A stretch of 64,000 nt of DNA, taken from the NCBI GenBank assembly GCA_021811315.1, contig JAJZPF010000004.1, positions 1 through 64,000 on the forward strand. Direction: 5' to 3'. A program made the position numbers and the translations under genes. The notes beneath the pieces were generated by a model that saw only the letters and a program-made list of their open reading frames with translations, was not told the origin of the DNA and did no database searches. Of this stretch, positions 1 through 64,000 are shown piece by piece (position 1 is the stretch's first letter; every line of letters begins with the position of its first letter). This stretch comes from a bacterium. Lineage in GTDB: Bacteria > Elusimicrobiota > Elusimicrobia > Elusimicrobiales > UBA9959.

Positions 1-119
1 GCAAATATTGAAAAATATCGGTTCGAACTTAATTATAGGCGGGAAGAAAATAAAATTAAAATTTATTTTTCCGGCGGAGAAACTGCGGGAGCTAAACGCT
101 CAAGCGGACTTAAATTCTG

Positions 120-145
120 CCAAATTTTCCGAGAAGAAAATTTGG
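120..145. repeat. Inverted repeat abutting tRNA-Asp 3' end
   Basis: Arms CCAAATTTTC and GAAAATTTGG are perfect over 10 bp around a 6-nt loop. On the minus strand the hairpin begins within the tRNA's encoded CCA, so it is probably a terminator or 3' processing hairpin for the tRNA transcript. There is no long U-tract, so the terminator role is inferred. Confidence 0.55.
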
Positions 146-219
146 CGGGGTCGACGGGATTCGAACCCGCGATCTTCGCCTTGACAGGGCGACGTGTTAA
201 CCAGCTACACCACGACCCC
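143..219 (-). tRNA. tRNA-Asp (GTC)
   Basis: The reverse strand folds into a standard cloverleaf. The 7-bp acceptor stem GGGGTCG/CGACCCC is followed by discriminator G and an encoded CCA. The T arm carries GTTCGAATC, and the anticodon loop CTGTCAA gives anticodon GTC (Asp). It is read towards the window start, with an inverted repeat right behind its 3' end. Confidence 0.95.
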
Positions 220-402
220 GCGGTGATTTGTATAGGATATCAAAATAATAAATCCATTGCCATAAAATTCTTGCGCCGCCGCCGGGCGGACGGCCCTTAA
301 CGGCCCCGCGGCGAACCCCGCGTTTGCCCCGTGGACAGAGCCCGGGGTTTTTTTTGTATGATTAGCGGATAAGAGCAATCGCTTAAATTTAGGGAGGGTA
401 CC

Positions 403-717
403 ATGAAAAAATCGGAAAAGATAATCGGCGGGATAGCGCTGGCGGCCGTAGCGGCCGCGGCCACTTATTTCCTCACGGGGAAACGCGGGGCGGAGAACCG
501 GGAGAAAATAGCGGCCTGGACGCTCAAGATGAAAGGCGAAGTCCTTGAGAAGATGAAGAAGCTGAAAACCATAAACAAAGAAGCTTACCACGCGCTCGTG
601 GATGAAGTGGCCGTCCGCTATGAACGCGCGGAACGCGTAGGCGCCGAAGAGATGGAGCATCTCAAGAACGAGGTCAAGGGAGCCTGGTCCCATATCAGCA
701 AACAGCTCGTTAAATAA
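403..717 (+). CDS. Small YtxH-like membrane-anchored protein
   Basis: A 104-residue protein with one N-terminal hydrophobic segment (about residues 9-26, rich in Ala) followed by a Lys/Glu-rich helical tail likely to form a coiled coil. This is the layout of YtxH/general-stress envelope proteins, but similarity is by architecture only. A strong ribosome-binding site GGGAGGG lies just before the ATG and a strong terminator follows, so it is a single-gene unit. Molecular function is not known. Confidence 0.75.
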   Translation: MKKSEKIIGGIALAAVAAAATYFLTGKRGAENREKIAAWTLKMKGEVLEKMKKLKTINKEAYHALVDEVAVRYERAERVGAEEMEHLKNEVKGAWSHISKQLVK

Positions 718-738
718 GGACGCCGTCCCTTATATCCG

Positions 739-770
739 GAGAGCGCGCCATACGGCGCGTTCTCTTTTTT
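739..770 (+). terminator. Rho-independent terminator
   Basis: An 11-bp stem (arms GAGAGCGCGCC and GGCGCGTTCTC, one G-T pair) around loop ATAC, followed by a run of T. It ends the 403-717 gene. Confidence 0.9.
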
Positions 771-790
771 AGCGGCCAGCCGGTTTTTTT

Positions 791-799
791 TGCTAGAAT
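791..799 (+). promoter_or_regulatory. Extended -10 promoter of the cNMP-binding gene
   Basis: TGCTAGAAT is an extended -10 box (TGn plus TAGAAT) about 16 bp before the start codon, giving a leader of only about 9 nt. The same TGCTAnnAT form recurs before the CsgG-like gene at 7623 and in the three dispersed promoter repeats. Confidence 0.55.
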
Positions 800-814
800 T
801 TCCCGGGGTTAAAA

Positions 815-1273
815 ATGGACAAACTGCCGCTGACCGACGCCGATACGGTGCTCTTTACCAAACTGGTAAGGAAAATAAACTTTTTCGCCTCCATGAACAT
901 GAGCCTGCTGGAGAAGATCCTGAACAGGATCACCTATTACCAGTACGGCAAAGGCGAGAAGGTCTGCCGCCAGGGCGATCCCGGAGACACTTTTTTCGTG
1001 GTCGCGGAGGGGAAGCTGAAGGTCAGCGTGCGGGAAGCTTTCCTTTTCTCAAGGACGCTGGCCACTTTCGGCGCGGGGGACTGCTTCGGGGAAATGGCCC
1101 TGCTGGAGCGGAAGCCCAGGAACGCCACGGTGACCTGCGAGGAAGACTCCAAAATTTTTATTCTTACCGCGGAACATTTCGGCCAGGTGCTGGCCGAGAA
1201 CCCGTCCTTCGCCCAGGAAATAAAACAGCTCGCCAAGGACAGGCAGTTCGAGCTCGACCACAAACCTTCGTAA
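815..1273 (+). CDS. Cyclic nucleotide-binding domain protein
   Basis: 152 residues, almost all of it a single CAP-type effector domain (about residues 17-135). The phosphate-binding cassette is visible as GDCFGEMALLERKPRNATV, with the Glu and Arg that contact ribose and phosphate in this family. There is no C-terminal helix-turn-helix, so unlike Crp/Fnr it is unlikely to bind DNA itself. It probably senses cAMP or cGMP as a stand-alone module. Two class III cyclases lie elsewhere in this window (45502-47475 and 61431-63158) and are possible ligand sources, which is inference only. Confidence 0.88.
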   Translation: MDKLPLTDADTVLFTKLVRKINFFASMNMSLLEKILNRITYYQYGKGEKVCRQGDPGDTFFVVAEGKLKVSVREAFLFSRTLATFGAGDCFGEMALLERKPRNATVTCEEDSKIFILTAEHFGQVLAENPSFAQEIKQLAKDRQFELDHKPS

Positions 1274-1282
1274 AGCTGCCCG

Positions 1283-1864
1283 CTAATCCCTTATATAATG
1301 GCAGGTATAGCCGCCCGGATGCTTCTTTAAATAATCCTGGTGGTACTCCTCCGCCGGCCAGAACTTGCCGGCAGGGACCACCTCCGTAGTAATAGGCCTT
1401 TTCCAGCGCCCCGAAGCCTGCGCCCGTTTTACGGCGGCCTCGGCCTCTTTTTTCTGCGCCTCGCCGTGGTAAAAAATAACGGAGCGGTACTGCGTGCCGA
1501 CGTCGTTGCCCTGCCGGTTGGGCGTGGTAGGGTCGTGCATTTTGAAGAACATATCCAGAATGGCGCTGTAGGAGATCTTCGCGGGGTCGAACCGCAGCTC
1601 TATGCTTTCGGCATGGCCGGTCTTCCCCGTTTTAACTTCCTCGTATTTAGGATTTTCCGTTTTTCCGCCGGTATAGCCGACCACGGGATCCGTCACGCCC
1701 GGCAGGGCGCGGAGTATGTCTTCCACGCCCCAGAAGCAGCCCCCGGCCAGCGTGGCGGTCTCAAGTTTTATTTTCGCGTCCATTTTCCTGCTCCTCGCCG
1801 GAGTCCCGCCGGCATACAACTGCGCCGCCAGGCAGGCGGCCAAAAACAGCAATACTTTCTTCAT
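1283..1864 (-). CDS. msrA: Peptide-methionine (S)-S-oxide reductase MsrA, exported
   Basis: Reduces the S-epimer of methionine sulfoxide in oxidised proteins. The catalytic GCFWG motif has its nucleophilic Cys at residue 43, and a likely resolving Cys is at 188 in the C-terminal GYTCHYIRD. An N-terminal hydrophobic stretch (residues 3-18) precedes the domain; LAAC at 8-11 could also be a short lipobox. Either way it should act in the periplasm. It follows the OsmC gene by 13 bp on the same strand, an oxidative-stress pair. The assignment is firm; whether it is soluble or lipid-anchored is open. Confidence 0.95.
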   Translation of the reverse strand: MKKVLLFLAACLAAQLYAGGTPARSRKMDAKIKLETATLAGGCFWGVEDILRALPGVTDPVVGYTGGKTENPKYEEVKTGKTGHAESIELRFDPAKISYSAILDMFFKMHDPTTPNRQGNDVGTQYRSVIFYHGEAQKKEAEAAVKRAQASGRWKRPITTEVVPAGKFWPAEEYHQDYLKKHPGGYTCHYIRD

Positions 1865-1877
1865 AGTGTCCGCGCCT

Positions 1878-2279
1878 CTACCCCGCGGTCAGCTCCAGTT
1901 TGATATCGGTATGAAGGCTCCGGCTTACCGGGCAGGCTTTTATGCAGGCCATGAGCTTTTCGCGCTGCAGCGGGGTTATGCCGGCGGGGAGCTTTACTAT
2001 GCCGGTCAGGCTCGAGATCCGGCGCGGGCTTTCCTGCATCCGCTTCTCTATTTCTATCGAAGCTCCCTCGAATTTTATGCCCTCGCGGCCGGCCAGTTTC
2101 GCCATTATGCTCAGCACGCAGGAGGCCACCGAGGCGGCGGTCAGGTCCGTCGGGGAGAAAGTCCTCCCCCGCCCGCCGTTGTCCGGAGGCAGGTCGGTCA
2201 GCATCTTGCTGCCGCTCAGGCCGTGGGTAAGCTCTACCTGGTCGTCGCCCAGATACACGGCGTTAATTTTAAAAGCCAT
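1878..2279 (-). CDS. osmC: OsmC-family peroxide/thiol reductase
   Basis: 133 residues with the OsmC fold: Cys54 in SCVLSI and Cys116 in ACPVSRS are the two conserved redox cysteines that reduce organic hydroperoxides in this family. It is the first gene of a two-gene unit with msrA and is divergent from the cyclophilin lipoprotein. The 68-bp intergenic region is AT-rich with back-to-back TATAAT-like boxes. OsmC versus Ohr/YhfA subfamily cannot be settled by eye. Confidence 0.88.
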   Translation of the reverse strand: MAFKINAVYLGDDQVELTHGLSGSKMLTDLPPDNGGRGRTFSPTDLTAASVASCVLSIMAKLAGREGIKFEGASIEIEKRMQESPRRISSLTGIVKLPAGITPLQREKLMACIKACPVSRSLHTDIKLELTAG

Positions 2280-2347
2280 AAGTCCTCCTTAAAACCCGTC
2301 TTATTTATTATAATATTTATGGCTACTACTGCAGGAGGTCCCGTATA

Positions 2348-3055
2348 ATGCAAATCCGTCATTTAGCGTTCATAGCAGCCGCAGTTTCCATAGTTTCCTG
2401 CGCCCCCAAAGCCCCGGAAACCACCCAGAGCGGCATCGCGCCCGCCGCCGCCACCGCCGAAACCAAGGAGATAAAAACCGACATGGACACACTTACCAAC
2501 CCGGCGAAAGCCACCGAGAAAGCCCCCGAAACCTTTAAAGTCAAGTTCAATACCACCAAGGGCGACTTCACGATAGAGGTCACCCGGGCCTGGTCCCCGC
2601 TCGGCGCGGACCGGTTCTTCAATCTTGTGAAAGCCGGCTTTTTCACCGACGTCGCTTTCTTCCGCGTGATAGAGGGCTTCATGGTGCAGTTCGGCATCCA
2701 CGGCGACCCCGCCATAGCCGCCGCCTGGCGCGGAGCCCGCATCCAGGACGACCCCGTGGTGGAATCGAACAAGCCCGGCTATATCTCCTACGCGATGGCC
2801 GGCCCGAACACCCGCACCTCCCAGATGTTCATCAACTTCGGCAATAACGCCCGCCTGGACGGGATGGGCTTCTCCCCCTTCGGCAAGGTGACCGACGGGA
2901 TGTCCGTGGTGAACAGCATCTACTCCGGCTACGGCGAAGGCGCCCCGAGCGGCATGGGCCCCGACCAGGGCCGCGTGCAGACCCAGGGCAACAAGTACCT
3001 GAAAGCGGAGTTCCCCAAGATGGACTACATCAAGAGCGCGGAACTGCTGAAGTAA
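2348..3055 (+). CDS. Cyclophilin-type peptidyl-prolyl isomerase, lipoprotein
   Basis: 235 residues. The signal peptide ends in a lipobox (VSC, Cys18) followed by an Ala/Pro/Thr-rich linker to about residue 55. The cyclophilin domain then shows FFRVIEGFMVQFG, with the catalytic Arg in the FxR position, and SQMFINFGNN. It should catalyse Xaa-Pro isomerisation of envelope proteins while tethered to a membrane. GCAGGAGG lies 10 bp before the ATG. The bacterial family usually runs 160-190 residues without the linker. Confidence 0.92.
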   Translation: MQIRHLAFIAAAVSIVSCAPKAPETTQSGIAPAAATAETKEIKTDMDTLTNPAKATEKAPETFKVKFNTTKGDFTIEVTRAWSPLGADRFFNLVKAGFFTDVAFFRVIEGFMVQFGIHGDPAIAAAWRGARIQDDPVVESNKPGYISYAMAGPNTRTSQMFINFGNNARLDGMGFSPFGKVTDGMSVVNSIYSGYGEGAPSGMGPDQGRVQTQGNKYLKAEFPKMDYIKSAELLK

Positions 3056-3073
3056 GGTTCAAGCAGTCTACTT

Positions 3074-3110
3074 AGCCCCGCGGCCCAAAGTGGCCGCGGG
3101 GCTTTATTTT
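3074..3110 (+). terminator. Rho-independent terminator
   Basis: A 12-bp perfect GC stem (AGCCCCGCGGCC / GGCCGCGGGGCT) with a 6-nt loop, followed by TTATTTT. It ends the cyclophilin gene. The T-tract overlaps the last codons of the convergent sulfatase-family gene, and no U-tract is present on the minus side. Confidence 0.88.
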
Positions 3111-5014
3111 GGAAGGCGGTCCAGGCGCTTTTTGTAGATATAATTAGCTCCCTGGAAAAAGGAGACCGCCTCTTCTTCGAGCGCTTTGTCGTCGGGGGTT
3201 TCAGCTATGGTCTTGGCGGCTTCGTCCCATTTATAGGTCTTCAGGTATTTCTTCGGCCCAAGCACGGCCAGGCGCCCGTCTTTCAGCAGGCCCATTTTCT
3301 GGAAAGTGGAGAGGAAAGCCCTGCCCTCGGGTTTCCCGTTAAGAATATCCCGCCCGAAGAAGCGGCTCTCGTAGGAGGCGTTCAGAAGCCCCAGCATCGT
3401 CGGGGCCAGGTCGGCCTGGGCGGTCAGGGTCTCGATAACGGCCGGCTTGATATGCGCCGGGGAATAGATAAGAAGCGGTATGTGATAATTGCGCACCGGG
3501 ATCTCGGTCTTCCCGGCCGAGTTCGCGCAGTGGTCGGCGGTAAGGACGAAAACCGTATCCTTGAACCAGGGCTTTTTAGAGGCCGCCGCGAGGAACTCCC
3601 CTATAGCGTAATCGGAATATTTCAAAGCGCCGCGGCGGCTCTGCGAGGAGGACGGGATGTCTATTTTCCCGTCGGGATAGGTGAAAGGCCGGTGATTGGT
3701 GGTGGTCATCACCATGTAAAAGAAAGGCTTGCCGGCCCCGAAGTCCGCGTCGGCCTCCTTCAGGGTCTTCGTCAGCAGGTCCCCGTCGCAGACTCCCCAG
3801 ACATTGGCAAAAGATATTTCGTCTTTGGCGAAATTGGCCCGGTCCACTATCCCGAACCCGTTCCCGGAAAAAAAGGCGTTCATATTGTCGAAGTAGCCGT
3901 AGCCGCCGTAAATAAATTTATTCGAATAGCCGAGCCCGCTCATTACCGAGCCCCAGGAGAAGAAGCCGGCATTGTCGGGGCGTTTCACGATGGAGGTCCC
4001 GGGCAGCGGCGGGATGGACAGGGTTATCGCCTCGAGCCCGCGCACGGTGCGGGTGCCCGCGGCGTAGAAGCGCTTGAAGAAGAGCGACTTGCCGGCCAGC
4101 GCGTCCAGGTTCGACAGCGTGCCGGCGCCCCTGGCCGAACCGAAAGCCTGGAAATACTCGGCGCTGAGGCTCTCGCCGACTACTACGACCACGTTCAGCT
4201 TCTTAAAAGGCCCGCGGGCTTTTATCTTCCTCGCTATGTCGAGGCCGTCGCCGCTGAAGGCGGCGCCGGGGGCCGCGAGGCCGCCGCGAAGTTTATTAAA
4301 AACCAGTTCTCCGTCCATGGTGGCGTAGAATTTATCGTAGGGCAGCTCATTATTGATGAACGCCGAGCCGAAAGCGTAAAGGCCGTTCATCGCCACTTCA
4401 TTAGCGTACTCGTTCTTCGAGACCTGGGCGAGCCGCCCGTCCAGCAGGAAGAAACAGAGAGCCGGCGCGGCAAGGACCGGCAGAGCGCTATAAATCCTTT
4501 TGCGGAAGGGCAGGGGGCCGGAGAAAGAGGAAGCGAGGCGCCGCCGGAAAAGCCAGAGCGCCCCGGCGGCCAGGGCCGCGACCAGCGGCAGCACTACGGG
4601 GAGATCGTAGGATTCGCGGATATTGCCGAGCACCTCGTTGGTGTAGACGAGATAATCCACCGCTATGAAGTTGTAGCGCACGCCGAACTCGTAGAAAAAA
4701 TAGTATTCCGCGGCCAGGTTGAAGGCGAGCAGGAAAGCCGCTATGAAGAAAACGCCGTAAAAAGCCCGGCGGTGCCAGGCCGCCGCATAAATTTTCTCCG
4801 GGACCACGAGCAGATAGAAAGCCAGCCCCGCCCCGGCATAGGAAAAAGCCGCGCAGTCATAGAGCAGGCCCGCGGAGAACATCTTGATAAAAACCCAAAC
4901 TCCGCCGTCCAGCTCCGGCCAGGCCATAGCCAGGAGCGTGAACCGCGTAAGCAGCGAGAACCCAAGGAATAAAATGAGGAAATTGAAAAAAAGCCCGCGG
5001 CGGTCTCTAGCCAT
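3104..5014 (-). CDS. LTA synthase-like sulfatase-family membrane phosphotransferase
   Basis: 636 residues. Five hydrophobic segments occupy about residues 8-185, followed by a large extracytoplasmic domain of the alkaline phosphatase/sulfatase superfamily. The first metal-binding segment is VVVVGESLS; GTRTVRGLEA carries the Thr that serves as nucleophile in LtaS-type enzymes; VLTADH gives C-terminal metal ligands. The family transfers phosphoglycerol or phosphoethanolamine onto envelope glycans or lipids, and the substrate here is not known. It is the last gene of a run with the sirtuin (18-bp gap) and SRAP genes, probably an operon of convenience. Confidence 0.88.
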   Translation of the reverse strand: MARDRRGLFFNFLILFLGFSLLTRFTLLAMAWPELDGGVWVFIKMFSAGLLYDCAAFSYAGAGLAFYLLVVPEKIYAAAWHRRAFYGVFFIAAFLLAFNLAAEYYFFYEFGVRYNFIAVDYLVYTNEVLGNIRESYDLPVVLPLVAALAAGALWLFRRRLASSFSGPLPFRKRIYSALPVLAAPALCFFLLDGRLAQVSKNEYANEVAMNGLYAFGSAFINNELPYDKFYATMDGELVFNKLRGGLAAPGAAFSGDGLDIARKIKARGPFKKLNVVVVVGESLSAEYFQAFGSARGAGTLSNLDALAGKSLFFKRFYAAGTRTVRGLEAITLSIPPLPGTSIVKRPDNAGFFSWGSVMSGLGYSNKFIYGGYGYFDNMNAFFSGNGFGIVDRANFAKDEISFANVWGVCDGDLLTKTLKEADADFGAGKPFFYMVMTTTNHRPFTYPDGKIDIPSSSQSRRGALKYSDYAIGEFLAAASKKPWFKDTVFVLTADHCANSAGKTEIPVRNYHIPLLIYSPAHIKPAVIETLTAQADLAPTMLGLLNASYESRFFGRDILNGKPEGRAFLSTFQKMGLLKDGRLAVLGPKKYLKTYKWDEAAKTIAETPDDKALEEEAVSFFQGANYIYKKRLDRLPK

Positions 5015-5032
5015 TACTTATATTTTACTAAA

Positions 5033-5773
5033 TCAGGAGAGGAGGTCCGGAAGTATCTCGCAGGCGTCGCCTTCCAGGACCAGGTCGGCGGCCTTATCGT
5101 GCGCCGTAGGCCCTAGGTTCACGATGATGTAAGGCTTTCCCCCCGCTTTGGCGGAAAGCGGAACCGAAGCCGCCGGCTCTACGGCCAGAGAGGAGCCGGC
5201 CGAAATGACCAGGTCGCAGTCCTCCGCCGCCTTGAAAGCTTTCACAAGGCTCTCCCGCTCCAGCGGCTCGCCGAACATCACCACCGCCGGCTTCAGCCAC
5301 CCGCCGCAGGAGCACTGGGGCGGGGCCCCGTCGGCCTTGAAGCTGCTTAAAGCCGTCTCCATGGAGGTCCAGCTTAAACAGTCCAGGCATTCCGCGTAAA
5401 GCCCCGAGCCGTGCAGCTCTATGAGTTTATCGGTATGCGTGCCCGCCGACCGGTGCAGATTGTCTATATTCTGGGTGACCAGAGCGAGCAGCCTGCCGGT
5501 CCTCTCCAGCGCCGCCACGGCTTTGTGCGCCGCGTTCGGGACGGCCGCGAGGAAGGCCGGAAAGGTCTCGGCCTTGTATTTCCAATATTCCACTTTTGAT
5601 CTTGTGGAAGCGATGAAATCCTGGTAAAGAACCGGCTCGCGCTTAAGCCAGACGCCTTCCGGCCCGCGATAATCGGGGATCCCGCTTCCGGTGGAAAGGC
5701 CGGCCCCGGTGAAGACCAGGATCTTTTTAGACCTTGCGACCAGCTCTTTAGCTTTATTCAGTTTTTCAGCCAT
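5033..5773 (-). CDS. cobB: Sir2-family NAD-dependent protein deacylase
   Basis: 246 residues, a complete sirtuin. It has NAD-binding GAGLSTGSGIPDYRG (23-37), TQNIDNLH (100-107), catalytic His121 in LHGS, and a zinc ribbon formed by Cys129/Cys132 and Cys154/Cys156. It removes acetyl or other acyl groups from lysines using NAD. The start is taken at the ATG 22 bp after the SRAP stop. Acyl specificity is not evident from the motifs. Confidence 0.93.
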   Translation of the reverse strand: MAEKLNKAKELVARSKKILVFTGAGLSTGSGIPDYRGPEGVWLKREPVLYQDFIASTRSKVEYWKYKAETFPAFLAAVPNAAHKAVAALERTGRLLALVTQNIDNLHRSAGTHTDKLIELHGSGLYAECLDCLSWTSMETALSSFKADGAPPQCSCGGWLKPAVVMFGEPLERESLVKAFKAAEDCDLVISAGSSLAVEPAASVPLSAKAGGKPYIIVNLGPTAHDKAADLVLEGDACEILPDLLS

Positions 5774-5795
5774 GGGCCGGGAGACAGCCGGCCGC

Positions 5796-6527
5796 CTATT
5801 GCTGCAGCGGCTTCAGGCAGTCGGGGGAATCGTTTTTGGGATCGTTGACGATATCGGACACGCGGTAAACGTGCATGAGCGAGGAATCGTAGGCGCGGAG
5901 CAGGGGCAGCAGGGTCTCGCTGTCGCGGAACTTGGGGTCCAGCCAGAGCGCCTCGTGGCGGCGCTCGAGGATCACCGGCATCCGGTGGTGCACCGTGCGC
6001 ACCAGCGCGCTGGCAGCGGCCGTTATTATGGCGAAGGTCCCGGTCTTCTCCTCGTAAACCCCGGCCATGCCGAACAGGCTTTTATCTTTCATCTCGAAGC
6101 GGTAGGGGGTTTTTACGCCGGCCGAGCTCTGCCACTCGTAAAACCCGTCGGCGGGAATTATGCACCGGGTCCTGTAAAAAGCCGAGCGGAAAGCCGGGCG
6201 GGACGCTATGCCCTCGGCGCGGGCGTTGATAAGGCCTTCGCGCTCCTGCGGCGCCGCCGTATCCGGCGTCGTCTCCTCTGAAAATTTTTTCTCGAGCGTA
6301 TTGCCGGAAGAGAACAGCGGCGTGGAAGGGCCGCTCCCGAAAGCCGCCGAGGACCAGGCCGGGATGAAGCCCCATTTCATAAGCCTCAGGCCGCCGGCGC
6401 AGACCACCGGCACGGAGGTCCCGGGGGCGATATTGTAGCTCGGCTTGCAGTTGAACGGGGCCTGCTTGACGCCGAAGCGTTTTACCGCTTCGGTCAGGTC
6501 CATGGTTTGAGAGTATCTGCCGCACAT
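5796..6527 (-). CDS. yedK: SRAP protein, YedK/HMCES abasic-site crosslinker
   Basis: 243 residues beginning MCGRYSQ, where Cys2 becomes the N-terminal nucleophile that links covalently to abasic sites in single-stranded DNA. Other family motifs are YNIAPGT (31-37), IPADGFYEW with the active-site Glu, and VHHRMPVIL with the active-site His. It shields abasic sites at replication forks. It is transcribed after a terminator that closes htpX, so it has its own promoter and heads the SRAP-sirtuin-sulfatase run. Confidence 0.94.
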   Translation of the reverse strand: MCGRYSQTMDLTEAVKRFGVKQAPFNCKPSYNIAPGTSVPVVCAGGLRLMKWGFIPAWSSAAFGSGPSTPLFSSGNTLEKKFSEETTPDTAAPQEREGLINARAEGIASRPAFRSAFYRTRCIIPADGFYEWQSSAGVKTPYRFEMKDKSLFGMAGVYEEKTGTFAIITAAASALVRTVHHRMPVILERRHEALWLDPKFRDSETLLPLLRAYDSSLMHVYRVSDIVNDPKNDSPDCLKPLQQ

Positions 6528-6564
6528 AATTGTTTCCCCCGAAAATTATACTAATTCCCCGCAT

Positions 6565-6598
6565 AAAAAAACCGCCCGTTTGAAACGGACGGTTTTTT
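6565..6598. terminator. Bidirectional terminator between htpX and SRAP gene
   Basis: A symmetric A-tract/stem/T-tract: AAAAAACCG-CCCGTTT paired with AAACGG-CGGTTTTTT. On the minus strand it ends htpX just upstream of the SRAP promoter. Confidence 0.9.
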
Positions 6599-6615
6599 CA
6601 GGAGGGCCAGGGGGC

Positions 6616-7512
6616 TCAGACAGCCGATCTCAGTTTTGCTATGCGCTCTTCCAGCGGAGGATGCGTGGCGAACAGCGCGAAGAAACCCTTTGGCTTGCCG
6701 GAGATCTTCAGCGTCGCCAAAGCCTCTTTATGAGTAAGGTCCGCGTAAGCCACCGTGGTCTGGAGGGCTTCGAGAGCCTTTATCATGCTGCCGCGGCCGG
6801 CCAGCCGCGCCCCCCCTTCGTCGGCGCGGTATTCGCGGCGGCGGGAGAAAGCGGAGACCACCAGCATCCCAAGCACGCTCAGGGCCATCTCGAGCAGGAA
6901 AATTATCAGGTAGCTGGGCGCCGCGCTGCTCTCCTCGTCGCGCCCGCGGTTGGCTATGAAGAAAGCGATCACCCGCGCGAGGAACATGACGAAGGCGTTT
7001 ATGACGCCCTGGATCAGCGTCATGGTTACCATATCGCCGTTGGCGATATGGGAAATTTCATGGGCCAGCACGCCTTCCAGCTGGACGCGGTCCATCCGCT
7101 GCAGCAGGCCGGCGGAAACGGCCACCAGCGCGCGGCTTTTCGTGGGCCCGGTGGCGAAAGCGTTGACCTCCGGGCTGGGATAGTAGCCGACCTCGGGCAT
7201 CGCGGGCAGGTTGGCCGCCCTGGCCAGCTTGTGGACCGTGCGGACCAGCTCTCCGAGCTCGGGCTCCCGGGTTTCCGGGTCTATCACCACCACGCCCATC
7301 ATCCACTTCGCCATCACGCGGGACAGAGCGAGCGAAATGAAAGCGCCGCCCATGCCCCAGACCAGGCAGAACAGCATCAGGCTGTTATAATCGATACCGC
7401 GCGCGCTGAAATAGTTGCCGACGCCGAGCAGGCGCATTGTGATCGACAAGGTAGCCAGGATGAGAATATTTACCGCGACGAAGAGAAAAAATCTTTTGCC
7501 CATTTTAAACAT
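6616..7512 (-). CDS. htpX: Membrane metalloprotease HtpX (M48)
   Basis: 298 residues with two N-terminal membrane segments (about 8-26 and 42-66), the zinc site HEISH at 151-155, two further hydrophobic stretches, and the third ligand region RREYRADEGGA. HtpX degrades misfolded membrane proteins alongside FtsH. A GGAGG ribosome-binding site lies just ahead of the start. It is divergent from the CsgG-like gene across 110 bp. The sequence is complete with no odd residues. Confidence 0.95.
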   Translation of the reverse strand: MFKMGKRFFLFVAVNILILATLSITMRLLGVGNYFSARGIDYNSLMLFCLVWGMGGAFISLALSRVMAKWMMGVVVIDPETREPELGELVRTVHKLARAANLPAMPEVGYYPSPEVNAFATGPTKSRALVAVSAGLLQRMDRVQLEGVLAHEISHIANGDMVTMTLIQGVINAFVMFLARVIAFFIANRGRDEESSAAPSYLIIFLLEMALSVLGMLVVSAFSRRREYRADEGGARLAGRGSMIKALEALQTTVAYADLTHKEALATLKISGKPKGFFALFATHPPLEERIAKLRSAV

Positions 7513-7585
7513 GGAGCCTCCTTAATAAAACCGCGCTTCATATATATTCTACCAAAACTGCGCGGGTTAAAAATCCGCCCGCTTT

Positions 7586-7598
7586 TTGCTATTATTAG
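7586..7598 (+). promoter_or_regulatory. Extended -10 promoter of CsgG-like gene
   Basis: TTTTTGCTATTAT contains TGC followed by TATTAT. It lies about 25 bp before the start codon and upstream of the ribosome-binding site AGGAG. No clear -35 is visible, consistent with an extended -10 type. Confidence 0.5.
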
Positions 7599-7622
7599 TC
7601 CAGATATCCGACAGGAGAAACT

Positions 7623-8534
7623 ATGAAAACCAAGATAAAACTGCTTTCCGCGGCGCTTTTGCTGGCCGGGTCCGTTAACGGCTGGTGCGGCGGCAAAAAA
7701 ATAATCTGCGTCCTGGACCTGGAAGACAAGTCGAACCATCACGGGAACTGGCGGAATATCGGCACCGGAGTGGCCGAAATGATGGTCACCTCCCTGTCCG
7801 AAACAAGAAAATACACTTTGATAGAGCGCAGCAAACTGGATGCCGTGCTGGAAGAGCAGAAACTGGGCGCCTCCGGCGCGGTAACGGCCCAGACCGCCGC
7901 AAAGATAGGCCGCCTGCTGGGAGCGCAGTACATCATCACCGGCGCGGTGACCGAGTTCGGGATAAAGGATTCGAAGATAGGGGTGGGCGGGCTTGAGAAA
8001 GTGCTTCCTTTCGGAGGCGGGGCCAAAGTCTCCAAAACCAAGGCGCGCGTAGTGATAGACGTCCGGGCCATAGACACCACTTCAGCCCAGATAGCCGCCG
8101 CGGCCAAGGGCGAGGGCGAGAAATCCAGCGCCGAATTCTCCGGCAACCTCAGCATAGCCCCCAGCTTCGACTTCGGCAAGGAAGGCTTCGACGAGACCAT
8201 CCTCGGCAAGGCCGCCCGCAAAGCGGTGGACGCCGTGGCGAAGGAGCTTTCGGCGAAATTCGACGAAGGCGGGGCCGGGGCGGTTAAAATAATAAAGATC
8301 ACCGGGAACCAGGTCTATATCAACTCGGGCGGCGCGGACGGCGAGAAAGTCGGCCGCGTCTACGGCATCTACCGCGTGGGCGAAGACATGGTCGACCCCG
8401 ACACCGGGGAGTCCCTGGGCTCCGAAGAGGAAAAGGTAGGCACCGCCAAAGTGGTAAAAGTAAATCCCAAATTCTCCATAGCCGAGACGAAAGCCGCCGT
8501 TCAGAAGACCGATATCCTTAAAGAAAGCAAATAA
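7623..8534 (+). CDS. CsgG-family secreted protein
   Basis: 303 residues: a signal peptide (about 1-22), then the CsgG/FlgO fold with VLDLEDKS, VAEMMVTSL, IERSKLDAVLEEQ and IGRLLGAQYIITGAV. The C-terminal part (after about 225) looks like a small beta-rich domain of the kind used by FlgT-like proteins. CsgG relatives form outer-membrane secretion pores or periplasmic rings, and there are no curli subunit genes nearby. Two more relatives occur at 13736 and 40512. Export and family are clear; the precise role is not. Confidence 0.82.
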   Translation: MKTKIKLLSAALLLAGSVNGWCGGKKIICVLDLEDKSNHHGNWRNIGTGVAEMMVTSLSETRKYTLIERSKLDAVLEEQKLGASGAVTAQTAAKIGRLLGAQYIITGAVTEFGIKDSKIGVGGLEKVLPFGGGAKVSKTKARVVIDVRAIDTTSAQIAAAAKGEGEKSSAEFSGNLSIAPSFDFGKEGFDETILGKAARKAVDAVAKELSAKFDEGGAGAVKIIKITGNQVYINSGGADGEKVGRVYGIYRVGEDMVDPDTGESLGSEEEKVGTAKVVKVNPKFSIAETKAAVQKTDILKESK

Positions 8535-8550
8535 ACGGCCAGGCGGCTGA

Positions 8551-8580
8551 AAACCCGGGGCGCAGGTCCCGGGTTTTTTA
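8551..8580 (+). terminator. Rho-independent terminator
   Basis: Arms AACCCGGG and CCCGGGTT around an 8-nt loop, followed by TTTTTTA. It closes the CsgG-like gene. Confidence 0.88.
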
Positions 8581-8640
8581 TTGCGCCGGCTGCGCTGCGG
8601 CCCCGCCCCACCAAACTGCGGGAAATAGGACCGCAGGCCC

Positions 8641-8669
8641 TTGACAGGACTTGACATGTCAACTAGACT
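8641..8669 (+). promoter_or_regulatory. Sigma70-type promoter with palindromic operator
   Basis: TTGACA at 8641-8646 and TAGACT at 8664-8669 are separated by exactly 17 bp. The spacer contains the perfect 12-bp palindrome TTGACATGTCAA (8651-8662), well placed for a repressor. The transcript would begin around 8676, only about 8 nt before the ATG of the lytic transglycosylase gene. Confidence 0.6.
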
Positions 8670-8683
8670 ATATAAAGTTTATT

Positions 8684-9412
8684 ATGAAAAGACCGCTGAT
8701 GCTTCTTACCGCCTTTATCCTGGCCGCGCCCGCGCCGGCGGGGGCGCAGTCTTTTTCGCAGCTCTCCGAGTCCAGGGTCGCGCCGGCCATGACGATGCCC
8801 GAGCCGTCAATAGCCCCGGAAGCCGTTGAAGACCCTTCCTCCCCTACAGCCGGGTTTGATTTCCTGATAAGGCCTGACGCCGAGCATGACCCGGGAGCGG
8901 AGCTGTTCTCCCCGCTGCGCTCGTCGGCGAAATCGATAGGCGACTCCCCCAGGATCCCCTATCTGGAGCTGGCCAGGGCGGAAGCTAAAGCGCAGGGCGT
9001 GGACCTGTCCCTGGTCCTGGCTATAATACAGAAAGAATCCTCTTTCGACCCCAAAGCGCACAGCCCCGTGGGCGCTAAAGGCCTGATGCAGCTCATGCCC
9101 GACACGGCCAGGTGGCTCGGGCTCAAAGACACGAGCAAGCTGTACACCCCGTCCGTCAACATAAAATACGGGGTTAAATACCTCAAAATTCTATGGGATG
9201 AATTCGCCGTCACGGCGTCGGCCGATATTTCAGGAGCGGACCTGGATAAAAAAACTTCCCAGATGGCCATAGCGGCCTATAATGCCGGGCAGGGAAATGT
9301 GCGCAAATACCAGGACGTCCCCCCTTTCAAAGAAACCAGGAACTACGTAAAAAAGGTCACCGAATATTTCACCGCCTTCGAGCAATTGCTGCTGGACTCC
9401 CCCGCCCCTTGA
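8684..9412 (+). CDS. Exported lytic transglycosylase (SLT domain)
   Basis: A signal peptide (MKRPLMLLTAF...AGAQS) precedes a low-complexity linker and an SLT goose-lysozyme-like domain. The catalytic Glu is in IIQKESSFDPKAHS, followed by GAKGLMQLMP and AIAAYNAGQGNV. It cleaves peptidoglycan between MurNAc and GlcNAc to form anhydro ends. The ATG at 8684 is preferred to the in-frame TTG at 8651, which lies inside the promoter and would bury the signal peptide. Its stop overlaps the next start (TGATG), so the two genes are translationally coupled. Confidence 0.92.
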   Translation: MKRPLMLLTAFILAAPAPAGAQSFSQLSESRVAPAMTMPEPSIAPEAVEDPSSPTAGFDFLIRPDAEHDPGAELFSPLRSSAKSIGDSPRIPYLELARAEAKAQGVDLSLVLAIIQKESSFDPKAHSPVGAKGLMQLMPDTARWLGLKDTSKLYTPSVNIKYGVKYLKILWDEFAVTASADISGADLDKKTSQMAIAAYNAGQGNVRKYQDVPPFKETRNYVKKVTEYFTAFEQLLLDSPAP

Positions 9413-9939
9413 TGTCCCGCTTTACCGCCATAGATTTTGAGACGGCCGACTACGGGCGGGACTCCGCCTGCGCCGTCGGCCTCGCCCGCGTGGAGGACGG
9501 CCGCGTCGTAAAGACCGCTTACCGCCTTATACAGCCGCCGCGCCAGGACATCCGGTTCACCGACATCCACGGCATAACCTGGGAGGACGTGGAGAACGAG
9601 CCGCCGTTCGCGGAGGTCTGGCCCGGGCTGGCCGGTTTTTTCGAGGGAGCCGACTTTATAGCGGCGCATAACGCGCCTTTCGACAAGAGCGTGCTTTACG
9701 CCTGCTGCGCTGCCGCCGGATTCGGGGCGCCGCCGCAGCCTTTCATCTGCACGGTAAAGCTTTCAAGAACGGAACTGGGGCTCAAGCCCGCCACGCTTTC
9801 GCATGTCTGCCACCATCTCAGCATCCCGCTGAAGCACCATAACGCCCTCTCGGACGCCGAAGCCTGCGCGAAAATAATGATAACGGTGGAACAGGTGAGG
9901 GCGGAAAAAACACGGAAGAAATCCAGCGCCGGCGGTTAG
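9412..9939 (+). CDS. DnaQ-like 3'-5' exonuclease
   Basis: 175 residues of the DEDDh family: Exo I FTAIDFETADYG with the metal Asp and Glu, Exo II IAAHNAPFDK, and Exo III HHNALSDAEAC with the catalytic His and Asp. It resembles stand-alone DNA polymerase III epsilon-type nucleases rather than the replicative subunit, lacking a polymerase-binding tail. The ATG overlaps the stop of the lytic transglycosylase by one base. The pairing of these two functions has no obvious logic. Confidence 0.88.
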   Translation: MSRFTAIDFETADYGRDSACAVGLARVEDGRVVKTAYRLIQPPRQDIRFTDIHGITWEDVENEPPFAEVWPGLAGFFEGADFIAAHNAPFDKSVLYACCAAAGFGAPPQPFICTVKLSRTELGLKPATLSHVCHHLSIPLKHHNALSDAEACAKIMITVEQVRAEKTRKKSSAGG

Positions 9940-9973
9940 CGAAGGCGAACGCCGGCTAAAAGTTCGTCGCCGG

Positions 9974-10405
9974 TCACTTTCCCGGCCCGGGCTCCCAATT
10001 GGCGAAATCCCTGATAACGGCTTCCGGTATGCGGCTCGGGCGGCCGGTCTTGAAATTTATCCACACCCACACGGTGCTGCCGCGGCAGACCAGCTTGCCG
10101 TCGGACGCCCTGACGAGCTCGTATTGCCGCTGGGAGGAGGCGCGCTCGGCGGTCTCCACCCAGGTGCGCATGCGGATTGCGTCCCCGGGCAGCACCGGGA
10201 TCAAATAATCTATCTCATGCCGGCGCACCACCCAGCCCTCGCCGGCGGCGATCATCTTGCCCACGGGCCAGCCGGCCAGGTCCGAGTGCTTCGTGGCCGC
10301 GGTCATGAACCAGTCCAGGTAAACCTGGTTGTTCACATGCCCCAGCCCGTCTATCTCCTCGGGCGCCACCCGCTGCTCGAATTCCAGGACCTTTGAAATC
10401 GTCAT
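9974..10405 (-). CDS. Acyl-CoA thioesterase, 4HBT hot-dog fold (YbgC-like)
   Basis: 143 residues. The N-terminal strand-turn EEIDGLGHVNNQVYLDWF is the signature of 4-hydroxybenzoyl-CoA/YbgC thioesterases, with an acidic residue just before the GHVNN turn as the catalytic side chain. It hydrolyses acyl-CoA thioesters in the cytoplasm; the chain length preference cannot be read. Convergent with the exonuclease gene; neighbours give no pathway clue. Confidence 0.85.
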   Translation of the reverse strand: MTISKVLEFEQRVAPEEIDGLGHVNNQVYLDWFMTAATKHSDLAGWPVGKMIAAGEGWVVRRHEIDYLIPVLPGDAIRMRTWVETAERASSQRQYELVRASDGKLVCRGSTVWVWINFKTGRPSRIPEAVIRDFANWEPGPGK

Positions 10406-10452
10406 ACCGCTATCTTATTAAAAAATGAAACCTAAAAACACCCGCGGCCGGC

Positions 10453-10950
10453 TCAGAGAGCTTTAACGGACGCTTTGCGCACGCGGTAAACCGCGGCCAC
10501 GCCCGGGTTTTTGCGGATCGCGGCAAGCCCGGAGGCCGGGACCCTGCCCAGCAGCGTGATAATTTTCCCGCTCTTCAGGTGGCTTATCCGTTCCCCGGAA
10601 AGAACGAAGCCGGCGGAAGCCGAGATCTCGCCCAGCATGCCGGAGTAATCCCGCGACCGGGGCCGTACGCTGACCATAATATATTTCTCCCCCCTGGCGC
10701 AGGCGCGGGCGGTTTTGCGCGGCGCCGCCGGGACCGGCGAAGCGACCGAATCCCTGTAGCCGGCCGCCGAGGCGGCCCCGGAGCCGGGGCGCAGGTAGCC
10801 GTACGAAGTTTCCACGAATTCCTGGAAGCCGGGGTCGGAATAAACCGGCGAGCCCGCCAGCCTGGGGTCGAAGGCCTTTGCCTGCTGAGCCGGGGAGGCG
10901 GCCGCGCAGGCCAAACCCAGGAAAACCGCCGTTAGCATTATTCTGATCAT
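10453..10950 (-). CDS. Hypothetical secreted protein
   Basis: 165 residues with a signal peptide ending near SPAQQA. The mature part has an Ala/Pro-rich linker, then a C-terminal alpha/beta segment (about 88-165) that reads like a small ferredoxin-like fold (KYIMVSVRPRSRDYSGMLGEI ... AAIRKNPGVAAVYRV). That recalls anti-peptidase inhibitor I9-type or ACT-like domains, but I do not recognise the family. A GGAGAG ribosome-binding site is present. Confidence 0.6.
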   Translation of the reverse strand: MIRIMLTAVFLGLACAAASPAQQAKAFDPRLAGSPVYSDPGFQEFVETSYGYLRPGSGAASAAGYRDSVASPVPAAPRKTARACARGEKYIMVSVRPRSRDYSGMLGEISASAGFVLSGERISHLKSGKIITLLGRVPASGLAAIRKNPGVAAVYRVRKASVKAL

Positions 10951-11104
10951 TTTTCTCTCCCTTAAACCGCCGGCTTTTAAGCGCTATCCCGCGTGCCGCT
11001 TTGTTATTACCGTGTAATACATTGTATTGTCCCGCGGGGCTTTCGTCATGGGCCGGGGGGCCCAGGGGGCTTTAGGCCCTTTGTTCCCCCCGCTTTACTT
11101 TACA

Positions 11105-11128
11105 AGGTGAGTTAGGTAGAATTCACCT
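11105..11128. promoter_or_regulatory. Probable TetR autoregulatory operator
   Basis: An inverted repeat, AGGTGA-N12-TCACCT, ends directly before the TetR start codon. It covers the -10 box TAGAAT (11117-11122), which pairs with TTTACT (11094-11099) at a 17-bp spacing. The predicted transcription start is the A of the ATG, so the mRNA looks leaderless. Confidence 0.55.
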
Positions 11129-11773
11129 ATGAAACCACGGCCGGAAACGAAAAAAGGCGGGAATACCAGGAACAAGATCGTCCTGTCGGCCATCCGGCTC
11201 GCGGCCAGGCACGGCTTCGCCGAGGCGAGCTTCCAGATGATCGCCGACGACATCGGCCTCAGCCAGTCCGCCGTCATGTACCACTTCCCGGACAAGAACG
11301 CGCTGTTCGAGGAGCTCGTGAGGACCATAGTCAGCCATAACCACGAGACGGTGAGCGAATTGATCTCCATCGAGGACAATGCCGGGCGCAGGCTGCTGAA
11401 GCACTGCCTGGGCAACGTGATCTGGGCCCGGCGCTACCGGCGCCAGGACGCGCAGATCCTGATCCTGCTCTATTACCTCGCCGGCCGCGGCGAAGCGTTC
11501 TCGAAACTCTTCATGCAGATGATCGGGGCGGGACGCGAAAGGATCCTCTCCCACCTGCTGGCCGGGAAGAGGGAGGGCCTGTTCCGGTTCAAAGAGGACC
11601 CCGCCGCCCTGGCGGAAGTTATCCAGGACGCCCTTTTCGGAGCCATGCTTTACGCCGCCTCGGCCCCGGAGAAAAGCGGCGAAGAAGCGGGGCTGGAAAC
11701 AAAGTGGAATAATTTTATAGCCGCCCTCACCGGCTGGAAGGATACGGCCCCCGCGAAGAAACCTCGGAATTAA
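11129..11773 (+). CDS. TetR-family transcriptional regulator
   Basis: 214 residues. The N-terminal helix-turn-helix (about 16-62) reads IVLSAIRLAARHGFAEASF then MIADDIGLSQSAVMYHFPDK, typical of TetR. The C-terminal ligand-binding part is divergent. No Shine-Dalgarno is seen before the ATG; the promoter's -10 box ends 6 bp upstream, implying a leaderless transcript. It precedes the M28 peptidase gene by 56 bp on the same strand and may co-regulate it. The inducer is unknown. Confidence 0.9.
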   Translation: MKPRPETKKGGNTRNKIVLSAIRLAARHGFAEASFQMIADDIGLSQSAVMYHFPDKNALFEELVRTIVSHNHETVSELISIEDNAGRRLLKHCLGNVIWARRYRRQDAQILILLYYLAGRGEAFSKLFMQMIGAGRERILSHLLAGKREGLFRFKEDPAALAEVIQDALFGAMLYAASAPEKSGEEAGLETKWNNFIAALTGWKDTAPAKKPRN

Positions 11774-11829
11774 AGGACGCAGCTATAGCCGCCGCCGCCC
11801 TGGCGCCGGCCGTTCTCCCGGCTTCCGCG

Positions 11830-12819
11830 ATGATCACAAAAAAATACGTCTTAAATCTCATCGTCTTTACGGCGGCCGCTTATGCCGCCGTCAAGCTTAC
11901 CACGCTGGGCTGGAACTTCCTGGCCCCGGCTTATCCCGGCGGCCCGACGCTTACCAGGCCGGAAAAACTCAGGGCGACGGTAACGGCGCTGGCCGTGGAG
12001 ATCGGCCCGCGCGACCTTTACAATAACAACAAAGCCCGGCTCCGCAAAACGGAGGACTACCTTACGGCGCGCTTTAAAGCGGCCGGGTGCAGGGTGGAAT
12101 ACCAGGAATACATGTCTTCCGCGGTAAAGGTGAAGAATATAGTTTGCGTCAAAGAGGGGCTGGCCGCAAAAAGCGAAACTATCGTGGTCGGGGCCCATTA
12201 CGACACCTATAACAATCCCGGGGCCGACGACAATGCCAGCGGAGTGGCCGGCCTGCTAGAGCTGGCCGAATACGCCGCCGCGAAGAAATACCCCAGGACC
12301 GTTAAATTCATAGCCTTCGTGAACGAAGAACCCCCCTTTTTCAGGAACGACGGCATGGGGAGCGCGGTCTACGCTAAAGCGGCGGCTGAAAGAAAAGAGG
12401 ACATAAAAGCCGCGCTGGTGCTCGAGATGATAGGTTTTTTCAGCGAGAAAAGGATGTCGCAGCGCTACCCGCCGCTGATAGGGCCTTTTTTTTCGGGGAA
12501 AGGCGATTTTATCGCCCAGGTCTCCGATTTCGGATCGCGGAAACTCGCGGCGCGGATAGACAAAACTTTCAGGGGCGCCTCGGGACTTCCGCTGCGCACC
12601 GTCAGCCTGCCGTCTTTCGTGCCCGGAGTAGACTACTCCGACCACCGCAGTTTCTGGCTGGCCGGCTATCCTGCCGTGATGTTCACCGACACCTCTTTTT
12701 ACAGGACCCCGCATTACCACAGGCCCACGGACCTGCCGGACACGCTTAATTACGAATATATGGCGGCTTTTATCGACGGGATGAAAGCCGTCCTGGACGA
12801 CCTGGCCGGCGGGAAATGA
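11830..12819 (+). CDS. M28-family zinc aminopeptidase, membrane-anchored
   Basis: 329 residues. One N-terminal hydrophobic segment (about 7-25) anchors or exports it. The di-zinc site is visible as GAHYDTYNNPGADDNASG (His and bridging Asp) and FVNEEPPFF (catalytic Glu and neighbour). HRSFWLAGYPAVMFTD near the C-terminus supplies the last His. M28 enzymes release N-terminal residues from peptides in the periplasm or outside. It follows the TetR gene. Confidence 0.88.
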   Translation: MITKKYVLNLIVFTAAAYAAVKLTTLGWNFLAPAYPGGPTLTRPEKLRATVTALAVEIGPRDLYNNNKARLRKTEDYLTARFKAAGCRVEYQEYMSSAVKVKNIVCVKEGLAAKSETIVVGAHYDTYNNPGADDNASGVAGLLELAEYAAAKKYPRTVKFIAFVNEEPPFFRNDGMGSAVYAKAAAERKEDIKAALVLEMIGFFSEKRMSQRYPPLIGPFFSGKGDFIAQVSDFGSRKLAARIDKTFRGASGLPLRTVSLPSFVPGVDYSDHRSFWLAGYPAVMFTDTSFYRTPHYHRPTDLPDTLNYEYMAAFIDGMKAVLDDLAGGK

Positions 12820-13191
12820 TCAGCGCTTCTCCGGAAGTATCTCCAGCCAGTAGCCGTCCGGGTCCTCTATAAAATAGATCCCCATGGCCTCGTTCTCATA
12901 GCAGACGCAGCCCATTCTTTTGTGAAGTTCCCTGGCCGCCTTGAAGTCGTCCACGGTAAAAGCAAGGTGGATCTCGTTATCCCCGAGGTTATATTTTTCC
13001 TTCCTGTCCCTCAGCCAGGTCAATTCCAGCTTGTGCGGGGTCGCGCCGTCGCCAAGGAAAACCAGGGTAAAACTCCCGTCGGCGGCGCTTTTCCGGCGGG
13101 TTTCCGCGAGGCCCAGCGCCTCGGAGTAGAACTTCAGACTTCTATCCAGGTCCAGAACGTTAAGATTGTTATGAGAGAATATGAATTTCAT
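12820..13191 (-). CDS. Glyoxalase I-like VOC metalloenzyme
   Basis: 123 residues, two beta-alpha-beta-beta-beta modules of the vicinal oxygen chelate fold. It begins MKFIFSHNNLNVLDLDRSLKFY; the metal ligands His (IHLAFTV) and Glu (YWLEIL) are in place as in lactoylglutathione lyase. The start is at 13191, where AGGGG precedes the ATG; the in-frame upstream extension is not conserved in character. It may detoxify methylglyoxal, but VOC specificity cannot be fixed by eye. Confidence 0.82.
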   Translation of the reverse strand: MKFIFSHNNLNVLDLDRSLKFYSEALGLAETRRKSAADGSFTLVFLGDGATPHKLELTWLRDRKEKYNLGDNEIHLAFTVDDFKAARELHKRMGCVCYENEAMGIYFIEDPDGYWLEILPEKR

Positions 13192-13313
13192 GCGGTCCCC
13201 TTCGCCGGGCCATGAAGTTCCTGGAGCCGGCCTTTTTTCAATCTTACTAAATCCTGAAAACATACTACACAAGCGGCGCGGTATTTTATATGCTTTTTGA
13301 ATACGGAGGATCT

Positions 13314-13730
13314 ATGAAATATTTATTAATTTCCCTTTTATTCGCGGCCGCGGTTCCGGCGGCGGCGCAAACGGCCCCGGCCGGCGCGGACAAAGACATC
13401 AGGCTCCAGACGCCGGCGGAGCTCGCGCGGACGGCGACGGCGCTCGAGCAGTCGCTCATAATGCAGCCCGAGAACGTGGAGCTTCACCTGAAGCTGGGCT
13501 TCACTTATACCCGCCTCGGCAGGGCCGACGACGCTCAGCGGTCCTTTGAAACCGCGGCGCGCCTGGATCCGAAGAGGGCCATAGCCCATTACATGCTGGG
13601 CCTTATCTATGAAAAGAAAGGGCTTAAAGCAAAGGCCACGGCCTCCTGGCAGGCCTGCCTTGAAAATACCGCGGACCCGCATATGCGCGAAACGGCCCTC
13701 AAGCACCTGAACACCCTCAACGCCAGGTGA
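13314..13730 (+). CDS. Secreted TPR-repeat protein
   Basis: 138 residues with a signal peptide (MKYLLISLLFAAAVPAAAQ) and about two tetratricopeptide repeats (LHLKLGFTYTRLGRADDA, AHYMLGLIYEKKGLKAKA). GGAGGA sits 4-9 bp before the ATG, which fixes the start. It ends 5 bp before the CsgG-like lipoprotein gene, so the pair is probably one operon and the TPR protein a periplasmic partner. Confidence 0.82.
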   Translation: MKYLLISLLFAAAVPAAAQTAPAGADKDIRLQTPAELARTATALEQSLIMQPENVELHLKLGFTYTRLGRADDAQRSFETAARLDPKRAIAHYMLGLIYEKKGLKAKATASWQACLENTADPHMRETALKHLNTLNAR

Positions 13731-13735
13731 TCCAC

Positions 13736-14368
13736 ATGAAAAAACAACTTTTACTCCCGGCCCTGCTGCTCCTCTCCGCCTGCGCTACGCCCAAAGTGGC
13801 CGTGAACCCGCGCTCCGACTTTTCCGGCATAAAACGCGTGGCGGTACTTTCTTTCAAAGGCCCCAAGGGCGACCTGGCCGCCGATCTCATGACGCAAAGC
13901 CTCCTGGAGCAGGGCGCCGACGTCGTCGAGCGCCAGCACCTGGACTCCGTAATGCGCGAGCAGTCGCTCTCCGCCTCGAGCTCTTTCGACCCGGCTACCG
14001 CGAAGCAGCTCGGCAGGCTGCTGGGCGTGGACGCGCTTTTCGTGGGCACCGTGGCCGAGAGCACGCCGCAAAGCTCCTACATCGTCAACCAGTCCGAGAA
14101 CCCGCACTACACGACGATAACGCAGGTCGGCGGCGGCACGGTATATTCGGAAGGCACCGTGATGGGCATGCCGAACTCGCAGCTGCTCAGCACCACCGCC
14201 AACGTCTCCCTGCTGTCGCGGATGGTGGACGTGCAGACCGGCTCCATCATGTGGTCGGCCTCCATGAACTACGAGGGCTTCGATATCCCCTCGGCGATGA
14301 CCAGCATCACCGACGCTTTCATCCGCTCCCTCTCGCCCATCTGGCCCGGTCTTTATAAGCCAAAATAA
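13736..14368 (+). CDS. CsgG/FlgO-like outer-membrane lipoprotein
   Basis: 210 residues. The signal peptide ends in lipobox LSAC. The CsgG-like core has VAVLSFKGPKG, VVERQHLDSVMREQSL and QLGRLLGVDALFVGTV, closely parallel to the proteins at 7623 and 40512. The insert IVNQSENPHY...GGTVYSEG is unique to this copy. It probably sits on the inner face of the outer membrane. Start at 13736 keeps the lipoprotein signal; the upstream in-frame ATG adds three residues. Confidence 0.82.
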   Translation: MKKQLLLPALLLLSACATPKVAVNPRSDFSGIKRVAVLSFKGPKGDLAADLMTQSLLEQGADVVERQHLDSVMREQSLSASSSFDPATAKQLGRLLGVDALFVGTVAESTPQSSYIVNQSENPHYTTITQVGGGTVYSEGTVMGMPNSQLLSTTANVSLLSRMVDVQTGSIMWSASMNYEGFDIPSAMTSITDAFIRSLSPIWPGLYKPK

Positions 14369-14435
14369 AAGTTGTATTATATTTAGCGTTCGGCTCAGCG
14401 GCGGTCGCGTACATTTTTTCAAACAGGAGACTATT

Positions 14436-15896
14436 ATGGCCAAAGATTTCAACAAGCGCATCCTCTTCGTCGGCTACGGCGCCGTGGCGCAGTGCACCCT
14501 GCCCATCCTGCTCAAGCACGTGAAAATGCCCGCCAGGAACATCACCATAATGGATTTCGAGAACCGCGGCGCGGCTCTCAAACAATGGACCTCCAAAGGC
14601 GTAAAGTTCGTCCACGACAGGGTAACGAGGGACAACCTCGACAGGCTCCTCAGCCAGCATCTTTCCGCCGGCGACGTGCTCATCGACCTCGCCTGGAACA
14701 TCGACGCCTGCGTGATCCTGCAGTGGTGCCACGACCGCGGCATCCTCTACGTAAACACCTCGACCGAGGTCTGGGACCCCTACGAAGGCGCGGTGGACAA
14801 ACACCCGACCGAACGCACGCTTTACCACCGGCATATGAACCTGCGCCGCATGACCGAGAAATGGGCCAGCCCGGGGCCGACCGCGGTCATCGAGCACGGC
14901 GCCAATCCGGGCCTCATCTCCCATTTTACCAAGCAGGGCCTGCTCGATATCGGCGCGCGCCTGCTCGCCGACAAGAAGGTCAAAGGCAAGCCCGCCGAAA
15001 CCCTCCGCAAGCTCATGTCGGAGCAGAGCTTCAACCTCCTGGCCCGCCAGCTCGGCGTGAAGGTCATCCACGTCAGCGAGCGCGACACCCAGATCACCAA
15101 CAAGCCGAAGCAGGTGGACGAATTCGTCAACACCTGGAGCGTGGAGGGCTTCCGCGAGGAGGGCATCACCACGGCGGAGATGGGCTGGGGCACGCACGAG
15201 AAGGAACTGCCTGAATTCGCCTACCAGCACAAGGAAGGCCCGAAGAACCAGATCTGCCTGGCGCGCATGGGCATGAACACCTGGGTGAATTCCTGGGTCC
15301 CCAACTGGTGCATCCAGGCCATGGTGGTCCGCCACGGCGAGGCCTTCACGATCTCCGACAGGCTGACCGTCTGGGAGAACGGCAAGGCCGTTTACCGCCC
15401 CACCGTCCATTACGCCTATTGCCCGAGCGACTCGGCCATCGCCTCGCTCAACGAGCTGCGCGGCTACGATTACAAGCTCCAGCCCAAGATCCGCATCATG
15501 ACCGACGAGATAATCGGCGGCTCGGACACCCTGGGCGCGCTCCTGCTTGGCCACGACTACAATGCCTGGTGGACCGGCAGCAGCCTGAGCATAGAGGAGT
15601 CGCGCAAGCTGGTCCCGCACCAGAACGCCACCACCATGCAGGTGGCCATCTCCGTCGTGGCGGCCACGATGTGGATGATAGAGAACCCGGACCGCGGCGT
15701 CTGCGTGCCGGACGACCTGCCGCACGAGTTCGTCCTCAAGATCGCCAAGCCCTACCTGGGCAAATTCATCTCTATGCCCACGGACTGGACGCCCCTGAAG
15801 CATTACACCAACGAGTTCCTGGGCCACAATAACCCGGCCATAGACCGTAAGGACCCCTGGCAGTTCAAGAACTTCCTGATCACGGACGGCGACTAA
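14436..15896 (+). CDS. hss: Homospermidine synthase
   Basis: 486 residues, near the family's usual length. The N-terminal Rossmann motif is ILFVGYGAVAQC; further segments typical of bacterial homospermidine synthase are STEVWDPYEG, IEHGANPGLISHF and the C-terminal FMISMPTDWTP-like region. The enzyme makes sym-homospermidine from two putrescines using NAD as prosthetic redox carrier. AGGAG precedes the ATG. The decarboxylase gene follows after 50 bp, giving a two-step polyamine unit. Confidence 0.95.
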   Translation: MAKDFNKRILFVGYGAVAQCTLPILLKHVKMPARNITIMDFENRGAALKQWTSKGVKFVHDRVTRDNLDRLLSQHLSAGDVLIDLAWNIDACVILQWCHDRGILYVNTSTEVWDPYEGAVDKHPTERTLYHRHMNLRRMTEKWASPGPTAVIEHGANPGLISHFTKQGLLDIGARLLADKKVKGKPAETLRKLMSEQSFNLLARQLGVKVIHVSERDTQITNKPKQVDEFVNTWSVEGFREEGITTAEMGWGTHEKELPEFAYQHKEGPKNQICLARMGMNTWVNSWVPNWCIQAMVVRHGEAFTISDRLTVWENGKAVYRPTVHYAYCPSDSAIASLNELRGYDYKLQPKIRIMTDEIIGGSDTLGALLLGHDYNAWWTGSSLSIEESRKLVPHQNATTMQVAISVVAATMWMIENPDRGVCVPDDLPHEFVLKIAKPYLGKFISMPTDWTPLKHYTNEFLGHNNPAIDRKDPWQFKNFLITDGD

Positions 15897-15946
15897 ACTT
15901 TGGTTAGACTTAAAAATCGGGACACGGAGGAATACCAGACAAAAGT

Positions 15947-17089
15947 ATGATCACACAGAAACAGATGCAGGACCTCGCCAAGAAGCACGGAACGCCGCTT
16001 TTCATCGTGGACCACGACGAAATACGGAAGAACTACGCCGAGTTCAAGAAATATCTGCCGCGGGTGCAGGCCTATTACGCGGTCAAGGCCGAGCCCCTTC
16101 CGGAGATAGTAAAGACTCTGTACAAAGCGGGAGCCAGCTTCGACGTGGCCTCCATGCCCGAGTTCATGATCGTCCATGAGTTCATCAAGAACATGCCGAA
16201 CAAGAAGCGGCTGGCCTGGATCTGGGACAAGATCATCTACGCCAATCCCATTAAGCCCAACGAGACGCTCAAGCAGCTGGACCAGTACAGGCCGCTGGTG
16301 ACCTACGACAATATTGAGGAAGTGCACAAGATAAAGAAATACGCCCCCCACGCCGGCCTGGTCCTGCGCATGCGCGTGGCGAACACCGGCGCCGTGGTGG
16401 AACTCTCCTCCAAGTTCGGCGCGGCCCCCGGCGAGGCCGTGGACCTGATCCTGGCGGCGGAGAAGGCCGGCCTCGGGGTGGAAGGCCTCAGCTTCCACGT
16501 CGGCAGCCAGACCACCAACTTCGAGAACTTCGTCCAGGCCATCAGCCTGGCCGCGGACATCTTCAAAGAGGCGAAGGAGCGCGGCCACACCAGGATGAAC
16601 CTGCTCGACATCGGCGGCGGCTTCCCGGCGCCTTACGACGCTTCGGTAAAGCCTTTCCGCACCCTGGCCAAGACCATAAACGCGGAACTCGACCGGCTCT
16701 TCCCGAAGAACATAGAGATCCTGGCCGAGCCCGGCCGCTTCATGATCGCTACCGCCGGAACCTCGGTGGTAAGGATCAACGGCAAGGCCGTGCGCGACGG
16801 CAAGACCTGCTATTACGTAGACGACGGGGCTTACCACACCTACTCCGGCATCATCTTCGACCACCAGCACTGCCATATGAAGTCCTTCAAGAAGGGCAAG
16901 GAGCAGATCTGCGGCGTCTTCGGCCCGACCTGCGACGCGCTGGACGTGATCTCGATGTCCGAGAACCTGCCGGCGGACCTGAAGCTGGGCGAGCTGCTCT
17001 ACAGCACGAACATGGGCGCTTACAGCCACGCTTCGTCCACCAACTTCAACGGCTTCCCGCCCGCGAAGGTGATACACATCAACAAGTAA
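15947..17089 (+). CDS. Type III PLP-dependent ornithine/lysine decarboxylase
   Basis: 380 residues of the alanine-racemase-fold decarboxylases. PLP-binding Lys47 is in YYAVKAEP; FHVGSQ, GGGFP and EPGRF bind the phosphate; FGPTCDALD holds the Cys-Asp pair that completes the active site across the dimer. It yields putrescine from ornithine (or cadaverine from lysine). Position just after homospermidine synthase favours ornithine. Biosynthetic arginine decarboxylase is larger and does not fit. Confidence 0.9.
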   Translation: MITQKQMQDLAKKHGTPLFIVDHDEIRKNYAEFKKYLPRVQAYYAVKAEPLPEIVKTLYKAGASFDVASMPEFMIVHEFIKNMPNKKRLAWIWDKIIYANPIKPNETLKQLDQYRPLVTYDNIEEVHKIKKYAPHAGLVLRMRVANTGAVVELSSKFGAAPGEAVDLILAAEKAGLGVEGLSFHVGSQTTNFENFVQAISLAADIFKEAKERGHTRMNLLDIGGGFPAPYDASVKPFRTLAKTINAELDRLFPKNIEILAEPGRFMIATAGTSVVRINGKAVRDGKTCYYVDDGAYHTYSGIIFDHQHCHMKSFKKGKEQICGVFGPTCDALDVISMSENLPADLKLGELLYSTNMGAYSHASSTNFNGFPPAKVIHINK

Positions 17090-17111
17090 AAAACGCAGGA
17101 ACTGAATAGAA

Positions 17112-17144
17112 GATCGCGGCCCCCCCCGGCCGCGGTCTTTTATT
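17112..17144 (+). terminator. Terminator of the polyamine genes
   Basis: Stem GATCGCGGCC / GGCCGCGGTC (one G-T pair) around a C-rich loop, followed by TTTTATTTT. Confidence 0.88.
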
Positions 17145-17227
17145 TTAAGGCGCGAACGGCCGGGGCTGAAATAATTATGTAATACCGGCCCTATATAATT
17201 TATTGCCGGTTAAAAGGGGATAAGAAC

Positions 17228-17593
17228 ATGAAATCTATCGGGCAAGCTCTGTTTTGGATAGCCGTGATCGCCTCATTGCTTTTAATACCTGCCGCCGGAA
17301 TGAAAGCTTTCAAAGCCGTAACGAACGAGATGGGGAACAAAGAGCCGGCCCCGATAGAGCTGAAAGATGTAAGCCGGGCGCCGGAAGCGCAGGCCCCGGC
17401 GGGAAAGGATCCCGAGGCCGCGAAAGAACTCTACCTGGAGGGCCTTAAATATTTCCAGGCCGCGGACTACGAAAAAGCCAGGGACCAATGGCTTGAGGCC
17501 CAGGAACTGGACCCGTATAACCAGCAGGTACAGGAAGGCCTCAAGCGCGTAAAAGCGATTTCAGACAAGACTCCCGAACAAACACCCTCCTGA
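17228..17593 (+). CDS. Small membrane-anchored TPR protein
   Basis: 121 residues: one N-terminal transmembrane helix (about 6-26), a Pro/Ala-rich linker, then a TPR pair (AKELYLEGLKYFQAADYEKA, QWLEAQELDPYNQQVQEGL). AAGGGGAT precedes the ATG, and TATAAT at 17194-17199 is a plausible -10. Likely a scaffold on the periplasmic side; no partner is evident. Confidence 0.75.
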   Translation: MKSIGQALFWIAVIASLLLIPAAGMKAFKAVTNEMGNKEPAPIELKDVSRAPEAQAPAGKDPEAAKELYLEGLKYFQAADYEKARDQWLEAQELDPYNQQVQEGLKRVKAISDKTPEQTPS

Positions 17594-17601
17594 CCAAAGA
17601 A

Positions 17602-17624
17602 AAACCCCGGGCCTCCCGGGGTTT
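17602..17624. terminator. Rho-independent terminator
   Basis: Perfect 10-bp stem AAACCCCGGG / CCCGGGGTTT with a 3-nt loop, flanked by A and T stretches. It ends the TPR gene on the plus strand; it could also act on the minus strand. Confidence 0.85.
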
Positions 17625-17628
17625 CCCC

Positions 17629-17678
17629 TGTCGAGGCTTCGCCTCGACAGACTTATTTATCGAGGTTGAGCCTCGATA
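17629..17678. repeat. Tandem pair of 21-bp palindromes
   Basis: TGTCGAGGC-TTC-GCCTCGACA (17629-17649) is followed 8 bp later by the related TATCGAGG...CCTCGATA (17658-17678). The second recurs in inverted orientation at 44858-44878 with one mismatch. They lie between two convergent genes, as REP-type palindromes do. Confidence 0.75.
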
Positions 17679-17680
17679 GA

Positions 17681-19978
17681 CTAGTTGCGGCGCTTGTCCA
17701 TGAAGGCTTTGAGGGCTTCGCCCATGGAGCCGGAGGGAGCCTCTTCGCGGCGCGGCCGGTTGTCCTGCCGCGGCCTGTCGAAGCGCGGGCCCGCCTGGGG
17801 GGCCGCGGAGGGCTCGGGCCTGGGGCCGCGGGACTCGCGCGGTCCTATCACCGGGTTCGATTTCATGGAAAGGGCGATGCGGTTGCGCGGCAGGTCCACG
17901 TCCATCACGGTAACGTTCACGCGCTGGCCCACCTTGACCACCGCGGCGGCGTCCTTGACGAAGGTGTCGGCCAGTTCGCTTATATGGATAAGCCCGTCCT
18001 GGTGGACGCCGATGTCCACGAAGGCGCCGAAAGCGGCCACATTGGTGACTATGCCAGGGAGTTTCTGGCCGGGCTTCAGGTCGCCTATCTTCTGCGCCTC
18101 GCCGAAAGCGAAAGCCTCGAACTGCTTGCGCGGGTCCCGCCCGGGCTTGGCCAGCTCCGCGACGATATCCTTAAGCGTGGGCTCGCCCACGCCTTCGGAA
18201 ATATATTTAGAGATCTCTATCTTCGCCCGCAGGGCCGCGTCGTTGATCAGGTCCTGCACGGAGCAGCCGAGATCGGCGGCCATCTTCTCCACTATTTCGT
18301 AGCGCTCCGGGTGCACCGCGCTCGAGTCGAGCGGGTTCTTCCCCCCGCGCAGGCGCAGGAAGCCGGCGGCCTGCTCGAAAGCCTTGGGCCCGAGGCGCGG
18401 GACTTTCTTCAGCGCGGCGCGCGACGGGAAAGCCCCGTTGGCATTGCGGTAGTCGACTATATTTTTGGCGAGCGTCGCGCCGAGGCCGGAGACGTAGGAG
18501 AGCAGTTCGCGGCTGGCCGTATTCAGCTCCACGCCCACGCTGTTCACGCAGCTCATAACGGTGGTATCCAGGCTCTTCTTCAACTCGCTTTGGTCCACGT
18601 CGTGCTGGTACTGACCCACGCCGATGGACTTCGGGTCTATCTTCACCAGCTCGGCCAGCGGGTCCATCAGGCGGCGGCCGATGGAGACGGAGCCGCGCAC
18701 GGTCACGTCCTTGTCCGGGAACTCTTCGCGCGCTACGGCCGAAGCCGAGTAGACGGAAGCGCCGCTCTCATTGACCATTACGACTATCACGCCCTCCAGC
18801 TTCAGCCCGCGCGCGAATTCCTCGGTCTCGCGGCCGGCGGTCCCGTTGCCTATGGCTATGACCTCGGTCTTGTACTGCGCGGCCAGTTTTTTTACTTTAT
18901 CCGCCGCGGAGGCGGCGGCGCCCTCGCCGTTATGCGGGTAGATCACGTCGTCGTGGAGCAGCTTGCCGTTGGGATCCAGGCAGACCAGCTTGCAGCCGGT
19001 GCGGAAGCCGGGGTCGAGGGCCAAAATGTTCTTATGGCCCAGGGGCGAGGACATAAGTATCTCGCGCAGGTTCCTGGCGAAAACTCCTATAGCCTCCGCG
19101 TCGGCGCGCTTCTTGGTCTCGAAGCGGGCCTCGCCTTCCATGGAAAGAGCGAGCAGGCGGTTATAGGAATCCGCCACCGCCTCTTTCACCTGTTTGCCGC
19201 AGGCGCCGCCGTTCCGTACGAAAAGCGGCTCAAGCAGGGCGATGGCCTCGTCGGCCTCCACCTCTATGCGCATGCTAAGGACGCCTTCGGACTCGCCGCG
19301 GCGCATCGCGAGTATCCGGTGGGACGGGGCTTTGGAGGAAGGCTCTTTCCAGTCGAAATAATCTTTGAACTTCGCCCCCTCCTCCTGCTTGCCCTCCATG
19401 ACCTTCGAATGGAAAATACCCTTGGCCGAAAAAAGCTGGCGCAGGCGGGCGCGGGCGGGCGCGTCCTCGCTGACGCGCTCGGCTATGATATCGCGGGCGC
19501 CGGCGAGGGCCTCTTCGGCGGTCTTGACGCCTTTTTCTTCGCTGATAAAGGCGGCGGCGAGGGCGGCCGGGTCCTCGCTCCCCTGGGCGTAGATCTGGTC
19601 GGCCAGCGGCTCCAGGCCTTTTTCTTTGGCTATGGTCGCGCGGGTGCGGCGCTTGGGGCGGAAGGGCAGGTAAATGTCCTCGAGCTTCGAGAGGACTTCG
19701 GCGGCCTCTATCTTGAGCTTGAGCTCCGGGGTGAACAGGTTCCTTTCCGTGAGGGACTTTATTATAGCCTCGCGGCGCGCGTCCAGCTCTTTCAGCTGGG
19801 CCAGGCGGTCCTGTATCTTGCCGAGCGCCACTTCGTCCAGGTTACCTGTGGCTTCTTTGCGGTACCGCGAGATGAAAGGTATCGTCGCGTCTTCTTTAAA
19901 AAGTTCGATGGCCGCGGAAACGCCGACGGAGTTCAGCCCGAGTTCCGCCGCTATTTTAGCTATATAAGGGTCGCTCAT
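17681..19978 (-). CDS. tex: Tex family S1 RNA-binding transcription accessory protein
   Basis: 765 residues, the usual Tex length. Order: N-terminal helical region, YqgF/RNase H-like domain (NILALDPGFRTGCKLVCLD), helix-hairpin-helix repeats (NIVDYRNANGAFPSRAALKK), and a C-terminal S1 domain around 640-715 (GIVTNVAAFGAFVDIGVHQD), then a short Arg/Pro-rich tail. Tex binds RNA polymerase and nucleic acid and influences transcription and stress survival. Complete; AGGAG precedes the start. Confidence 0.96.
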   Translation of the reverse strand: MSDPYIAKIAAELGLNSVGVSAAIELFKEDATIPFISRYRKEATGNLDEVALGKIQDRLAQLKELDARREAIIKSLTERNLFTPELKLKIEAAEVLSKLEDIYLPFRPKRRTRATIAKEKGLEPLADQIYAQGSEDPAALAAAFISEEKGVKTAEEALAGARDIIAERVSEDAPARARLRQLFSAKGIFHSKVMEGKQEEGAKFKDYFDWKEPSSKAPSHRILAMRRGESEGVLSMRIEVEADEAIALLEPLFVRNGGACGKQVKEAVADSYNRLLALSMEGEARFETKKRADAEAIGVFARNLREILMSSPLGHKNILALDPGFRTGCKLVCLDPNGKLLHDDVIYPHNGEGAAASAADKVKKLAAQYKTEVIAIGNGTAGRETEEFARGLKLEGVIVVMVNESGASVYSASAVAREEFPDKDVTVRGSVSIGRRLMDPLAELVKIDPKSIGVGQYQHDVDQSELKKSLDTTVMSCVNSVGVELNTASRELLSYVSGLGATLAKNIVDYRNANGAFPSRAALKKVPRLGPKAFEQAAGFLRLRGGKNPLDSSAVHPERYEIVEKMAADLGCSVQDLINDAALRAKIEISKYISEGVGEPTLKDIVAELAKPGRDPRKQFEAFAFGEAQKIGDLKPGQKLPGIVTNVAAFGAFVDIGVHQDGLIHISELADTFVKDAAAVVKVGQRVNVTVMDVDLPRNRIALSMKSNPVIGPRESRGPRPEPSAAPQAGPRFDRPRQDNRPRREEAPSGSMGEALKAFMDKRRN

Positions 19979-20065
19979 TTATATCCTCCGGAAAATTTAC
20001 GGTGAAGCAATATATACAGGATATAAAATACCCGGCATTCAGGGCCAGAAGCGCCTTTTAAATCT

Positions 20066-20740
20066 TTAAATAAGTCCTTTCTGTTTAAAGCTCATAAACC
20101 CCTCCTTTGTGACTATCACATGGTCCAGGACCTCTATGCCAAGCAGCTTGCCGGCCTGGGCGAGGCGCTTGGTGAGGGAGAGGTCCTCGTCGGAAGGCTC
20201 CAGGCAGCCGGAAGGGTGGTTATGCGCCACTATCACGCTTGCGGCCAGGTTCTTCACCGCCGGCTCGAACACCTCCCGCGGATGCACCAGGTTGTAATTA
20301 AGCGTGCCGATCGAGACTATGTCCCGCTTTATCTCCTGGTTGCGCGTGTCCAGGTAGAACACGATGAAATGCTCCTTTTTCTGGTCGCGCACATCCCGCA
20401 GTTCCTCCCAGATATCGCGCGGCTTAAGGTAGATGCCGCTTTTCTTACCGTTGAGGAAGCGCCGCCCCAGCTCAAAGGCCGCCAGGATCTCGCAGGCGCG
20501 CGCGGGGCCCAGGCCGGGCGCGGCCCGCAGTTCAGCGAAGCCGGCCTTCGCGATCTCTCCCCGCCCGAATTTCCTCAGGAGCTCCCCCGCCAGGTCCAGA
20601 ACGTTCTTCCCGCGCGTCCCGGTGCGCAAAATTATCGCGAGCAGTTCCTCCTCGGCCAGCTTCTCCGGGCCGTAGCGCATCAGCTTCTCGCGCGGCCGCT
20701 CCACCCTCGGCATGTCCTGTATCGTTCCGGCTCCTTTCAT
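20066..20740 (-). CDS. radC: RadC-family JAB1/MPN protein
   Basis: 224 residues. An N-terminal helix-hairpin-helix-like part (LRAAPGLGPARACEILAAFELG) is followed by the MPN domain with the metal motif AHNHPSG...SDEDL. Though named RadC, the family's DNA repair role is disputed. The start is set at 20740, with GGGGG upstream and AAAAAAGGGGG just ahead of it. The longer in-frame reading would run through the conserved promoter repeat at 20770-20806, which drives this gene. Confidence 0.92.
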   Translation of the reverse strand: MKGAGTIQDMPRVERPREKLMRYGPEKLAEEELLAIILRTGTRGKNVLDLAGELLRKFGRGEIAKAGFAELRAAPGLGPARACEILAAFELGRRFLNGKKSGIYLKPRDIWEELRDVRDQKKEHFIVFYLDTRNQEIKRDIVSIGTLNYNLVHPREVFEPAVKNLAASVIVAHNHPSGCLEPSDEDLSLTKRLAQAGKLLGIEVLDHVIVTKEGFMSFKQKGLI

Positions 20741-20769
20741 AAAACCCCCTTTTTTACCCCGCGTTTCAT

Positions 20770-20806
20770 ATAGCATAGCAGGCGAACCCGACAAGGGCGT
20801 GTCGGG
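20770..20806 (-). promoter_or_regulatory. Dispersed promoter/operator repeat, copy 1 (radC)
   Basis: Read on the minus strand: dyad arms CCCGACA and TGTCGGG 6 bp apart, then TTCGCCTGC and TATGCTATATG. TTGTCG in the right arm can serve as -35 with a 16-bp spacing to TATATG, which is preceded by TGC (extended -10). The transcript would start about 20 bp on and meets the radC ribosome-binding site AAAAAAGGGGG. Two further copies lie at 40167 and 52526 in the same orientation. Confidence 0.65.
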
Positions 20807-20936
20807 ATCGAACGCCCCGCTTTCCTTAATATAATGAGGGCTTCACCCGGCATTGACGCCGCGCCGGTCCCGCTATTGCAGCTGCACCCCGCGCGCGCTG
20901 ACATATATCATCAGCCGCCTTGCGCTCCCGCCGTTG

Positions 20937-20952
20937 TTTAGCAATTACTAAA
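20937..20952. promoter_or_regulatory. ArsR operator, site 1 (OmpP1/FadL gene)
   Basis: TTTAGCAATTACTAAA, with perfect 5-bp arms TTTAG/CTAAA. It matches the reverse complement of the site in front of arsR (22349-22364) at 15 of 16 positions. It lies 65 bp before the outer-membrane protein gene, in the likely promoter (TTGTTT / TATTAAA). Confidence 0.72.
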
Positions 20953-21016
20953 GTATTAAACTTCTTTCAAAGCCCGGCGGCCCGGACAGATTTGCGGCAA
21001 ATCAAACGGAGGAACA

Positions 21017-22243
21017 ATGAAAAAATCAGTCAACATAACAGCGGCGGCTTTCTTAATAGCCGGCCTGGCGGTGAGCGGGCACGCCACCAACGGCGACAAT
21101 CTCATCGGCGTGGGCCCCACTTCCCGCGCGATGGGCGGCACGGGCATAGCCGCCCCGCAGGACGCTATCAGCGCTATCTTCACGAACCCGGCCGGGCTCT
21201 CGCAGCTGAGCGGCTCCCAGTTCAACTTCGCCGGCACCTACTTCGCCCCCGTGGTGAAGGCCGCCGTGCTGGCCCCCTCGGGCGGCGGCATGCCCGGCAA
21301 CTGGAAAGCCACCAGCCAGGACGCGGCTTACGCCGTGCCCGCTATCGGCCTTACCGCCCCGATCAACGACAGCATGAACTTCGGCATAGCCGCCTTCGGC
21401 GTGTCCGGCATGGGCGTGGACTACCGCAACGAGCTCCTGACCAGCAATAAAGACCCGATGAACACCAATACCAAGGTCTCCGTCATGAAATTCGTGCCGG
21501 CGGTATCCTATAAAACAGGAGCCCTCTCGATAGGCGCGGGGCTCGACATAGACTACCAGGCCGCCGACTTCGGGGCCGGCCTCTCCCATAACTACGCCCT
21601 GGGCGCGCGCCTCGGCGCCGGTTATGAATTCGGCAAGTGGAACTTCGGCCTTACCTACGTAACCGCGCAGAACGTAGAGCACAAGCGCATCTACGACTTC
21701 GACGGGACCGGCGCGGGCGCGGCCTTCAACGGCTACGACACCCTAAAGCTGGAAAACCCCGCGCAGGTCGGCTTCGGCGCTTCCTATAAAGGCCTCGACA
21801 AATGGGTCTTCTCGGCCGATGTGAAGCGGATCGGCTGGGGCAGCGCCAAGGGCTACAAGGACTTCGCCTGGGAAAACCAGACCGTCTACGCCCTGGGCGT
21901 CCAGAACAAGCCCAGCGACAAGCTGACGCTGCGCGCCGGCTGGAATTACGGCAAGAGCCCGCTGAAAGTGCACAATAACTTCAACCTGGCCGGCATGACC
22001 GCCGTGCAGGGCAAGAACATGGGGACCTTCGGCTACGAGTACTTCCGCGTGATCGGCTTCCCCGGCATAGTGGAAACCCACCTAACCTTCGGGGCCGGTT
22101 ACGAGTTCTCGCCCAGGTTCGCCCTGAACCTCGGCTATAAGAAAGCCCTGGCCAAGACGATAACGGAGACCTCCGGGCCGGTCACGCTCAAGTCGGAGCT
22201 GTCGGAAACGGCTTACGACCTGGGCCTCAACTTCAAGTTCTAA
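21017..22243 (+). CDS. OmpP1/FadL/TodX-family outer-membrane transporter
   Basis: 408 residues with a signal peptide cleaved near GHATNG. The mature N-terminus shows GPTSRAMGGTGIAAPQDAISAIFTNPAGL, the hatch-region signature of the FadL family, followed by alternating beta strands and a C-terminal Phe (LNFKF). The family passes hydrophobic compounds across the outer membrane. Here the shared operator with the downstream sulfur locus suggests a sulfur-containing substrate such as polysulfide or sulfur, which is inference. GGAGGA lies 7 bp before the ATG. Confidence 0.9.
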   Translation: MKKSVNITAAAFLIAGLAVSGHATNGDNLIGVGPTSRAMGGTGIAAPQDAISAIFTNPAGLSQLSGSQFNFAGTYFAPVVKAAVLAPSGGGMPGNWKATSQDAAYAVPAIGLTAPINDSMNFGIAAFGVSGMGVDYRNELLTSNKDPMNTNTKVSVMKFVPAVSYKTGALSIGAGLDIDYQAADFGAGLSHNYALGARLGAGYEFGKWNFGLTYVTAQNVEHKRIYDFDGTGAGAAFNGYDTLKLENPAQVGFGASYKGLDKWVFSADVKRIGWGSAKGYKDFAWENQTVYALGVQNKPSDKLTLRAGWNYGKSPLKVHNNFNLAGMTAVQGKNMGTFGYEYFRVIGFPGIVETHLTFGAGYEFSPRFALNLGYKKALAKTITETSGPVTLKSELSETAYDLGLNFKF

Positions 22244-22253
22244 AGCGGGCTAT

Positions 22254-22277
22254 GCCTCCGCGGGAAACCGCGGAGGC
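22254..22277 (+). terminator. GC hairpin after the OmpP1 gene
   Basis: Perfect 10-bp stem GCCTCCGCGG / CCGCGGAGGC with a GAAA tetraloop. Only a short CTTTAAAAT follows, so termination may be partial. Confidence 0.6.
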
Positions 22278-22348
22278 GCGCTTTAAAATAAAGGGGATAT
22301 CTCCGCAGATATTCAGGTCCCGGGGCGCTGGAAAGTGTTTGCATCTTG

Positions 22349-22364
22349 TTTAGTATTTGCTAAA
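22349..22364. promoter_or_regulatory. ArsR operator, site 2 (arsR autoregulation)
   Basis: TTTAGTATTTGCTAAA, reverse complement TTTAGCAAATACTAAA, one mismatch from site 1. It fills the space between -35 TTTGCA (22338-22343) and -10 TAAACT (22361-22366, spacing 17 bp) and overlaps the latter. The predicted transcription start coincides with the arsR ATG. Confidence 0.72.
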
Positions 22365-22372
22365 CTATACCC

Positions 22373-22675
22373 ATGAAAGATACTTCCATCGCCAAGGCCG
22401 GGGAACTGGCAAAGATACTTCAGTGCATAGCCCACCCCCTGCGCCTGCTGATCATCTGCATGCTCGCCAAAAAAGAGCTGTTCGTGGGCGAGATCATAGA
22501 CAGGCTGGGGACCACCAAGGGGAACATCTCCCAGCATCTGCGGATACTGGCCGATAACGGCCTGATCGCCCGCCGCAGGGACGGGAACAGGATAATTTAC
22601 CGCATAGAGGACGAGAAGCTGGTGAAGCTGCTGGACGCGATGAAAAAACTGTACTGCCCCAAATTCAATCTTTGA
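22373..22675 (+). CDS. ArsR-family repressor, SqrR/BigR-like persulfide sensor
   Basis: 100 residues, a winged helix with IAHPLRLLIICML and the recognition helix TKGNISQHLRILADNGL. The arsenic/metal-type CVC box is absent. Cys29 (end of RLLIIC) and Cys95 (LYCPKF) are 66 residues apart, the same separation as the Cys41/Cys107 pair of SqrR and the Cys42/Cys108 pair of BigR, which form a polysulfide bridge. With sulfur genes following by 18 bp, a persulfide-responsive repressor is the best reading. No Shine-Dalgarno precedes the ATG; the message is probably leaderless. Cys18 is an extra thiol. Confidence 0.85.
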   Translation: MKDTSIAKAGELAKILQCIAHPLRLLIICMLAKKELFVGEIIDRLGTTKGNISQHLRILADNGLIARRRDGNRIIYRIEDEKLVKLLDAMKKLYCPKFNL

Positions 22676-22693
22676 GCCGGTCGGATTAAAAGC

Positions 22694-24271
22694 ATGAAAA
22701 AACCAATTATCATAACCGCCGCCCTGTGCCTGACAGGGGTAATTTTAATGGGGGTCCTGTCCGGCAAGGACGTGGAACCCGGGATCGTGGCCAAATTAAA
22801 AGCGAAATATTCCGTTAAACACGCGCCTTCGGCCGACCATGCCGGCTTCGAGGCGCTCAAAAAGAAATTCACCTCCCCCCGCCAGGTCACGGAGGCCTGC
22901 ATAAGCTGCCACAATAAGCGGCATAAAGAAGTGATGCGCTCCAGCCACTGGAACTGGGAACGCGAGGAATACGTGGAAGGCCGCGGCGTCGTCTACCTGG
23001 GCAAGAAGAACGCTATCAACAATTTCTGCGTGAGCACGCCCGGGAACGAGGGCAGCTGCGCGAAATGCCACATCGGCTACGGGCTGGACGCGCGGGGCAA
23101 GGGCTACACCGACCAGAACAACGTGGACTGCCTGATCTGCCACGACAATTCCGAAACCTACGCCAAGGCGCCCGACAAAGCCGGCGCCCCGGAGGCCGCG
23201 CTGGACCTCAACGCCATAGCCCAGAGCGTGGGCAGGCCGAAGCGGACCAACTGCGGCGTGTGCCATTTCTTCGGCGGCGGCGGGAACAACGTGAAGCACG
23301 GCGACCTGGAAAAAGCCCTGTTCGAACCGGACCGGGACCTGGACGTGCACATGGCTTCCTCCGGCTCAAATCTGCAGTGCGTGGACTGCCACACTACGAA
23401 GGAACACAATATTTCCGGGAAGATCTATTCCCTGGCTTCGATGAACCAGGAGCGGAGCAGCTGCGAACAATGCCATACCGCCGCGCCGCACGGCGACTCC
23501 GTCCTGAACGAGCATACTCTGAAAGTGGCCTGCCAGACCTGCCATATCCCGTCTTACGCCAAGGCCAACGCCACGAAAATGTCCTGGGACTGGTCGACGG
23601 CCGGGAAGCTTAAGGACGGAAAACCTTATATAGAGGAAGACAGCATGGGCAACCACGCCTATATGTCGATCAAGGGAAGCTTCGTCTGGCAGAAGAACGT
23701 CAAGCCGGATTATGTCTGGTTCAACGGCACCGCCTCGCATTACCTCAGGGGCGATAAAATAGAGGATACGGAAAAACCGCTGGTCCTTAACCCGCTTCAC
23801 GGCTCCTATGCCGACGAGGATTCCAAGATAATCCCGGTAAAGATACATACCGGCAACCAGCCTTATGACCCGGTGAATAAAATACTCATACAGCCGAAAT
23901 TATTCTCGGAGAAGAAGGGCGAGGGCGCTTACTGGAAGGATTTCAACTGGGAGGCCGCATCCCGGGCCGGGATGAAAGCCGCCGGTCTGCCTTTCAGCGG
24001 GAAGGTCGGATTTATAAAGACGGCGATGTACTGGCCGCTCAATCACATGGTGGCCCCAAAAGAGGCCAGCGTGAAGTGCGGGGAATGCCATGCGCGCTCC
24101 GGCGGCAGGCTCGCCGGCCTGAACGATTTCTACATGCCGGGCAGGGATTATTCCGCCGCGGTGGAGTTCGTAGGGAAGTGGCTGCTTCTCCTGTCGCTCT
24201 TCGGCGTCCTCGCGCACGGCGCAGGCAGGATCTTGAGCGCCCGGAAGCACAGGAACGGGGAAAACAAATGA
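22694..24271 (+). CDS. Octahaem tetrathionate-reductase-family cytochrome c
   Basis: 525 residues with an N-terminal signal/anchor (5-22) and a C-terminal transmembrane helix (about 487-506). Eight CXXCH haem sites start at residues 69, 122, 146, 187, 229, 257, 280 and 462, the count and uneven spacing of the Shewanella-type octahaem tetrathionate reductase family. Such enzymes reduce tetrathionate, and some members act on nitrite or hydroxylamine in vitro. The two anchors suggest it sits on the periplasmic face of the inner membrane and takes electrons from the cytochrome b next to it (ATGA overlap). Confidence 0.92.
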   Translation: MKKPIIITAALCLTGVILMGVLSGKDVEPGIVAKLKAKYSVKHAPSADHAGFEALKKKFTSPRQVTEACISCHNKRHKEVMRSSHWNWEREEYVEGRGVVYLGKKNAINNFCVSTPGNEGSCAKCHIGYGLDARGKGYTDQNNVDCLICHDNSETYAKAPDKAGAPEAALDLNAIAQSVGRPKRTNCGVCHFFGGGGNNVKHGDLEKALFEPDRDLDVHMASSGSNLQCVDCHTTKEHNISGKIYSLASMNQERSSCEQCHTAAPHGDSVLNEHTLKVACQTCHIPSYAKANATKMSWDWSTAGKLKDGKPYIEEDSMGNHAYMSIKGSFVWQKNVKPDYVWFNGTASHYLRGDKIEDTEKPLVLNPLHGSYADEDSKIIPVKIHTGNQPYDPVNKILIQPKLFSEKKGEGAYWKDFNWEAASRAGMKAAGLPFSGKVGFIKTAMYWPLNHMVAPKEASVKCGECHARSGGRLAGLNDFYMPGRDYSAAVEFVGKWLLLLSLFGVLAHGAGRILSARKHRNGENK

Positions 24272-24909
24272 AGAATATAAAAGAAGTCCTCATCTATTCC
24301 GGCTTTGAAAGGTTCTGGCACTGGGCGCAGGCGGGGCTGATACTTTTCCTCGCCTTCACCGGCTTCGAGATACACGGCGCCTATTCTTTCCTGGGCTTCG
24401 GCGACGCCGTCCGCTACCACAATATCGCCGCTTATCTGCTGATAGTGCTGATAGCTTTCGCTATCTTCTGGCACCTGACCACCGGGGAATGGCGGCAGTA
24501 TATACCGACCACGAAGAATATCGCGGCCCAGCTGGAATATTATGTCTTCGGGATCTTCAGGAACGCCCCCCACCCGACGAAGAAGACCGCGCTCTGCAAG
24601 CTGAACCCGCTGCAGAAACTGACCTACTTCAGCCTGAAGGTGTTCCTGCTCCCGGCTACCCTGGCCTCGGGCCTGCTCTATATGTTCTACCGCTATCCCG
24701 AGGGCGGAACCACCGGCTCGCTGACCATAGAGACGCTGCGGACTACCGCGGTCATCCATACCGCCTGCGCTTTCGCCCTGGCAGCCTTCCTCATCACCCA
24801 CCTCTACCTTATCACCACCGGGAAGACGGTCACGGCCAATCTGAAAGCCATGCTGACCGGCTTCGAGGACCTGGAAGGAACGGAATGCGAACCTGAGGCG
24901 GAGAAATAA
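24268..24909 (+). CDS. Membrane cytochrome b (b561/DUF4405-like), quinol-oxidising partner
   Basis: 213 residues with four to five transmembrane helices. Candidate haem-b ligands lie in FERFWHWAQAG, VRYHNIAAYLL, IFWHLTTGEW and VIHTACAF/ITHLYLITTG. It resembles cytochrome b subunits that carry electrons from menaquinol to periplasmic oxidoreductases. The start is the ATG overlapping the cytochrome c stop by four bases; a longer upstream frame is only a continuation inside that gene. Role as electron donor to the octahaem protein is inferred from coupling. Confidence 0.88.
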   Translation: MKNIKEVLIYSGFERFWHWAQAGLILFLAFTGFEIHGAYSFLGFGDAVRYHNIAAYLLIVLIAFAIFWHLTTGEWRQYIPTTKNIAAQLEYYVFGIFRNAPHPTKKTALCKLNPLQKLTYFSLKVFLLPATLASGLLYMFYRYPEGGTTGSLTIETLRTTAVIHTACAFALAAFLITHLYLITTGKTVTANLKAMLTGFEDLEGTECEPEAEK

Positions 24910-24930
24910 GCGGCCTGACCGAGGAACTTT

Positions 24931-25446
24931 ATGGAAGAAAAAAAATACATGAACTCTTACCTGGCCGGCTTTCTACTTGGCCTGCTTCTGCTGGCCACTA
25001 TCTTCATAACCGGCAGGGGGCTGGGCGCGAGCGGCGCGCTTAAAAGCTTTACCGTGGCGGCCATGGATACCGTGGCCCCGGCGCATACCGGTTCCGCCGT
25101 CTTCTACAAGGAATACGCCGGCGAGCACAGCGGCGGGCCGCTGAAGAACTGGCTGGTCTTCGAGGTGCTCGGCGTCCTGATCGGCGCTTTCATCTCGGGC
25201 CTGGTCTCGGACCGGCTCGGCCTTAAATTCGAGAAAGGCCCCTCGGCCACCAATAAGATGAGAATAGCGGGCGCGCTCTCCGGCGGCCTGCTCTGGGGCG
25301 TCGGCTCGCAGCTGGGCCGCGGCTGCACCAGCGGCGCCGCGCTCAGCGGCATGGCGGTCATGTCCACCGGCGGGATAATAACAATGGGCTTCATCTTCGC
25401 CGGCGCCTACGCGGTCGCGTATTTCTTCAGAAAATTGTGGATTTAA
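24931..25446 (+). CDS. YeeE/YedE-family sulfur transporter half (1)
   Basis: 171 residues, about four to five hydrophobic segments, with the family signature GSQLGRGCTSGAALSG; the Cys in GRGCTSG is the one that relays thiosulfate in YeeE/TsuA. At half the length of full YeeE it should pair with the next protein, which carries the complementary GFCPGT motif. GAGGAAC precedes the ATG. Confidence 0.88.
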   Translation: MEEKKYMNSYLAGFLLGLLLLATIFITGRGLGASGALKSFTVAAMDTVAPAHTGSAVFYKEYAGEHSGGPLKNWLVFEVLGVLIGAFISGLVSDRLGLKFEKGPSATNKMRIAGALSGGLLWGVGSQLGRGCTSGAALSGMAVMSTGGIITMGFIFAGAYAVAYFFRKLWI

Positions 25447-25464
25447 AGTTAAGGAGATAGTCCT

Positions 25465-26658
25465 ATGGGTCCTCTGGTTCCGGATATTATCAGCGCAAAC
25501 TTGAATTATATCGCCGCGCTCCTGATCGGCGTTCTTTTCGGCATGATCCTGGAGCAGGCCGGCTTTTCAAGCACGAAAAAACTGGTCGGCCTGTTCTACG
25601 GCTACGATTTCACCGTGCTGCGGGTCTTCTTCACCGCCGGCGTAACGGCCATGCTCGGCGTGATCGCGCTGGAGCATTTCGGGCTGCTGGACCTGAGCCT
25701 GGTCTATATCAACCCGACCTTTATCTGGTCGGCCATGGCCGGCGGCCTGATCATGGGCCTGGGCTTCGTCCTGGGAGGGTTCTGCCCGGGCACCAGCGTC
25801 TGCGCGGCGGCGATAGGGAAGATAGACGCCATGGTCTTCATAATCGGCGCCTTACTGGGCGTCCTGCTGTTCGCGGAAACCTACCCCGCCTGGGAACATC
25901 TTTACAAAGCCGGCTCCTGGGGCAGCCCCCGGATCTTCGAGACGCTCGGGATCTCGCAGAGCCTGTTCGCTTTCCTGCTGGCCGCCGTAGCCCTGTCCGC
26001 TTTCTGGGCCGTCTCAATTATCGAGAACAAGGTCAACGGGGTCAAAGAAGCGCCGGTCCGCTTCACGCCTTACTACCTCGCGCTGGCCTCGGCCGGCCTG
26101 CTGATGGCGGTTTCCTCTTTCGCGTTCACGCCCAGAAAAGAGTCCATATTGAAAGCGGCGGAGGCGCCCGGCTTCGCGCAGGCGTATAAACTCGATATGA
26201 TGACGCCGGACGAGTTCGCCTACAGGCTGATGAACGACCGGGAGGACAGGCTGCGGATCATGGATTTCAGGCCTGAGGCTGAACACGCCGGGCTGGACCT
26301 GCCCAAATCCTCCTCGTTCACAATGGACAATTTATTCGAGAAAGAGACTTCCAAAGCCCTCCTTATACGCGGGAGAATAAACGTCTTCGCCGCCGAAGAC
26401 GAATTGACGGAAAGAAAAATGGCCATAATAGCCGCCAGGCTCGGCTACAAGCGCATAAAGATACTGAAGGGCGGCCTGAAAGAGTTCAGGGAACAGATAT
26501 TGAATTTCAAGCCGGCCAAAACCGCGTCCGCTTTCGACAGGGATAACACTTACCGCTTCCGTGAAAAAGCCCGCAGGGAGCTCCCGGCTTTGCTCAAGAA
26601 CAGCAAACCCGCGGGTCCGGCCGTACATAAGGCCAAGCGCATTTTAGGCGGCTGTTAG
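25465..26658 (+). CDS. YeeE/YedE-family transporter (2) with degenerate rhodanese tail
   Basis: 397 residues. The first about 185 residues form a YeeE/YedE half with LGGFCPGTSVCAAAIGK. Another helix (about 208-225) leads to a cytoplasmic or periplasmic domain (about 235-350) with the rhodanese outline: PDEFAYRLMNDREDRLRIMDFR, then a strand and helix where the active-site loop should be (NVFAAEDELTERKMAI). No Cys is present in that loop, so the domain cannot carry a persulfide itself and may bind one from a partner. AAGGAGA precedes the ATG. It is the last gene of the sulfur operon. Confidence 0.87.
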   Translation: MGPLVPDIISANLNYIAALLIGVLFGMILEQAGFSSTKKLVGLFYGYDFTVLRVFFTAGVTAMLGVIALEHFGLLDLSLVYINPTFIWSAMAGGLIMGLGFVLGGFCPGTSVCAAAIGKIDAMVFIIGALLGVLLFAETYPAWEHLYKAGSWGSPRIFETLGISQSLFAFLLAAVALSAFWAVSIIENKVNGVKEAPVRFTPYYLALASAGLLMAVSSFAFTPRKESILKAAEAPGFAQAYKLDMMTPDEFAYRLMNDREDRLRIMDFRPEAEHAGLDLPKSSSFTMDNLFEKETSKALLIRGRINVFAAEDELTERKMAIIAARLGYKRIKILKGGLKEFREQILNFKPAKTASAFDRDNTYRFREKARRELPALLKNSKPAGPAVHKAKRILGGC

Positions 26659-26708
26659 GGCCTGGCAGCGAAAGCGCTGACGAAAACATATAGCCTCCGG
26701 GCATTTCT

Positions 26709-26749
26709 CCGGGGCCGACGGCACTAACCCGCCGCGGCCCCGGTTTTAT
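26709..26749 (+). terminator. Terminator of the sulfur operon
   Basis: Stem CCGGGGCCG / CGGCCCCGG with a 17-nt loop that has a smaller inner pairing (CGG/CCG), followed by TTTTATTTT. Confidence 0.82.
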
Positions 26750-26770
26750 TTTCCCCCCGCGGAGGTTTTT

Positions 26771-26778
26771 TGTATTAT
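26771..26778 (+). promoter_or_regulatory. -10 region before gene 26798
   Basis: TGTATTAT gives a -10 box whose start point would fall near 26785. This rules out the in-frame ATG at 26780 and favours 26798 as start. Confidence 0.4.
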
Positions 26779-26797
26779 TATGGTTCAGGGACGGTCT

Positions 26798-27469
26798 ATG
26801 GAAAACAAAATTTTCGAAATTTACGCGCCGGTGCGCAATACCATAAACAAGGCGCTGGGCGTAGTCGTTAAAGTCGCCGGCGACAATGTGACCGTGCAGC
26901 CCCTGACCGGGGACCGCCTGACTTTCCGCGCGCAATATCTGGCCCCGGCCAGCGAATCCGAGACGGCCGCTCTGCGCGACCTTACCTCCCGCCTCAAGCT
27001 GGAAGAAGAGAACCGCATTAAGGCGAAAACGATAAAGACGGACCCCGCGCTTATCCGCGTCGAATTCGAGAAATTCGTCCACCACATAGCGGCGCGCTAT
27101 CCCAAATCCGCCGAAACCTTCAGGGAATTCTGGGCCGAGCTGATGGCCGCGGCCGGTGACCTGCCGGGCCAGACCTGGGAGATGAAGCCAAATACCGCAA
27201 GCACCCCGGGCCCGGTGCTTAAGATCTATAATCCGTCCACGCAGAAATGGGTTTACTGCCTTACCCTGCTGGCCGGCTGGGGGCTGCGCATGGAGATCAA
27301 GAAAGAGTTCCTCCCGCCGGGCCGCGAAGCTCTTTTCCCCATAGACCACGCGATGTTCGGCGCGGGCAGGGCGGTCGAGCTGATCTATAAAGATTTCACC
27401 CCCGAAAAACGCAAGCCTTACGCGGACTGCGTCCGGGAAATTTACGCCAAAGTAGTCCTTCCGCCCTGA
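26798..27469 (+). CDS. Hypothetical cytoplasmic protein
   Basis: 223 residues, no signal peptide or membrane segment. The first about 60 residues look like a small SH3/Tudor-like barrel (GVVVKVAGDNVTVQPLTGDRLTF); a charged helix follows, then an alpha/beta part (VLKIYNPSTQKWVYCLTLLAGWGLRMEI). I do not recognise the family. It has its own promoter and stands alone between the sulfur operon and the surface-protein block. Confidence 0.6.
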   Translation: MENKIFEIYAPVRNTINKALGVVVKVAGDNVTVQPLTGDRLTFRAQYLAPASESETAALRDLTSRLKLEEENRIKAKTIKTDPALIRVEFEKFVHHIAARYPKSAETFREFWAELMAAAGDLPGQTWEMKPNTASTPGPVLKIYNPSTQKWVYCLTLLAGWGLRMEIKKEFLPPGREALFPIDHAMFGAGRAVELIYKDFTPEKRKPYADCVREIYAKVVLPP

Positions 27470-27479
27470 ACAACCGGCC

Positions 27480-27508
27480 TTGCGAAAATAGCTTTTAGGG
27501 GCTATACT
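27480..27508 (+). promoter_or_regulatory. Promoter of the surface-protein operon
   Basis: TTGCGA (27480-27485) and TATACT (27503-27508) are spaced by 17 bp, a good sigma70-type match. The leader is about 80 nt; ACCAGC/GCTGG segments could pair within it. AGGGGGAT is the ribosome-binding site of the first gene. Confidence 0.6.
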
Positions 27509-27595
27509 ATTCGAAAGGCGCAATAACCAGCAAGCAACCGATCAGGCTCACGATCCGCCGGCGCTGGCCTGGTTTCGTTTATACAGGGGGATACC

Positions 27596-29830
27596 ATGAA
27601 AAAACCGGAAGCTGAATTCGCGCTTTGTCTGGCTTTGCTATGGCCGGGCATTTTGAACGCCGACGTGCCGTATCAGATGAACTTTCAGGGGCGCATAGAG
27701 CTGCCTGTGGCGGAAATCGAAGGTGAAGGGGGGCGCGGCAATAAAGAAGCCAGCGAATCGGTCCCTTTTAACGGTACCGGCAGGTTCAAGTTCGCCATAG
27801 TCTCAAGCAGCGGCGGCGTATTCTGGACCAATGTAGCAAATGAATTTTCAGTTCCCCCGTCCGCAAGCGTTTCCATCCCGGTCGATAACGGCGTTTTTAA
27901 CGTCGCGCTCGGCGACCCCGCTTTGAATATGCCGCCTATCAGGCCCGAAATATTCAGCGGGGCCGACAGATATTTAAGAGTGTTCTTCCAGGGCGAGACA
28001 ACTAAAGGCAATAAAACAAAACTTACCGCCGAGCGCGAGCTCCTGCCGCCGCAGAAACTTCTGACCGTCCCGTTCGCTTTCGTCGCTGCGAAGGCGGGCG
28101 AGGCTATTACGACCGAGCGTTTAGGGACGCTTCTGGCCGGAGCGACGGTTCAGGGCACATTCGCCATCGCCCAGAACGCGGTTATTCTGGGGTCCGCTGT
28201 TGTTCAAGGAAATGCAATAGTGAATGGAAGTGTTCTGGCTTATGGGACAATTGCTTCTGCTGATTCTTGTGGTATAAATGGTGATTATATTGGTTGCGGT
28301 CCTAACCCAGGATTTCTTGTTGCCACAACACTTAATCCTGGTTCATTAATTCCATCTCCCTGGCCTATTACAGGCGGATCCTCTTTAAATATCGAAGCCG
28401 CGGGCGGCCTGTTTTTAAACCAGATAGCCACCGGCCCCGTTTCAATAGCGGCAGGCGGCGGTTTAGTCCTGATAAGCACGCCTCCCGGGTCCGGCAATGT
28501 GGGGATAGGCACTGCCAACCCCGCCTTCAAACTGCACATTTCTTCAGGCGCGGGGGAGCCCGGCGACATACTGGTCGTTTCAACCGGCGCAAGCAATATT
28601 TTCCGGGTCAACGGCCGCGGCGAAGTCAGCGCCAATAAATATTACGGCGACGGCAGCGCTTTGACTGGGCTTGCCGCCGGCGGAGTTCCCGCGGCCATCT
28701 CTGTCTCCACGATCAACGCGGCGCCGGCAACCCCATTCGGGGGCGTGAACATAACGACCAGTGTTTTTATCAGCCGGGGAAGCCTGGGCATAGGCACGGT
28801 TACGGCCACGGAAGCCCTGCATGTCGCCGGAACAGCTAAATTTGACGGCGCGATAAAAATCGGAGACAACCATTTACTCGGGCTGTATCCGGACGAACTT
28901 CAACAGTTCTGGTGGCAGCTTCCCGCTCCGAGCACAAGCGTGGTTTTATATGCAAAACCCACTTATAATTCGTGGAATGACGCTATCGGGAACGTAATTT
29001 ATCTCGCGCCGAGCGGCGTGCCCTCCGGCAGTTCCTATACCCAGGACATATATTTTGCCGGAACCGACCCTGTTGATCCAGTTACGGGGAAGATCACAAG
29101 CAAATTTTCCGGAACATTTCTGGAAGCTTATTTCGCCCCTTCAGTTACTCCGGTCCTCTCCGGCTCTTTGATAGGCGTATCTGATTTTGAAACCTGGAAC
29201 CAGGGGTATTCTCTCCGGACAGCGTCTGATAATGGGTTCTGGTATTATTCCTGGGACGATACTCACTCAAGCCAGTTCCGTGCGGGGCCTTCAGATTTTT
29301 CCTATAACGGTGCATACGTGTACGGTGGCGGCCATTCTGGAGGTTTTGGTTATGATGTGGCGGGGAAAAGATTCTGGGCAGACGGCACAAAAAGTTTCAT
29401 CCAGGATTATCCCGGCGACCCTTCAAGGACCATTTCATATTATTCGCTGGAAGGCCCGGAGGCCGGCATATATGTGAGGGGAACGGCCAAGCTCTCCGGC
29501 GGGAAGGCGAAGGTGATCCTGCCGGACTACTTCACCGTTGTCGCCAGCACGGCATTTCAGGCTACTGTCCAGGTGACGCCCAGGGGGGATTGCCAGGGGC
29601 TTTATGTTTTCAGGCAGGCTAATGGCGAGATAGATATAAGGGAACTCGGCGGCGGGAAAAGCGATGCGGAGTTCGATTACTTCGTGCAGACCGTAAGAAA
29701 AGGTTATGAAAATATACCTGTAGTCCAGAATAAGGACGCCGCGCCTGAAAGTTATAAAACGATGAAAATGCCGCCGAACGAAATGAAAAATAGGATCAGG
29801 ACCGGCGGGAAGCGCGGGAAGTTGAAATGA
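27596..29830 (+). CDS. Large secreted surface protein with tail-fibre-like repeats
   Basis: 744 residues with a signal peptide (to about NADV). Residues 22-170 form a beta-rich N-terminal domain (YQMNFQGRI ... PQKLLTVPFAFVA) common in proteins carrying collar/fibre repeats. Two segments of the form NVGIGTANPAFKLHISS and SLGIGTVTATEALHVAG resemble phage tail-fibre and S74-adhesin repeats, but no S74 chaperone domain ends the protein. Around 28200-28370 the DNA is clearly AT-richer than its surroundings. It overlaps the next gene (ATGA). Probably cell-surface displayed; ligand unknown. Confidence 0.78.
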   Translation: MKKPEAEFALCLALLWPGILNADVPYQMNFQGRIELPVAEIEGEGGRGNKEASESVPFNGTGRFKFAIVSSSGGVFWTNVANEFSVPPSASVSIPVDNGVFNVALGDPALNMPPIRPEIFSGADRYLRVFFQGETTKGNKTKLTAERELLPPQKLLTVPFAFVAAKAGEAITTERLGTLLAGATVQGTFAIAQNAVILGSAVVQGNAIVNGSVLAYGTIASADSCGINGDYIGCGPNPGFLVATTLNPGSLIPSPWPITGGSSLNIEAAGGLFLNQIATGPVSIAAGGGLVLISTPPGSGNVGIGTANPAFKLHISSGAGEPGDILVVSTGASNIFRVNGRGEVSANKYYGDGSALTGLAAGGVPAAISVSTINAAPATPFGGVNITTSVFISRGSLGIGTVTATEALHVAGTAKFDGAIKIGDNHLLGLYPDELQQFWWQLPAPSTSVVLYAKPTYNSWNDAIGNVIYLAPSGVPSGSSYTQDIYFAGTDPVDPVTGKITSKFSGTFLEAYFAPSVTPVLSGSLIGVSDFETWNQGYSLRTASDNGFWYYSWDDTHSSQFRAGPSDFSYNGAYVYGGGHSGGFGYDVAGKRFWADGTKSFIQDYPGDPSRTISYYSLEGPEAGIYVRGTAKLSGGKAKVILPDYFTVVASTAFQATVQVTPRGDCQGLYVFRQANGEIDIRELGGGKSDAEFDYFVQTVRKGYENIPVVQNKDAAPESYKTMKMPPNEMKNRIRTGGKRGKLK

Positions 29831-32800
29831 ACGGAAGGAAAACGGGAAGAACGGCAATAATAATCCCGGCGCTTTACGCGCTGGGCGGTCTGTTCTCCTG
29901 CCTTTTTGCGGGAGATACCGGAACAACAGGCGGCGTTAGCGCCGGGGGGTTGATATCCGGGGATAACCGCATGGCCGGTTCACTCCAGGGTATAGGCGGA
30001 CCATTTAGTAAATGGGGCGGTGAAAGCATCGGCAACAGCGGCGGCGGTTTTGTTTACGCCGCATCAGGCCGGACAGGAGCCACGGATAAAAGGCCAGAAT
30101 TTACAAGGAAATCCCCCGACCCAGACAAGCCCCCCATAGCCGATAAAGTGAGTTTTTCGCAGTCTCAACCTGAGACAAAAGTAAGCATAGACGATATCCG
30201 CAGCATAAGTTTCGGCATGGAAACAGCGGACGCAGCACCTGGAAGCGGTTTTTCAGTAAAAAGCGCAAAGGCAGATGTCGCCGTAAATAAGGTTTCCGAT
30301 TTCAGGCCCGGCTGGAATGACGAAATAAAATATCCGGAGGTTGAAGACGGGGTGGATCTGTATTACCAGGCCCGCGGCAACAGGCTTGAAGAGGACATAG
30401 TGCTTAAAAAGCCGCCCCAAAAAAACACCTTTAATTTCAAGCTGAATATGCGGGGTCTTACAGCCATACCGCAAGCCGACGGGACAATACATTTCCGTGA
30501 CGACCAGTCCGGGCAGTTGATGTTTTATTTTGACAAGCCGTTTATGATTGACAGCGCCGGCAGTAGATCCGAAGGTGTGCACTTGAAATTACTAAGCCCT
30601 GGAAAACTGGTTGTGGAAGCAGATTCAGGCTGGCTCTATAAGGAGGCTAGACAATACCCCGTTGTTATTGATCCAACTTTAGTCTTTGTGTCAACATTTA
30701 GCGGCTGGGGTGGGGCAGAACCTCTCCTTCGAACAGTCAAAGATAATTCGGGCGGTTTATACATACTGTCTAACTCCTCCGCTAGTGTGGCCGGGCTTGG
30801 CTATAATTATTCAACTAGTGCCGGAGAAATATGGTCGCTTACGGAAATAACTACAACCACAGCTTCCTGCCCGCGTTGCGCTATAGCTGTGGATTCAGCC
30901 AAAAAAACTCATATTGTGTTCGGAACTTATTACAATCCTTATTCTATAGCCTACATCAATAACGTCACTGGAACATGGGCCGCTCCGGAATTAATTTCAG
31001 CCAATACCACTTTTTTTCAGCCGGTATCACACGATTGGGGAGATTACGGAATAACTTTGCTTAGTGATTCCGCGAACAATCTGCATTTAATATGGCCCTC
31101 CGGCAATAATGGGGGAACAATTTATTATTCAAAAAAGCCGTCGGGTGGCAATTGGACAGCGCCACAAACCCTGAATAATCCGGCGGCACAGCCATTGCAC
31201 GGCGCGGCAATGACAGTGGATGGCAACGATAAACTGCATTTAATCGGCTGGTATGATTATACCAATGGTTATGCCGTATATATGAATACTTTGTCCGGGA
31301 CATGGTCAACGCCGGAAATTATATATAGTTCATATTGCGGTTGGGGCAGTATTGCCATCGACAATAACAATAAACCCCATGTTGCTCTTTATGCTAGTTG
31401 GTGGAAAACAGCATACCTTAATAAAGTTCAGGCTACATGGTCTAATCCACTATTATTAAAATGCATGTCTCATGCGATAATAGGAACTGATAAACATAAT
31501 AACTCCCATATTGTGTGCGAACCCGGCGGCGGCCTTGCCTCTGTCCCGAATCCTCGGCAATTGTATCAAACCAATAATGTAAATGGAGTCTGGTCGCCGT
31601 CTGTTCCGACCCCTTTTAATGAAGTAATGGGCTCTATGGATGCAGTTCTGGATAAAAATTTAACCATTTGGCATATGGCTCTGCTACATGGAAGAGGCCA
31701 AGGGGGATTTGCTTCAGAGGGCCCCGTCAGTTATTACCGTCTGGACGATTTAACTCCGCCCGCTCTGATACGTGATTTGAAAGCGGGCCCCGGCATAAGC
31801 TCCGGCACCATTGTGCTGAACTGGACCGCGCCCGGCGGCGACGGAATGAGCGGCGCGGCTTCGCGCTACGACGTGAAGGTGGCCACCTGGCCGGTAATAA
31901 ACCAGGACGATTACGATTCGCTGCCCGTTTATTCAACCTGGACGGCGCCCCGGCCCGCCTACAGTCCCGAAAGCCATGTGGTGAGCGGCCTTGCCGGCGG
32001 CGTGACCTATTACATCGCCGTTTTAAGCTTTGACGCCCAGAACAACGCCTCTTATGTTACAAGCGCCGCCAATATCGTAGCCGGCACGGTGACGCCTATT
32101 GCGCTCAGCGGCTGGAGCGTTTCAGCGGCTGCCGCATCGGCTGACACAGCTATACTGCCGCCCGCGGACCTTAAAGGCGGTGTTCTGCCGGATTTGAAAG
32201 TAAAGCTTGAGTGGTCGCCTTCGCCTTCCACTAAAACGGTCGCGGCTTACTCCGTTTACTGGGATTCGGGCGCCGGCGTCATGGATTATATAACACCGCT
32301 GGCTTCCGTTGTCCCGCCCGCCACCTCATACACTACGGTGTCTCTGAGCACCGGCGTATACCGCTTCGGCATAAGATCCGCGGCCGGCAACGGCATAGAA
32401 GAGCCGAACACAAGCGTGGTTGTGTCTGTTAAAGTGGATACAGTTGTTGTGAACGTTCCTGTCCGCGCTGAAATAAAAGTTCCGCAAAGCGGCAAGCGGA
32501 TAGCGGGCAACCGTGTAACTGTTCTGGCGGAACTTGGAACCGGCAGTCCTTCCGTTGTCCGGCAGGTGCTGTTTCAGTATCGCGCGGCGGGTTCAAGTTC
32601 GACAGTCTGGAACGATATTCCCGCGGCCGGATACAATCAATCCAATCCTGCCGCCAGTCAGCCTTATTTCATCCACTGGGATGTAAGCGGACTTTCCAAC
32701 TGGGATTACGAACTGCGGGCAGTGGCTGCGAACATATATGGCCAGGCCGACCCGGCGCCGCCGTCAATTTTTGTGAGCATAGACGCCGCCAATCCGCAGA

Positions 32801-33591
32801 TAGAGGAAAAGGCCGTGGGAAGTTCGCAGCAGAAGCGGACGGAGGTGTATAACACTGTTTCCAACAAGGTGGAATTAGGCGCGGAAAACGGGACACTCAT
32901 ATCGGTCACTTTGTCCGCCGGGGTGGTGACGGCTGCGGCAACAACGCTCAAGACGGTGTCAAATCCGCCGTCCGTTCCGGCGGCTGGCAGCGCGCTTTTG
33001 CCGGCGGGCCAGAATTTAGGGCTTACCCTGGAAAACGGGCAAACAATGCTTAACAGCCCGGCCACGCTTTCCCTCCAGTACCAGGACGGCGATAACGACG
33101 GCCTGGTGGACGGGACCTTGGCCAGGGCGGATAAGCTGGCCATATATGCCTATGATCCGGCTTCCGGGCAATGGCGGAAAGAATCCGCCAGCTCCATAGA
33201 CCAGATAGGGAAAACCGTCACCGCACAGACGGCCCACTTCAGCCTCTTCGGCCTGTTCGCCCCCGCCGCGGCGGATCTGTCGGATGTGTTGGTCTATCCC
33301 GTCCCCTGGGTGCCCAACGACGGCAACCCCGACAACGGCAAGCCCTATAACAGCGCCGACCCCGCCTCGGGGATCGTGTTTGATAATCTGACGCAGTCGG
33401 CCAGGATCCAGATCTACACTATAACGGGCGAGCTTGTCTGGGAAAAGACGACAGACACCTCCAGCGGCAAATTACAGTGGGACGGGAAGAACAACTCGGG
33501 CAGGAACGCGGCTTCGGGCGGCTATTTCGCGGTTATCACCGACACAGCGGACGGGAGCAAAATAACGCGCAAAATAGCGGTAGTGCGGTGA
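29827..33591 (+). CDS. Very large secreted multidomain protein with FlgD-like C-terminal domain
   Basis: 1254 residues. A signal peptide or signal anchor (to about 28) is followed by a region resembling the beta-rich N-terminal domain of SBBP-type surface proteins (DGVDLYYQARGNRLEEDIVL, about 165-290). A stretch of WSTPEIIYSS-like repeats (about 300-620) suggests a beta-propeller. Two fibronectin-III-like domains (about 645-880) follow, then a C-terminal FlgD/T9SS-type Ig-like module (DVLVYPVPWVPNDGNP ... GELVWEKT, WDGKNNSGRNAASGGYFAVI). That last module is the outer-membrane secretion or attachment signal in related systems. Codons in 30550-31740 are lower in GC than the rest. Confidence 0.8.
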   Translation: MNGRKTGRTAIIIPALYALGGLFSCLFAGDTGTTGGVSAGGLISGDNRMAGSLQGIGGPFSKWGGESIGNSGGGFVYAASGRTGATDKRPEFTRKSPDPDKPPIADKVSFSQSQPETKVSIDDIRSISFGMETADAAPGSGFSVKSAKADVAVNKVSDFRPGWNDEIKYPEVEDGVDLYYQARGNRLEEDIVLKKPPQKNTFNFKLNMRGLTAIPQADGTIHFRDDQSGQLMFYFDKPFMIDSAGSRSEGVHLKLLSPGKLVVEADSGWLYKEARQYPVVIDPTLVFVSTFSGWGGAEPLLRTVKDNSGGLYILSNSSASVAGLGYNYSTSAGEIWSLTEITTTTASCPRCAIAVDSAKKTHIVFGTYYNPYSIAYINNVTGTWAAPELISANTTFFQPVSHDWGDYGITLLSDSANNLHLIWPSGNNGGTIYYSKKPSGGNWTAPQTLNNPAAQPLHGAAMTVDGNDKLHLIGWYDYTNGYAVYMNTLSGTWSTPEIIYSSYCGWGSIAIDNNNKPHVALYASWWKTAYLNKVQATWSNPLLLKCMSHAIIGTDKHNNSHIVCEPGGGLASVPNPRQLYQTNNVNGVWSPSVPTPFNEVMGSMDAVLDKNLTIWHMALLHGRGQGGFASEGPVSYYRLDDLTPPALIRDLKAGPGISSGTIVLNWTAPGGDGMSGAASRYDVKVATWPVINQDDYDSLPVYSTWTAPRPAYSPESHVVSGLAGGVTYYIAVLSFDAQNNASYVTSAANIVAGTVTPIALSGWSVSAAAASADTAILPPADLKGGVLPDLKVKLEWSPSPSTKTVAAYSVYWDSGAGVMDYITPLASVVPPATSYTTVSLSTGVYRFGIRSAAGNGIEEPNTSVVVSVKVDTVVVNVPVRAEIKVPQSGKRIAGNRVTVLAELGTGSPSVVRQVLFQYRAAGSSSTVWNDIPAAGYNQSNPAASQPYFIHWDVSGLSNWDYELRAVAANIYGQADPAPPSIFVSIDAANPQIEEKAVGSSQQKRTEVYNTVSNKVELGAENGTLISVTLSAGVVTAAATTLKTVSNPPSVPAAGSALLPAGQNLGLTLENGQTMLNSPATLSLQYQDGDNDGLVDGTLARADKLAIYAYDPASGQWRKESASSIDQIGKTVTAQTAHFSLFGLFAPAAADLSDVLVYPVPWVPNDGNPDNGKPYNSADPASGIVFDNLTQSARIQIYTITGELVWEKTTDTSSGKLQWDGKNNSGRNAASGGYFAVITDTADGSKITRKIAVVR

Positions 33592-33596
33592 ATTTT

Positions 33597-34493
33597 ATGA
33601 GGCAGCTGATCATAACGGCATTTCTTTTGATTCCGGCTCCGCCGCTTTGTGCCGGCGGCACGGAAGGGGCCGCGCCTTTTAATTTCCTTTTTCTGGACGC
33701 CAATGCGAGGCCCGCGGCCATGGGCGGGGCTTATGCCGCTGCCGCCAACGATGCCAATGCCTTGCTTTATAACCCCGCCGGCCTGGCGGGCATGAAACAG
33801 AATCACGCCACTTTCCAGCATACCGGGCATTTCCAGGGCGTGACCCAGGAATACGGCGCTGTGGCCCTGAAACAGGGTTTAGGGTTCATGTTCAATACCG
33901 TGGGTTACGGCAAGCTCCAAAGGACCACTATCTCGAACCCCAGGGGAACAGGGTTGGGCGACTTCGGCATCCGCGACTGGGTTGTTTCCGCAGGTTACGG
34001 CAAAAGCTGCAAGGATGGGCTTTTGAACTTCGGGATGGCAGGCAAGTATATCAATGAAGAGATAGACACCTTCAAAGCCCAGGCTGTGGCCCTGGACCTG
34101 GGGGCCATTCTCGATCTGAAATCCCAGGGGCTTCCGCTTTTAATGGGCGTGGCCGTCCAGAATATCGGCACTAAGGCAAAATTCCAGTCAAGTTACGAAG
34201 ATTTGCCGGTTAATTTCAAGGCGGGGCTGGCTTACCGGTTTTTGAACTCGGGACTGCTGGTCCTGGACGCCAATCTGCCGAAGAACGGCAGCGCCACAGT
34301 CCATGCGGGCGGAGAATACGTGGTATTTGAAAAGCTGGCTTTGCGCATAGGCTACAACGGCAGGAATGAAACCGGGTCGGGAATAACGGTGGGCGGCGGC
34401 GTTAGGATCAACCGTTTCTCGGTTGATTACGCCTTTGTTCCATTCGGAACCCTGGGGGATTCCCATAAGATAGGCCTGTCATGTTACTGGTGA
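33597..34493 (+). CDS. PorV/PorQ-family outer-membrane protein
   Basis: 298 residues: signal peptide to about CAGG, then FLFLDANARPAAMGGAYAAAANDANALLYNPAGLAG, the conserved N-terminus of PorV/UPF0164 barrels, and beta strands ending SCYW. In type IX secretion PorV shuttles C-terminal-domain cargo to the attachment complex. It starts 5 bp after the FlgD-domain protein, so cargo and barrel are one operon. The start at 33597 (ATGAGGCAG) keeps the signal peptide; GTG at 33588 is an alternative. Confidence 0.85.
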   Translation: MRQLIITAFLLIPAPPLCAGGTEGAAPFNFLFLDANARPAAMGGAYAAAANDANALLYNPAGLAGMKQNHATFQHTGHFQGVTQEYGAVALKQGLGFMFNTVGYGKLQRTTISNPRGTGLGDFGIRDWVVSAGYGKSCKDGLLNFGMAGKYINEEIDTFKAQAVALDLGAILDLKSQGLPLLMGVAVQNIGTKAKFQSSYEDLPVNFKAGLAYRFLNSGLLVLDANLPKNGSATVHAGGEYVVFEKLALRIGYNGRNETGSGITVGGGVRINRFSVDYAFVPFGTLGDSHKIGLSCYW

Positions 34494-34609
34494 TCAAGGC
34501 TGTCCCGGCGCGGACTTTTTCGTCTTTCGGATATCTCTTAAGATTTAGATAAATGCCCTTGACAATTGGATATCATACTGTAAACTATAAGAGCGCCCGT
34601 ATCTTCGCT

Positions 34610-36025
34610 ATGAAAACACTGCGCCCTATTTTTATTTTCCTTTCACTGGCCCTGGCCGGAAGTTCCGCTTTTGCCCTGGAACCGGTGCCCTGGAACAATA
34701 AAGACTACGCCGCCGAATTTAAATATTTCATGGAGGGCGCCGCCTTCACGCCCGAGACCTGGGCCGCCCTCGGCCCCAAAGAGCAGGAAAGCTCTTTGCT
34801 GGAGGCGAAACAGCCCGCCCTTGAAAGACAGCAGGCGATGAAGAACTATTACGCCGCCGCGATGAAAAAGTGGGACACCGCCTCGCTCCGCGACTATACT
34901 TCGAAGACAAAAGAGCCCGATATAAAAGCCGTGGACCTCTGGCTGGGCAAAGCGAAAGGCGCGGCCTTCGCAAGGAAACTCGCCGTCACAAGTTCCACGC
35001 TGAGAAAAGCCCGCCGGGAAGGGCTCAGCAAAGAAGAGTCCCTGGCCCTGGAACCCTACCTTCAGCCTGAAGCCATCGAGGAGCTGCTTGCGGTCAAAGC
35101 CGCCGCCGAAGCCCTGAAGAAACAGGCCGCCCCGGAAGCGCTCAAAGGGCCGGACAGCAAGTCTACCGCTTCCCTGAATAAATTTGCCGGGCCGGACCCT
35201 TCAAAACTCGGGGCCGACAGTTTCGCGAAACTTTACGACAATATGAACGCCTCGGGCGCCGACCCGGTCGTAGCCGGGCGCGGCCAGTACGCGGCCGGCG
35301 CCGCGCATACAGGGGCCGCCGTGCAGTATACATCCCCGCAGAAAAAAGCCGCTTTTACGATGCCCGAAGTTAAGTCCGCGCCGGCCGCCGGGGCCGTGCC
35401 CGCAGGGAACGCCAAATCGACGGCCCTCACCTCCGACGCCTACGGGATCACGGTTTATACGAGCGGGGCGCAGCAGCCGCTGACTTTCCGCAAGGGCGAG
35501 GACGCGGTAGCGGCGATACGCAGACTCCCCGACGGTTCGATAACCAAGGTGATATTCTACGGCCACGGCGGTCCCGGCCTGCAGACGGTAGGAGCTTTCG
35601 ACGTGGACGCCGACACGGCGCGCGATATACTTAAAGGCAAGATGGCCCGCGGCGGCGTGGTGCAGTACTCCGGCTGCAATACCGCCTCGATAGGAGGCAT
35701 GACCCTTAACCCCGCCGTGGGGCTTTCAATGGTAGCCCGCCGGCTGCTCTATTTCAGCATCCCTTATTTCCAGGACAGGATGAGCGGGACGCCGGCGGAG
35801 CAGGCGAAGCAGCAGTGGGAGAAAGGCTGGAACGCGGACCTGGCCAGGGACACCAGCCTTAACCTGCGCGGCGCAGTGGTCTGCGGCTACCGGACTTTCG
35901 GCCTGGTGCCCGGGCGCCTGCCCGGCGTTACTGCCCTGATGGGCAACCAGGAAGCCACCACGCCCGGCTATGTCGCCGGCAAAAAAGCCTGCTACCAGGA
36001 CGGCAAAGAGGTTCCCGCGCCATGA
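34610..36025 (+). CDS. Secreted protein with clan CD-like His/Cys dyad
   Basis: 471 residues: signal peptide (to about SSAFA), a helical charged region (about 25-200), an Ala/Gly/Pro-rich linker, then a C-terminal alpha/beta domain (about 275-460). In it, ITKVIFYGHGGPG (His319) and GGVVQYSGCNTA (Cys356) are placed like the catalytic His and Cys of clan CD peptidases (caspase, CHAT, gingipain, C80). Processing or adhesin activity is inferred, and other families (e.g. DUF4347) share the GHG...GCNTA look. The in-frame upstream ATG (34553) would precede a poor signal peptide. It overlaps the next gene by 4 bp. Confidence 0.7.
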   Translation: MKTLRPIFIFLSLALAGSSAFALEPVPWNNKDYAAEFKYFMEGAAFTPETWAALGPKEQESSLLEAKQPALERQQAMKNYYAAAMKKWDTASLRDYTSKTKEPDIKAVDLWLGKAKGAAFARKLAVTSSTLRKARREGLSKEESLALEPYLQPEAIEELLAVKAAAEALKKQAAPEALKGPDSKSTASLNKFAGPDPSKLGADSFAKLYDNMNASGADPVVAGRGQYAAGAAHTGAAVQYTSPQKKAAFTMPEVKSAPAAGAVPAGNAKSTALTSDAYGITVYTSGAQQPLTFRKGEDAVAAIRRLPDGSITKVIFYGHGGPGLQTVGAFDVDADTARDILKGKMARGGVVQYSGCNTASIGGMTLNPAVGLSMVARRLLYFSIPYFQDRMSGTPAEQAKQQWEKGWNADLARDTSLNLRGAVVCGYRTFGLVPGRLPGVTALMGNQEATTPGYVAGKKACYQDGKEVPAP

Positions 36026-36270
36026 CCGACCTGAACTATATCCTTGAAGCCGTGCTGCTCCTGGCCGCGCCCTTGGTCCCGGTTATTGCAGGTCATATGC
36101 TGCGGCGTAAATTCCCCCAGCAGATAGCGCTTGGTGAAGGGACTGAACCGGTGCCCATGACAGGCGCGCGGAAGCTCGGCCGCTGGGCCGGGAACATCCT
36201 GTTCTGGGGCGGCATCCTGGGCATACTTTTTATGATAGTGGTGGTGCTTAACTTCAAAGGCAGGATCTAA
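36022..36270 (+). CDS. Small two-helix membrane protein
   Basis: 82 residues with two transmembrane helices (about 7-25 and 54-76) joined by a polar loop. Its ATG overlaps the stop of the His/Cys-dyad protein, so they are coupled. No family recognised; a membrane partner of the secreted protein is possible. Confidence 0.65.
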   Translation: MTDLNYILEAVLLLAAPLVPVIAGHMLRRKFPQQIALGEGTEPVPMTGARKLGRWAGNILFWGGILGILFMIVVVLNFKGRI

Positions 36271-36289
36271 GAATGGGCTGCAGGTTCCA

Positions 36290-36314
36290 GGCGCGGGAAA
36301 CCGCGCCTTTTTTA
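36290..36314 (+). terminator. Rho-independent terminator
   Basis: Stem GGCGCGG / CCGCGCC with a GAAA tetraloop and TTTTTT after it. It ends the 34610-36270 pair. Confidence 0.9.
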
Positions 36315-36366
36315 TTTCCCGGCCTTCTTCGCCGCAGGGTCCCCTGAGGATCTACGACAGTGCGGC

Positions 36367-37305
36367 CTAATAAACCTCGTTGGTAAGGCAATGGACGGAG
36401 CCGCCGGCGTACCTGAAGCTGCTCAGGGCCGTCACGTAGCGCTCGATCCCCAGCTTTTTAAGAGCTTCCTCCACGCCGGGAGTCGAGAAACGGCTGCTGT
36501 TCACCATTACGCCAGGGGCGATCAGCGCGTTCACGGCGTAATCCCCCAGGGTCTCCCCGGCGCCGGAAGAGTCCTGCGCCGACACCTCCAGCACCTCTAT
36601 CCCGAGGGAGCGGACCTGCGCCATGCTCTCCGGGCTGATCCCGTCCGCCGCGATAATTATGGCGGCCAGGCGGTTGTCCACGGTGACTACCGGGGTAAAA
36701 ACCGTATCCAGGTGGTAGCCTTCCGATTTGACCAGGATATAGTGGTCCGGGCGGATAATTTCCCGGACGAAATCATGCCCCTGCTTATTTGAGCGGGAAA
36801 GCCCGCCGAAATAATAGCTGCCATTGGAGGTTTCAAGGTAATTAATGTCGCCGCCTTCGAGGTAGGCGCCCTCCGGAAGGCTGACTACCGTCTTCCCCAG
36901 CTTCGACTCTATCAGCTGCGCGTGGAATTCGCCCTCGAACATCCTGTCCTTCACGCTGAACCGGCTCTTTATCCAGATCCCGCGGAAGATCAGCCCGCCG
37001 TCGCGGATGAAGACCGCGTCGTGGTAAAGGCTGTCCGGGCGGTTCAGTTCCGCAGGGAAAGGGATGATGTTCAGATGGAAGCCAGCCTGCAGGAGCGTGC
37101 CGACGAAGTCCAGCCATTCCCTGCGCAGCAGCTCCTGGTCGGGGATTATCCCTTTCTTATTCGCGTAGAGCGTCGCGAAATTAATGCTGGCCTCGGTCTC
37201 CCCCTGGTGCACCGGGTAGCCTTTATGCCACATGCCCTTAACCTCGGGCGTAATCGGGGCCAGGCCCAGCAATATGATCTCGCGGCGGTGTTTATATGAA
37301 TTCAT
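36367..37305 (-). CDS. Arginine deiminase-superfamily amidino hydrolase (DDAH-like)
   Basis: 312 residues of the guanidine-modifying fold. Motifs in order are HDAVFIRDGGLIF, LEGGDINYLE, YHLDTVFTPV with the catalytic His, and GGSVHCLTNE with nucleophile Cys306. No signal peptide, so cytoplasmic. DDAH, succinylarginine-dihydrolase-like and ornithine-cyclising members share these motifs, and the substrate (arginine or a methylated or modified arginine) is open. It sits 13 bp after the PIF1-WYL gene on the same strand, probably cotranscribed. Confidence 0.85.
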   Translation of the reverse strand: MNSYKHRREIILLGLAPITPEVKGMWHKGYPVHQGETEASINFATLYANKKGIIPDQELLRREWLDFVGTLLQAGFHLNIIPFPAELNRPDSLYHDAVFIRDGGLIFRGIWIKSRFSVKDRMFEGEFHAQLIESKLGKTVVSLPEGAYLEGGDINYLETSNGSYYFGGLSRSNKQGHDFVREIIRPDHYILVKSEGYHLDTVFTPVVTVDNRLAAIIIAADGISPESMAQVRSLGIEVLEVSAQDSSGAGETLGDYAVNALIAPGVMVNSSRFSTPGVEEALKKLGIERYVTALSSFRYAGGSVHCLTNEVY

Positions 37306-37318
37306 AGAAGTAAGTTTC

Positions 37319-38896
37319 CTAGTTAGCCGGCGGTTCCTCTCCGCGCACGGCCTTCAGCTCAAGTATGCGGTCCACCCTGAACATGCGTTTCTCTCCCCTC
37401 TTAAGGCAATGGGCTTCAAGGCCTTTAAAATTGCTGGTATTGTATTTACGGTCGCCGACGGACAGCGGCCTGACGGTGCGGCGGCTTTTCTCGTCTTTCG
37501 CCGTAAGGTAGGTCATCTCCAGCAGGCTGCCGTCCTTTATGGCCAGCTCTATCAGCCCGATCTTTTCTTCCAGCGGCATGGCCTGCTCGCTGGCCCCGAA
37601 CTGGTGGCCGGTGACGTAGCGCACTATGCGCCAGTCGGTCATCACGTCGTTAGGACGCACCTCGCGCGCCAGGGACAGCCCGCCCAGCGCAGTGCAGCGG
37701 CTGAGCGCCACGTAGGTCTGGCCGGCGGCGAAAACCCGCTTCCCCAGGTCTATCACCGCCCGCTCGAAGGTCTTGCCCTGGCTTTTGTGGATGGTCATGC
37801 CCCAGGCCAGCTTGAGCGGGTACTGCGTGAAGGTTCCGGCGGTCTCCGTCTTTATCTTCTTCGCCTCGGCGTCGAAAACGAAATGGAAAAGTTCCCATTT
37901 ATGCGGCTCCACCTGTTCCACGGAGCCGTCGGGCAGGCGCACGTGCACCAGGTCCGGCTCGCCCGGCAGGCCCTTCATGATATCCTGCACGGCGGCCATG
38001 GTCCCGTTCACCCAGCGGCCGTCGGGATCGTTATTGAGCAGCATCACCTGCGCCCCGGCCTTGAGGTGCAGCTCTTCGTCCGCCGGGTAGGCGTCGCGGG
38101 TGAACTTGCCGAGGGTTTCCGCTTTGTAGACATGGGAGCGCCCGTCGATGGAGCGCAGCCGCTCGTTGTTTATCCCGGCGGCGTCGGCGTTGGTGGTGAG
38201 CAGGCGCACGCTTAGGCCGCGGCCGGAGGTTTCCACGTCGGCGCCCACGCGCCGGTTAAGCCGCGCCAGCTGGGCGGGGCTCACGCGGTTATTCCGTATC
38301 GCGTTCAGTATCTCTATAAAGTCCTGGTCCTTCTGGCGGTAGATCTTCTCCAGCTCGAGATATTCTATTTTGGCCTCTTCGAAAACTTTGGAATTGAAAA
38401 AGTAGGGCCCCTTATAATAGGAAGAGAACAGCTCGCGCTCGGGGCCGGTGACCACGGGAGGGAGCTGGTAAAGGTCCCCGAAAAGTATAAGCTGGGCGCC
38501 GCCGAAAGGCTTGCCGGGCACCGGCCCGTTCATGCGCATGAAGGAGTCCACGCAGTCCATCAGGTCCGCCCGCACCATGGAAGCTTCGTCGATCACGATA
38601 GCGGCCAGCTCCCTGTAGATTTCCGCGTCCTTCTTCCGCGCCCTTCTCACTTTATCGGGCGTGGTCCCGGGCTTGAAGCGGAAGAAAGAATGTATGGTCT
38701 CCCCCTCCACGTTAAGCGCCGCCACGCCGGTGGGCGCCAGCACGACTATTTTCTTGGAGGTATGAGCGCGGAAATAGCGCAGCAGCGTGCTTTTGCCGGT
38801 GCCGGCTTTGCCGGTCACGAATACATTATGGCTGCCGTGCTGCAGCAGGTGCAGGGCTTTCGTGAACTGCTCGTTAAATTCTATTTCTTCAGGCAT
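37319..38896 (-). CDS. PIF1-like helicase fused to a WYL domain
   Basis: 525 residues. The N-terminal superfamily 1B helicase has Walker A GKAGTGKST (29-37), APTGVAALNVEG (Ia), VIDEASMV (Walker B), LILFGDLYQLPPV (III) and LAWGMTIHKSQGKTFE (V), with YVALSRC (VI). The last about 80 residues (about 440-520) read as a WYL domain: a helix, LLEMTYLTAKDEKS-RRTVRPLSV, then an FRVDRILEL end. WYL domains bind ligands or single-stranded nucleic acid and regulate attached enzymes. Such helicases occur alone or near defence genes. Confidence 0.87.
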   Translation of the reverse strand: MPEEIEFNEQFTKALHLLQHGSHNVFVTGKAGTGKSTLLRYFRAHTSKKIVVLAPTGVAALNVEGETIHSFFRFKPGTTPDKVRRARKKDAEIYRELAAIVIDEASMVRADLMDCVDSFMRMNGPVPGKPFGGAQLILFGDLYQLPPVVTGPERELFSSYYKGPYFFNSKVFEEAKIEYLELEKIYRQKDQDFIEILNAIRNNRVSPAQLARLNRRVGADVETSGRGLSVRLLTTNADAAGINNERLRSIDGRSHVYKAETLGKFTRDAYPADEELHLKAGAQVMLLNNDPDGRWVNGTMAAVQDIMKGLPGEPDLVHVRLPDGSVEQVEPHKWELFHFVFDAEAKKIKTETAGTFTQYPLKLAWGMTIHKSQGKTFERAVIDLGKRVFAAGQTYVALSRCTALGGLSLAREVRPNDVMTDWRIVRYVTGHQFGASEQAMPLEEKIGLIELAIKDGSLLEMTYLTAKDEKSRRTVRPLSVGDRKYNTSNFKGLEAHCLKRGEKRMFRVDRILELKAVRGEEPPAN

Positions 38897-39037
38897 GTCT
38901 CGATCCTCATTTTACCATTTACCGCGGACAGGGTGCCGGTATCGATAGGCCGATCGCCAGCCCTGGGCCCTTGGGCCTATACGTGCCTAGGTCCTTTGGC
39001 CCTTGAGCAAAGTCAAATATGGCGGTAGAGTGTATAT

Positions 39038-39141
39038 AGCTACTGTGTAATTCCCGGGATTGGCCGGGAAGCATCCACCTCCGGACCTTAATCCGGATTC
39101 ACCACGGTAAGTTGTAAGTGCTTTGCCGGGAGGTGGATATG
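39038..39141 (+). promoter_or_regulatory. Structured leader sequestering a ribosome-binding site
   Basis: Promoter TTGAGC-17-TAGAGT predicts a start near 39038. The leader has hairpin TTCCCGG-GATTGG-CCGGGAA, then ATCCACCTCC (39073-39082) pairing perfectly with GGAGGTGGAT (39129-39138), which contains the Shine-Dalgarno of the gene at 39139. Two small hairpins fit in between (CCGGA/TCCGG and CGGTAAG/CTTTGCCG), giving a three-way junction. I do not recognise a known riboswitch class. Confidence 0.55.
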
Positions 39142-40128
39142 CATCACGCGAACAAGAACTCTCCAGCGCCCCTGATCCTCAGAGCCGTGTTTTCAGCCGC
39201 CGTTCTCCTTTTATCCGTATTCCATTTTGCCCCCTCCGCGCTTAACGCGCAGGCCCTGGACCAGCTTTATACCGCCGCCCCCGCCATAGAAATACCGCTG
39301 GCCCCCCCGCCCCAGAACGCCACCGTTTATAACGCCGCCCCCGGCTTTAACGTGTTTTTCGTCAGCGTCGGCCAGGGCGATTCCGAATATATCGAGCTTC
39401 CCAACGGGGAAAACGTCCTGATCGACGGCGGCCCGGACAGCTCCGAAACCGGCGGGCTGGCGAAGTTCCTCTCCCAGAAAAATGTAACCAGGATCAGCCA
39501 TGTAGTTCTCACCCATCCCCACGCGGACCACTACAAAGGCCTGCAGTACGTTTTTTCCCACCTTAAAGTAGAGAACTTTTACGACACCCGCATGGACAAT
39601 ACCGGGACCAGCGCGGATGAAGCCCTGCGCAGCCAGGCGAAAACCCTGGGGGTCAATTTGGTCTATCCCGCCCCCGGCGACAAACTTTCATGGGGCCCCG
39701 GCGGCGTAGAGGCGAAAGTCTTCAATTCCTGCCCGCTCGCCGTGTCGAGCGGAGACGGCAAAGCCGTCAACAACTGCTCCATTACGATACGGCTGGCCTA
39801 CCAGAACGCCTCCGTCCTCTTTGTCGGCGACTCCCAGAGCGACGTGGAGGCCAGGATGGTGGAGACCTTCGGCGCGGAGCTCCGGTCCGACGTTCTCAAG
39901 GTTGGCCACCACGGCAGCGCGCATTCGTCCAGCGATCCTTTTCTCGCGGCGGTGCAGCCGAAGCGCGCCTATATCGAGGTGGGGCAGAACAACTACGGCC
40001 ACCCCACGCAGAGCGCGCTGAGCCGCCTGCAGAAAGCCGGCGCCGCTATTTTCAGAACTGACCTCGACGGCACGCTGGAATTCCCTGAGGCCGCCTCTTT
40101 CGGGCCGGCCCCGCTTCCGGCGCAATAA
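39139..40128 (+). CDS. Exported ComEC/Rec2-like metallo-beta-lactamase
   Basis: 329 residues: a signal peptide (hydrophobic to about LNAQA), then the metallo-hydrolase fold with NVFFVSVGQGDSEYIELPNGENVLIDGG, the zinc motif HVVLTHPHADHYKG, VLFVGDSQ and KVGHHGSAHSSS. This is the C-terminal nuclease-like domain of the DNA uptake protein ComEC, here as a free exported protein without the competence membrane domain. Hydrolysis of extracellular DNA or a phosphoester is likely. The start is fixed by GGGAGGTGG just ahead of it. Confidence 0.87.
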   Translation: MHHANKNSPAPLILRAVFSAAVLLLSVFHFAPSALNAQALDQLYTAAPAIEIPLAPPPQNATVYNAAPGFNVFFVSVGQGDSEYIELPNGENVLIDGGPDSSETGGLAKFLSQKNVTRISHVVLTHPHADHYKGLQYVFSHLKVENFYDTRMDNTGTSADEALRSQAKTLGVNLVYPAPGDKLSWGPGGVEAKVFNSCPLAVSSGDGKAVNNCSITIRLAYQNASVLFVGDSQSDVEARMVETFGAELRSDVLKVGHHGSAHSSSDPFLAAVQPKRAYIEVGQNNYGHPTQSALSRLQKAGAAIFRTDLDGTLEFPEAASFGPAPLPAQ

Positions 40129-40166
40129 GATAGTTATTGGCATAAGAGTCCCCCCCTTTCGTACAA

Positions 40167-40203
40167 ATAGCATAGCAGACGAACCCGACAAGGGCTTGTC
40201 GGG
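40167..40203 (-). promoter_or_regulatory. Dispersed promoter/operator repeat, copy 2
   Basis: On the minus strand CCCGACAAG-CC-CTTGTCGGG is a perfect dyad with only a 2-nt gap, followed by the same TTCGTCTGC and TATGCTATTTG. A ribosome-binding site (AAAGGGGGGG) and an ATG (40143) follow, but the open frame behind it runs antisense through the ComEC-like gene and is probably not a gene. This copy may be a relic or drive an antisense RNA. Confidence 0.6.
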
Positions 40204-40315
40204 TTTATACAAGCTGTCTTTACGATTTTTCTTAAATCTGGGAGGCTCTTACCAGTCTCTTCTGGCTTTCCCCAAACTCTCTGCGAAGGCGGATAAGCAC
40301 AGATAAACCCGGATA

Positions 40316-40324
40316 TGATATAAT
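40316..40324 (+). promoter_or_regulatory. Extended -10 promoter of gene 40512
   Basis: TGATATAAT is a perfect extended -10 box (TGn-TATAAT). Transcription would start around 40331, giving a 180-nt leader. Confidence 0.6.
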
Positions 40325-40330
40325 TCATAA

Positions 40331-40476
40331 AAGGAACTCTACAGGCCGTTATAATGCGAAAGGCATGGATGAGATTCCCTTAATTGGTTGTAGTTCCCGT
40401 AGCAACCGACTCAATGAATAATACCTGCGGAGCCGCGTGAATTCCTTGCCACTGTTGCCGGAGAATCCGGGAAGAT
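40331..40476 (+). ncRNA. Cobalamin-riboswitch-like leader
   Basis: Segments appear in the order of the cobalamin riboswitch core: a GAAAGGCATGGATGAGATTCC block (40358-40378) like the AAAGGGAA..GGUGaAAUCC element, then GTTCCCGTAGCAACC inside a GGTTG/CAACC stem, GACTC, and GCCACTG...CCGGAGAATCCGGGAAG (40448-40474). The usual 3' kissing-loop hairpin is not obvious. An SD-proximal pairing (GGGAGAG with CTTTCC) precedes the start. Taken as a candidate, possibly atypical. Confidence 0.5.
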
Positions 40477-40511
40477 TTTAAAAATAGTATAGAAGGGAGA
40501 GAAACTTTCCA

Positions 40512-41786
40512 ATGAGAAATACTATCAGAATTATATTTACGGGTCTTATCCTGTTCACTTTGTCCGCGAGAGCCTACGCAGAGGACGGCTATTCAAAGCT
40601 GGCCCGGGCAATTACAGAGGCCGGCGTCTCTGTACATGGCAAAAAAATAGCCATTATCCCTTTCTCCTATGCCGACGGCAGGGCCGCAGTCAAGGACGGT
40701 TCGATTATTTCCGAGCGCCTCACCATTAGGATGATAAACATGCACAAGTTTGAGATAATCGAGCGCTCCGTGCTGGACAAGGTGATGAATGAACTCAAAC
40801 TCCAGGCCTCCGGCACGATAGACGCCTCCAGCGCGAAGCAGTTAGGCAAGGTGCTGGGAGTGGAGGCCATTGTAACCGGTACTCTGGTGGAGATGCAGGC
40901 CGGCAGTATAGAGGTGAACGCCCGCCTTATCAAAACCGAAACAGCCCAGGCCATAGGCGCCGCGCAGATGATGCTGACCAAGGACTGGATAGGCGACGCC
41001 GCCACAACCCCGCAGCAGCAGACTTACCAGGAATACCAGCAGCCTTCCGCCCAGCCGGTGTACAGGGCCGCCAGGGTGCGCGGGGAGCACGAGTACGGCT
41101 TCTTCGATATATTCTACGGTTTCGGCTCCCCGACCATGGACCTGGAATTTTCCAATTCCAACAACAATATAACGCTTGATAGCACCTACACCAACGACCT
41201 CGGTATAGCAAAGGCCGGGGGTACGGCGGACTATAACTCGGTAGCTTGGACGAAACTTAAAACTGAGGGGGCCGGCCCTATAGCGATACGCGTCGGCAGG
41301 TTCGGCAAAGGCGCAGTAGGCGGCGACATTGAATTTTCTTTCGAAAGACGCAATATAGCGGCGCAAACGACCACCTGGTCGCTTAATGGCGGGGCCCCCG
41401 CTTATTTCAAGTTCAACAGGAACGACTACGCCACCGTTAAAACCTTTGGGATGAGCGGCGACCTGCTGATCAGGCACGCCGGGGCCAGGGTGGATCCTTA
41501 TATCGGCATCGGGCTTGGGATGTCACTTAACACTATCACCCTGCCTTACGTCAAAGGCTTTACAAACGGAACGTTTACGCGGCCGACTGAAGACCTGGGC
41601 ATCGGCCTGATGTTCAGAGTCCCGGTCGGCCTGCGCCTTAAGATAGCCGACAAGACACAGCTGGTCGCCGAGCTGCGCTACGAGCTTAACAGGATATCGT
41701 TCGACCGCGGCGGCGTCAGCGGCGAATCCGACACCATAACACTGAGCGGCGCCAAGTTCCTCGTTGGCATGGGCTTCAATTTCTAG
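40512..41786 (+). CDS. CsgG/FlgO-like domain fused to an outer-membrane beta-barrel
   Basis: 424 residues. Signal peptide (to about RAYAE); a CsgG/FlgO-like domain (about 40-160) with IAIIPFSYADG, IIERSVLDKVMNELKLQ, QLGKVLGVEAIVTGTL; a Gln/Pro/Ser linker near 165-185; and a C-terminal barrel (about 190-424) of alternating strands ending GMGFNF. This places a CsgG-type module on the inner face of an outer-membrane barrel. It lies behind the cobalamin-like leader. GGGAGAG precedes the ATG. Confidence 0.8.
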   Translation: MRNTIRIIFTGLILFTLSARAYAEDGYSKLARAITEAGVSVHGKKIAIIPFSYADGRAAVKDGSIISERLTIRMINMHKFEIIERSVLDKVMNELKLQASGTIDASSAKQLGKVLGVEAIVTGTLVEMQAGSIEVNARLIKTETAQAIGAAQMMLTKDWIGDAATTPQQQTYQEYQQPSAQPVYRAARVRGEHEYGFFDIFYGFGSPTMDLEFSNSNNNITLDSTYTNDLGIAKAGGTADYNSVAWTKLKTEGAGPIAIRVGRFGKGAVGGDIEFSFERRNIAAQTTTWSLNGGAPAYFKFNRNDYATVKTFGMSGDLLIRHAGARVDPYIGIGLGMSLNTITLPYVKGFTNGTFTRPTEDLGIGLMFRVPVGLRLKIADKTQLVAELRYELNRISFDRGGVSGESDTITLSGAKFLVGMGFNF

Positions 41787-41801
41787 TTGCGCGGACAAAA
41801 T

Positions 41802-41840
41802 AAAAAACCGTCCCCCCGGATTCCGGGGGGACGGTTTTTT
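41802..41840. terminator. Bidirectional terminator
   Basis: AAAAAACCGTCCCCCCGGA pairs with TCCGGGGGGACGGTTTTTT almost without a loop. It separates the convergent genes ending at 41786 and 41859. Confidence 0.92.
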
Positions 41841-41858
41841 TATCCGCTGTTTAAAGAC

Positions 41859-43064
41859 TTACTTGCCGTTCACCAGCTGATTCACCGCGGGGGAGGTACC
41901 GCTGTTGGTCAGCGGGGCCACCGGCACGGTCACGGTCATGTCCGTGAACACGGGGATGTCGGTCAGGTCTACGCTCTTGCCGGGCGCGCCGGGGATGGTC
42001 TGCGTCGTGCAGTGTATGGAGCCGCCGGAGACTATGCTGTCGTCGGAGAGCACGGGCACCACGGCGTAGCCGGCTGACTCGTAGGCGGCCTTGGCGCTGG
42101 CCTCCTCGGTGGAGTTGGAATAGGACGGGATGATCGCTACGTTGTTGACCACCAGCGAGTTGGTATAAGTATACCAGGCGTCGGTATACCAGCCTTTCAC
42201 GGGGATGACCTTGTAGGGCTGGCCATTGGGGGCCTTGTTGCTCTTGAACCACTCTATCGCCTTCGCGGAGTTGCTCTTGAAAGGCTCGGTATCGGCCACG
42301 GAGACCAGGATAGTGTTGTCGTTGAGCAGCTTCAGGAACATGTCGATGTGGCCGGTTCCGTCGGCGGGATCGCCGGGGTAGCCGGCATAGTCGAAGGTGA
42401 CTATCTTCTTGACCTTAAGATAGTTCTTAAGGTGCGTGTTGACCTGGTCCTCGCTCATATTGGAGTTCCAGATATAGATGCGCTTGGTCATGAACAGGGT
42501 TCCGGCGCTGTCCACCATCAGGTTGCCGCCGTCCATGATGATCGGCATGCCGTACACGCCGATGTTCTTGGCTTTGCCGATCACGCCGGGGACGGCGTCG
42601 TCGTTGCGGCGGTACTGGTAGTGGCGGTAGATGGAGTCGACGATCCCGGGCTTGCCGCCGGAGACGCCGAAAGGGCCGTAGTCGCGCATCCAGACGGTGT
42701 CGAGCGGAGCGCTGATCTGGGAATATTTGGAAGCGGGCACTCCGGAGATGGAGGAAGGCCCGCCCACGGCCCAGAGCTGGGCTTTGGCGGGACCGGTGAC
42801 GGCCTTGGCGATGCCGGTCAGCATGGGCGTGTAAGCGGCCCAGCCGACGGCGACCGCGCTGACGGGCTCGTATTCGGCCGGCATGCGGAAATCGGAAGGG
42901 GTCACGCCGCGGCGCGTGGGCGCCATGACGGGCGCTTTGCCGTCGGGCGTTTCACGGCTTTTGTCTATCCAGTTAGGAAGGGGTTTACCGAGGTCCAGGG
43001 CGAAGGCCCCGGTGGAGAGGAGGCTTAAGAAAGACAGCGCGAGTAATCCGTTGATTTTTTTCAT
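41859..43064 (-). CDS. Exported peptidylarginine/agmatine deiminase family protein
   Basis: 401 residues with a signal peptide (MKKINGLLAL...GAFA). Porphyromonas-type PAD/AguA fold: TVWMRDYGPFGV, IIMDGGNLMVDS, GTGHIDMFLKLL (catalytic His and Asp) and GGSIHCTTQ with nucleophile Cys352. It deiminates a free guanidine or a C-terminal arginine in the periplasm or outside. The cytosolic AguA that feeds putrescine synthesis has no signal peptide, so this is more likely the peptidylarginine type. Terminator in front of its stop. Confidence 0.85.
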   Translation of the reverse strand: MKKINGLLALSFLSLLSTGAFALDLGKPLPNWIDKSRETPDGKAPVMAPTRRGVTPSDFRMPAEYEPVSAVAVGWAAYTPMLTGIAKAVTGPAKAQLWAVGGPSSISGVPASKYSQISAPLDTVWMRDYGPFGVSGGKPGIVDSIYRHYQYRRNDDAVPGVIGKAKNIGVYGMPIIMDGGNLMVDSAGTLFMTKRIYIWNSNMSEDQVNTHLKNYLKVKKIVTFDYAGYPGDPADGTGHIDMFLKLLNDNTILVSVADTEPFKSNSAKAIEWFKSNKAPNGQPYKVIPVKGWYTDAWYTYTNSLVVNNVAIIPSYSNSTEEASAKAAYESAGYAVVPVLSDDSIVSGGSIHCTTQTIPGAPGKSVDLTDIPVFTDMTVTVPVAPLTNSGTSPAVNQLVNGK

Positions 43065-43197
43065 GCAAGGTCCGCCTTATAGTAGTTTTCCGAACTTACT
43101 TATTCTATCTGTTTAATTATACCGGCAAACAAGTTCTCCCGCACGGGCCTTAAGGGAAAAAACGGCCTGGGCCAAAAGGCCTAGGCGCGGGATAACT

Positions 43198-43226
43198 AAA
43201 AAGGCCCCCGGGAGCGGAGGCCTTTT
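43198..43226 (-). terminator. Terminator of the sigma factor operon
   Basis: On the minus strand, AAAAGGCC-TCCG pairs with CGG-GGCCTTTTT and ends in T. It lies 18 bp after the bactofilin-like gene's stop. Confidence 0.82.
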
Positions 43227-43244
43227 CATTACTCTTCCGAGGAA

Positions 43245-44363
43245 CTATTGCTGGACCGGAGGAGGAACCTGCTGCGGGGCGGGTTGCGCGGCGGCCGCAT
43301 GACCCTGGTTTCCCAGCCTGGTCGTCCAGGCCGCGCCAAGCCCAAGCATCGTTCCGAAGGCCAGCAGCATGAAGCCGATGAGGGAAAGCACCCCTCCCAC
43401 GAACGGGATGATCTTTCCGAAGAACATAAGCCCGGCCATAATAGCGTAGCCGGCGGCTACTTTGCCCGGCAGGCCCGCGGGGCCGGTCTTCTTTATGCCC
43501 TCGAAGAACCTGCCCTGGAGGATCACGCTGAAGGCGCTGAGGCCCAGCACGGCGGCGGCCGCGTAAAGCATTAGCGCGAAAGGTACCAGCGGTATACCGA
43601 GGACCGAAACGAGCATCATCAGCATCCCGGGGAAAAAGCCCATTACCATCAGCGCCCCGATGCCGCAGGCCCGCCACATATCGCCGGAGATGACGGCGCG
43701 GGCGTTCTCCACGTTCTTCGGGAAGAATACGGCCGGGAGCACCAGGAGCAGCGCGCCGGTGGCGAGCATCGAAAAGAAGACCAGCAGGCCGATCCCCACA
43801 AAGCCGCCGACCATCCAGGGGCTCACCCCTTCCTCGCGGTTGCCGGCGTAGCGCGCCAGCCTGAGGACGCGCGGCAGCACTTTGCGGGCCGCCCCGATAT
43901 CGAAGCTGCTCACCTCGCCCTTATGGACGGCCTTTTCGCCTTTAACGAATGAGCCGCCCATCACGGAAATGTCGCCGACTATTTCCCCCGCCCCTGAAAG
44001 ATTCACGCCGCCGCCCACGCTCGCCACGTCGCCGGTGACCTTGCCGCTGATGGAGACCGGGCCGCCTACGCTCGCGAGGTCGCCGTTCACGGAACCGGGG
44101 ACGAAGACCGAGCCGCCGATAGCGACCAGGTCGCCCAGGAGCTGGCCGTTGACGGTTATGGAGGCTCCCCCCACTGAAACGGCGTCGCCGTCCAGAACCC
44201 CGTTCACGGTTATCGATCTATCGGTGGCCACGTCGCCGCGCACGGTCTGCCCTTTCTCCACGAGCACGTCCTCGTGAAGGAGCTCCTGGCGCCTGGCTTG
44301 GGCCGTCTGGCCCAGGCCGGCCAGGGCCAGCGCGAGCAATATGTATTTATTGATATTCTTCAT
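43245..44363 (-). CDS. Bactofilin-like beta-solenoid membrane protein
   Basis: 372 residues: signal peptide (to about TAQA), then a right-handed beta-helix made of GDAVSVGGASITVNG-LLGDLVAIGG-type repeats (about 35-145), as in polymer-forming bactofilin/DUF583 modules. Four to five transmembrane helices follow (about 185-340) and a Gln/Pro-rich tail. It is the third gene of the ECF sigma operon, where it could be the effector or the envelope sensor. The topology puts the repeats outside the cytoplasm. Confidence 0.8.
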   Translation of the reverse strand: MKNINKYILLALALAGLGQTAQARRQELLHEDVLVEKGQTVRGDVATDRSITVNGVLDGDAVSVGGASITVNGQLLGDLVAIGGSVFVPGSVNGDLASVGGPVSISGKVTGDVASVGGGVNLSGAGEIVGDISVMGGSFVKGEKAVHKGEVSSFDIGAARKVLPRVLRLARYAGNREEGVSPWMVGGFVGIGLLVFFSMLATGALLLVLPAVFFPKNVENARAVISGDMWRACGIGALMVMGFFPGMLMMLVSVLGIPLVPFALMLYAAAAVLGLSAFSVILQGRFFEGIKKTGPAGLPGKVAAGYAIMAGLMFFGKIIPFVGGVLSLIGFMLLAFGTMLGLGAAWTTRLGNQGHAAAAQPAPQQVPPPVQQ

Positions 44364-44385
44364 AATCCTTTTCCTCCCTGACTTT

Positions 44386-44847
44386 TCAGATCCCCTGGCG
44401 GACAGGGCGCGCGCTCTTCGAAAGCGCGGCTATGGCCGCCGAACAGAACAAAACAGCGAAGCCTATTTCATACCAGGCCGGAAGCCAGGCCGAAGCGGCG
44501 GAGAGCATCTCCGAAGCGAACGAAGCCGCCGCCGCGAGTTTCGACAGCAGGAGCGCGGCCCTCGCGGCCGTGAAAGCGAGAGCCCGGGAAAAGCCGCCGG
44601 GCTGTATCGCCAGGGCCGCCAGCTCGCCAAGGTTGGCGTACAGAATTCTTGCCGAAACAAAAGCGAGGGCGGAGACCCAGGCGGTCAGCGTTAAACCGGC
44701 TGTCTTCAAGAGGCCCGCGTACCAGGGCTGTGGCGCCACAGCGGCTATTCCAGCCATTACTCTCGCGCCGAAGCCCTCCGGGGACCTGCGGTAAGGCAGG
44801 GCCGCTATCGCTCTGGCTATAAGTTCGTCCGTCTGGTCAGGTTTCAT
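44386..44847 (-). CDS. Membrane protein, candidate anti-sigma factor
   Basis: 153 residues. The first about 40 are soluble (LIARAIAALPYRRSPEGFGARVM) and match the position of an anti-sigma domain, but lack the HxxxCxxC zinc motif. Three hydrophobic segments follow. It starts 63 bp after the ECF sigma gene stop, where anti-sigma genes usually sit. Function is inferred from place and topology. The palindrome at 44858 lies in the gap. Confidence 0.62.
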   Translation of the reverse strand: MKPDQTDELIARAIAALPYRRSPEGFGARVMAGIAAVAPQPWYAGLLKTAGLTLTAWVSALAFVSARILYANLGELAALAIQPGGFSRALAFTAARAALLLSKLAAAASFASEMLSAASAWLPAWYEIGFAVLFCSAAIAALSKSARPVRQGI

Positions 44848-44857
44848 ATCTCTTCCT

Positions 44858-44878
44858 ATCGAGGCTCAACCTCAATAA
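44858..44878. repeat. Copy of the 21-bp palindrome
   Basis: TATCGAGGCTCAACCTCAATA is the reverse complement of 17658-17678 with one mismatch. It lies between the ECF sigma gene and its presumed anti-sigma gene. Confidence 0.7.
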
Positions 44879-44909
44879 CCGCCGCTCTCTGGTAATACGG
44901 GGCAGGCGC

Positions 44910-45464
44910 CTAAAAGGTTGCGCCCGCTTCCCTGTAAAGCTTGACTTTCATTAACTCCCGCCCGCGGAACAGCCTGGCCTTCACCGTGCCCTCCGGCGCG
45001 CCAAGGACGCGGGCTATTTCCGAGGAGCCCATATTTTCTTTATAGGCCAGCAGGAGCACTTCGCTGTACAAGGGCGGCAGAGAAGCCAGCATGGCCTCTA
45101 TGCGTTCTGAAGCTATCGAGTCCTCCACTTTGAGCTCTACCCCGGCCGAGCGGTCGGGCAGATCGGGAAAGTCCTCGGTGTCCAGCGAGACGGTCTTGTT
45201 CCCGGCCCGCAGCGCGTCCATGCAGGCATTGTGGGCGACGCGGAACAGCCAGGAGGAGAAAGGGTAGGCGGAATTATAGGAAGAGAGGCCGCGGAAAGCT
45301 TTTACGAAGGCCTCCTGCGCCGCTTCTTCGGCGGCGACAGGGTCCTTAAGAAGGCGGAGGGCGAAACTGTAGATCCTGTCCTGGTAAATATCAAGGATGC
45401 CGGCGAAAGCGGAAGTGTCCCCCCCGAGGCAGCGCAGGACCAGCTCTTTTTCGGCTTCAGGCAT
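44910..45464 (-). CDS. ECF-family RNA polymerase sigma factor
   Basis: 184 residues, sigma region 2 (about 20-85: DRIYSFALRLLKDPVAAEEAAQEAFVKAFRGL) and region 4 (about 125-178: LASLPPLYSEVLLLAYKENMGSSEIARVLGAPEGTVKARLFRGRE). No region 3. Group is RpoE-like by eye. It heads the operon with the membrane protein and the bactofilin-like protein. Its target promoter could not be spotted. Confidence 0.93.
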   Translation of the reverse strand: MPEAEKELVLRCLGGDTSAFAGILDIYQDRIYSFALRLLKDPVAAEEAAQEAFVKAFRGLSSYNSAYPFSSWLFRVAHNACMDALRAGNKTVSLDTEDFPDLPDRSAGVELKVEDSIASERIEAMLASLPPLYSEVLLLAYKENMGSSEIARVLGAPEGTVKARLFRGRELMKVKLYREAGATF

Positions 45465-45501
45465 TATTATTATTACGCGCGGCTGGGGCTTTTGGTTTCA
45501 T

Positions 45502-47475
45502 CTACGGTTCGCAGAGGAAGGCGGTTATCGGTTTTGCCTTGCCTTTGAGCGCCACCACTTTTTCCGAGGCGGAGCCGAAGACGGAGCCGGCCTCGGCGTA
45601 GACGCCGGCGGACACAAGAACCTTGCCCGGCTCGCAATTGCTCTCAAGGCGCTGGGCCGTATTCACGGCGTCACCGATGAAGGTGTATTCCCGGCGGTTC
45701 TCCGCGCCCACGTTAGCGCGCACGGCGCGGCCGCCGTTCAGGCCGATGCGGACATCGAAAGGGTTCCCCTTCGTTTTCAGTTCCCTGAAAAGGAGCAGGA
45801 TGGCCCTGGCCGCGGCCACGGCCTCTTTAGCCGAGCTGAAGCAGGCGAAAATGCAGTCGCCGATGAATTTATCCACGTCGCCGCCGTATTTGTAGATAAG
45901 GCCGGTGGCCGGGGCGAAGATCTCGTTAAGGGCCCTCACGACTTCGGCGGAGCTATGCGCCTCGGAGTAGGGCGTGAACCCTTTCACGTCCATGAACATG
46001 AAGACGCCGGTAAATTCCGCGTCCTTCAGCTCCTGGCCGCCAGCCGAGGCTACGGCGCCCACCTCTTTCCAGACCCCGTGCGGGGTATAGGCGTGGATCA
46101 TCTCGTGCTGGCGGCGCAGCAGCTCGCCGTCCTTGTAGGATTTCCGGCTCAGGTTGGCCAGGAAGCTCTCGGTCGCGTCCAGCATTTCCTCGCTGCGGTC
46201 CAGCAGCGCTTTTTCCGCCCCCGCGGCCTGCGTTTCCGAGCGCCTTTCTTTCGGCACCGAGAATTCGACCATGCCGTCCCCGTAAAGGGCCATCAGGGCG
46301 ACGGTGGTGGTATGGTAGGACGAGCCGCAGAAGCCCGCCGGGGCGCAGCTGTTCAGCCAGGGCACTATCTCCCCGCCGGAGTAGAAGCCGAACACCGGAA
46401 CCGCCTTGCCGAAAACCGAGCGCACCGCGTCCACCTCGTCGTTCTCACGGCTGTGCAGGATATGCGAGCGCGAGCAGCAGCTTACCATGAAGACCAGGGC
46501 CGGCTTTTTGCCGGGATTTGCAGCGGCGCATTCTTTGGCGGCGGCGCGGGCGCCCTCCACCAGGCTCAGGCGGCTGGCCTGGATCAGGCGGACTTTTTTT
46601 CCCTGCAGCTCCTCGGCGGGGAAATAGCGGATGGAGCCTTTTTTGAGGTCGCAGGAGACCGGCAGTTTTATATGCGTCTTCCCGGAGCCGGGCGCGGCCA
46701 TGGAGAACCCGTAGCGCTGCACCATCAGCTCGAAAAATTTATCCCCGGCGTCCCGCCCCAGGAACTGCCTGTAAAATTCTATGACCGGCAAGCCGTTCAC
46801 TTCGAAGACCTCGGGGCCTTCGGCGCGGGTTATCTCGAGCTCCCCGCCCACCGGCTCCCAGCCGTGGCCGTAGCCGAAAGCGAGTTTGGCGCCGGCGGGC
46901 AGCTCCAGCGCGGCCAGGCGGGCGCCGGTCTTCGAGAGCTCGCAGCCGCAGAACTGGTAATTGGTCCAGAAATCGGGGTGGTTCATGCCCAGGTCGTACC
47001 GCCCGCAGGTAAGGCCGCCGAAAACCGGCACGGGGCCGAGTTTTTCCCCAAGCGCGTCAAGCATAAGCTGCTCGTAGCCGGTGGTTATGGAGCCGAACAG
47101 CAGGGCGAGGTTTTGGGCTTCGGGGTCGGGTTGGGGGATGCCGGAGGCCAGGGCCAGGCCGGTCTTCCTGCAGTCTTTGAAAGCCTCGGAAACGCTGAAA
47201 GAAGTTTTAAGCCCGGCACCGGAAATAAGCAGCACCGCAACGCTGTTCTTCGTAACCCCGGCATTGGTGATCTCGGCGTAGCAGGAGCCGCCGGTGAGGA
47301 TGGCCGGGTCGAGATGCCGGCAGAGCGCCTCGTGCACTTTTTCCTGGTCCAGGTGTATGGAGGCGAAAGCCACCGCCAGGCCGGGGTCGGGCACGGTCCT
47401 GAGCGCCTGTTTTACCGCTTCCTCGGCGGCCTTTCCCGGGTCTTTATCCAGGCCCAGCCCTATAGCTATCTTCAT
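45502..47475 (-). CDS. FIST sensor domain fused to class III nucleotide cyclase
   Basis: 657 residues. The N-terminal 380 residues are FIST_N and FIST_C sensory domains (AIGLGLDKDPGKAAEEA ... TGGSCYAEI ... CCSRSHIL). A helical linker leads to the catalytic domain at about 480-640: FMFMDVKGFTPYSE and KFIGDCIFACF carry the two metal-binding Asp; IGDAVNTAQRLES has the Asn and Arg for transition state. Makes cAMP or cGMP in response to a small ligand. The start at 47475 is chosen because the longer frame adds a non-domain extension that overlaps the divergent promoter region. Confidence 0.9.
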   Translation of the reverse strand: MKIAIGLGLDKDPGKAAEEAVKQALRTVPDPGLAVAFASIHLDQEKVHEALCRHLDPAILTGGSCYAEITNAGVTKNSVAVLLISGAGLKTSFSVSEAFKDCRKTGLALASGIPQPDPEAQNLALLFGSITTGYEQLMLDALGEKLGPVPVFGGLTCGRYDLGMNHPDFWTNYQFCGCELSKTGARLAALELPAGAKLAFGYGHGWEPVGGELEITRAEGPEVFEVNGLPVIEFYRQFLGRDAGDKFFELMVQRYGFSMAAPGSGKTHIKLPVSCDLKKGSIRYFPAEELQGKKVRLIQASRLSLVEGARAAAKECAAANPGKKPALVFMVSCCSRSHILHSRENDEVDAVRSVFGKAVPVFGFYSGGEIVPWLNSCAPAGFCGSSYHTTTVALMALYGDGMVEFSVPKERRSETQAAGAEKALLDRSEEMLDATESFLANLSRKSYKDGELLRRQHEMIHAYTPHGVWKEVGAVASAGGQELKDAEFTGVFMFMDVKGFTPYSEAHSSAEVVRALNEIFAPATGLIYKYGGDVDKFIGDCIFACFSSAKEAVAAARAILLLFRELKTKGNPFDVRIGLNGGRAVRANVGAENRREYTFIGDAVNTAQRLESNCEPGKVLVSAGVYAEAGSVFGSASEKVVALKGKAKPITAFLCEP

Positions 47476-47616
47476 ATCTGAAATTGTAACAAAAACGCGG
47501 CCGCCGGGCGGCTTCCCTTTATTTACGCCGGAGCCGGCCGGAAACGGCCGCGCCGCCCCCGCCCCGTGATATACTATAAGCTTCGGACTATCCAACAAAG
47601 AAGAAACAGGAACGAT

Positions 47617-48297
47617 ATGTGCTTTTCAGCCGGAGCGAGTTTCACCGCGAGCGCGCTGCTTACGGTAGTGGGCACGCAGACTTTGAAAGAAGTCCACAAG
47701 CCTTCCCAGGCGGTTTTCTCCTGCATAACTTTGTTCTTCGCTTTCCAGCAATTCACCGAGGGCGTCCTCTGGACGGTCATTCCGGGCGCGGCGTATCCCG
47801 GGCTGCAAAAGACGGCCACCTATATTTTCCTGGTAATGGCGGAATTCATCTGGCCTATACTCATACCGCTTTCCGTGCTGCTGATGGAAGAAAAGAAAAG
47901 GCAGAAAAGGATCCTGGCGGCGCTGCTGGCGGCGGGCGCGGGGATAGCGCTGTTCTATCTGCGCCACATCATGACTTACGACCTGCACGCCGAGATAAGC
48001 GGCCGGCACATTATCTATAAAAGCGCCGTCCTGCATCCTTTCGGCAAGATCCCCACCCTGATCTACCTGGTCCCGACCCTGGTCCCGTTCTTCGTCTCCA
48101 GCCTTAAGCGGGCGTATATCATGGGGATTATAATGTTCTTGTCGTTCGTAGTCTCGGCCGTGGCTTACAGGGAGTACCTGACCTCCGTCTGGTGCTTTTT
48201 CGCGGCCGTGATGAGCTTCGTGATCTATTACATTATCCGCGACTCGAGGAAAAGCACTTTCCTGAAGCCGGTCGCGGATGCCGTCAAAAGCATCTAA
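47617..48297 (+). CDS. DUF6629-type multipass membrane protein
   Basis: 226 residues beginning MCFSAGASFTASALL, the hallmark start of this family, with seven hydrophobic segments. AACAGGAACGAT precedes the ATG at 47617; the earlier in-frame start has no ribosome-binding site. Function is unknown. Divergent from the FIST-cyclase gene. Confidence 0.78.
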   Translation: MCFSAGASFTASALLTVVGTQTLKEVHKPSQAVFSCITLFFAFQQFTEGVLWTVIPGAAYPGLQKTATYIFLVMAEFIWPILIPLSVLLMEEKKRQKRILAALLAAGAGIALFYLRHIMTYDLHAEISGRHIIYKSAVLHPFGKIPTLIYLVPTLVPFFVSSLKRAYIMGIIMFLSFVVSAVAYREYLTSVWCFFAAVMSFVIYYIIRDSRKSTFLKPVADAVKSI

Positions 48298-48319
48298 GAT
48301 ATATCCTGCGGACTATTGC

Positions 48320-48955
48320 TTAAGGCCAGGGCGGGAACGTGAATTTCTCGCCTTGTTTTTTCTGAAGGGAGAGCTGGATATATTGCTCTTCGCCAGCCGT
48401 CGGCGGCGGCGCCTGGAGGCTCGTTTCGCGGGTCGGCCGCAGCGAGAACATTGAGCGGTCCCGGGCGTTTTCAAGCAGCCTCTCTATTTTGGCCCGATGC
48501 CGCTTCTCCGCAAAATTTTGCGGTGTTTTAAACCCTGCGGCATATGCCTTAATGTCCTTACAGGCGTACTGCGTCGCTTTGGAGAACTCCCTGTCGCCGG
48601 GATATTCCTTACAATTGCCGCTGAACCTGGAGCAAAGCTTGCCATAGTCGCCGCGCATCCTTAAACGCATATTCGTTTCGACCAGGTCAGGAGCGGGCGC
48701 CGGTTTCCCGCCGGCCCTCTGATGGGCGGACAGATCGTTCACCAGGTCCCAGAGCGCCCAATAGGCGGCCGCGGAATTGTTTACGGCCCCGTTGACCGCG
48801 GGCAGCACGGCCTGCCTTGAAACAAGCGAGATGTCCTTCGCAAAACCTTCCGCCTGTTCGCGGGTCATCCCGCTTTTATTTTCCTCCGCCCGGACCGCCG
48901 CCGGGACAAAGCATACAAGCGCGGTAAACGCCGTTAAAATCACATAGTTCCTCAT
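48320..48955 (-). CDS. Hypothetical secreted protein
   Basis: 211 residues with a signal peptide (to about VRAEE). The rest is mainly helical with four Cys (two in CSRFSGNC, one in YACKD), a possible disulfide-stabilised helical bundle. Not recognised. It is separated by one base from a short upstream frame (48957-49157) that may belong to the same unit. Confidence 0.6.
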   Translation of the reverse strand: MRNYVILTAFTALVCFVPAAVRAEENKSGMTREQAEGFAKDISLVSRQAVLPAVNGAVNNSAAAYWALWDLVNDLSAHQRAGGKPAPAPDLVETNMRLRMRGDYGKLCSRFSGNCKEYPGDREFSKATQYACKDIKAYAAGFKTPQNFAEKRHRAKIERLLENARDRSMFSLRPTRETSLQAPPPTAGEEQYIQLSLQKKQGEKFTFPPWP

Positions 48956-48956
48956 T

Positions 48957-49157
48957 TTACTCCAACCTCGCGGCCAGCGGGGCCAGTATCATTTTCGACA
49001 GCAGGAACCCGAAGAACAGGCCCGTCAGGGCCGCCCCGGAATGTTTGATCGCAGTCGTCCGGCAACGCGGTCTTGAGCTTGTTAAGGAGATACCTCCCCC
49101 GGCATTAATGCCGTAAACCCTGTCCCCCAAAGCCGAATCCGGAATTACGATGCTCAT
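48957..49157 (-). CDS. Possible small membrane protein
   Basis: 66 residues with one C-terminal hydrophobic segment (ALTGLFFGFLLSKMILAPLAA). The stop codon is one base from the ATG of the secreted protein, which suggests coupling. No clear ribosome-binding site and no family, so it could be a chance frame. Confidence 0.28.
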   Translation of the reverse strand: MSIVIPDSALGDRVYGINAGGGISLTSSRPRCRTTAIKHSGAALTGLFFGFLLSKMILAPLAARLE

Positions 49158-49207
49158 ATAAAATTAGGAAGATAGTAAACAGCGTCCCATACCCCCCTAC
49201 GTTCCTT

Positions 49208-51379
49208 TCATTTACGCTTTGAGGCATGCGGGGGCACGTCCACCGGCAAAGAATTTACCGTTTCCATGTTCCTTACCTTGTCCATACTGAAAAAATAGAC
49301 CATATGCTTTCCAGGAGGCAGCTCTACCGGCTTAGTGTATATCCCGGCCGCCCTTGACCCGGCAGGGGTGGTATCTAAAGCGTAAAAGACGCTCTGAACC
49401 TTGGAACTCACGCCATTAGAGACAGGGTCCATGGCCGATAAAACCAATTCCGCCCCATTCAGCGCAGACGTAGTTACCGGCGGAGTGCCGTCCACGGACA
49501 GCCTCATCGATATGGGGAACTCATAATTCCCGGCTTTATCCTGGGCCAGATATGAAAGCGTATGCACGCCTTCCTTCATGGTGAACGGCTGCGTGTAAGT
49601 TGACAACTGCACGTCTCCTTGCGGAGCATCTTTGGATTGCAGAAAGTAGAATATACCGGCGAGCCCGGAGGTCAGTACATTTGGAACTTTTGCGTCTTCG
49701 GCCGTTAACACAACGAACGTCTTGGAAGAGATGTATTCTCCCTCCCGTGGACCGCTGAAGGCTATTTTAGAGGTAGGCGGTATGCCATCCGGATAAAATA
49801 AGGGCGGCTGGTTCTCCGCTTGGGTAGAACTGCCCATAACGGCGAAAAGCTGATATGTGCGGGGCACCATTGCGGTCAATAAATTCCCGTCTTTGTCGCG
49901 CGTAAGATAGGGAAGTTGGTATACGTCCCCGTTAAAACTTATCGTGTAAAGGGCCAGCGTGTTCTCATCTATCCCCAGGGCGGAGACCGTTTTATCCGAG
50001 TAGCGCATTTTCAGCGCACCCGAAGGCTCTAAGTTCTGGCCCTCCGGCCAGACCCGGTAGACATTGCCGACCGGAAGCCTGTTTTGATCCTTTAAGTTTT
50101 GGATAATCCTAAAGCCCTCCTTGCTTTTCAGGTCGAAGAGCGACAGTTTTGCTGTAACTCCGGATAAAAATTCAATTTCAGGTTTTTTTCCTTTGGCCCC
50201 GCCGAGAGGACCAGTTGCGTGTGCCGAATCGTACTGCGGGGCAGTGAGCATATACTTGCCCAGCCCCTTCAACTCCGCAGTGAGCTTATGCTTCCCGGCC
50301 AGGTTACTGACAGGCATTTCAGTATATATACCGTTCCGCGGGTCATCCACGCGGACAACTTTAAGCGCGGAGATCTGGCTTGGAGAAAGTTTTAAGGCGC
50401 CGTAGTCAATGGCCAGGCGTACACTGTCGAACTGCAAACCGTTCCAGCTACGCAGAATGAACGATGCCCCGATAGCATCAGTATACCCGTTGGGAGGGCG
50501 TGCTGTCGTCCAGGTAGTAGATATCTCCCCGGGTTTCCTTACGTTCTTGAATGCCAGGGACAGACCGTTGCCCAGCAGAAGGCTGTACGTGCCGGTTTCT
50601 GGCACGGTACGCCATGGGCGGCTTGTTCCCACCTCCAGCACTCTGTTGTTCGTGAGTGGAATAGACTCTCCGGGCTTCAGACGCCGCATCACCTTGCCGC
50701 CATCCAGCGTAAAACGCAATTGGCGATAGTTGCCCTTCTGATCCGAGAGCTGAAGTATGAATTGGGTCAATTCCTGGGAAGCCGGAACGCTCGTGTCAAA
50801 AGATGAGACGGCTTCCTTCCCATTTGGGGAGACCTCACCGAGCAGTTTCCCGTTTTGAATAAGCTCAAGTTCACGCAGACCTTCGCTGGCACGGCCTTTT
50901 ACGGCCAGGTGAACATCTATCGAGTTCGGTCTTTTTCCTTTAGACGCATAGGAACGCTCAAGGGCCAACTCCGGCTCTATTTCCGCGACCCATATACGGT
51001 TCTCGGACAATCCCCCTACGCTGTTGTATGAGCGGATATAGTACGGACCGGCTGGCAGGTCATATACGGCTAAGCCTGTGCTTTTTACCGGCGGAGTGAA
51101 CTGTTGTGCGTAAACCACTCCATACGGGCCGGTTATGGATATTGTGCTGACCCCCGCCATGTCCTCACTGAAAGAGAACGACCTTCTCCTGCCGGTGAGG
51201 AATATTTGCGGCGCCGCGGCGCCGCGGAAACCCTCGATCGGAGGGGCCAGATTCCCATTAACCGTGTCTTCCTGCGCCGAGTCGGCATACGGGCCGAACT
51301 TCACGTTCTTGTAATCGCCCGCCGCGCAATCGCGGCCGACCAGTGCCACAAACGCGGCCAGTAAGATCATTTGTCGCAT
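49208..51379 (-). CDS. Large secreted Ig-like surface protein
   Basis: 723 residues: signal peptide (to about GRDCAAG), several beta-sandwich segments (for example GPYGVVYAQQFTPPVKS and LELIQNGKLLGEVSPNGKE), and two OmpL47/chitobiase-type Ig-like repeats near the C-terminus (about 545-715: KTFVVLTAEDAKVP..., HTLSYLAQDKAGNYEF, VFYALDTTPAGSRA). Such domains scaffold surface or extracellular proteins. Codon use is somewhat lower in GC than core genes. No catalytic motif seen. Confidence 0.72.
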   Translation of the reverse strand: MRQMILLAAFVALVGRDCAAGDYKNVKFGPYADSAQEDTVNGNLAPPIEGFRGAAAPQIFLTGRRRSFSFSEDMAGVSTISITGPYGVVYAQQFTPPVKSTGLAVYDLPAGPYYIRSYNSVGGLSENRIWVAEIEPELALERSYASKGKRPNSIDVHLAVKGRASEGLRELELIQNGKLLGEVSPNGKEAVSSFDTSVPASQELTQFILQLSDQKGNYRQLRFTLDGGKVMRRLKPGESIPLTNNRVLEVGTSRPWRTVPETGTYSLLLGNGLSLAFKNVRKPGEISTTWTTARPPNGYTDAIGASFILRSWNGLQFDSVRLAIDYGALKLSPSQISALKVVRVDDPRNGIYTEMPVSNLAGKHKLTAELKGLGKYMLTAPQYDSAHATGPLGGAKGKKPEIEFLSGVTAKLSLFDLKSKEGFRIIQNLKDQNRLPVGNVYRVWPEGQNLEPSGALKMRYSDKTVSALGIDENTLALYTISFNGDVYQLPYLTRDKDGNLLTAMVPRTYQLFAVMGSSTQAENQPPLFYPDGIPPTSKIAFSGPREGEYISSKTFVVLTAEDAKVPNVLTSGLAGIFYFLQSKDAPQGDVQLSTYTQPFTMKEGVHTLSYLAQDKAGNYEFPISMRLSVDGTPPVTTSALNGAELVLSAMDPVSNGVSSKVQSVFYALDTTPAGSRAAGIYTKPVELPPGKHMVYFFSMDKVRNMETVNSLPVDVPPHASKRK

Positions 51380-51427
51380 AAAACTAAGTTCCCCTTAAGG
51401 ATTCCTCTTGGCAATAGCTACATCAGA

Positions 51428-51628
51428 TCACAGTGCAATTATTGCCATAACCGCCACTCCCCCTCCCCCACGTTCTTGCTTTGGAAAGGAATTGACCCAG
51501 GAATTTATTTCGGACTTTTTGGTGCTTTTACCGGTGGCGCCTTTGTAGGCGTCGTAAATTATGTCGCCGATGCCATTGCTCAGGACATCCTGCTGGAAGC
51601 GACCTTTGGTGGCGGTGTAGACTATCAC
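51428..51628 (-). pseudogene. Truncated DUF2075-type ATPase/helicase N-terminus
   Basis: The first about 50 residues (MIVYTATKGRFQQDVLSNGIGDI ... SEINSWVNSF) look like the conserved beginning of DUF2075 phage/plasmid-type AAA proteins, where a MIVYxATKxxFxxDV start is followed by an E..SW.NSL segment. The frame then diverges into unrelated sequence (KQERGGGGVAVMAIIAL) and stops, so only a remnant remains. The rest of 51380-51859 is AT-rich with no convincing gene. Confidence 0.55.
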
Positions 51629-51859
51629 TTAGAGTGACCTAGAGCTTTTCATGTTGTAAAGACCCGCGCTAACCCGTTTTGAAATTTTACCTCTTTAGGG
51701 CCTTTTTCGCTATAAAAAAAGCCGTTGACGGGATATTGGCGCTCTGGTATACTATTTATGAAGAGCGGTAAGACCATTGCAGGCCGTTCCTGGTGTTCCC
51801 TTCCATAGCGTGGGCCACAGCCAGGACAATATAACCTGTTTGGCACGCTCTTCATTTTT

Positions 51860-52504
51860 TTAAGGCAAATACAATTTCTCCAAACTCAACCTCGCCTTGA
51901 AAACGTCGTACCACTCACAGTCTCCTTTTTCATATTTCCTCGAGATCCCCCAGGCGAAAATATCAGTAGCCTGAAGTATCGGATTTTGATCTGACAGAAC
52001 ATGGTAAATTTCCAGCGGGACAAGAGGATCCAGAAGGGCCTTTATTTGGCTCAGAATGTAGTTGTTAAATCTCTGAATTTCAGGACGCGCCTTGCTCCGG
52101 TCAACCGTTATTATCACCCTTACGGCAGCCTCTTTAAAATCTACACCCTCCAGCGTTAGCCTGGCAACATAGTTATAAATACGTTCTTTATCCTGAGTTA
52201 ATTGTGCATAAACGCGTTTTTTATTGAGTGTTACGGCATACAACTTAAAATTCACCTTGGAAACTTTTTTGTAAAAATATTTTTTAATTGCGATGGACGT
52301 CCTGCTTCCTTTAAGTTCGGATATGTCAGTATTTGAATTGTGGAGCAGCTTCTGACGGATAACCGCTTTTACACTATTCGCAAGGGCGCGGTCATTTTCC
52401 CGGCCCTTCACAGCCAGTACGCATATGGTGAAGAACGCGCTTGGTTTCTTGTTCACGAAATCGAATCCCAGGTCCCCGCTTTCGTCCAGATAGAGATAAA
52501 GCAT
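51860..52504 (-). CDS. DUF3800 protein
   Basis: 214 residues. It starts MLYLYLDESGDLGF, the hallmark of DUF3800 with its first acidic residue, and later shows VRVIITVDRSKARPEI and LQATDIFAWGISRKYEKG. The family has an RNase H-like fold of unknown function and often appears on mobile or defence islands. Base composition is AT-rich relative to the window, suggesting transfer. It is driven by promoter repeat copy 3, with AAAGGGGG as ribosome-binding site. Confidence 0.85.
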   Translation of the reverse strand: MLYLYLDESGDLGFDFVNKKPSAFFTICVLAVKGRENDRALANSVKAVIRQKLLHNSNTDISELKGSRTSIAIKKYFYKKVSKVNFKLYAVTLNKKRVYAQLTQDKERIYNYVARLTLEGVDFKEAAVRVIITVDRSKARPEIQRFNNYILSQIKALLDPLVPLEIYHVLSDQNPILQATDIFAWGISRKYEKGDCEWYDVFKARLSLEKLYLP

Positions 52505-52525
52505 ATTCCCCCTTTACCCGTGTTA

Positions 52526-52563
52526 ATAGCATAGCAGGGGAACCCGACAAGGGAGTGTCGCGG
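52526..52563 (-). promoter_or_regulatory. Dispersed promoter/operator repeat, copy 3 (DUF3800 gene)
   Basis: Minus-strand order as in copies 1 and 2: dyad (CGACA...TGTCG, outer base changed), TTCCCCTGC, TATGCTATTAA, then AAAGGGGG eight bases ahead of the DUF3800 ATG. TTGTCG and TATTAA are 16 bp apart with TGC before the latter. Confidence 0.65.
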
Positions 52564-52582
52564 AGAAAAAAGTTTTTTCGGG

Positions 52583-53863
52583 CTAGAACGAGACGCCGGC
52601 GGTGAGCTGCAGGAACAGTTTGGCGCCGGAGAAGGTGTATTCGCCGTTGGCGGGGCCGAGGGGCGCCAGCGCCAGGAAGCCGGCGGTGAAGTCGTTGAGG
52701 TTCTTGTAGTTCACGCCGGCTGAAAGCGCGCCCGTAGCGTCGTTAAAGTTGTGGATATAGTTCATGTTCAGCGTCAGGTCGGTTATTATGAACCGGCTGA
52801 CGCTGGCGAAGACGGCGCCGTAATAGCGGGCAAGGTAGTTGGGCGTGTAGAGGCCGTTGCCGAGCAGGAACAGGCCTTTGGTTCCGGCGGGCAGCACGGA
52901 GGCCAGCGGGCCCGAGAAGAGGTAGAGCGTTTTGTCCCTGAACGGGCTTTGGACATAGCCGTCCTGGTTGTAGAAGAACTCCGTGGTCACGGTAAGCCTG
53001 TCGTTGAAGTTGCCCAGCCGGAAACCCTTGCTGAAGTCCACGGCGGCCTTGGAGACCCATTCCTGGTCCTTGCGGAAGGTCTCCAGCGTCCCGTTATTAT
53101 CGCGGAGGAACCGGTCGTTGTCGCGGCGCGCCACGCTGAATTCGCCGGCGATGTCCACGTCGCCCAGGCGGCTGGAGAGGTCGTAGCCGAAGACGGGGCG
53201 GCGGTTGCGCTTGGCCCAGCCGGAGAAAGCCATCTCGGTGCGGCCGGCGAGCAGTTCGAATTTAAGCGCGCCGCCCAGGTCCCGGTCGGTCGCCGCGTTG
53301 CCGGTGTCCAGGAAACCGTAGATATTATATTTGGTGCCGAAAGGCACATGGAATTTCACGCCGTAGGCGCCCTCGCGCGTGCCTACCTTGGGTACAAAAG
53401 GGATTTTTTCGATGTTCACCAGGTCGGTGGGATTCCACAGGTAGCACCGGCCCCACTGCAGCACCTGCTTGCCGGTGCGGAAATAGACTTTGTCGCCGAT
53501 GTTGAAATCCAGGAAGATCTCGCGCAGGGTGGCGGTGGTCTGACGCACTTTTGGATAATAGCTGGTTTCCAGGTTGGCGAAGGCCTTTACGCCGTTCTTC
53601 AGGCGCGCGTCCAGCAGGAAGCTGCCAAGCACGTAGGTGTTCAACGGGTCCGCCGTAGAGGAGCTATAGACCACGTCCTCCATGACGCTCACCACGTTCC
53701 CGGAAAAGCCGACGGTCTTTTTCTCTTCCGCCTTGCCGGGCGCGGCTGCCGCCTGCGTGACCACTTCGGAGCTGGAGAACATCTCGAGCTCGGAAGCGGC
53801 GTCTTCGGCGGAAGCGAAAGCGGGGCACAGAGCCAGCGCGGTGCAAAGCAAGACTTTTTTCAT
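52583..53863 (-). CDS. Outer-membrane beta-barrel of the export operon
   Basis: 426 residues: signal peptide (to about FASAED), a short linker rich in Ala/Glu, then a long run of amphipathic strands (for example RTGKQVLQWGRCYLWNPTDL) ending in TAGVSF, the C-terminal aromatic used for barrel assembly. It resembles DUF1302/alginate-export type porins. It is the last gene of an operon with LolA-like, two FtsX permeases and LolD-like ATPase, so it may be the outer-membrane component or a cargo. Confidence 0.78.
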   Translation of the reverse strand: MKKVLLCTALALCPAFASAEDAASELEMFSSSEVVTQAAAAPGKAEEKKTVGFSGNVVSVMEDVVYSSSTADPLNTYVLGSFLLDARLKNGVKAFANLETSYYPKVRQTTATLREIFLDFNIGDKVYFRTGKQVLQWGRCYLWNPTDLVNIEKIPFVPKVGTREGAYGVKFHVPFGTKYNIYGFLDTGNAATDRDLGGALKFELLAGRTEMAFSGWAKRNRRPVFGYDLSSRLGDVDIAGEFSVARRDNDRFLRDNNGTLETFRKDQEWVSKAAVDFSKGFRLGNFNDRLTVTTEFFYNQDGYVQSPFRDKTLYLFSGPLASVLPAGTKGLFLLGNGLYTPNYLARYYGAVFASVSRFIITDLTLNMNYIHNFNDATGALSAGVNYKNLNDFTAGFLALAPLGPANGEYTFSGAKLFLQLTAGVSF

Positions 53864-53886
53864 AAATAAACGGCCGGTATATATCC

Positions 53887-53923
53887 CTGATTCCCGACTC
53901 TTGACTCATGACTCTCGATTCTT
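53887..53923. repeat. Degenerate GATTCCCGACTC-type intergenic repeats
   Basis: Short units such as TGATTCCCGACTC, TTGACTCATGACTC and TCGATTC follow each other between the LolA-like and barrel genes. A second such tract lies at 56468-56504 between the two permease genes of the same operon. Confidence 0.6.
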
Positions 53924-53928
53924 AACTG

Positions 53929-54696
53929 TTACTTGCTCAGGTTCTCCAGGTACGCTTTGGTGAATATTTTATCGTCCAGCTTGCCCGGAACGAGGTTCGC
54001 TATCTCCACCACGGTCTTATTGCCTTTCTCGAACTCGTCGATGAACAGCTGCTTCACCGGGACGAACCGCCCCTCTATCTCGGTGAACTTCAGGAAATAA
54101 GCGGTCTGCATCAGCGTGCCGGATAAGGAATAAGATTCCTGCTTCAGCAGGAGGTTATTGTCGCGGCGGGTCCAGAAGATCTGCTTCGGGTAGTCCACAT
54201 CGTTGACCTTGGCCTTCACCTCGAATTTATTGACCTCCACCTTGCCAAGCAGCTCCCGGGAGAACTTCTCCGTGCCGGAAGAATCCACGACCGGCCCGTA
54301 AAGCTCGTCCAGCTTCCTGGACTCGAAATCGTCGCTGTGCGCGTCGGAGCCGCCGATGCTCTCGTCGCGGTTCACGTGCTGGAAAGTCCGGGTATTCTTG
54401 CGGTACATCCAGAAATTGTCCCCTACGCGCAGGTAGCCGTTGCCCTTTTCGTTCTCCGGGGCGTTCATCGCTATCAGGAAAGCGTCGTCGGAGTCCCGGC
54501 GGAAATAGGCCATGTCTATTATCTTGGTGCCCTGCCCGGCCCGCTGCTGGGTCAGCGTCACGTCCGCGCGGACGTCCTTTTTCATCTTGTAGTTCGCGTC
54601 TATGGCTTTCAGTATCGGGACCACCCGGCTTTCCGCGCGGAGGCCGGCGGACAGCGGGAACAGGGTCAGGAAGGAGAATAAAAGGAGCTTTATCAT
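53929..54696 (-). CDS. LolA-like outer-membrane lipoprotein-sorting protein
   Basis: 255 residues: signal peptide (to about LRAES), then a LolA/LolB-type half-barrel: DVRADVTLTQQ, DMAYFRRDSDDAFL, MYRKNTRTFQHVNRDES, and KQLFIDEFEKGNKTVVEI. Matches the subfamily found beside FtsX-type ABC transporters, where it carries lipid or lipoprotein cargo across the periplasm. It lies 12 bp after the permease gene. Confidence 0.85.
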   Translation of the reverse strand: MIKLLLFSFLTLFPLSAGLRAESRVVPILKAIDANYKMKKDVRADVTLTQQRAGQGTKIIDMAYFRRDSDDAFLIAMNAPENEKGNGYLRVGDNFWMYRKNTRTFQHVNRDESIGGSDAHSDDFESRKLDELYGPVVDSSGTEKFSRELLGKVEVNKFEVKAKVNDVDYPKQIFWTRRDNNLLLKQESYSLSGTLMQTAYFLKFTEIEGRFVPVKQLFIDEFEKGNKTVVEIANLVPGKLDDKIFTKAYLENLSK

Positions 54697-54707
54697 GATG
54701 CTTTCCT

Positions 54708-56462
54708 CTAGGTGAAATGCCCCAGCGCCTGGGCCGGAGAGAGGTTCGCGGCCCGCCGCGCGGGGAACCAGGCCGTGACCACCGCTATGGCCATTATCAG
54801 GAGCATGCTGCCGGCTATGCCGGCGAAAGTGGGAAGGAAATATAAATGCCCGTTCACGAGGAGCATCCCGAGCGGGTTATCCACAGGGTGGAAAGTGATA
54901 AGAGAAAGCAGCCGCATTGCGATGAAGCCCATCAGCAGCCCCGTAACGGAGGAAAAGAGGGTCAGGAAGAAGGTCTCGAGCAGGAACATATCGCGCACGT
55001 CCCGGCGCTGCATGCCTATCGCGCGCACGGTGCCTATCTCGCGGGTGCGCTCCTTGATGGTCATGCGCAGCGTGTTCACCACGCCGAGCAGGATGATGAA
55101 GAACAGGATCAGCACCGCCGAGATCGTGATGACGTTCAGCACGGATTCCAGCTTGAGGATATCGCTGGCCGTCTCGTACATGGTGGAGACGTCGATGGTG
55201 GTTCCCTTCCACTTGTTCCTGGCTATCTCCTGATATTTTTTCCTGTAATCGTCCGTGTTATAGGTGCGCTTCAGGAGAACCCACTCGGGCGCCGCAAGGG
55301 CGCTCCACGTCGAGTCGGCCGCGTAGGCTTTCGCCCCCGGGCCGGGGCCAGCCGGCAGATCGTCGTAATAGAGGTCGTAAAAACCCGAGTCGTTCAGCAG
55401 CACGATGTCCTGGCCGGGATAATCGCCGGAACCGCAGACGGCGCTTATCTGCAGGGAAGCCTCCCTGGGGGTTTTCTCGAACTTGCGGTCGTAGCGGACG
55501 GTGATCTTGTCGCCCGCGCTCACGCCCAGCGCGCGGGCGAGAGGGACCGGGATGATGACCCCGTCCTTCCTGAAAGCTTTCTCGAAGCTGCCCGAAGAGA
55601 GCTTGAGAAGGCCGGAGATCTTCTTTTCGGACTCTTCGTCGCTCTTGAAGCCGAGCAGCACCACGGGCTTGCGCCCGGCGCGTCCGGCGGCGGAGGCGTA
55701 GATGGCCGCGATTCCGGGCTTAAGCCGGGCGTGGATGCGGTCCGCCAGCGCGGCGGCGTTCTTCTGCGGGTCCTTTATCTTCAGGCTCAGGCTGGCGGTC
55801 TCGTAAGGCCGGTAGCCGAGCAGCTCTTTTTCGCGCGGGAGCTCCAGGAAGACCACCGGCTGCATGAAGATATTGTCGTTCTTCATGATCCCGACTATCG
55901 TGAGCCTGGCGGCCTGGTCCTGGCCGAACATATTGCGGAACCGGACCCGTACGATATCGTTCATCTTCACGTTAAGATAATGGGCTTTCTCGGCCGAGAT
56001 CACCACCGGGTTCTCTATCGCCGCGCTCTCCACGTCCTTCCACTTGCCCTCCACCAGCCGGAAGGATTCCTCCACTTCCCGCAGGGCTTTCTTGCCTATG
56101 GTTTTCTTCGTGTCCGCGCCCACGAGTATTATATTGTCCGACCTGCCGTTCCCGATGGCGCGGGCGAACATGCCTATGGCCTCGTTAGCTTCCTCTATCT
56201 CCGGCTCGCCCTTAACGGCCTCGAAAGCGCGCGCCCTGTCGCGGAAGATCTCGCGCATCACGCCCCCCCGCTCGTTGAAGCGGATGGCCACGTGCCCGGT
56301 GACGTAGCGCATTATCTTGTTGAAAAGGATGTCGGAGATCCCGTGGGAGAAGGAGTTTGCCACGATAAGGATGCAGACGCCTATAGCCATGGCGGAACCA
56401 AGCATGATATTCCGGCGCTTCTGGCGCAGCAAATTCCGCAGAGATAATCTTATCAGCAGCAT
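54708..56462 (-). CDS. FtsX/MacB-type ABC transporter permease (1)
   Basis: 584 residues: one N-terminal transmembrane helix, a large periplasmic domain (about 45-420), and three C-terminal helices (about 450-575) with RTREIGTVRAIGMQRRDVRDMFLLE, the FtsX-domain coupling region. As in LolC/LolE it would move lipid-linked cargo from the inner membrane to the LolA-like protein. Pairs with the permease at 56503. Confidence 0.9.
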   Translation of the reverse strand: MLLIRLSLRNLLRQKRRNIMLGSAMAIGVCILIVANSFSHGISDILFNKIMRYVTGHVAIRFNERGGVMREIFRDRARAFEAVKGEPEIEEANEAIGMFARAIGNGRSDNIILVGADTKKTIGKKALREVEESFRLVEGKWKDVESAAIENPVVISAEKAHYLNVKMNDIVRVRFRNMFGQDQAARLTIVGIMKNDNIFMQPVVFLELPREKELLGYRPYETASLSLKIKDPQKNAAALADRIHARLKPGIAAIYASAAGRAGRKPVVLLGFKSDEESEKKISGLLKLSSGSFEKAFRKDGVIIPVPLARALGVSAGDKITVRYDRKFEKTPREASLQISAVCGSGDYPGQDIVLLNDSGFYDLYYDDLPAGPGPGAKAYAADSTWSALAAPEWVLLKRTYNTDDYRKKYQEIARNKWKGTTIDVSTMYETASDILKLESVLNVITISAVLILFFIILLGVVNTLRMTIKERTREIGTVRAIGMQRRDVRDMFLLETFFLTLFSSVTGLLMGFIAMRLLSLITFHPVDNPLGMLLVNGHLYFLPTFAGIAGSMLLIMAIAVVTAWFPARRAANLSPAQALGHFT

Positions 56463-56467
56463 ATTCC

Positions 56468-56504
56468 TTCTTGATTCCCGATCCTTGATTCCCGACTTTC
56501 GATC
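56468..56504. repeat. Second degenerate GATTCCCGA repeat tract
   Basis: Units TTGATTCCCGATCC, TTGATTCCCGACTT and TCGATCAG fill the gap between the two permease genes. Same unit as at 53887-53923. Confidence 0.6.
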
Positions 56505-58008
56505 AGTCCCTCGAGATCGCGTCCAGCGGGGTTATGTGCACGGCCACCTTCATAGGGTACAGCGCGGCTACTACCGTTACGAACAGGAGCTGCAAAGCGG
56601 TCAGCCCCACGTCCGAAAGGCTGAGCAGCGGGTTGAAAAAATTCCCGCCGTAAAGGAGCTGCAGCATGTCGTTCTTGGTGGCGATCTGCAGGAGCGGGAT
56701 AATGCGCACGGCCACTATCCCGGCCAGTATGCCCGCGCCGCCGAAAACGGAGGAGAGGACGGCGGTCTCGCCCAGGAACATCCCGGCGATGAAAGTCTTG
56801 TGCGCGCCGATGGCCCGCATCATGCCTATCTCGGAAGAGCGCTCAAGGGCCGACATCGTGAGCGTGTTCACGATTATTATCACGGCCACACAGAAGAGCA
56901 GCATGACGAAGACGAAGAGCGCGCTCTTTATTATCAGGGCCATGCCGCCCATCGGGCCGGACGCTTTGTTCCAGGTCACGGCCCGCACCCCTGTTCCGGC
57001 CAGGGCCTTGTTCAATTTTTTCAGCGAGCGGCCGTAGTCCTCGCCTTCGTTCAGCTTTATAAAGACGGCATTATAAACCCCGTCCTCGGACAGCTTCGGC
57101 TCGTTCAAGGCTACGACCTTTATCTTCGGGGCTTTCTTAACGTCGGACACTATCATCCCCTCGCCGAACAGCGAATCCAGGTCCCCGCCTTCAAGCCCAA
57201 GCAGCTTCTTTTCCTCTTTGGGCACCTGCGCCGCCATGTCCGCGGCGGTGAAGTAGCCCAGGCATTCGCGGTAGGATTCGATGTCCACCAGGCAGAAATG
57301 GCCGAAGATCTGGTTCAGCGCCCCGTACCTGATTATGCCCTTCACCGGGAAACGGATGTCGGTGGTAGTATTTATCCCGCTGGTCATCCCCATCATCACC
57401 ACGTTCGTGCTTATATTAAGGGTGCCCAAATTGGCCAAAGCCTCTTTCTTCAGGTTCTCTCTTACGACCCGCCCGCCTTCCGGCAGGAACCAGATATTGT
57501 AGAAGTCGTAAAACTCGTCGCGGGCGAAAGTGGGGATCAGCAGGGTGCGCTCGCCCGGGGCGGGATAGGAGCCCTCTATCACGGTAAAGCTGTCCGGGAA
57601 CATTTTCCTGTATTCGGCGAAATCAACGCCGAGCAAATAGGCGTAGCCGGGCGCGCTGGTGCTCTCGTCCAGGACCATCGCCAGGTTCTTGCCGACGGGA
57701 AGGAAGCGCTTCACATAGGGCTGGGCGGCCAGGACTTCTTTTATCTGTTTGTAAGTGGTCACGGGCTCGATGCTGGAACCCATCATGTTAAGCAGGATAT
57801 TGTCGCTCTTCTGCGCCTCGCTGATCAGGACCAGGTCGCCCATGAAACCGTTCACTATATTCTTCTCTATGCCGGCGGCCATGCCGGAGATAACGCCGTT
57901 GCCGACCGTCATCAGGAAGGCGCCCGTAAAGAGGATCACCCCTATCACGAGGCTTTTTCCCTTGTGGCGCAGGATATTGCGCCAGGCGATGGTGAAGATC
58001 AGCTTCAT
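56503..58008 (-). CDS. FtsX/MacB-type ABC transporter permease (2)
   Basis: 501 residues: N-terminal helix (about 18-38), periplasmic domain (about 45-340), and three C-terminal helices with LERSSEIGMMRAIGAHKTFIAGMFLGE. Distant from permease 1 in sequence but with the same layout, so a heterodimer like LolC/LolE is likely. Its start overlaps the stop of the ATPase gene by 4 bases. Confidence 0.9.
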   Translation of the reverse strand: MKLIFTIAWRNILRHKGKSLVIGVILFTGAFLMTVGNGVISGMAAGIEKNIVNGFMGDLVLISEAQKSDNILLNMMGSSIEPVTTYKQIKEVLAAQPYVKRFLPVGKNLAMVLDESTSAPGYAYLLGVDFAEYRKMFPDSFTVIEGSYPAPGERTLLIPTFARDEFYDFYNIWFLPEGGRVVRENLKKEALANLGTLNISTNVVMMGMTSGINTTTDIRFPVKGIIRYGALNQIFGHFCLVDIESYRECLGYFTAADMAAQVPKEEKKLLGLEGGDLDSLFGEGMIVSDVKKAPKIKVVALNEPKLSEDGVYNAVFIKLNEGEDYGRSLKKLNKALAGTGVRAVTWNKASGPMGGMALIIKSALFVFVMLLFCVAVIIIVNTLTMSALERSSEIGMMRAIGAHKTFIAGMFLGETAVLSSVFGGAGILAGIVAVRIIPLLQIATKNDMLQLLYGGNFFNPLLSLSDVGLTALQLLFVTVVAALYPMKVAVHITPLDAISRD

Positions 58009-58691
58009 GCCAGTGCGGGTTCCTTCTCGATGAGTCCGTCTTTTATTTTTACTATGCGCCGGGCGTATTTAAGCACGTTCGCGTCGTGGGTGGAGAAGAT
58101 GAAAGTGGTCTTTTCTATCTCGTTCATCCTGCGCATCAGCTCCAGGATGGAGGCGCCGGTGACGGAGTCGAGGTTGGCGGTGGGTTCGTCGGCCAGGATG
58201 ATGTCCGGGTTGGTGACCAGCGCCCGGGCTATAGCCACGCGCTGGCGCTGCCCGCCGGAGAGCTCGGCGGGGCGGTGGGCGGCGTATTCTTTAAGCCCGA
58301 CCTCCTCTATGAGCTTGTCGGCGCGCTTGCGGGCCTCGGCCGCCGACTTCTTCATGAGGAGCAGCGGGAATTCTATATTCTCGATCACGTCCAGCACCGG
58401 GATGAGGTTGAAGGTCTGGAAGATGAAGCCGATCTTGTTGAGCCGGATCTCGGTTATCTGCCTGTCGTTGAGCGAGGTTATTTCATGCTCGCCCACCTTT
58501 ACGCTGCCGGCGGTGGCGAAATCGATGCAGCCTATGACGTTGAGCAGCGTAGTCTTGCCGCTGCCGGAGGGGCCGATAATGCTCATGAAGTCGCCCTCGG
58601 CCACTTCGAGGTCCACCCCGCGGAGCGCGGGAACTATGGTGTCGCCCAGGGGGTAGTTTTTCTTAAGCCCTCTGATCTCAATGATATTCAT
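58005..58691 (-). CDS. LolD/MacB-type ABC transporter ATPase
   Basis: 228 residues. Walker A GPSGSGKTTLLN, Q-loop in IGFIFQTFNLIPVL, signature LSGGQRQRVAIARAL, Walker B IILADEPTANLDS, switch His in FSTHD. Energises the two FtsX-type permeases that follow. First gene of the operon that runs down to the barrel at 52583. Confidence 0.95.
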   Translation of the reverse strand: MNIIEIRGLKKNYPLGDTIVPALRGVDLEVAEGDFMSIIGPSGSGKTTLLNVIGCIDFATAGSVKVGEHEITSLNDRQITEIRLNKIGFIFQTFNLIPVLDVIENIEFPLLLMKKSAAEARKRADKLIEEVGLKEYAAHRPAELSGGQRQRVAIARALVTNPDIILADEPTANLDSVTGASILELMRRMNEIEKTTFIFSTHDANVLKYARRIVKIKDGLIEKEPALA

Positions 58692-58777
58692 ATCCGTTTC
58701 CTTAAGGGAACTGAACGCCTTGAGGTTATTTTACTGTTTTTTTGGGGCGCGGAGGACTTCCCTCCAGGGCTGAATAG

Positions 58778-58810
58778 CAAGGGCCGCGGAGAATCGCTCC
58801 GCAGCCCTTG
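58778..58810. terminator. Long intergenic hairpin
   Basis: CAAGGGC-GCGGAG / CTCCGC-GCCCTTG with one C/A mismatch and a 5-nt loop, between the small secreted protein at 58849 and the ABC operon. No clean T-tract on either strand; a terminator or processing signal. Confidence 0.5.
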
Positions 58811-58848
58811 ATCTTTGGATCCCTACCAGGCAATTCAATACGCCCTCC

Positions 58849-59268
58849 TCAGGGTTTCCCGCCGGCTTTTTTCTCCGCCTTTTCCTTCTTCGGCCCGGCT
58901 TTTTCAATAACCTTTACTTCTTTGACCGCCGGGCTGGCCATATCGCCCTCATACATGATATGCACCTTATCCCCGGCCATGATAGCCGACAGGGAAACGG
59001 GCTTGCCAGCCTTCATGATCTTCGCCTCCGCGCCTATCGTCATAGTCATCGTCATCTTTTTCTGGTCGTTGATAGTGAGCTTTCCGGCGGCCAGGTCTAT
59101 GGATTCGACGATACCGGAACACTTGTTAAGTTTAGCTTTACTCTCTTTTTTGCCGGGCTTGATCTCGCTTTTCATTTCTTTCCCGGTTTCCTTCGGAACA
59201 GGCGCCTGGGCGGCGACCAGGATGCAGCTAAGAACGGCGGCAATTATCAGAATTACCATGTTTTTCAT
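58849..59268 (-). CDS. Small secreted protein with OB-like core
   Basis: 139 residues: signal peptide (to about VAAQA), Lys/Glu-rich linker, then a beta-rich core (GIVESIDLAAGKLTINDQ ... AIMAGDKVHIMYEG) of the CusF/DUF5666 appearance, and a Lys-rich tail. The Met-Thr repeat (KKMTMTMTIG) might bind metal, which is speculative. Start marked by GGGGGG just upstream. Confidence 0.68.
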   Translation of the reverse strand: MKNMVILIIAAVLSCILVAAQAPVPKETGKEMKSEIKPGKKESKAKLNKCSGIVESIDLAAGKLTINDQKKMTMTMTIGAEAKIMKAGKPVSLSAIMAGDKVHIMYEGDMASPAVKEVKVIEKAGPKKEKAEKKAGGKP

Positions 59269-59297
59269 TTTTCGACCCCCCTTTCGTCCCGCTATGG

Positions 59298-59735
59298 TTA
59301 AGGCCGCGCGCCGACCGGGACCGCTATGCAGTTCTGCCCTGTGAAGGCTATGTTTATCTGCGCCTTCCTGCGGGTTCCGCTTATTTTAGCCTTGTAGGCG
59401 GTCTTTGCGCGGTTCACGTAGGAAGCTATGGCTTTGGCGGTATCTATGGCGCCCTGGTGCGGGGAGAGGCTCGCTACCGCGTTCAGGCACGGAACTCTTT
59501 GCAGGCTGCCGTCCTTCCCCTTGAAGCGGAAAGCGGGCAGCCACATATTGACCGTGCCGTCCTCTCCTTTGCCGGTAGCCACGCCGGTGATCTCGGCCGT
59601 GACCGGCTTGCCGCCCACGGTAGCCCTGCCGGCGGTGACCAGCGCCCGCTGCGTCCTGTCGTAAGACACGATGGTAAGCTGCACGCCCCTGTCGAGCTCC
59701 ACCTCGTTATAGTACCCCGGATTAGTGTTTTTCAT
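59298..59735 (-). CDS. Hypothetical small protein
   Basis: 145 residues, no signal peptide. Beta-rich (QLTIVSYDRTQRALVTAGRATV, VTAEITGVATGKGEDG) with a helix near 85-115. AGGGGGG lies 5 bp before the ATG at 59735; the longer frame has none. No family recognised. Confidence 0.58.
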   Translation of the reverse strand: MKNTNPGYYNEVELDRGVQLTIVSYDRTQRALVTAGRATVGGKPVTAEITGVATGKGEDGTVNMWLPAFRFKGKDGSLQRVPCLNAVASLSPHQGAIDTAKAIASYVNRAKTAYKAKISGTRRKAQINIAFTGQNCIAVPVGARP

Positions 59736-59959
59736 GTTCCCCCCTGAATAATAAGACAAGCCGGCCTCCAAGGCCGAACCTAAAACTCCGCTGTGTCTTT
59801 ATTTCCCCCCGCTGCTTTACTACCCCGGCCGCGGGCCCTACCCCGCTCCAGGTAAAATAACTATATAGCTTTCCCTTTACGGAAATCAATAATACAAAAG
59901 GGTTAGGACAGGACCCGTGCGGCCGCGAAATGTTCGGCCAGAGCCGGGTCCGCCGCCTT

Positions 59960-60541
59960 TCATTTACCGCCGTCTATCTGATGCCAGCAGAAAGTGCAGA
60001 ATTCCCCGGCCTCGGGCAGGAGCTGGCCGCACTTGGGGCAGCGGCGCTCATTGGTTTTCTCGTGCGGGGCTTCCTCGTCGTCGCGCGGCGCGGGAGGCGG
60101 CACATACGCAATGAACGGCTGTGCGAGTTTCCAGATATCATAACCCAGGCAGCCGGCATAGCCGAGGACGCCTAACTTAAGCAGCGTCATAATCTTGCCG
60201 TTCGTTATTATTTCCCCCACCGGCGGCCAGACGACGGCCACGATTATCAAAAGAACGGCCGCAAGCGAGATCTTTTCGGCCAGGGCCAGGACCTTTTCCG
60301 GCGGCTGCGCGTATTTTTTCAGCCAGGCGGTCAATTCTTTCTTGAACGGGTCTTTCAGGGCGAAAAGTTTATAGGCCACGCCGAAACCCAAGCCGACCTG
60401 GACAACTACAGAGAAAGTAAGGCTCCCGTAAATAGTGTCATGAACTCCCATGAACATTTGCACGACGAGCGGCGCCAGGAAATACAGAAGCAGTAATATC
60501 CCCGCCGGGGTCAGCCTGGCCTTCAATTCATTAAGGGTCAT
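59960..60541 (-). CDS. Membrane protein with C-terminal zinc ribbon
   Basis: 193 residues: three to four hydrophobic segments in the first about 140 residues, then a cytoplasmic tail with a zinc ribbon (CPKCGQLLPEAGEFCTFC). Sits at the end of a minus-strand run after the ChrB-domain gene (25-bp gap). The start at 60541 leaves out a basic upstream extension. Function unknown. Confidence 0.7.
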   Translation of the reverse strand: MTLNELKARLTPAGILLLLYFLAPLVVQMFMGVHDTIYGSLTFSVVVQVGLGFGVAYKLFALKDPFKKELTAWLKKYAQPPEKVLALAEKISLAAVLLIIVAVVWPPVGEIITNGKIMTLLKLGVLGYAGCLGYDIWKLAQPFIAYVPPPAPRDDEEAPHEKTNERRCPKCGQLLPEAGEFCTFCWHQIDGGK

Positions 60542-60566
60542 GTTTTTCTCGCGGGACGAACAGCCT

Positions 60567-61004
60567 TTATTTTCCGGAGTTCCTGCCTTCGCATTTGAGG
60601 GCCGCGTAGAGGGCGTCATAAACCGGGAACTGCCATTCCAGGTTCTCATTATCGTCAGGGTACATGAGCGAGAAACCGCGCGCGATCGCCTCGAGGCCGG
60701 CGGCGTAGGGATGGGCCTTGAGGTCGCCGGTATCAGCGGCGTTCACGATATCCCCGAGTTTGTGAAGGACGGGATCGGTAAGCTCGTATTTCTTGAGGAT
60801 GGCCCGGAAAGTGCAGTCGTCGCCGTGGTGCCCGAGCTCCGCGTCCTCGATATCGAAAGGGATGGCGTTCTCTTCCCGCCCGATCTTCTCCACCAGGCTG
60901 TCCGCCGCGAAAAGTATTTCGGCCTGGTTGTCCACGAACCTTTCAATAAGCCAGGGGCAAGCCACCCTGTCCACGTGCACGTGAGATCTTGTTATCCATT
61001 TCAT
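60567..61004 (-). CDS. ChrB-domain protein (chromate resistance family)
   Basis: 145 residues matching the C-terminal domain of ChrB: MKWITRSHVHVDRVACPWLIERFVD, IPFDIEDAELGHHGDDCTF and YALDG-like ends. In other bacteria ChrB regulates or assists the chromate exporter ChrA, but no chrA gene is nearby. The name reflects homology only; a different role is possible. Confidence 0.82.
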   Translation of the reverse strand: MKWITRSHVHVDRVACPWLIERFVDNQAEILFAADSLVEKIGREENAIPFDIEDAELGHHGDDCTFRAILKKYELTDPVLHKLGDIVNAADTGDLKAHPYAAGLEAIARGFSLMYPDDNENLEWQFPVYDALYAALKCEGRNSGK

Positions 61005-61023
61005 GATGTTCTCCTCCGCTGCT

Positions 61024-61383
61024 TTAAATGTTTTCCACGAACTGCACGCTGTGGCCGTCAGGATCTTTAACGTAAAAGAACTTGATATGCGGATTCGGCT
61101 GGAAAGGCCCGCTGGCGACTTCCAGGCCTTTCTCTTTTATGAATCTTATTGTCTCGTCGAGGGACTTAACCTCGAAGCCCAGCGAGATCCCGGCGCCGGA
61201 GGAGGCCGGGTATCTCTCGCCGCAGATCAGTTCCACCTCGGTCTCCCCTTCTCCAAGAAAGCAGATCTCCATACCGGGCCCGGCAGGGAAACGCCGTTTA
61301 ACCGGCAGCCCGACGATATCCCGGTAGAATTCAACCGACTCTTCCATATTCTTAACGCCCAAAGTGCACCAGCAGAATTTCAT
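61024..61383 (-). CDS. VOC-superfamily protein
   Basis: 119 residues, one glyoxalase/bleomycin-type unit: MKFCWCTLGVKNMEESVEFYRDIVGLPV, EICFLGEGETEVELI, and KDPDGHSVQFVE with the C-terminal metal Glu. It lies between the cyclase and ChrB genes on the same strand. Substrate unknown. Confidence 0.82.
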   Translation of the reverse strand: MKFCWCTLGVKNMEESVEFYRDIVGLPVKRRFPAGPGMEICFLGEGETEVELICGERYPASSGAGISLGFEVKSLDETIRFIKEKGLEVASGPFQPNPHIKFFYVKDPDGHSVQFVENI

Positions 61384-61430
61384 AAGCAATATCCTTTTCC
61401 GCGGAATTATCAAAATTAACCGGGCGCGCC

Positions 61431-63158
61431 TTAACCGGCCTGCTCCGGCTCCACCTTGTAAAGAATCATCGGCCTGGACTTGCCCTTCATCAGCACCGGC
61501 GGGCACTCTATAAAGTTAAAGCCCGGGAACATTTTTTTGTCCAGGCCCTGTACCGTGGCTTCGCTCAGCAGGATCTGCGTTGCGGCGGTCTTGGTCTGGC
61601 TCTCGATGCGGGAAGCGACGTTCACGGTATCCCCGAGCACGGTGTACTCGAGCCGCTCCACGGTGCCGACATTGCCGGCCACCAGCCCGCCGCTGTGCAC
61701 GCCAACCCCGAAGAAAACCTCAGGGTGCTTCCCCTGCGCATTGAAAGCCTTAAGGGCTTCCCGCATGCCAAGGGCCGCCCGGAGCGCCGCCGCCTGGTGG
61801 TCCTCCACGCCGAACACCGGCGAGAAGATAGCCATCACCGCGTCGCCCATGAATTTATTTATCACGCCTTTGTTCTCCGTGATAGGCTTTGTAATATAGG
61901 TGAAGTATTCGTTCAGAAAGCGGATCAGCTCCACTGGCGGCAGCTTCTCGCTCATCGGGGTAAAGCCGCGGATGTCGGAGAACAGAACCGTGGCCTGTAT
62001 CTCCTCGCCGGCAAGGTTCACCTTTCCGCTCTTCATTATCTTCTCGGCTATCTCCAGGGAAACATACCGGCCGAAAGTGTCCTTGATATGGTCGCGCTCC
62101 ACCAGCCCGTCGAGCATCATGTTGAAATGGCCTTTCAGCTGGCCAAGCTCGTCGGCGTAAAGCACCGAGGTCTTGCAGCTGAAATCCCCCGCCGCCACGG
62201 CTTTCATCCTTCCCACAAGCGCGCTAACAGGCGTCTGCACATTGACGCGATAAAGGATTATTGAAACCGCCTGGAAGATCAAAATAATCAATACCAGGAC
62301 GGCTATTATCAGGATGGGGACAAGCACCCGCATATTTTCATATGAAAGCACCCACTCAAGCTTGTCTCCGTGCGAAGTGAATATCCTTCTAAGCATATCC
62401 AGGTTGAAGTACGTCGGTATGTACAGGCTCAGCAGCAGCGGAACCATGGCCAGCGAGAAGATCATCAGCGCGTAGCGAAGCGTAAGGCTTATGGCAAAAC
62501 CGCGCTTGATGCCGTAAGGATTGTTCTCCAGGAAAAAAGGCTTGGCGATCCGCTGGCGAACATATAGCCCGGTCAGCTCCAGGTTCATATAGTTCACGAA
62601 GGTCGCGAGCAGCATGGCCGACACTGCGAAAACCAGCTTAACCCTGAGCGGCACGGTTCCGTAAGCCGCTGAATAAGCCGTGACGTTCCAGAAGTAGCGT
62701 TGCCCGGCCACAACCCAGCCGAGGACGAACATCACCAGCGGAAGATTGATAATACGGCGTTCTATGCGTCCCAGATCCTGCGGTTTTTTCAGGAAATAAT
62801 GCTTATATAGCGGCAAAAGCCAGATGAGCAGAAAAACAAAAGAGAAATCCAGGTTCCCGGCCTTGGATTCGAACTTCACCCCCCCTTTCCCGCTAGTCTT
62901 GCCCCTCATGCTGAAAGGCTTTAGGAGCTTCTCCTTTACGGCTTTCGGGGATTCATAGACGGAACCTTTGGCCTGGGCATCGGTAAAATGCTGCAATTCC
63001 GTTTTAACCAGGCTGAGGGAGGATTCTTCAAAGAACAGTGAGTAGTTCTCAAAGAATAAGGAAGTGATCCCCCCGAAGGCCACAGCAAGGGAAAAAATCA
63101 GATATAGCCCCAGGTGGAGTTTATGGAGCTTACCGAATATTTTTGAAATTATTTTCAT
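61431..63158 (-). CDS. Membrane adenylate/guanylate cyclase with HAMP
   Basis: 575 residues: N-terminal transmembrane segment, a periplasmic stretch, five further membrane helices (about 105-300), a HAMP-like linker (VNVQTPVSALVGRMKAVAAGDFS), and a C-terminal class III cyclase domain (about 390-560). In it, LFSDIRGFTPMSE and KFMGDAVMAIF hold the metal Asp residues, and GDTVNVASRIES the catalytic Asn/Arg. The start is the ATG two codons inside the maximal frame. Signal unknown. Confidence 0.9.
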   Translation of the reverse strand: MKIISKIFGKLHKLHLGLYLIFSLAVAFGGITSLFFENYSLFFEESSLSLVKTELQHFTDAQAKGSVYESPKAVKEKLLKPFSMRGKTSGKGGVKFESKAGNLDFSFVFLLIWLLPLYKHYFLKKPQDLGRIERRIINLPLVMFVLGWVVAGQRYFWNVTAYSAAYGTVPLRVKLVFAVSAMLLATFVNYMNLELTGLYVRQRIAKPFFLENNPYGIKRGFAISLTLRYALMIFSLAMVPLLLSLYIPTYFNLDMLRRIFTSHGDKLEWVLSYENMRVLVPILIIAVLVLIILIFQAVSIILYRVNVQTPVSALVGRMKAVAAGDFSCKTSVLYADELGQLKGHFNMMLDGLVERDHIKDTFGRYVSLEIAEKIMKSGKVNLAGEEIQATVLFSDIRGFTPMSEKLPPVELIRFLNEYFTYITKPITENKGVINKFMGDAVMAIFSPVFGVEDHQAAALRAALGMREALKAFNAQGKHPEVFFGVGVHSGGLVAGNVGTVERLEYTVLGDTVNVASRIESQTKTAATQILLSEATVQGLDKKMFPGFNFIECPPVLMKGKSRPMILYKVEPEQAG

Positions 63159-63293
63159 GGTCAAAAAAGAGAGTTCCCGCTGTCTTTCAATCTCCTTATT
63201 CTAATAAATAACTCTGGGCAAAAGCCGGTATTTGTCATTTTTTGCCATTTTAGCAGCCCCCTCTCCGTAAATCTCCACCATGACGCCAGGGTC

Positions 63294-63330
63294 AAAAAAA
63301 CTCCCGGCAAACCTTTCGGTTTGCCGGGAG
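63294..63330 (-). terminator. Rho-independent terminator
   Basis: A 13-bp stem CTCCCGGCAAACC / GGTTTGCCGGGAG with a 4-nt loop; on the minus strand seven T follow. Ends the gene at 63351. Confidence 0.9.
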
Positions 63331-63350
63331 CTCAAGCGGGCGGATACTTA

Positions 63351-63884
63351 TTAGGGGTTGACGGCCGCGTCTATGGTATTGATAATCCCGTGAACAATAC
63401 CGACCTCATCCGGATCCACGCTGTTGCCGTGGCCGTTAACAGCGTCTACAGTCTCGATTGCATGGGAACCCACATGTTCGACATATTCTACTACGGTGTC
63501 AAGATCTTCCCCCCACGTAGATTTATTCTGGCTCAGGAGCGCCGCCTCGGCGGTTCCGGAAGCGAGCGGCTTTACTTTGGAGCCGAGTTTGCCTATTTTC
63601 GAAGCTTTCGCATTGCAGATATCTTTTTCGGTCCGGGCGGGAGCTCCCTGGGCGTTCCCCTGTTCAGCGTAAACTACGGAGGAGTCGGAGCCGCGCTTCG
63701 CTTTCGAGCCGGTATAAAAGCCGTCGAGCATATTCCCGGCTTCGCTGAAATTCTTGTTCATATCTATGGAAGATATTTTATCGCCAGCCCCCGCAAGGTT
63801 CCCCATCGCGCCGCTGTCGGCCATAGCGCAGGAAGCTGCCGCTATTACCGCGAAGACCGCTATCAGTATATTGTTCTTTTTCAT
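63351..63884 (-). CDS. Hypothetical secreted protein
   Basis: 177 residues with a signal peptide (MKKNNILIAVFAVIAAASCAMA; SCA could serve as a lipobox). The mature part is polar, Gly/Ala/Asp-rich, with no known domain. AAGGAAA lies ahead of the ATG. It is bounded by a terminator and an AT-rich promoter region. Confidence 0.6.
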   Translation of the reverse strand: MKKNNILIAVFAVIAAASCAMADSGAMGNLAGAGDKISSIDMNKNFSEAGNMLDGFYTGSKAKRGSDSSVVYAEQGNAQGAPARTEKDICNAKASKIGKLGSKVKPLASGTAEAALLSQNKSTWGEDLDTVVEYVEHVGSHAIETVDAVNGHGNSVDPDEVGIVHGIINTIDAAVNP

Positions 63885-64000
63885 GATTATTTTCCTTTTT
63901 TTAAGCCCGCTTAGATTTTGTGCCGCTATGACCGCTACAGAGCATTTTTTATGCCACGCGATAAAATAGGGGCCGGATCCGGCTTCCCCCTATAAAATAA
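63885..64000. other. Intergenic end of window
   Basis: No gene seen. AT-rich upstream region of the secreted protein at 63351; the last 60 bp hold no complete element. Confidence 0.5.

Follow-up and report, generated by a model that had tools for sequence, protein, structure and literature searches.

A common operator suggests co-regulation of a FadL-type channel gene and an octahaem cytochrome-YeeE operon in an uncultured Elusimicrobiota bacterium

Genes and proteins of the locus

The window analysed here is a whole stretch of 64,000 nt (GCA_021811315.1, contig JAJZPF010000004.1, positions 1-64,000) from an uncultured member of the Elusimicrobiota (UBA9959). As listed in Table 1, fadL is followed by arsR, otr, cytb, yeeE1 and yeeE2, and profile searches agree with the original prediction, which had read these genes as a FadL barrel, an ArsR, an octahaem cytochrome, a cytochrome b and two YeeE/YedE proteins. 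Two 16-bp sites, one 5′ of fadL and one 5′ of arsR, were located in the sequence where they had been predicted, and a stem-loop between these two genes perhaps marks the end of the fadL transcript.

Table 1. Features of the fadL-arsR-otr-yeeE locus (positions in the window)
Feature	Position	Strand	Description
Candidate fadL promoter	20934..20962	+	TTGTTT (20934-20939), 17 bp, TAAACT (20957-20962); overlaps operator 1; by eye
Operator 1	20937..20952	unstranded	TTTAGCAATTACTAAA, 5′ of fadL
fadL	21017..22243	+	408 aa, FadL/OmpP1/TodX-type outer-membrane channel (predicted)
Stem-loop	22254..22277	unstranded	GC-rich, GAAA loop; between fadL and arsR; by eye
Candidate arsR promoter	22338..22366	+	TTTGCA (22338-22343), 17 bp, TAAACT (22361-22366); by eye
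Operator 2	22349..22364	unstranded	TTTAGTATTTGCTAAA on + strand, 5′ of arsR
arsR	22373..22675	+	100 aa, predicted SqrR/BigR-like repressor, Cys29 and Cys95
otr	22694..24271	+	525 aa, octahaem tetrathionate reductase family cytochrome c
cytb	24268..24909	+	213 aa, cytochrome b561-type membrane subunit
yeeE1	24931..25446	+	171 aa, PmpA-like half of YeeE/YedE transporter
yeeE2	25465..26658	+	397 aa, PmpB-like half, extra membrane spans, weak rhodanese-like domain, C-terminal Cys

FadL matched PF03349 (95.5 bits, cut-off 29.7), and its AlphaFold2 model (pLDDT 87.6) has a barrel and helices at 34-63 that form an N-terminal hatch. The best solved folds for this model were E. coli FadL (E 4e-22) and TodX (6e-21), ahead of a BAM component chain (4e-11). 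By its profile and its predicted fold with the hatch, the protein falls in the FadL/OmpP1/TodX family. The best NCBIfam match was BamG (49.2 bits), as would be expected if the barrel were not a transporter but a component of an assembly machinery, like BamG; since that score falls well short of the 250 required for BamG and the fold is closer to E. coli FadL and TodX, we regard such a role as extremely improbable.

ArsR is an ArsR-type winged helix protein (PF01022, 50.5 bits, cut-off 22) whose best solved relatives are BigR (3pqj) and YgaV (3cuo). The assignment to thiol or metal sensors was made by ranking the scores, and BigR (64.4 bits) and YgaV (59.1) outscored the metal sensors SmtB (42.9), CadC (32.3), CzrA (28.1) and arsenic ArsR (26.5). 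The predicted 66-residue spacing of Cys29 and Cys95, as in SqrR and BigR, holds, and the pair aligns with the cysteine pair of BigR, YgaV and HlyU. In addition, both residues are invariant in 24/24 aligned orthologues and present in all 11 further rows (family members and two Acidobacteriota MAGs, the latter with a one-residue gap ahead of the second cysteine in the alignment). These results bear out the prediction that the cysteines would be conserved and the protein would not group with metal sensors. Since ArsR scored 80.3 bits against the NCBIfam BigR equivalog cut-off of 155, it is BigR-like and not BigR, and we classify it from its sequence as an SqrR/BigR-like repressor. TsoR was considered as a nearer relative and rejected (34.4 bits, under the TsoR cut-off), as was a literature match for TsoR and ArsR, which concerned antibiotic resistance in Proteus.

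The otr product matched TIGR04315 with 590.8 bits (cut-off 375), has eight CxxCH motifs and gave a long alignment with Shewanella OTR 1sp3 (E 3e-131), in which Lys158 aligns with Lys153 of 1sp3, which we take to be a lysine haem ligand. Cytb matched PF01292 (97 bits, cut-off 30.1); its nearest NCBIfam model is thiosulfate reductase cytochrome B, below the cut-off of that model. YeeE1 and YeeE2 are two Sulf_transp halves of PmpAB type, each with a cysteine (Cys132; Cys107): YeeE1 covers positions 175-309 of the 310 of PF04143 and has Cys132 as its single cysteine, and YeeE2 covers positions 4-156 of 310 and has Cys107, Cys113 and Cys397, the last present in 5/5 relatives. The rhodanese-like domain of YeeE2 scored just below the PF00581 cut-off (21.3 versus 22.2 bits) and holds no cysteine. 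Neither YeeE protein reached the TsuA equivalog cut-off of 400 (44.3 and 18.2 bits). The YTD cluster of sulfur disproportionators consists of yedE, tusA and dsrE; unlike it, the window operon gave no match to TusA or DsrE among its proteins.

The operator and its distribution

Both sites are copies of one near-palindromic operator, TTTAG-N6-CTAAA. The prediction that they differ at one base holds if one site is read on the opposite strand; in the direction of the genes there are three differences. When the window was searched with up to three mismatches, the four matches were these two sites on both strands, while 100 shuffles gave a mean of 0.51 and reached four matches in 1/100. By chance, an exact TTTAGN6CTAAA occurred in 7/20000 dinucleotide shuffles of the 120 bp 5′ of fadL and in 11/20000 of the 129-bp fadL-arsR gap.

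The motif had been predicted to recur at orthologous arsR loci, and it does so in 32/34 loci of the phylum with at most one half-site mismatch (exact in 29, one mismatch in 3, absent in 2). Operator 2 occupies the spacer of the candidate arsR promoter and covers its -10; this layout, with a TTGACA hexamer, was found at 25 of the 34 loci, and the window itself lacks TTGACA. The fadL site scored 26.8 with a weight matrix, within the range of 31 arsR sites (21.7-31.0), and outscored all 29 other exact sites in the genus (5.8-23.2). It is retained in genome G144 although the intergenic region around it has diverged, and the hexamers and spacing of the candidate fadL promoter are identical in that alignment. 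Further fadL-proximal copies lie in G109 (L153, L244) and G340, with scores of 19.9 and 11.2, respectively, both within the background range; G341 has only a degenerate site.

Over the 32 genus genomes, the pattern had 55 forward matches and its reversed control 42. Since it is hardly commoner than the control, this count was discarded as evidence by itself, and the argument is built on where the sites lie. The remaining two exact sites in the genome of the window (G000 C48: 46669, 49592) map to a DtxR/FeoA-FeoB locus and were rejected as regulon members; they are better read as iron boxes, their TTTAGG and CCTAAA arms being presumably iron box arms. These sites raise the question whether the fadL site, too, is an iron box, or else arose by chance, with fadL a mere neighbour. 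Their scores of 22.2 and 10.3 are lower than the 26.8 of the fadL site, and the shuffles, the retention in G144 and the ties of fadL to arsR in other arrangements also argue against this explanation, which we consider very unlikely. The third L153 site (14416) and a G127 site on C10 (L095: 5531) were rejected as well, since both lie within open reading frames. Another G127 site, on C37 (L094: 5497), is located where a reading frame begins. Taken together, the position and conservation of the operator give good support to the predicted co-regulation of fadL with the otr-yeeE operon.

Relatives in the genus, the phylum and beyond

In 17/32 genus genomes, arsR is the first gene of a different operon, with Hdr/Qmo-like and DsrE/DsrE2 genes, and in 16 of these 17 the operon ends in the same fadL. 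Among the 24 phylum genomes with this FadL, the gene lies less than 7 kb from arsR in 21, and a contig end falls between the two in the other three. The original prediction had tied FadL to sulfur genes; these operons and the recurrence described below make the link stronger than first seen, but FadL is missing in G134 and G149, close relatives in which the operon is otherwise retained, which indicates that FadL is not obligatory. It is also missing in G409, where the otr-yeeE operon is present, and G132 has an hdr operon without it. An additional Hdr operon in the genome of the window (assembly 63% complete) was considered and rejected: when a single Hdr protein, the second HdrA, was used as the query, the only match was one of 62 residues and 41% identity. 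In the relatives, where dsrE/dsrE2 lie behind the same operator, TusA gave no match among the scanned proteins of the L083 operon.

OTR leaves room for another reading of the regulon. Enzymes of this family also act on nitrite and hydroxylamine in vitro; here OTR might be a nitrite or hydroxylamine reductase, with ArsR sensing a different thiol-modifying signal in a regulon for nitrogen or redox stress. An ArsR with a cysteine pair can answer oxidants, as described for SoxR, which can also form a disulfide under oxidising conditions (PMC10451225). Against this, the YeeE/YedE genes come after otr, dsrE/dsrE2 lie behind the same operator in relatives, and otr of a Thermoanaerobaculia relative, Ca. 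Sulfomarinibacter, was induced 36-fold by tetrathionate (PMC8528874). We therefore find a nitrogen or redox role quite unlikely. The role of OTR in the cell may be the reduction of tetrathionate or another sulfur oxyanion.

Outside the Elusimicrobiota, two Acidobacteriota MAGs share the operator-arsR-otr-cytb-yeeE1-yeeE2 order; their fadL is on a separate contig and, in one of them, has an exact operator 5′ of it. G392 has the uninterrupted series fadL-otr-cytb-yeeE1-yeeE2, but its FadL is a distant relative and no operator is present. We surveyed 55 FadL loci outside the phylum, leaving out two Thermoanaerobaculaceae MAGs; flanks were often ended by contig ends, and DsrE2 was found in the available flanks of 5/55 (L163, L172, L176, L181, L214). 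The list of 129 putative operon neighbours extends to L154 and L155 as well. The 40 neighbours scanned, from 23 loci, included molybdenum oxidoreductase parts (L187, L192), multihaem cytochromes (L164, L170) and many unrelated proteins. OTR was present in 6/30 genomes with the wider FadL family. With DsrE2 at 5/55 loci and many unrelated neighbours, the claim of a general FadL-sulfur link across bacteria was dropped.

The same survey bears on the cargo. Known FadL/TodX members carry fatty acids and aromatics, and many relatives outside the Elusimicrobiota have no sulfur neighbour, so that the regulon could stand as proposed while FadL carries an unrelated hydrophobic organic compound (fatty acid, aromatic or organosulfur) useful in the same conditions. 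However, the operons scanned contained no gene for the catabolism of fatty acids or aromatics, and FadL closes the DsrE2 operon in nearly all hdr-type genus genomes and leads the otr-yeeE operon in G392, which makes unrelated cargo unlikely. Since the family takes hydrophobic molecules, S8 or long sulfane chains would fit a sulfur cargo better than tetrathionate, and the "sulfur oxyanion" of the original prediction is doubtful for FadL.

Comparison with known systems and a model for the regulon

In the Acinetobacter baumannii yeeE-yedE-pdo2 operon, with related genes in Serratia, a BigR-type ArsR with a persulfide-sensing cysteine pair represses a split YeeE/YedE (PMC7315123). The window shares the BigR-type ArsR and the split transporter; in contrast to that detoxification operon with its persulfide dioxygenase, its operon has a respiratory octahaem cytochrome and a cytochrome b but no dioxygenase, and the operator is also found ahead of a gene for an outer-membrane FadL. 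SqrR and SoxR/sHdrR have two conserved cysteines, and a sulfane-sulfur bridge between them leads to release of DNA (PMC9995734, PMC10451225, PMC12423496). sHdrR governs Hdr-type sulfur genes, and relatives of the window arsR seem alike; those repressors serve sulfide or thiosulfate oxidation, whereas here one branch has an OTR-type reductase and the other a Qmo-like set. One of these papers, PMC12423496, makes no mention of FadL. PmpA and PmpB are two halves of the YeeE/YedE family (PMC11582611), and YedE1E2 imports zero-valent sulfur (PMC10812762). Compared with such importers (PmpAB, YedE1E2, SoxT, TsuA), the window YeeE2 is longer, with the cysteine-free rhodanese-like domain and the C-terminal cysteine. 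In Desulfurivibrio dismutans, a porin is encoded beside YeeE/YedE and periplasmic sulfurtransferases, and a part in outer-membrane import has been proposed for it (PMC12142623); the word "FadL" does not occur in that paper, and no common ArsR operator is described in its available text. The window OTR shares TIGR04315, the eight CxxCH motifs and the 1sp3 alignment with known OTR, and differs by its cytochrome b, split YeeE, sulfur-type repressor and FadL. The window FadL shares family, fold and hatch helices with FadL/TodX channels and differs in being tied to sulfur genes.

Our preferred reading is that the locus is probably a two-unit, persulfide-responsive regulon that reduces and imports sulfur, with FadL as its outer-membrane entry. 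ArsR would bind TTTAG-N6-CTAAA both in the fadL promoter and in the promoter of its own operon, arsR-otr-cytb-yeeE1-yeeE2. An increase in persulfide or polysulfide would link Cys29 to Cys95 through a sulfur bridge; the repressor would then leave the DNA and both units would be expressed. FadL would pass hydrophobic or chain-like sulfur species through the outer membrane, cytochrome b would deliver quinol electrons to OTR, and OTR would use them for the periplasmic reduction of tetrathionate or a similar sulfur compound. YeeE1/YeeE2 would then import sulfane sulfur or thiosulfate to the cytoplasm, closing the loop on the sensor.

More tentatively, this FadL branch may be a dedicated outer-membrane channel for S8 and long polysulfanes, induced by a persulfide-sensing repressor together with sulfur-reducing and trafficking machinery; as part of the same possibility, that machinery may be OTR and YeeE in one branch and Qmo/Hdr-like proteins with DsrE/DsrE2 in the other. 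The tie between FadL and sulfur rests on the common operator, the operon position in most relatives and the recurrence in a second phylum. Through the operator, a sulfur-type repressor would control an octahaem tetrathionate-type reductase, and the motif can serve to recognise sulfur regulons of uncultured Elusimicrobiota. If a dedicated FadL sulfur channel exists, it would supply a missing step in the uptake of hydrophobic sulfur by bacteria with two membranes.

Operators in the window and their significance

Both window sites are copies of one near-palindrome, TTTAG-N6-CTAAA, of which one precedes fadL (a FadL/OmpP1/TodX-type outer-membrane channel) and the other precedes arsR, otr (an octahaem tetrathionate reductase family cytochrome), cytb (a cytochrome b561-type subunit) and two YeeE/YedE transporter genes. 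The completeness of the window assembly is 63%. After yeeE2, a 229-aa protein with no Pfam match (26780-27469) is found at the same place in genomes G134, G144 and G149, and a 1254-aa reading frame further downstream (29827-33591) resembles a large secreted protein.

Operators and genes of the window
Feature	Position	Strand	Gene-direction sequence	Source or location
operator before fadL	20937-20952		TTTAGCAATTACTAAA	ends 64 bases before fadL
fadL	21017-22243	+		family scan
operator before arsR	22349-22364		TTTAGTATTTGCTAAA	ends 8 bases before arsR
arsR	22373-22675	+		family scan
otr	22694-24271	+		family scan
cytb	24268-24909	+		family scan
yeeE1	24931-25446	+		family scan
yeeE2	25465-26658	+		family scan

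With three mismatches permitted, the window contained only these two sites (shuffle mean 0.51 matches). When each upstream region was dinucleotide-shuffled 20000 times, exact TTTAGN6CTAAA arose in 7 shuffles for fadL and in 11 for arsR. Using a weight matrix built from 31 arsR sites, with the window fadL site left out, the 31 sites scored 21.7-31.0 and the window fadL site scored 26.8; the 29 exact genus sites at neither arsR nor fadL scored 5.8-23.2, and two of the four fadL-proximal sites fall inside this background range. Across whole genomes the pattern barely outnumbered its reversed control (55 vs 42); the operator signal resides in position and not in genome-wide number. Two further exact copies on contig C48 of the window genome, one before a DtxR-FeoA fusion gene (46669-46684; L133:4670) and one just past the feoB that comes after it (49592-49607; L133:7593), look like iron boxes and show that the two operator types overlap.

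Conservation of the operator and of the repressor

The ArsR profile gave 34 matches in 32 of the 340 phylum genomes. The operator was exact at 29 of these loci, had one half-site mismatch at three (G105, G115, G116) and was not found at two (G135, G229), and its first base lies 24-52 bases upstream of the arsR match start. In 25 of the 34 arsR promoters, TTGACA is followed after 17 or 18 bp by TAAACT (TAAAGT in one), and the operator occupies the spacer and overlaps the -10 element, where a bound repressor would block RNA polymerase. TTGACA is missing from the otr-type loci (arsR-otr-cytb-yeeE1-yeeE2) of the genus, including the window. At most hdr-type loci (arsR with Hdr/Qmo-like genes), the arsR start codon is about 8 bases past the -10 element (e.g. 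L083:8302-8351), and therefore the message may be leaderless.

The original prediction likened the Cys spacing of this ArsR to that of SqrR and BigR. Among proteins of solved structure, it scores highest with BigR (64.4 bits) and YgaV (59.1 bits), with SmtB, CadC, CzrA and an arsenic ArsR ranking below them. Cys29 and Cys95 align with the BigR/YgaV Cys pair. All 24 orthologues compared retain both residues, and the pair was found in all 11 more distant ArsR rows of interest. Since the window protein is under the BigR equivalog cut-off (80.3 vs 155 bits), we name it BigR-like. By likeness to SqrR, BigR and SoxR (PMC9995734, PMC5823870, PMC10451225), it may sense through a sulfur bridge.

Association of FadL with arsR and sulfur genes

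This FadL is carried by 24 of the 340 phylum genomes. In 21 it is on the arsR contig, at most 6.7 kb away, and in the other three it is at a contig end, adjoined by hdr/dsrE genes (G141 and G110, whose contig was taken to be L152 from matching coordinates) or by the operator (G144). Both ArsR and FadL are present in 22 genomes, whereas 2 have only FadL, 10 have only ArsR and 306 have neither; a p-value for these counts means little since the genomes are related.

The different, hdr-type gene set follows the operator and arsR in 17 of the 32 genus genomes, in the order MvhD/FlpD, two HdrA-like flavoproteins, a 97-aa protein, a QmoC-like protein, DsrE and/or DsrE2, and fadL (two protein scans, on the L083 operon of one genome and with DsrE from others; the remainder by tblastn). 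The set is divided between two contigs in G141, and fadL is missing from it in G132. DsrE2 is a sulfur-carrier family, and thus fadL closes a sulfur-trafficking operon. G109 also has a fadL-proximal operator within an hdr-type operon, in the form of an extended palindrome (L153: 9898; matrix score 19.9). The 97-aa protein (L083:12575-12868 and homologues), encoded after the second HdrA and ahead of the QmoC-like protein, has no Pfam or NCBIfam match.

OTR relatives were found in 10 of the 340 genomes, five of them in the window genus; the stretches examined in the five non-genus genomes contained no yeeE or fadL match. G144 has radC, the operator and fadL as in the window, and its otr is on a separate contig, the start of which cuts off anything that precedes otr. 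One contig of G143 ends in operator-arsR-fadL-operator, and its final 126 bases are identical to the start of a contig carrying a second arsR and otr. A second otr copy in this genome (L081:412-1936, contig C136) was read as two pieces and so is interrupted; the copy on C105 is uninterrupted. In G134 and G149 the same radC locus holds operator-arsR-otr-cytb-yeeE1-yeeE2, and neither genome has such a FadL; fadL is therefore a frequent but not obligatory partner. FadL is likewise missing in G409, which has the otr-yeeE genes, and in G132, which has the hdr-type operon.

Two Acidobacteriota MAGs named Thermoanaerobaculaceae (G340, G341) have operator-arsR-otr-cytb-yeeE1-yeeE2, with fadL on a separate contig. 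The G340 fadL has an exact operator starting 56 bases upstream, with a right flank resembling arsR promoters and a matrix score of only 11.2; G341 has only a degenerate site there. Their FadL proteins nest with those of Elusimicrobium MAGs (100/99), which makes horizontal transfer likely. In a sample of 297 Acidobacteriota genomes, the yeeE2 profile matched 9 genomes, 4 of them over its full length. One of these four (G392) has fadL-otr-cytb-yeeE1-yeeE2 consecutively, where neither arsR nor the operator was found, and its FadL groups with the one from a Thermodesulfovibrio MAG (100/97), so that FadL and OTR may have been brought together on at least two occasions. Neighbour genes are mixed across the wider FadL family, and OTR occurs in 6 of 30 genomes with a member of it. 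In a Hydrogenobacter MAG (L176:8214-11528), a distant FadL relative lies two genes upstream of tusA and dsrE2, past which there are Hdr-like matches, and is possibly another FadL-sulfur pairing; in a Persephonella MAG (L192:4849-11149), a 1090-aa molybdopterin oxidoreductase and a ferredoxin-type protein lie upstream of another.

Predicted protein functions and the proposed pathway

OTR contains eight CxxCH motifs, and its residues 53-472 align to Shewanella OTR (1sp3). YeeE1 and YeeE2 each match a different half of the Sulf_transp profile, as PmpA and PmpB match the halves of long YeeE proteins (PMC11582611). YeeE2 also has a weak rhodanese-like domain without Cys and a C-terminal Cys kept in 5 of 5. 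The predicted FadL model (pLDDT 87.6) has the FadL/TodX fold, matching E. coli FadL (E 4e-22) and TodX (6e-21).

In a Thermoanaerobaculia relative, tetrathionate raised otr 36-fold at day 8 (PMC8528874), and zero-valent sulfur is imported by YedE1E2 (PMC10812762). BigR control of yeeE-yedE (PMC7315123) and ArsR control of Hdr genes (PMC12423496) are already known, a role in import across the outer membrane has been proposed for a porin adjoining YeeE/YedE (PMC12142623), and FadL appears in the context of fatty acids, secretion or acid stress (PMC10092268, PMC4287430, PMC10487802). Full-text searches of a library of open-access papers turned up none that links FadL with the import of sulfur or with a sulfur regulon under an ArsR, and "FadL" is not in the text of PMC10812762, PMC12423496, PMC9774250, PMC7315123, PMC12998232, PMC13047784, PMC5823870, PMC11582611, PMC12142623 or PMC8528874.

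The operator with its promoters and the Cys pair can be read from the sequences, as can the gene order and how it recurs; for ArsR binding, sensing, the reactions and FadL cargo we infer a likely pathway. Persulfide or polysulfide would bridge Cys29 and Cys95, and the bridged repressor would leave both operators. FadL would then admit hydrophobic or chain-like sulfur species, cytochrome b and OTR would use electrons from quinol to reduce tetrathionate or some similar compound, and YeeE1/YeeE2 would import sulfane sulfur or thiosulfate.
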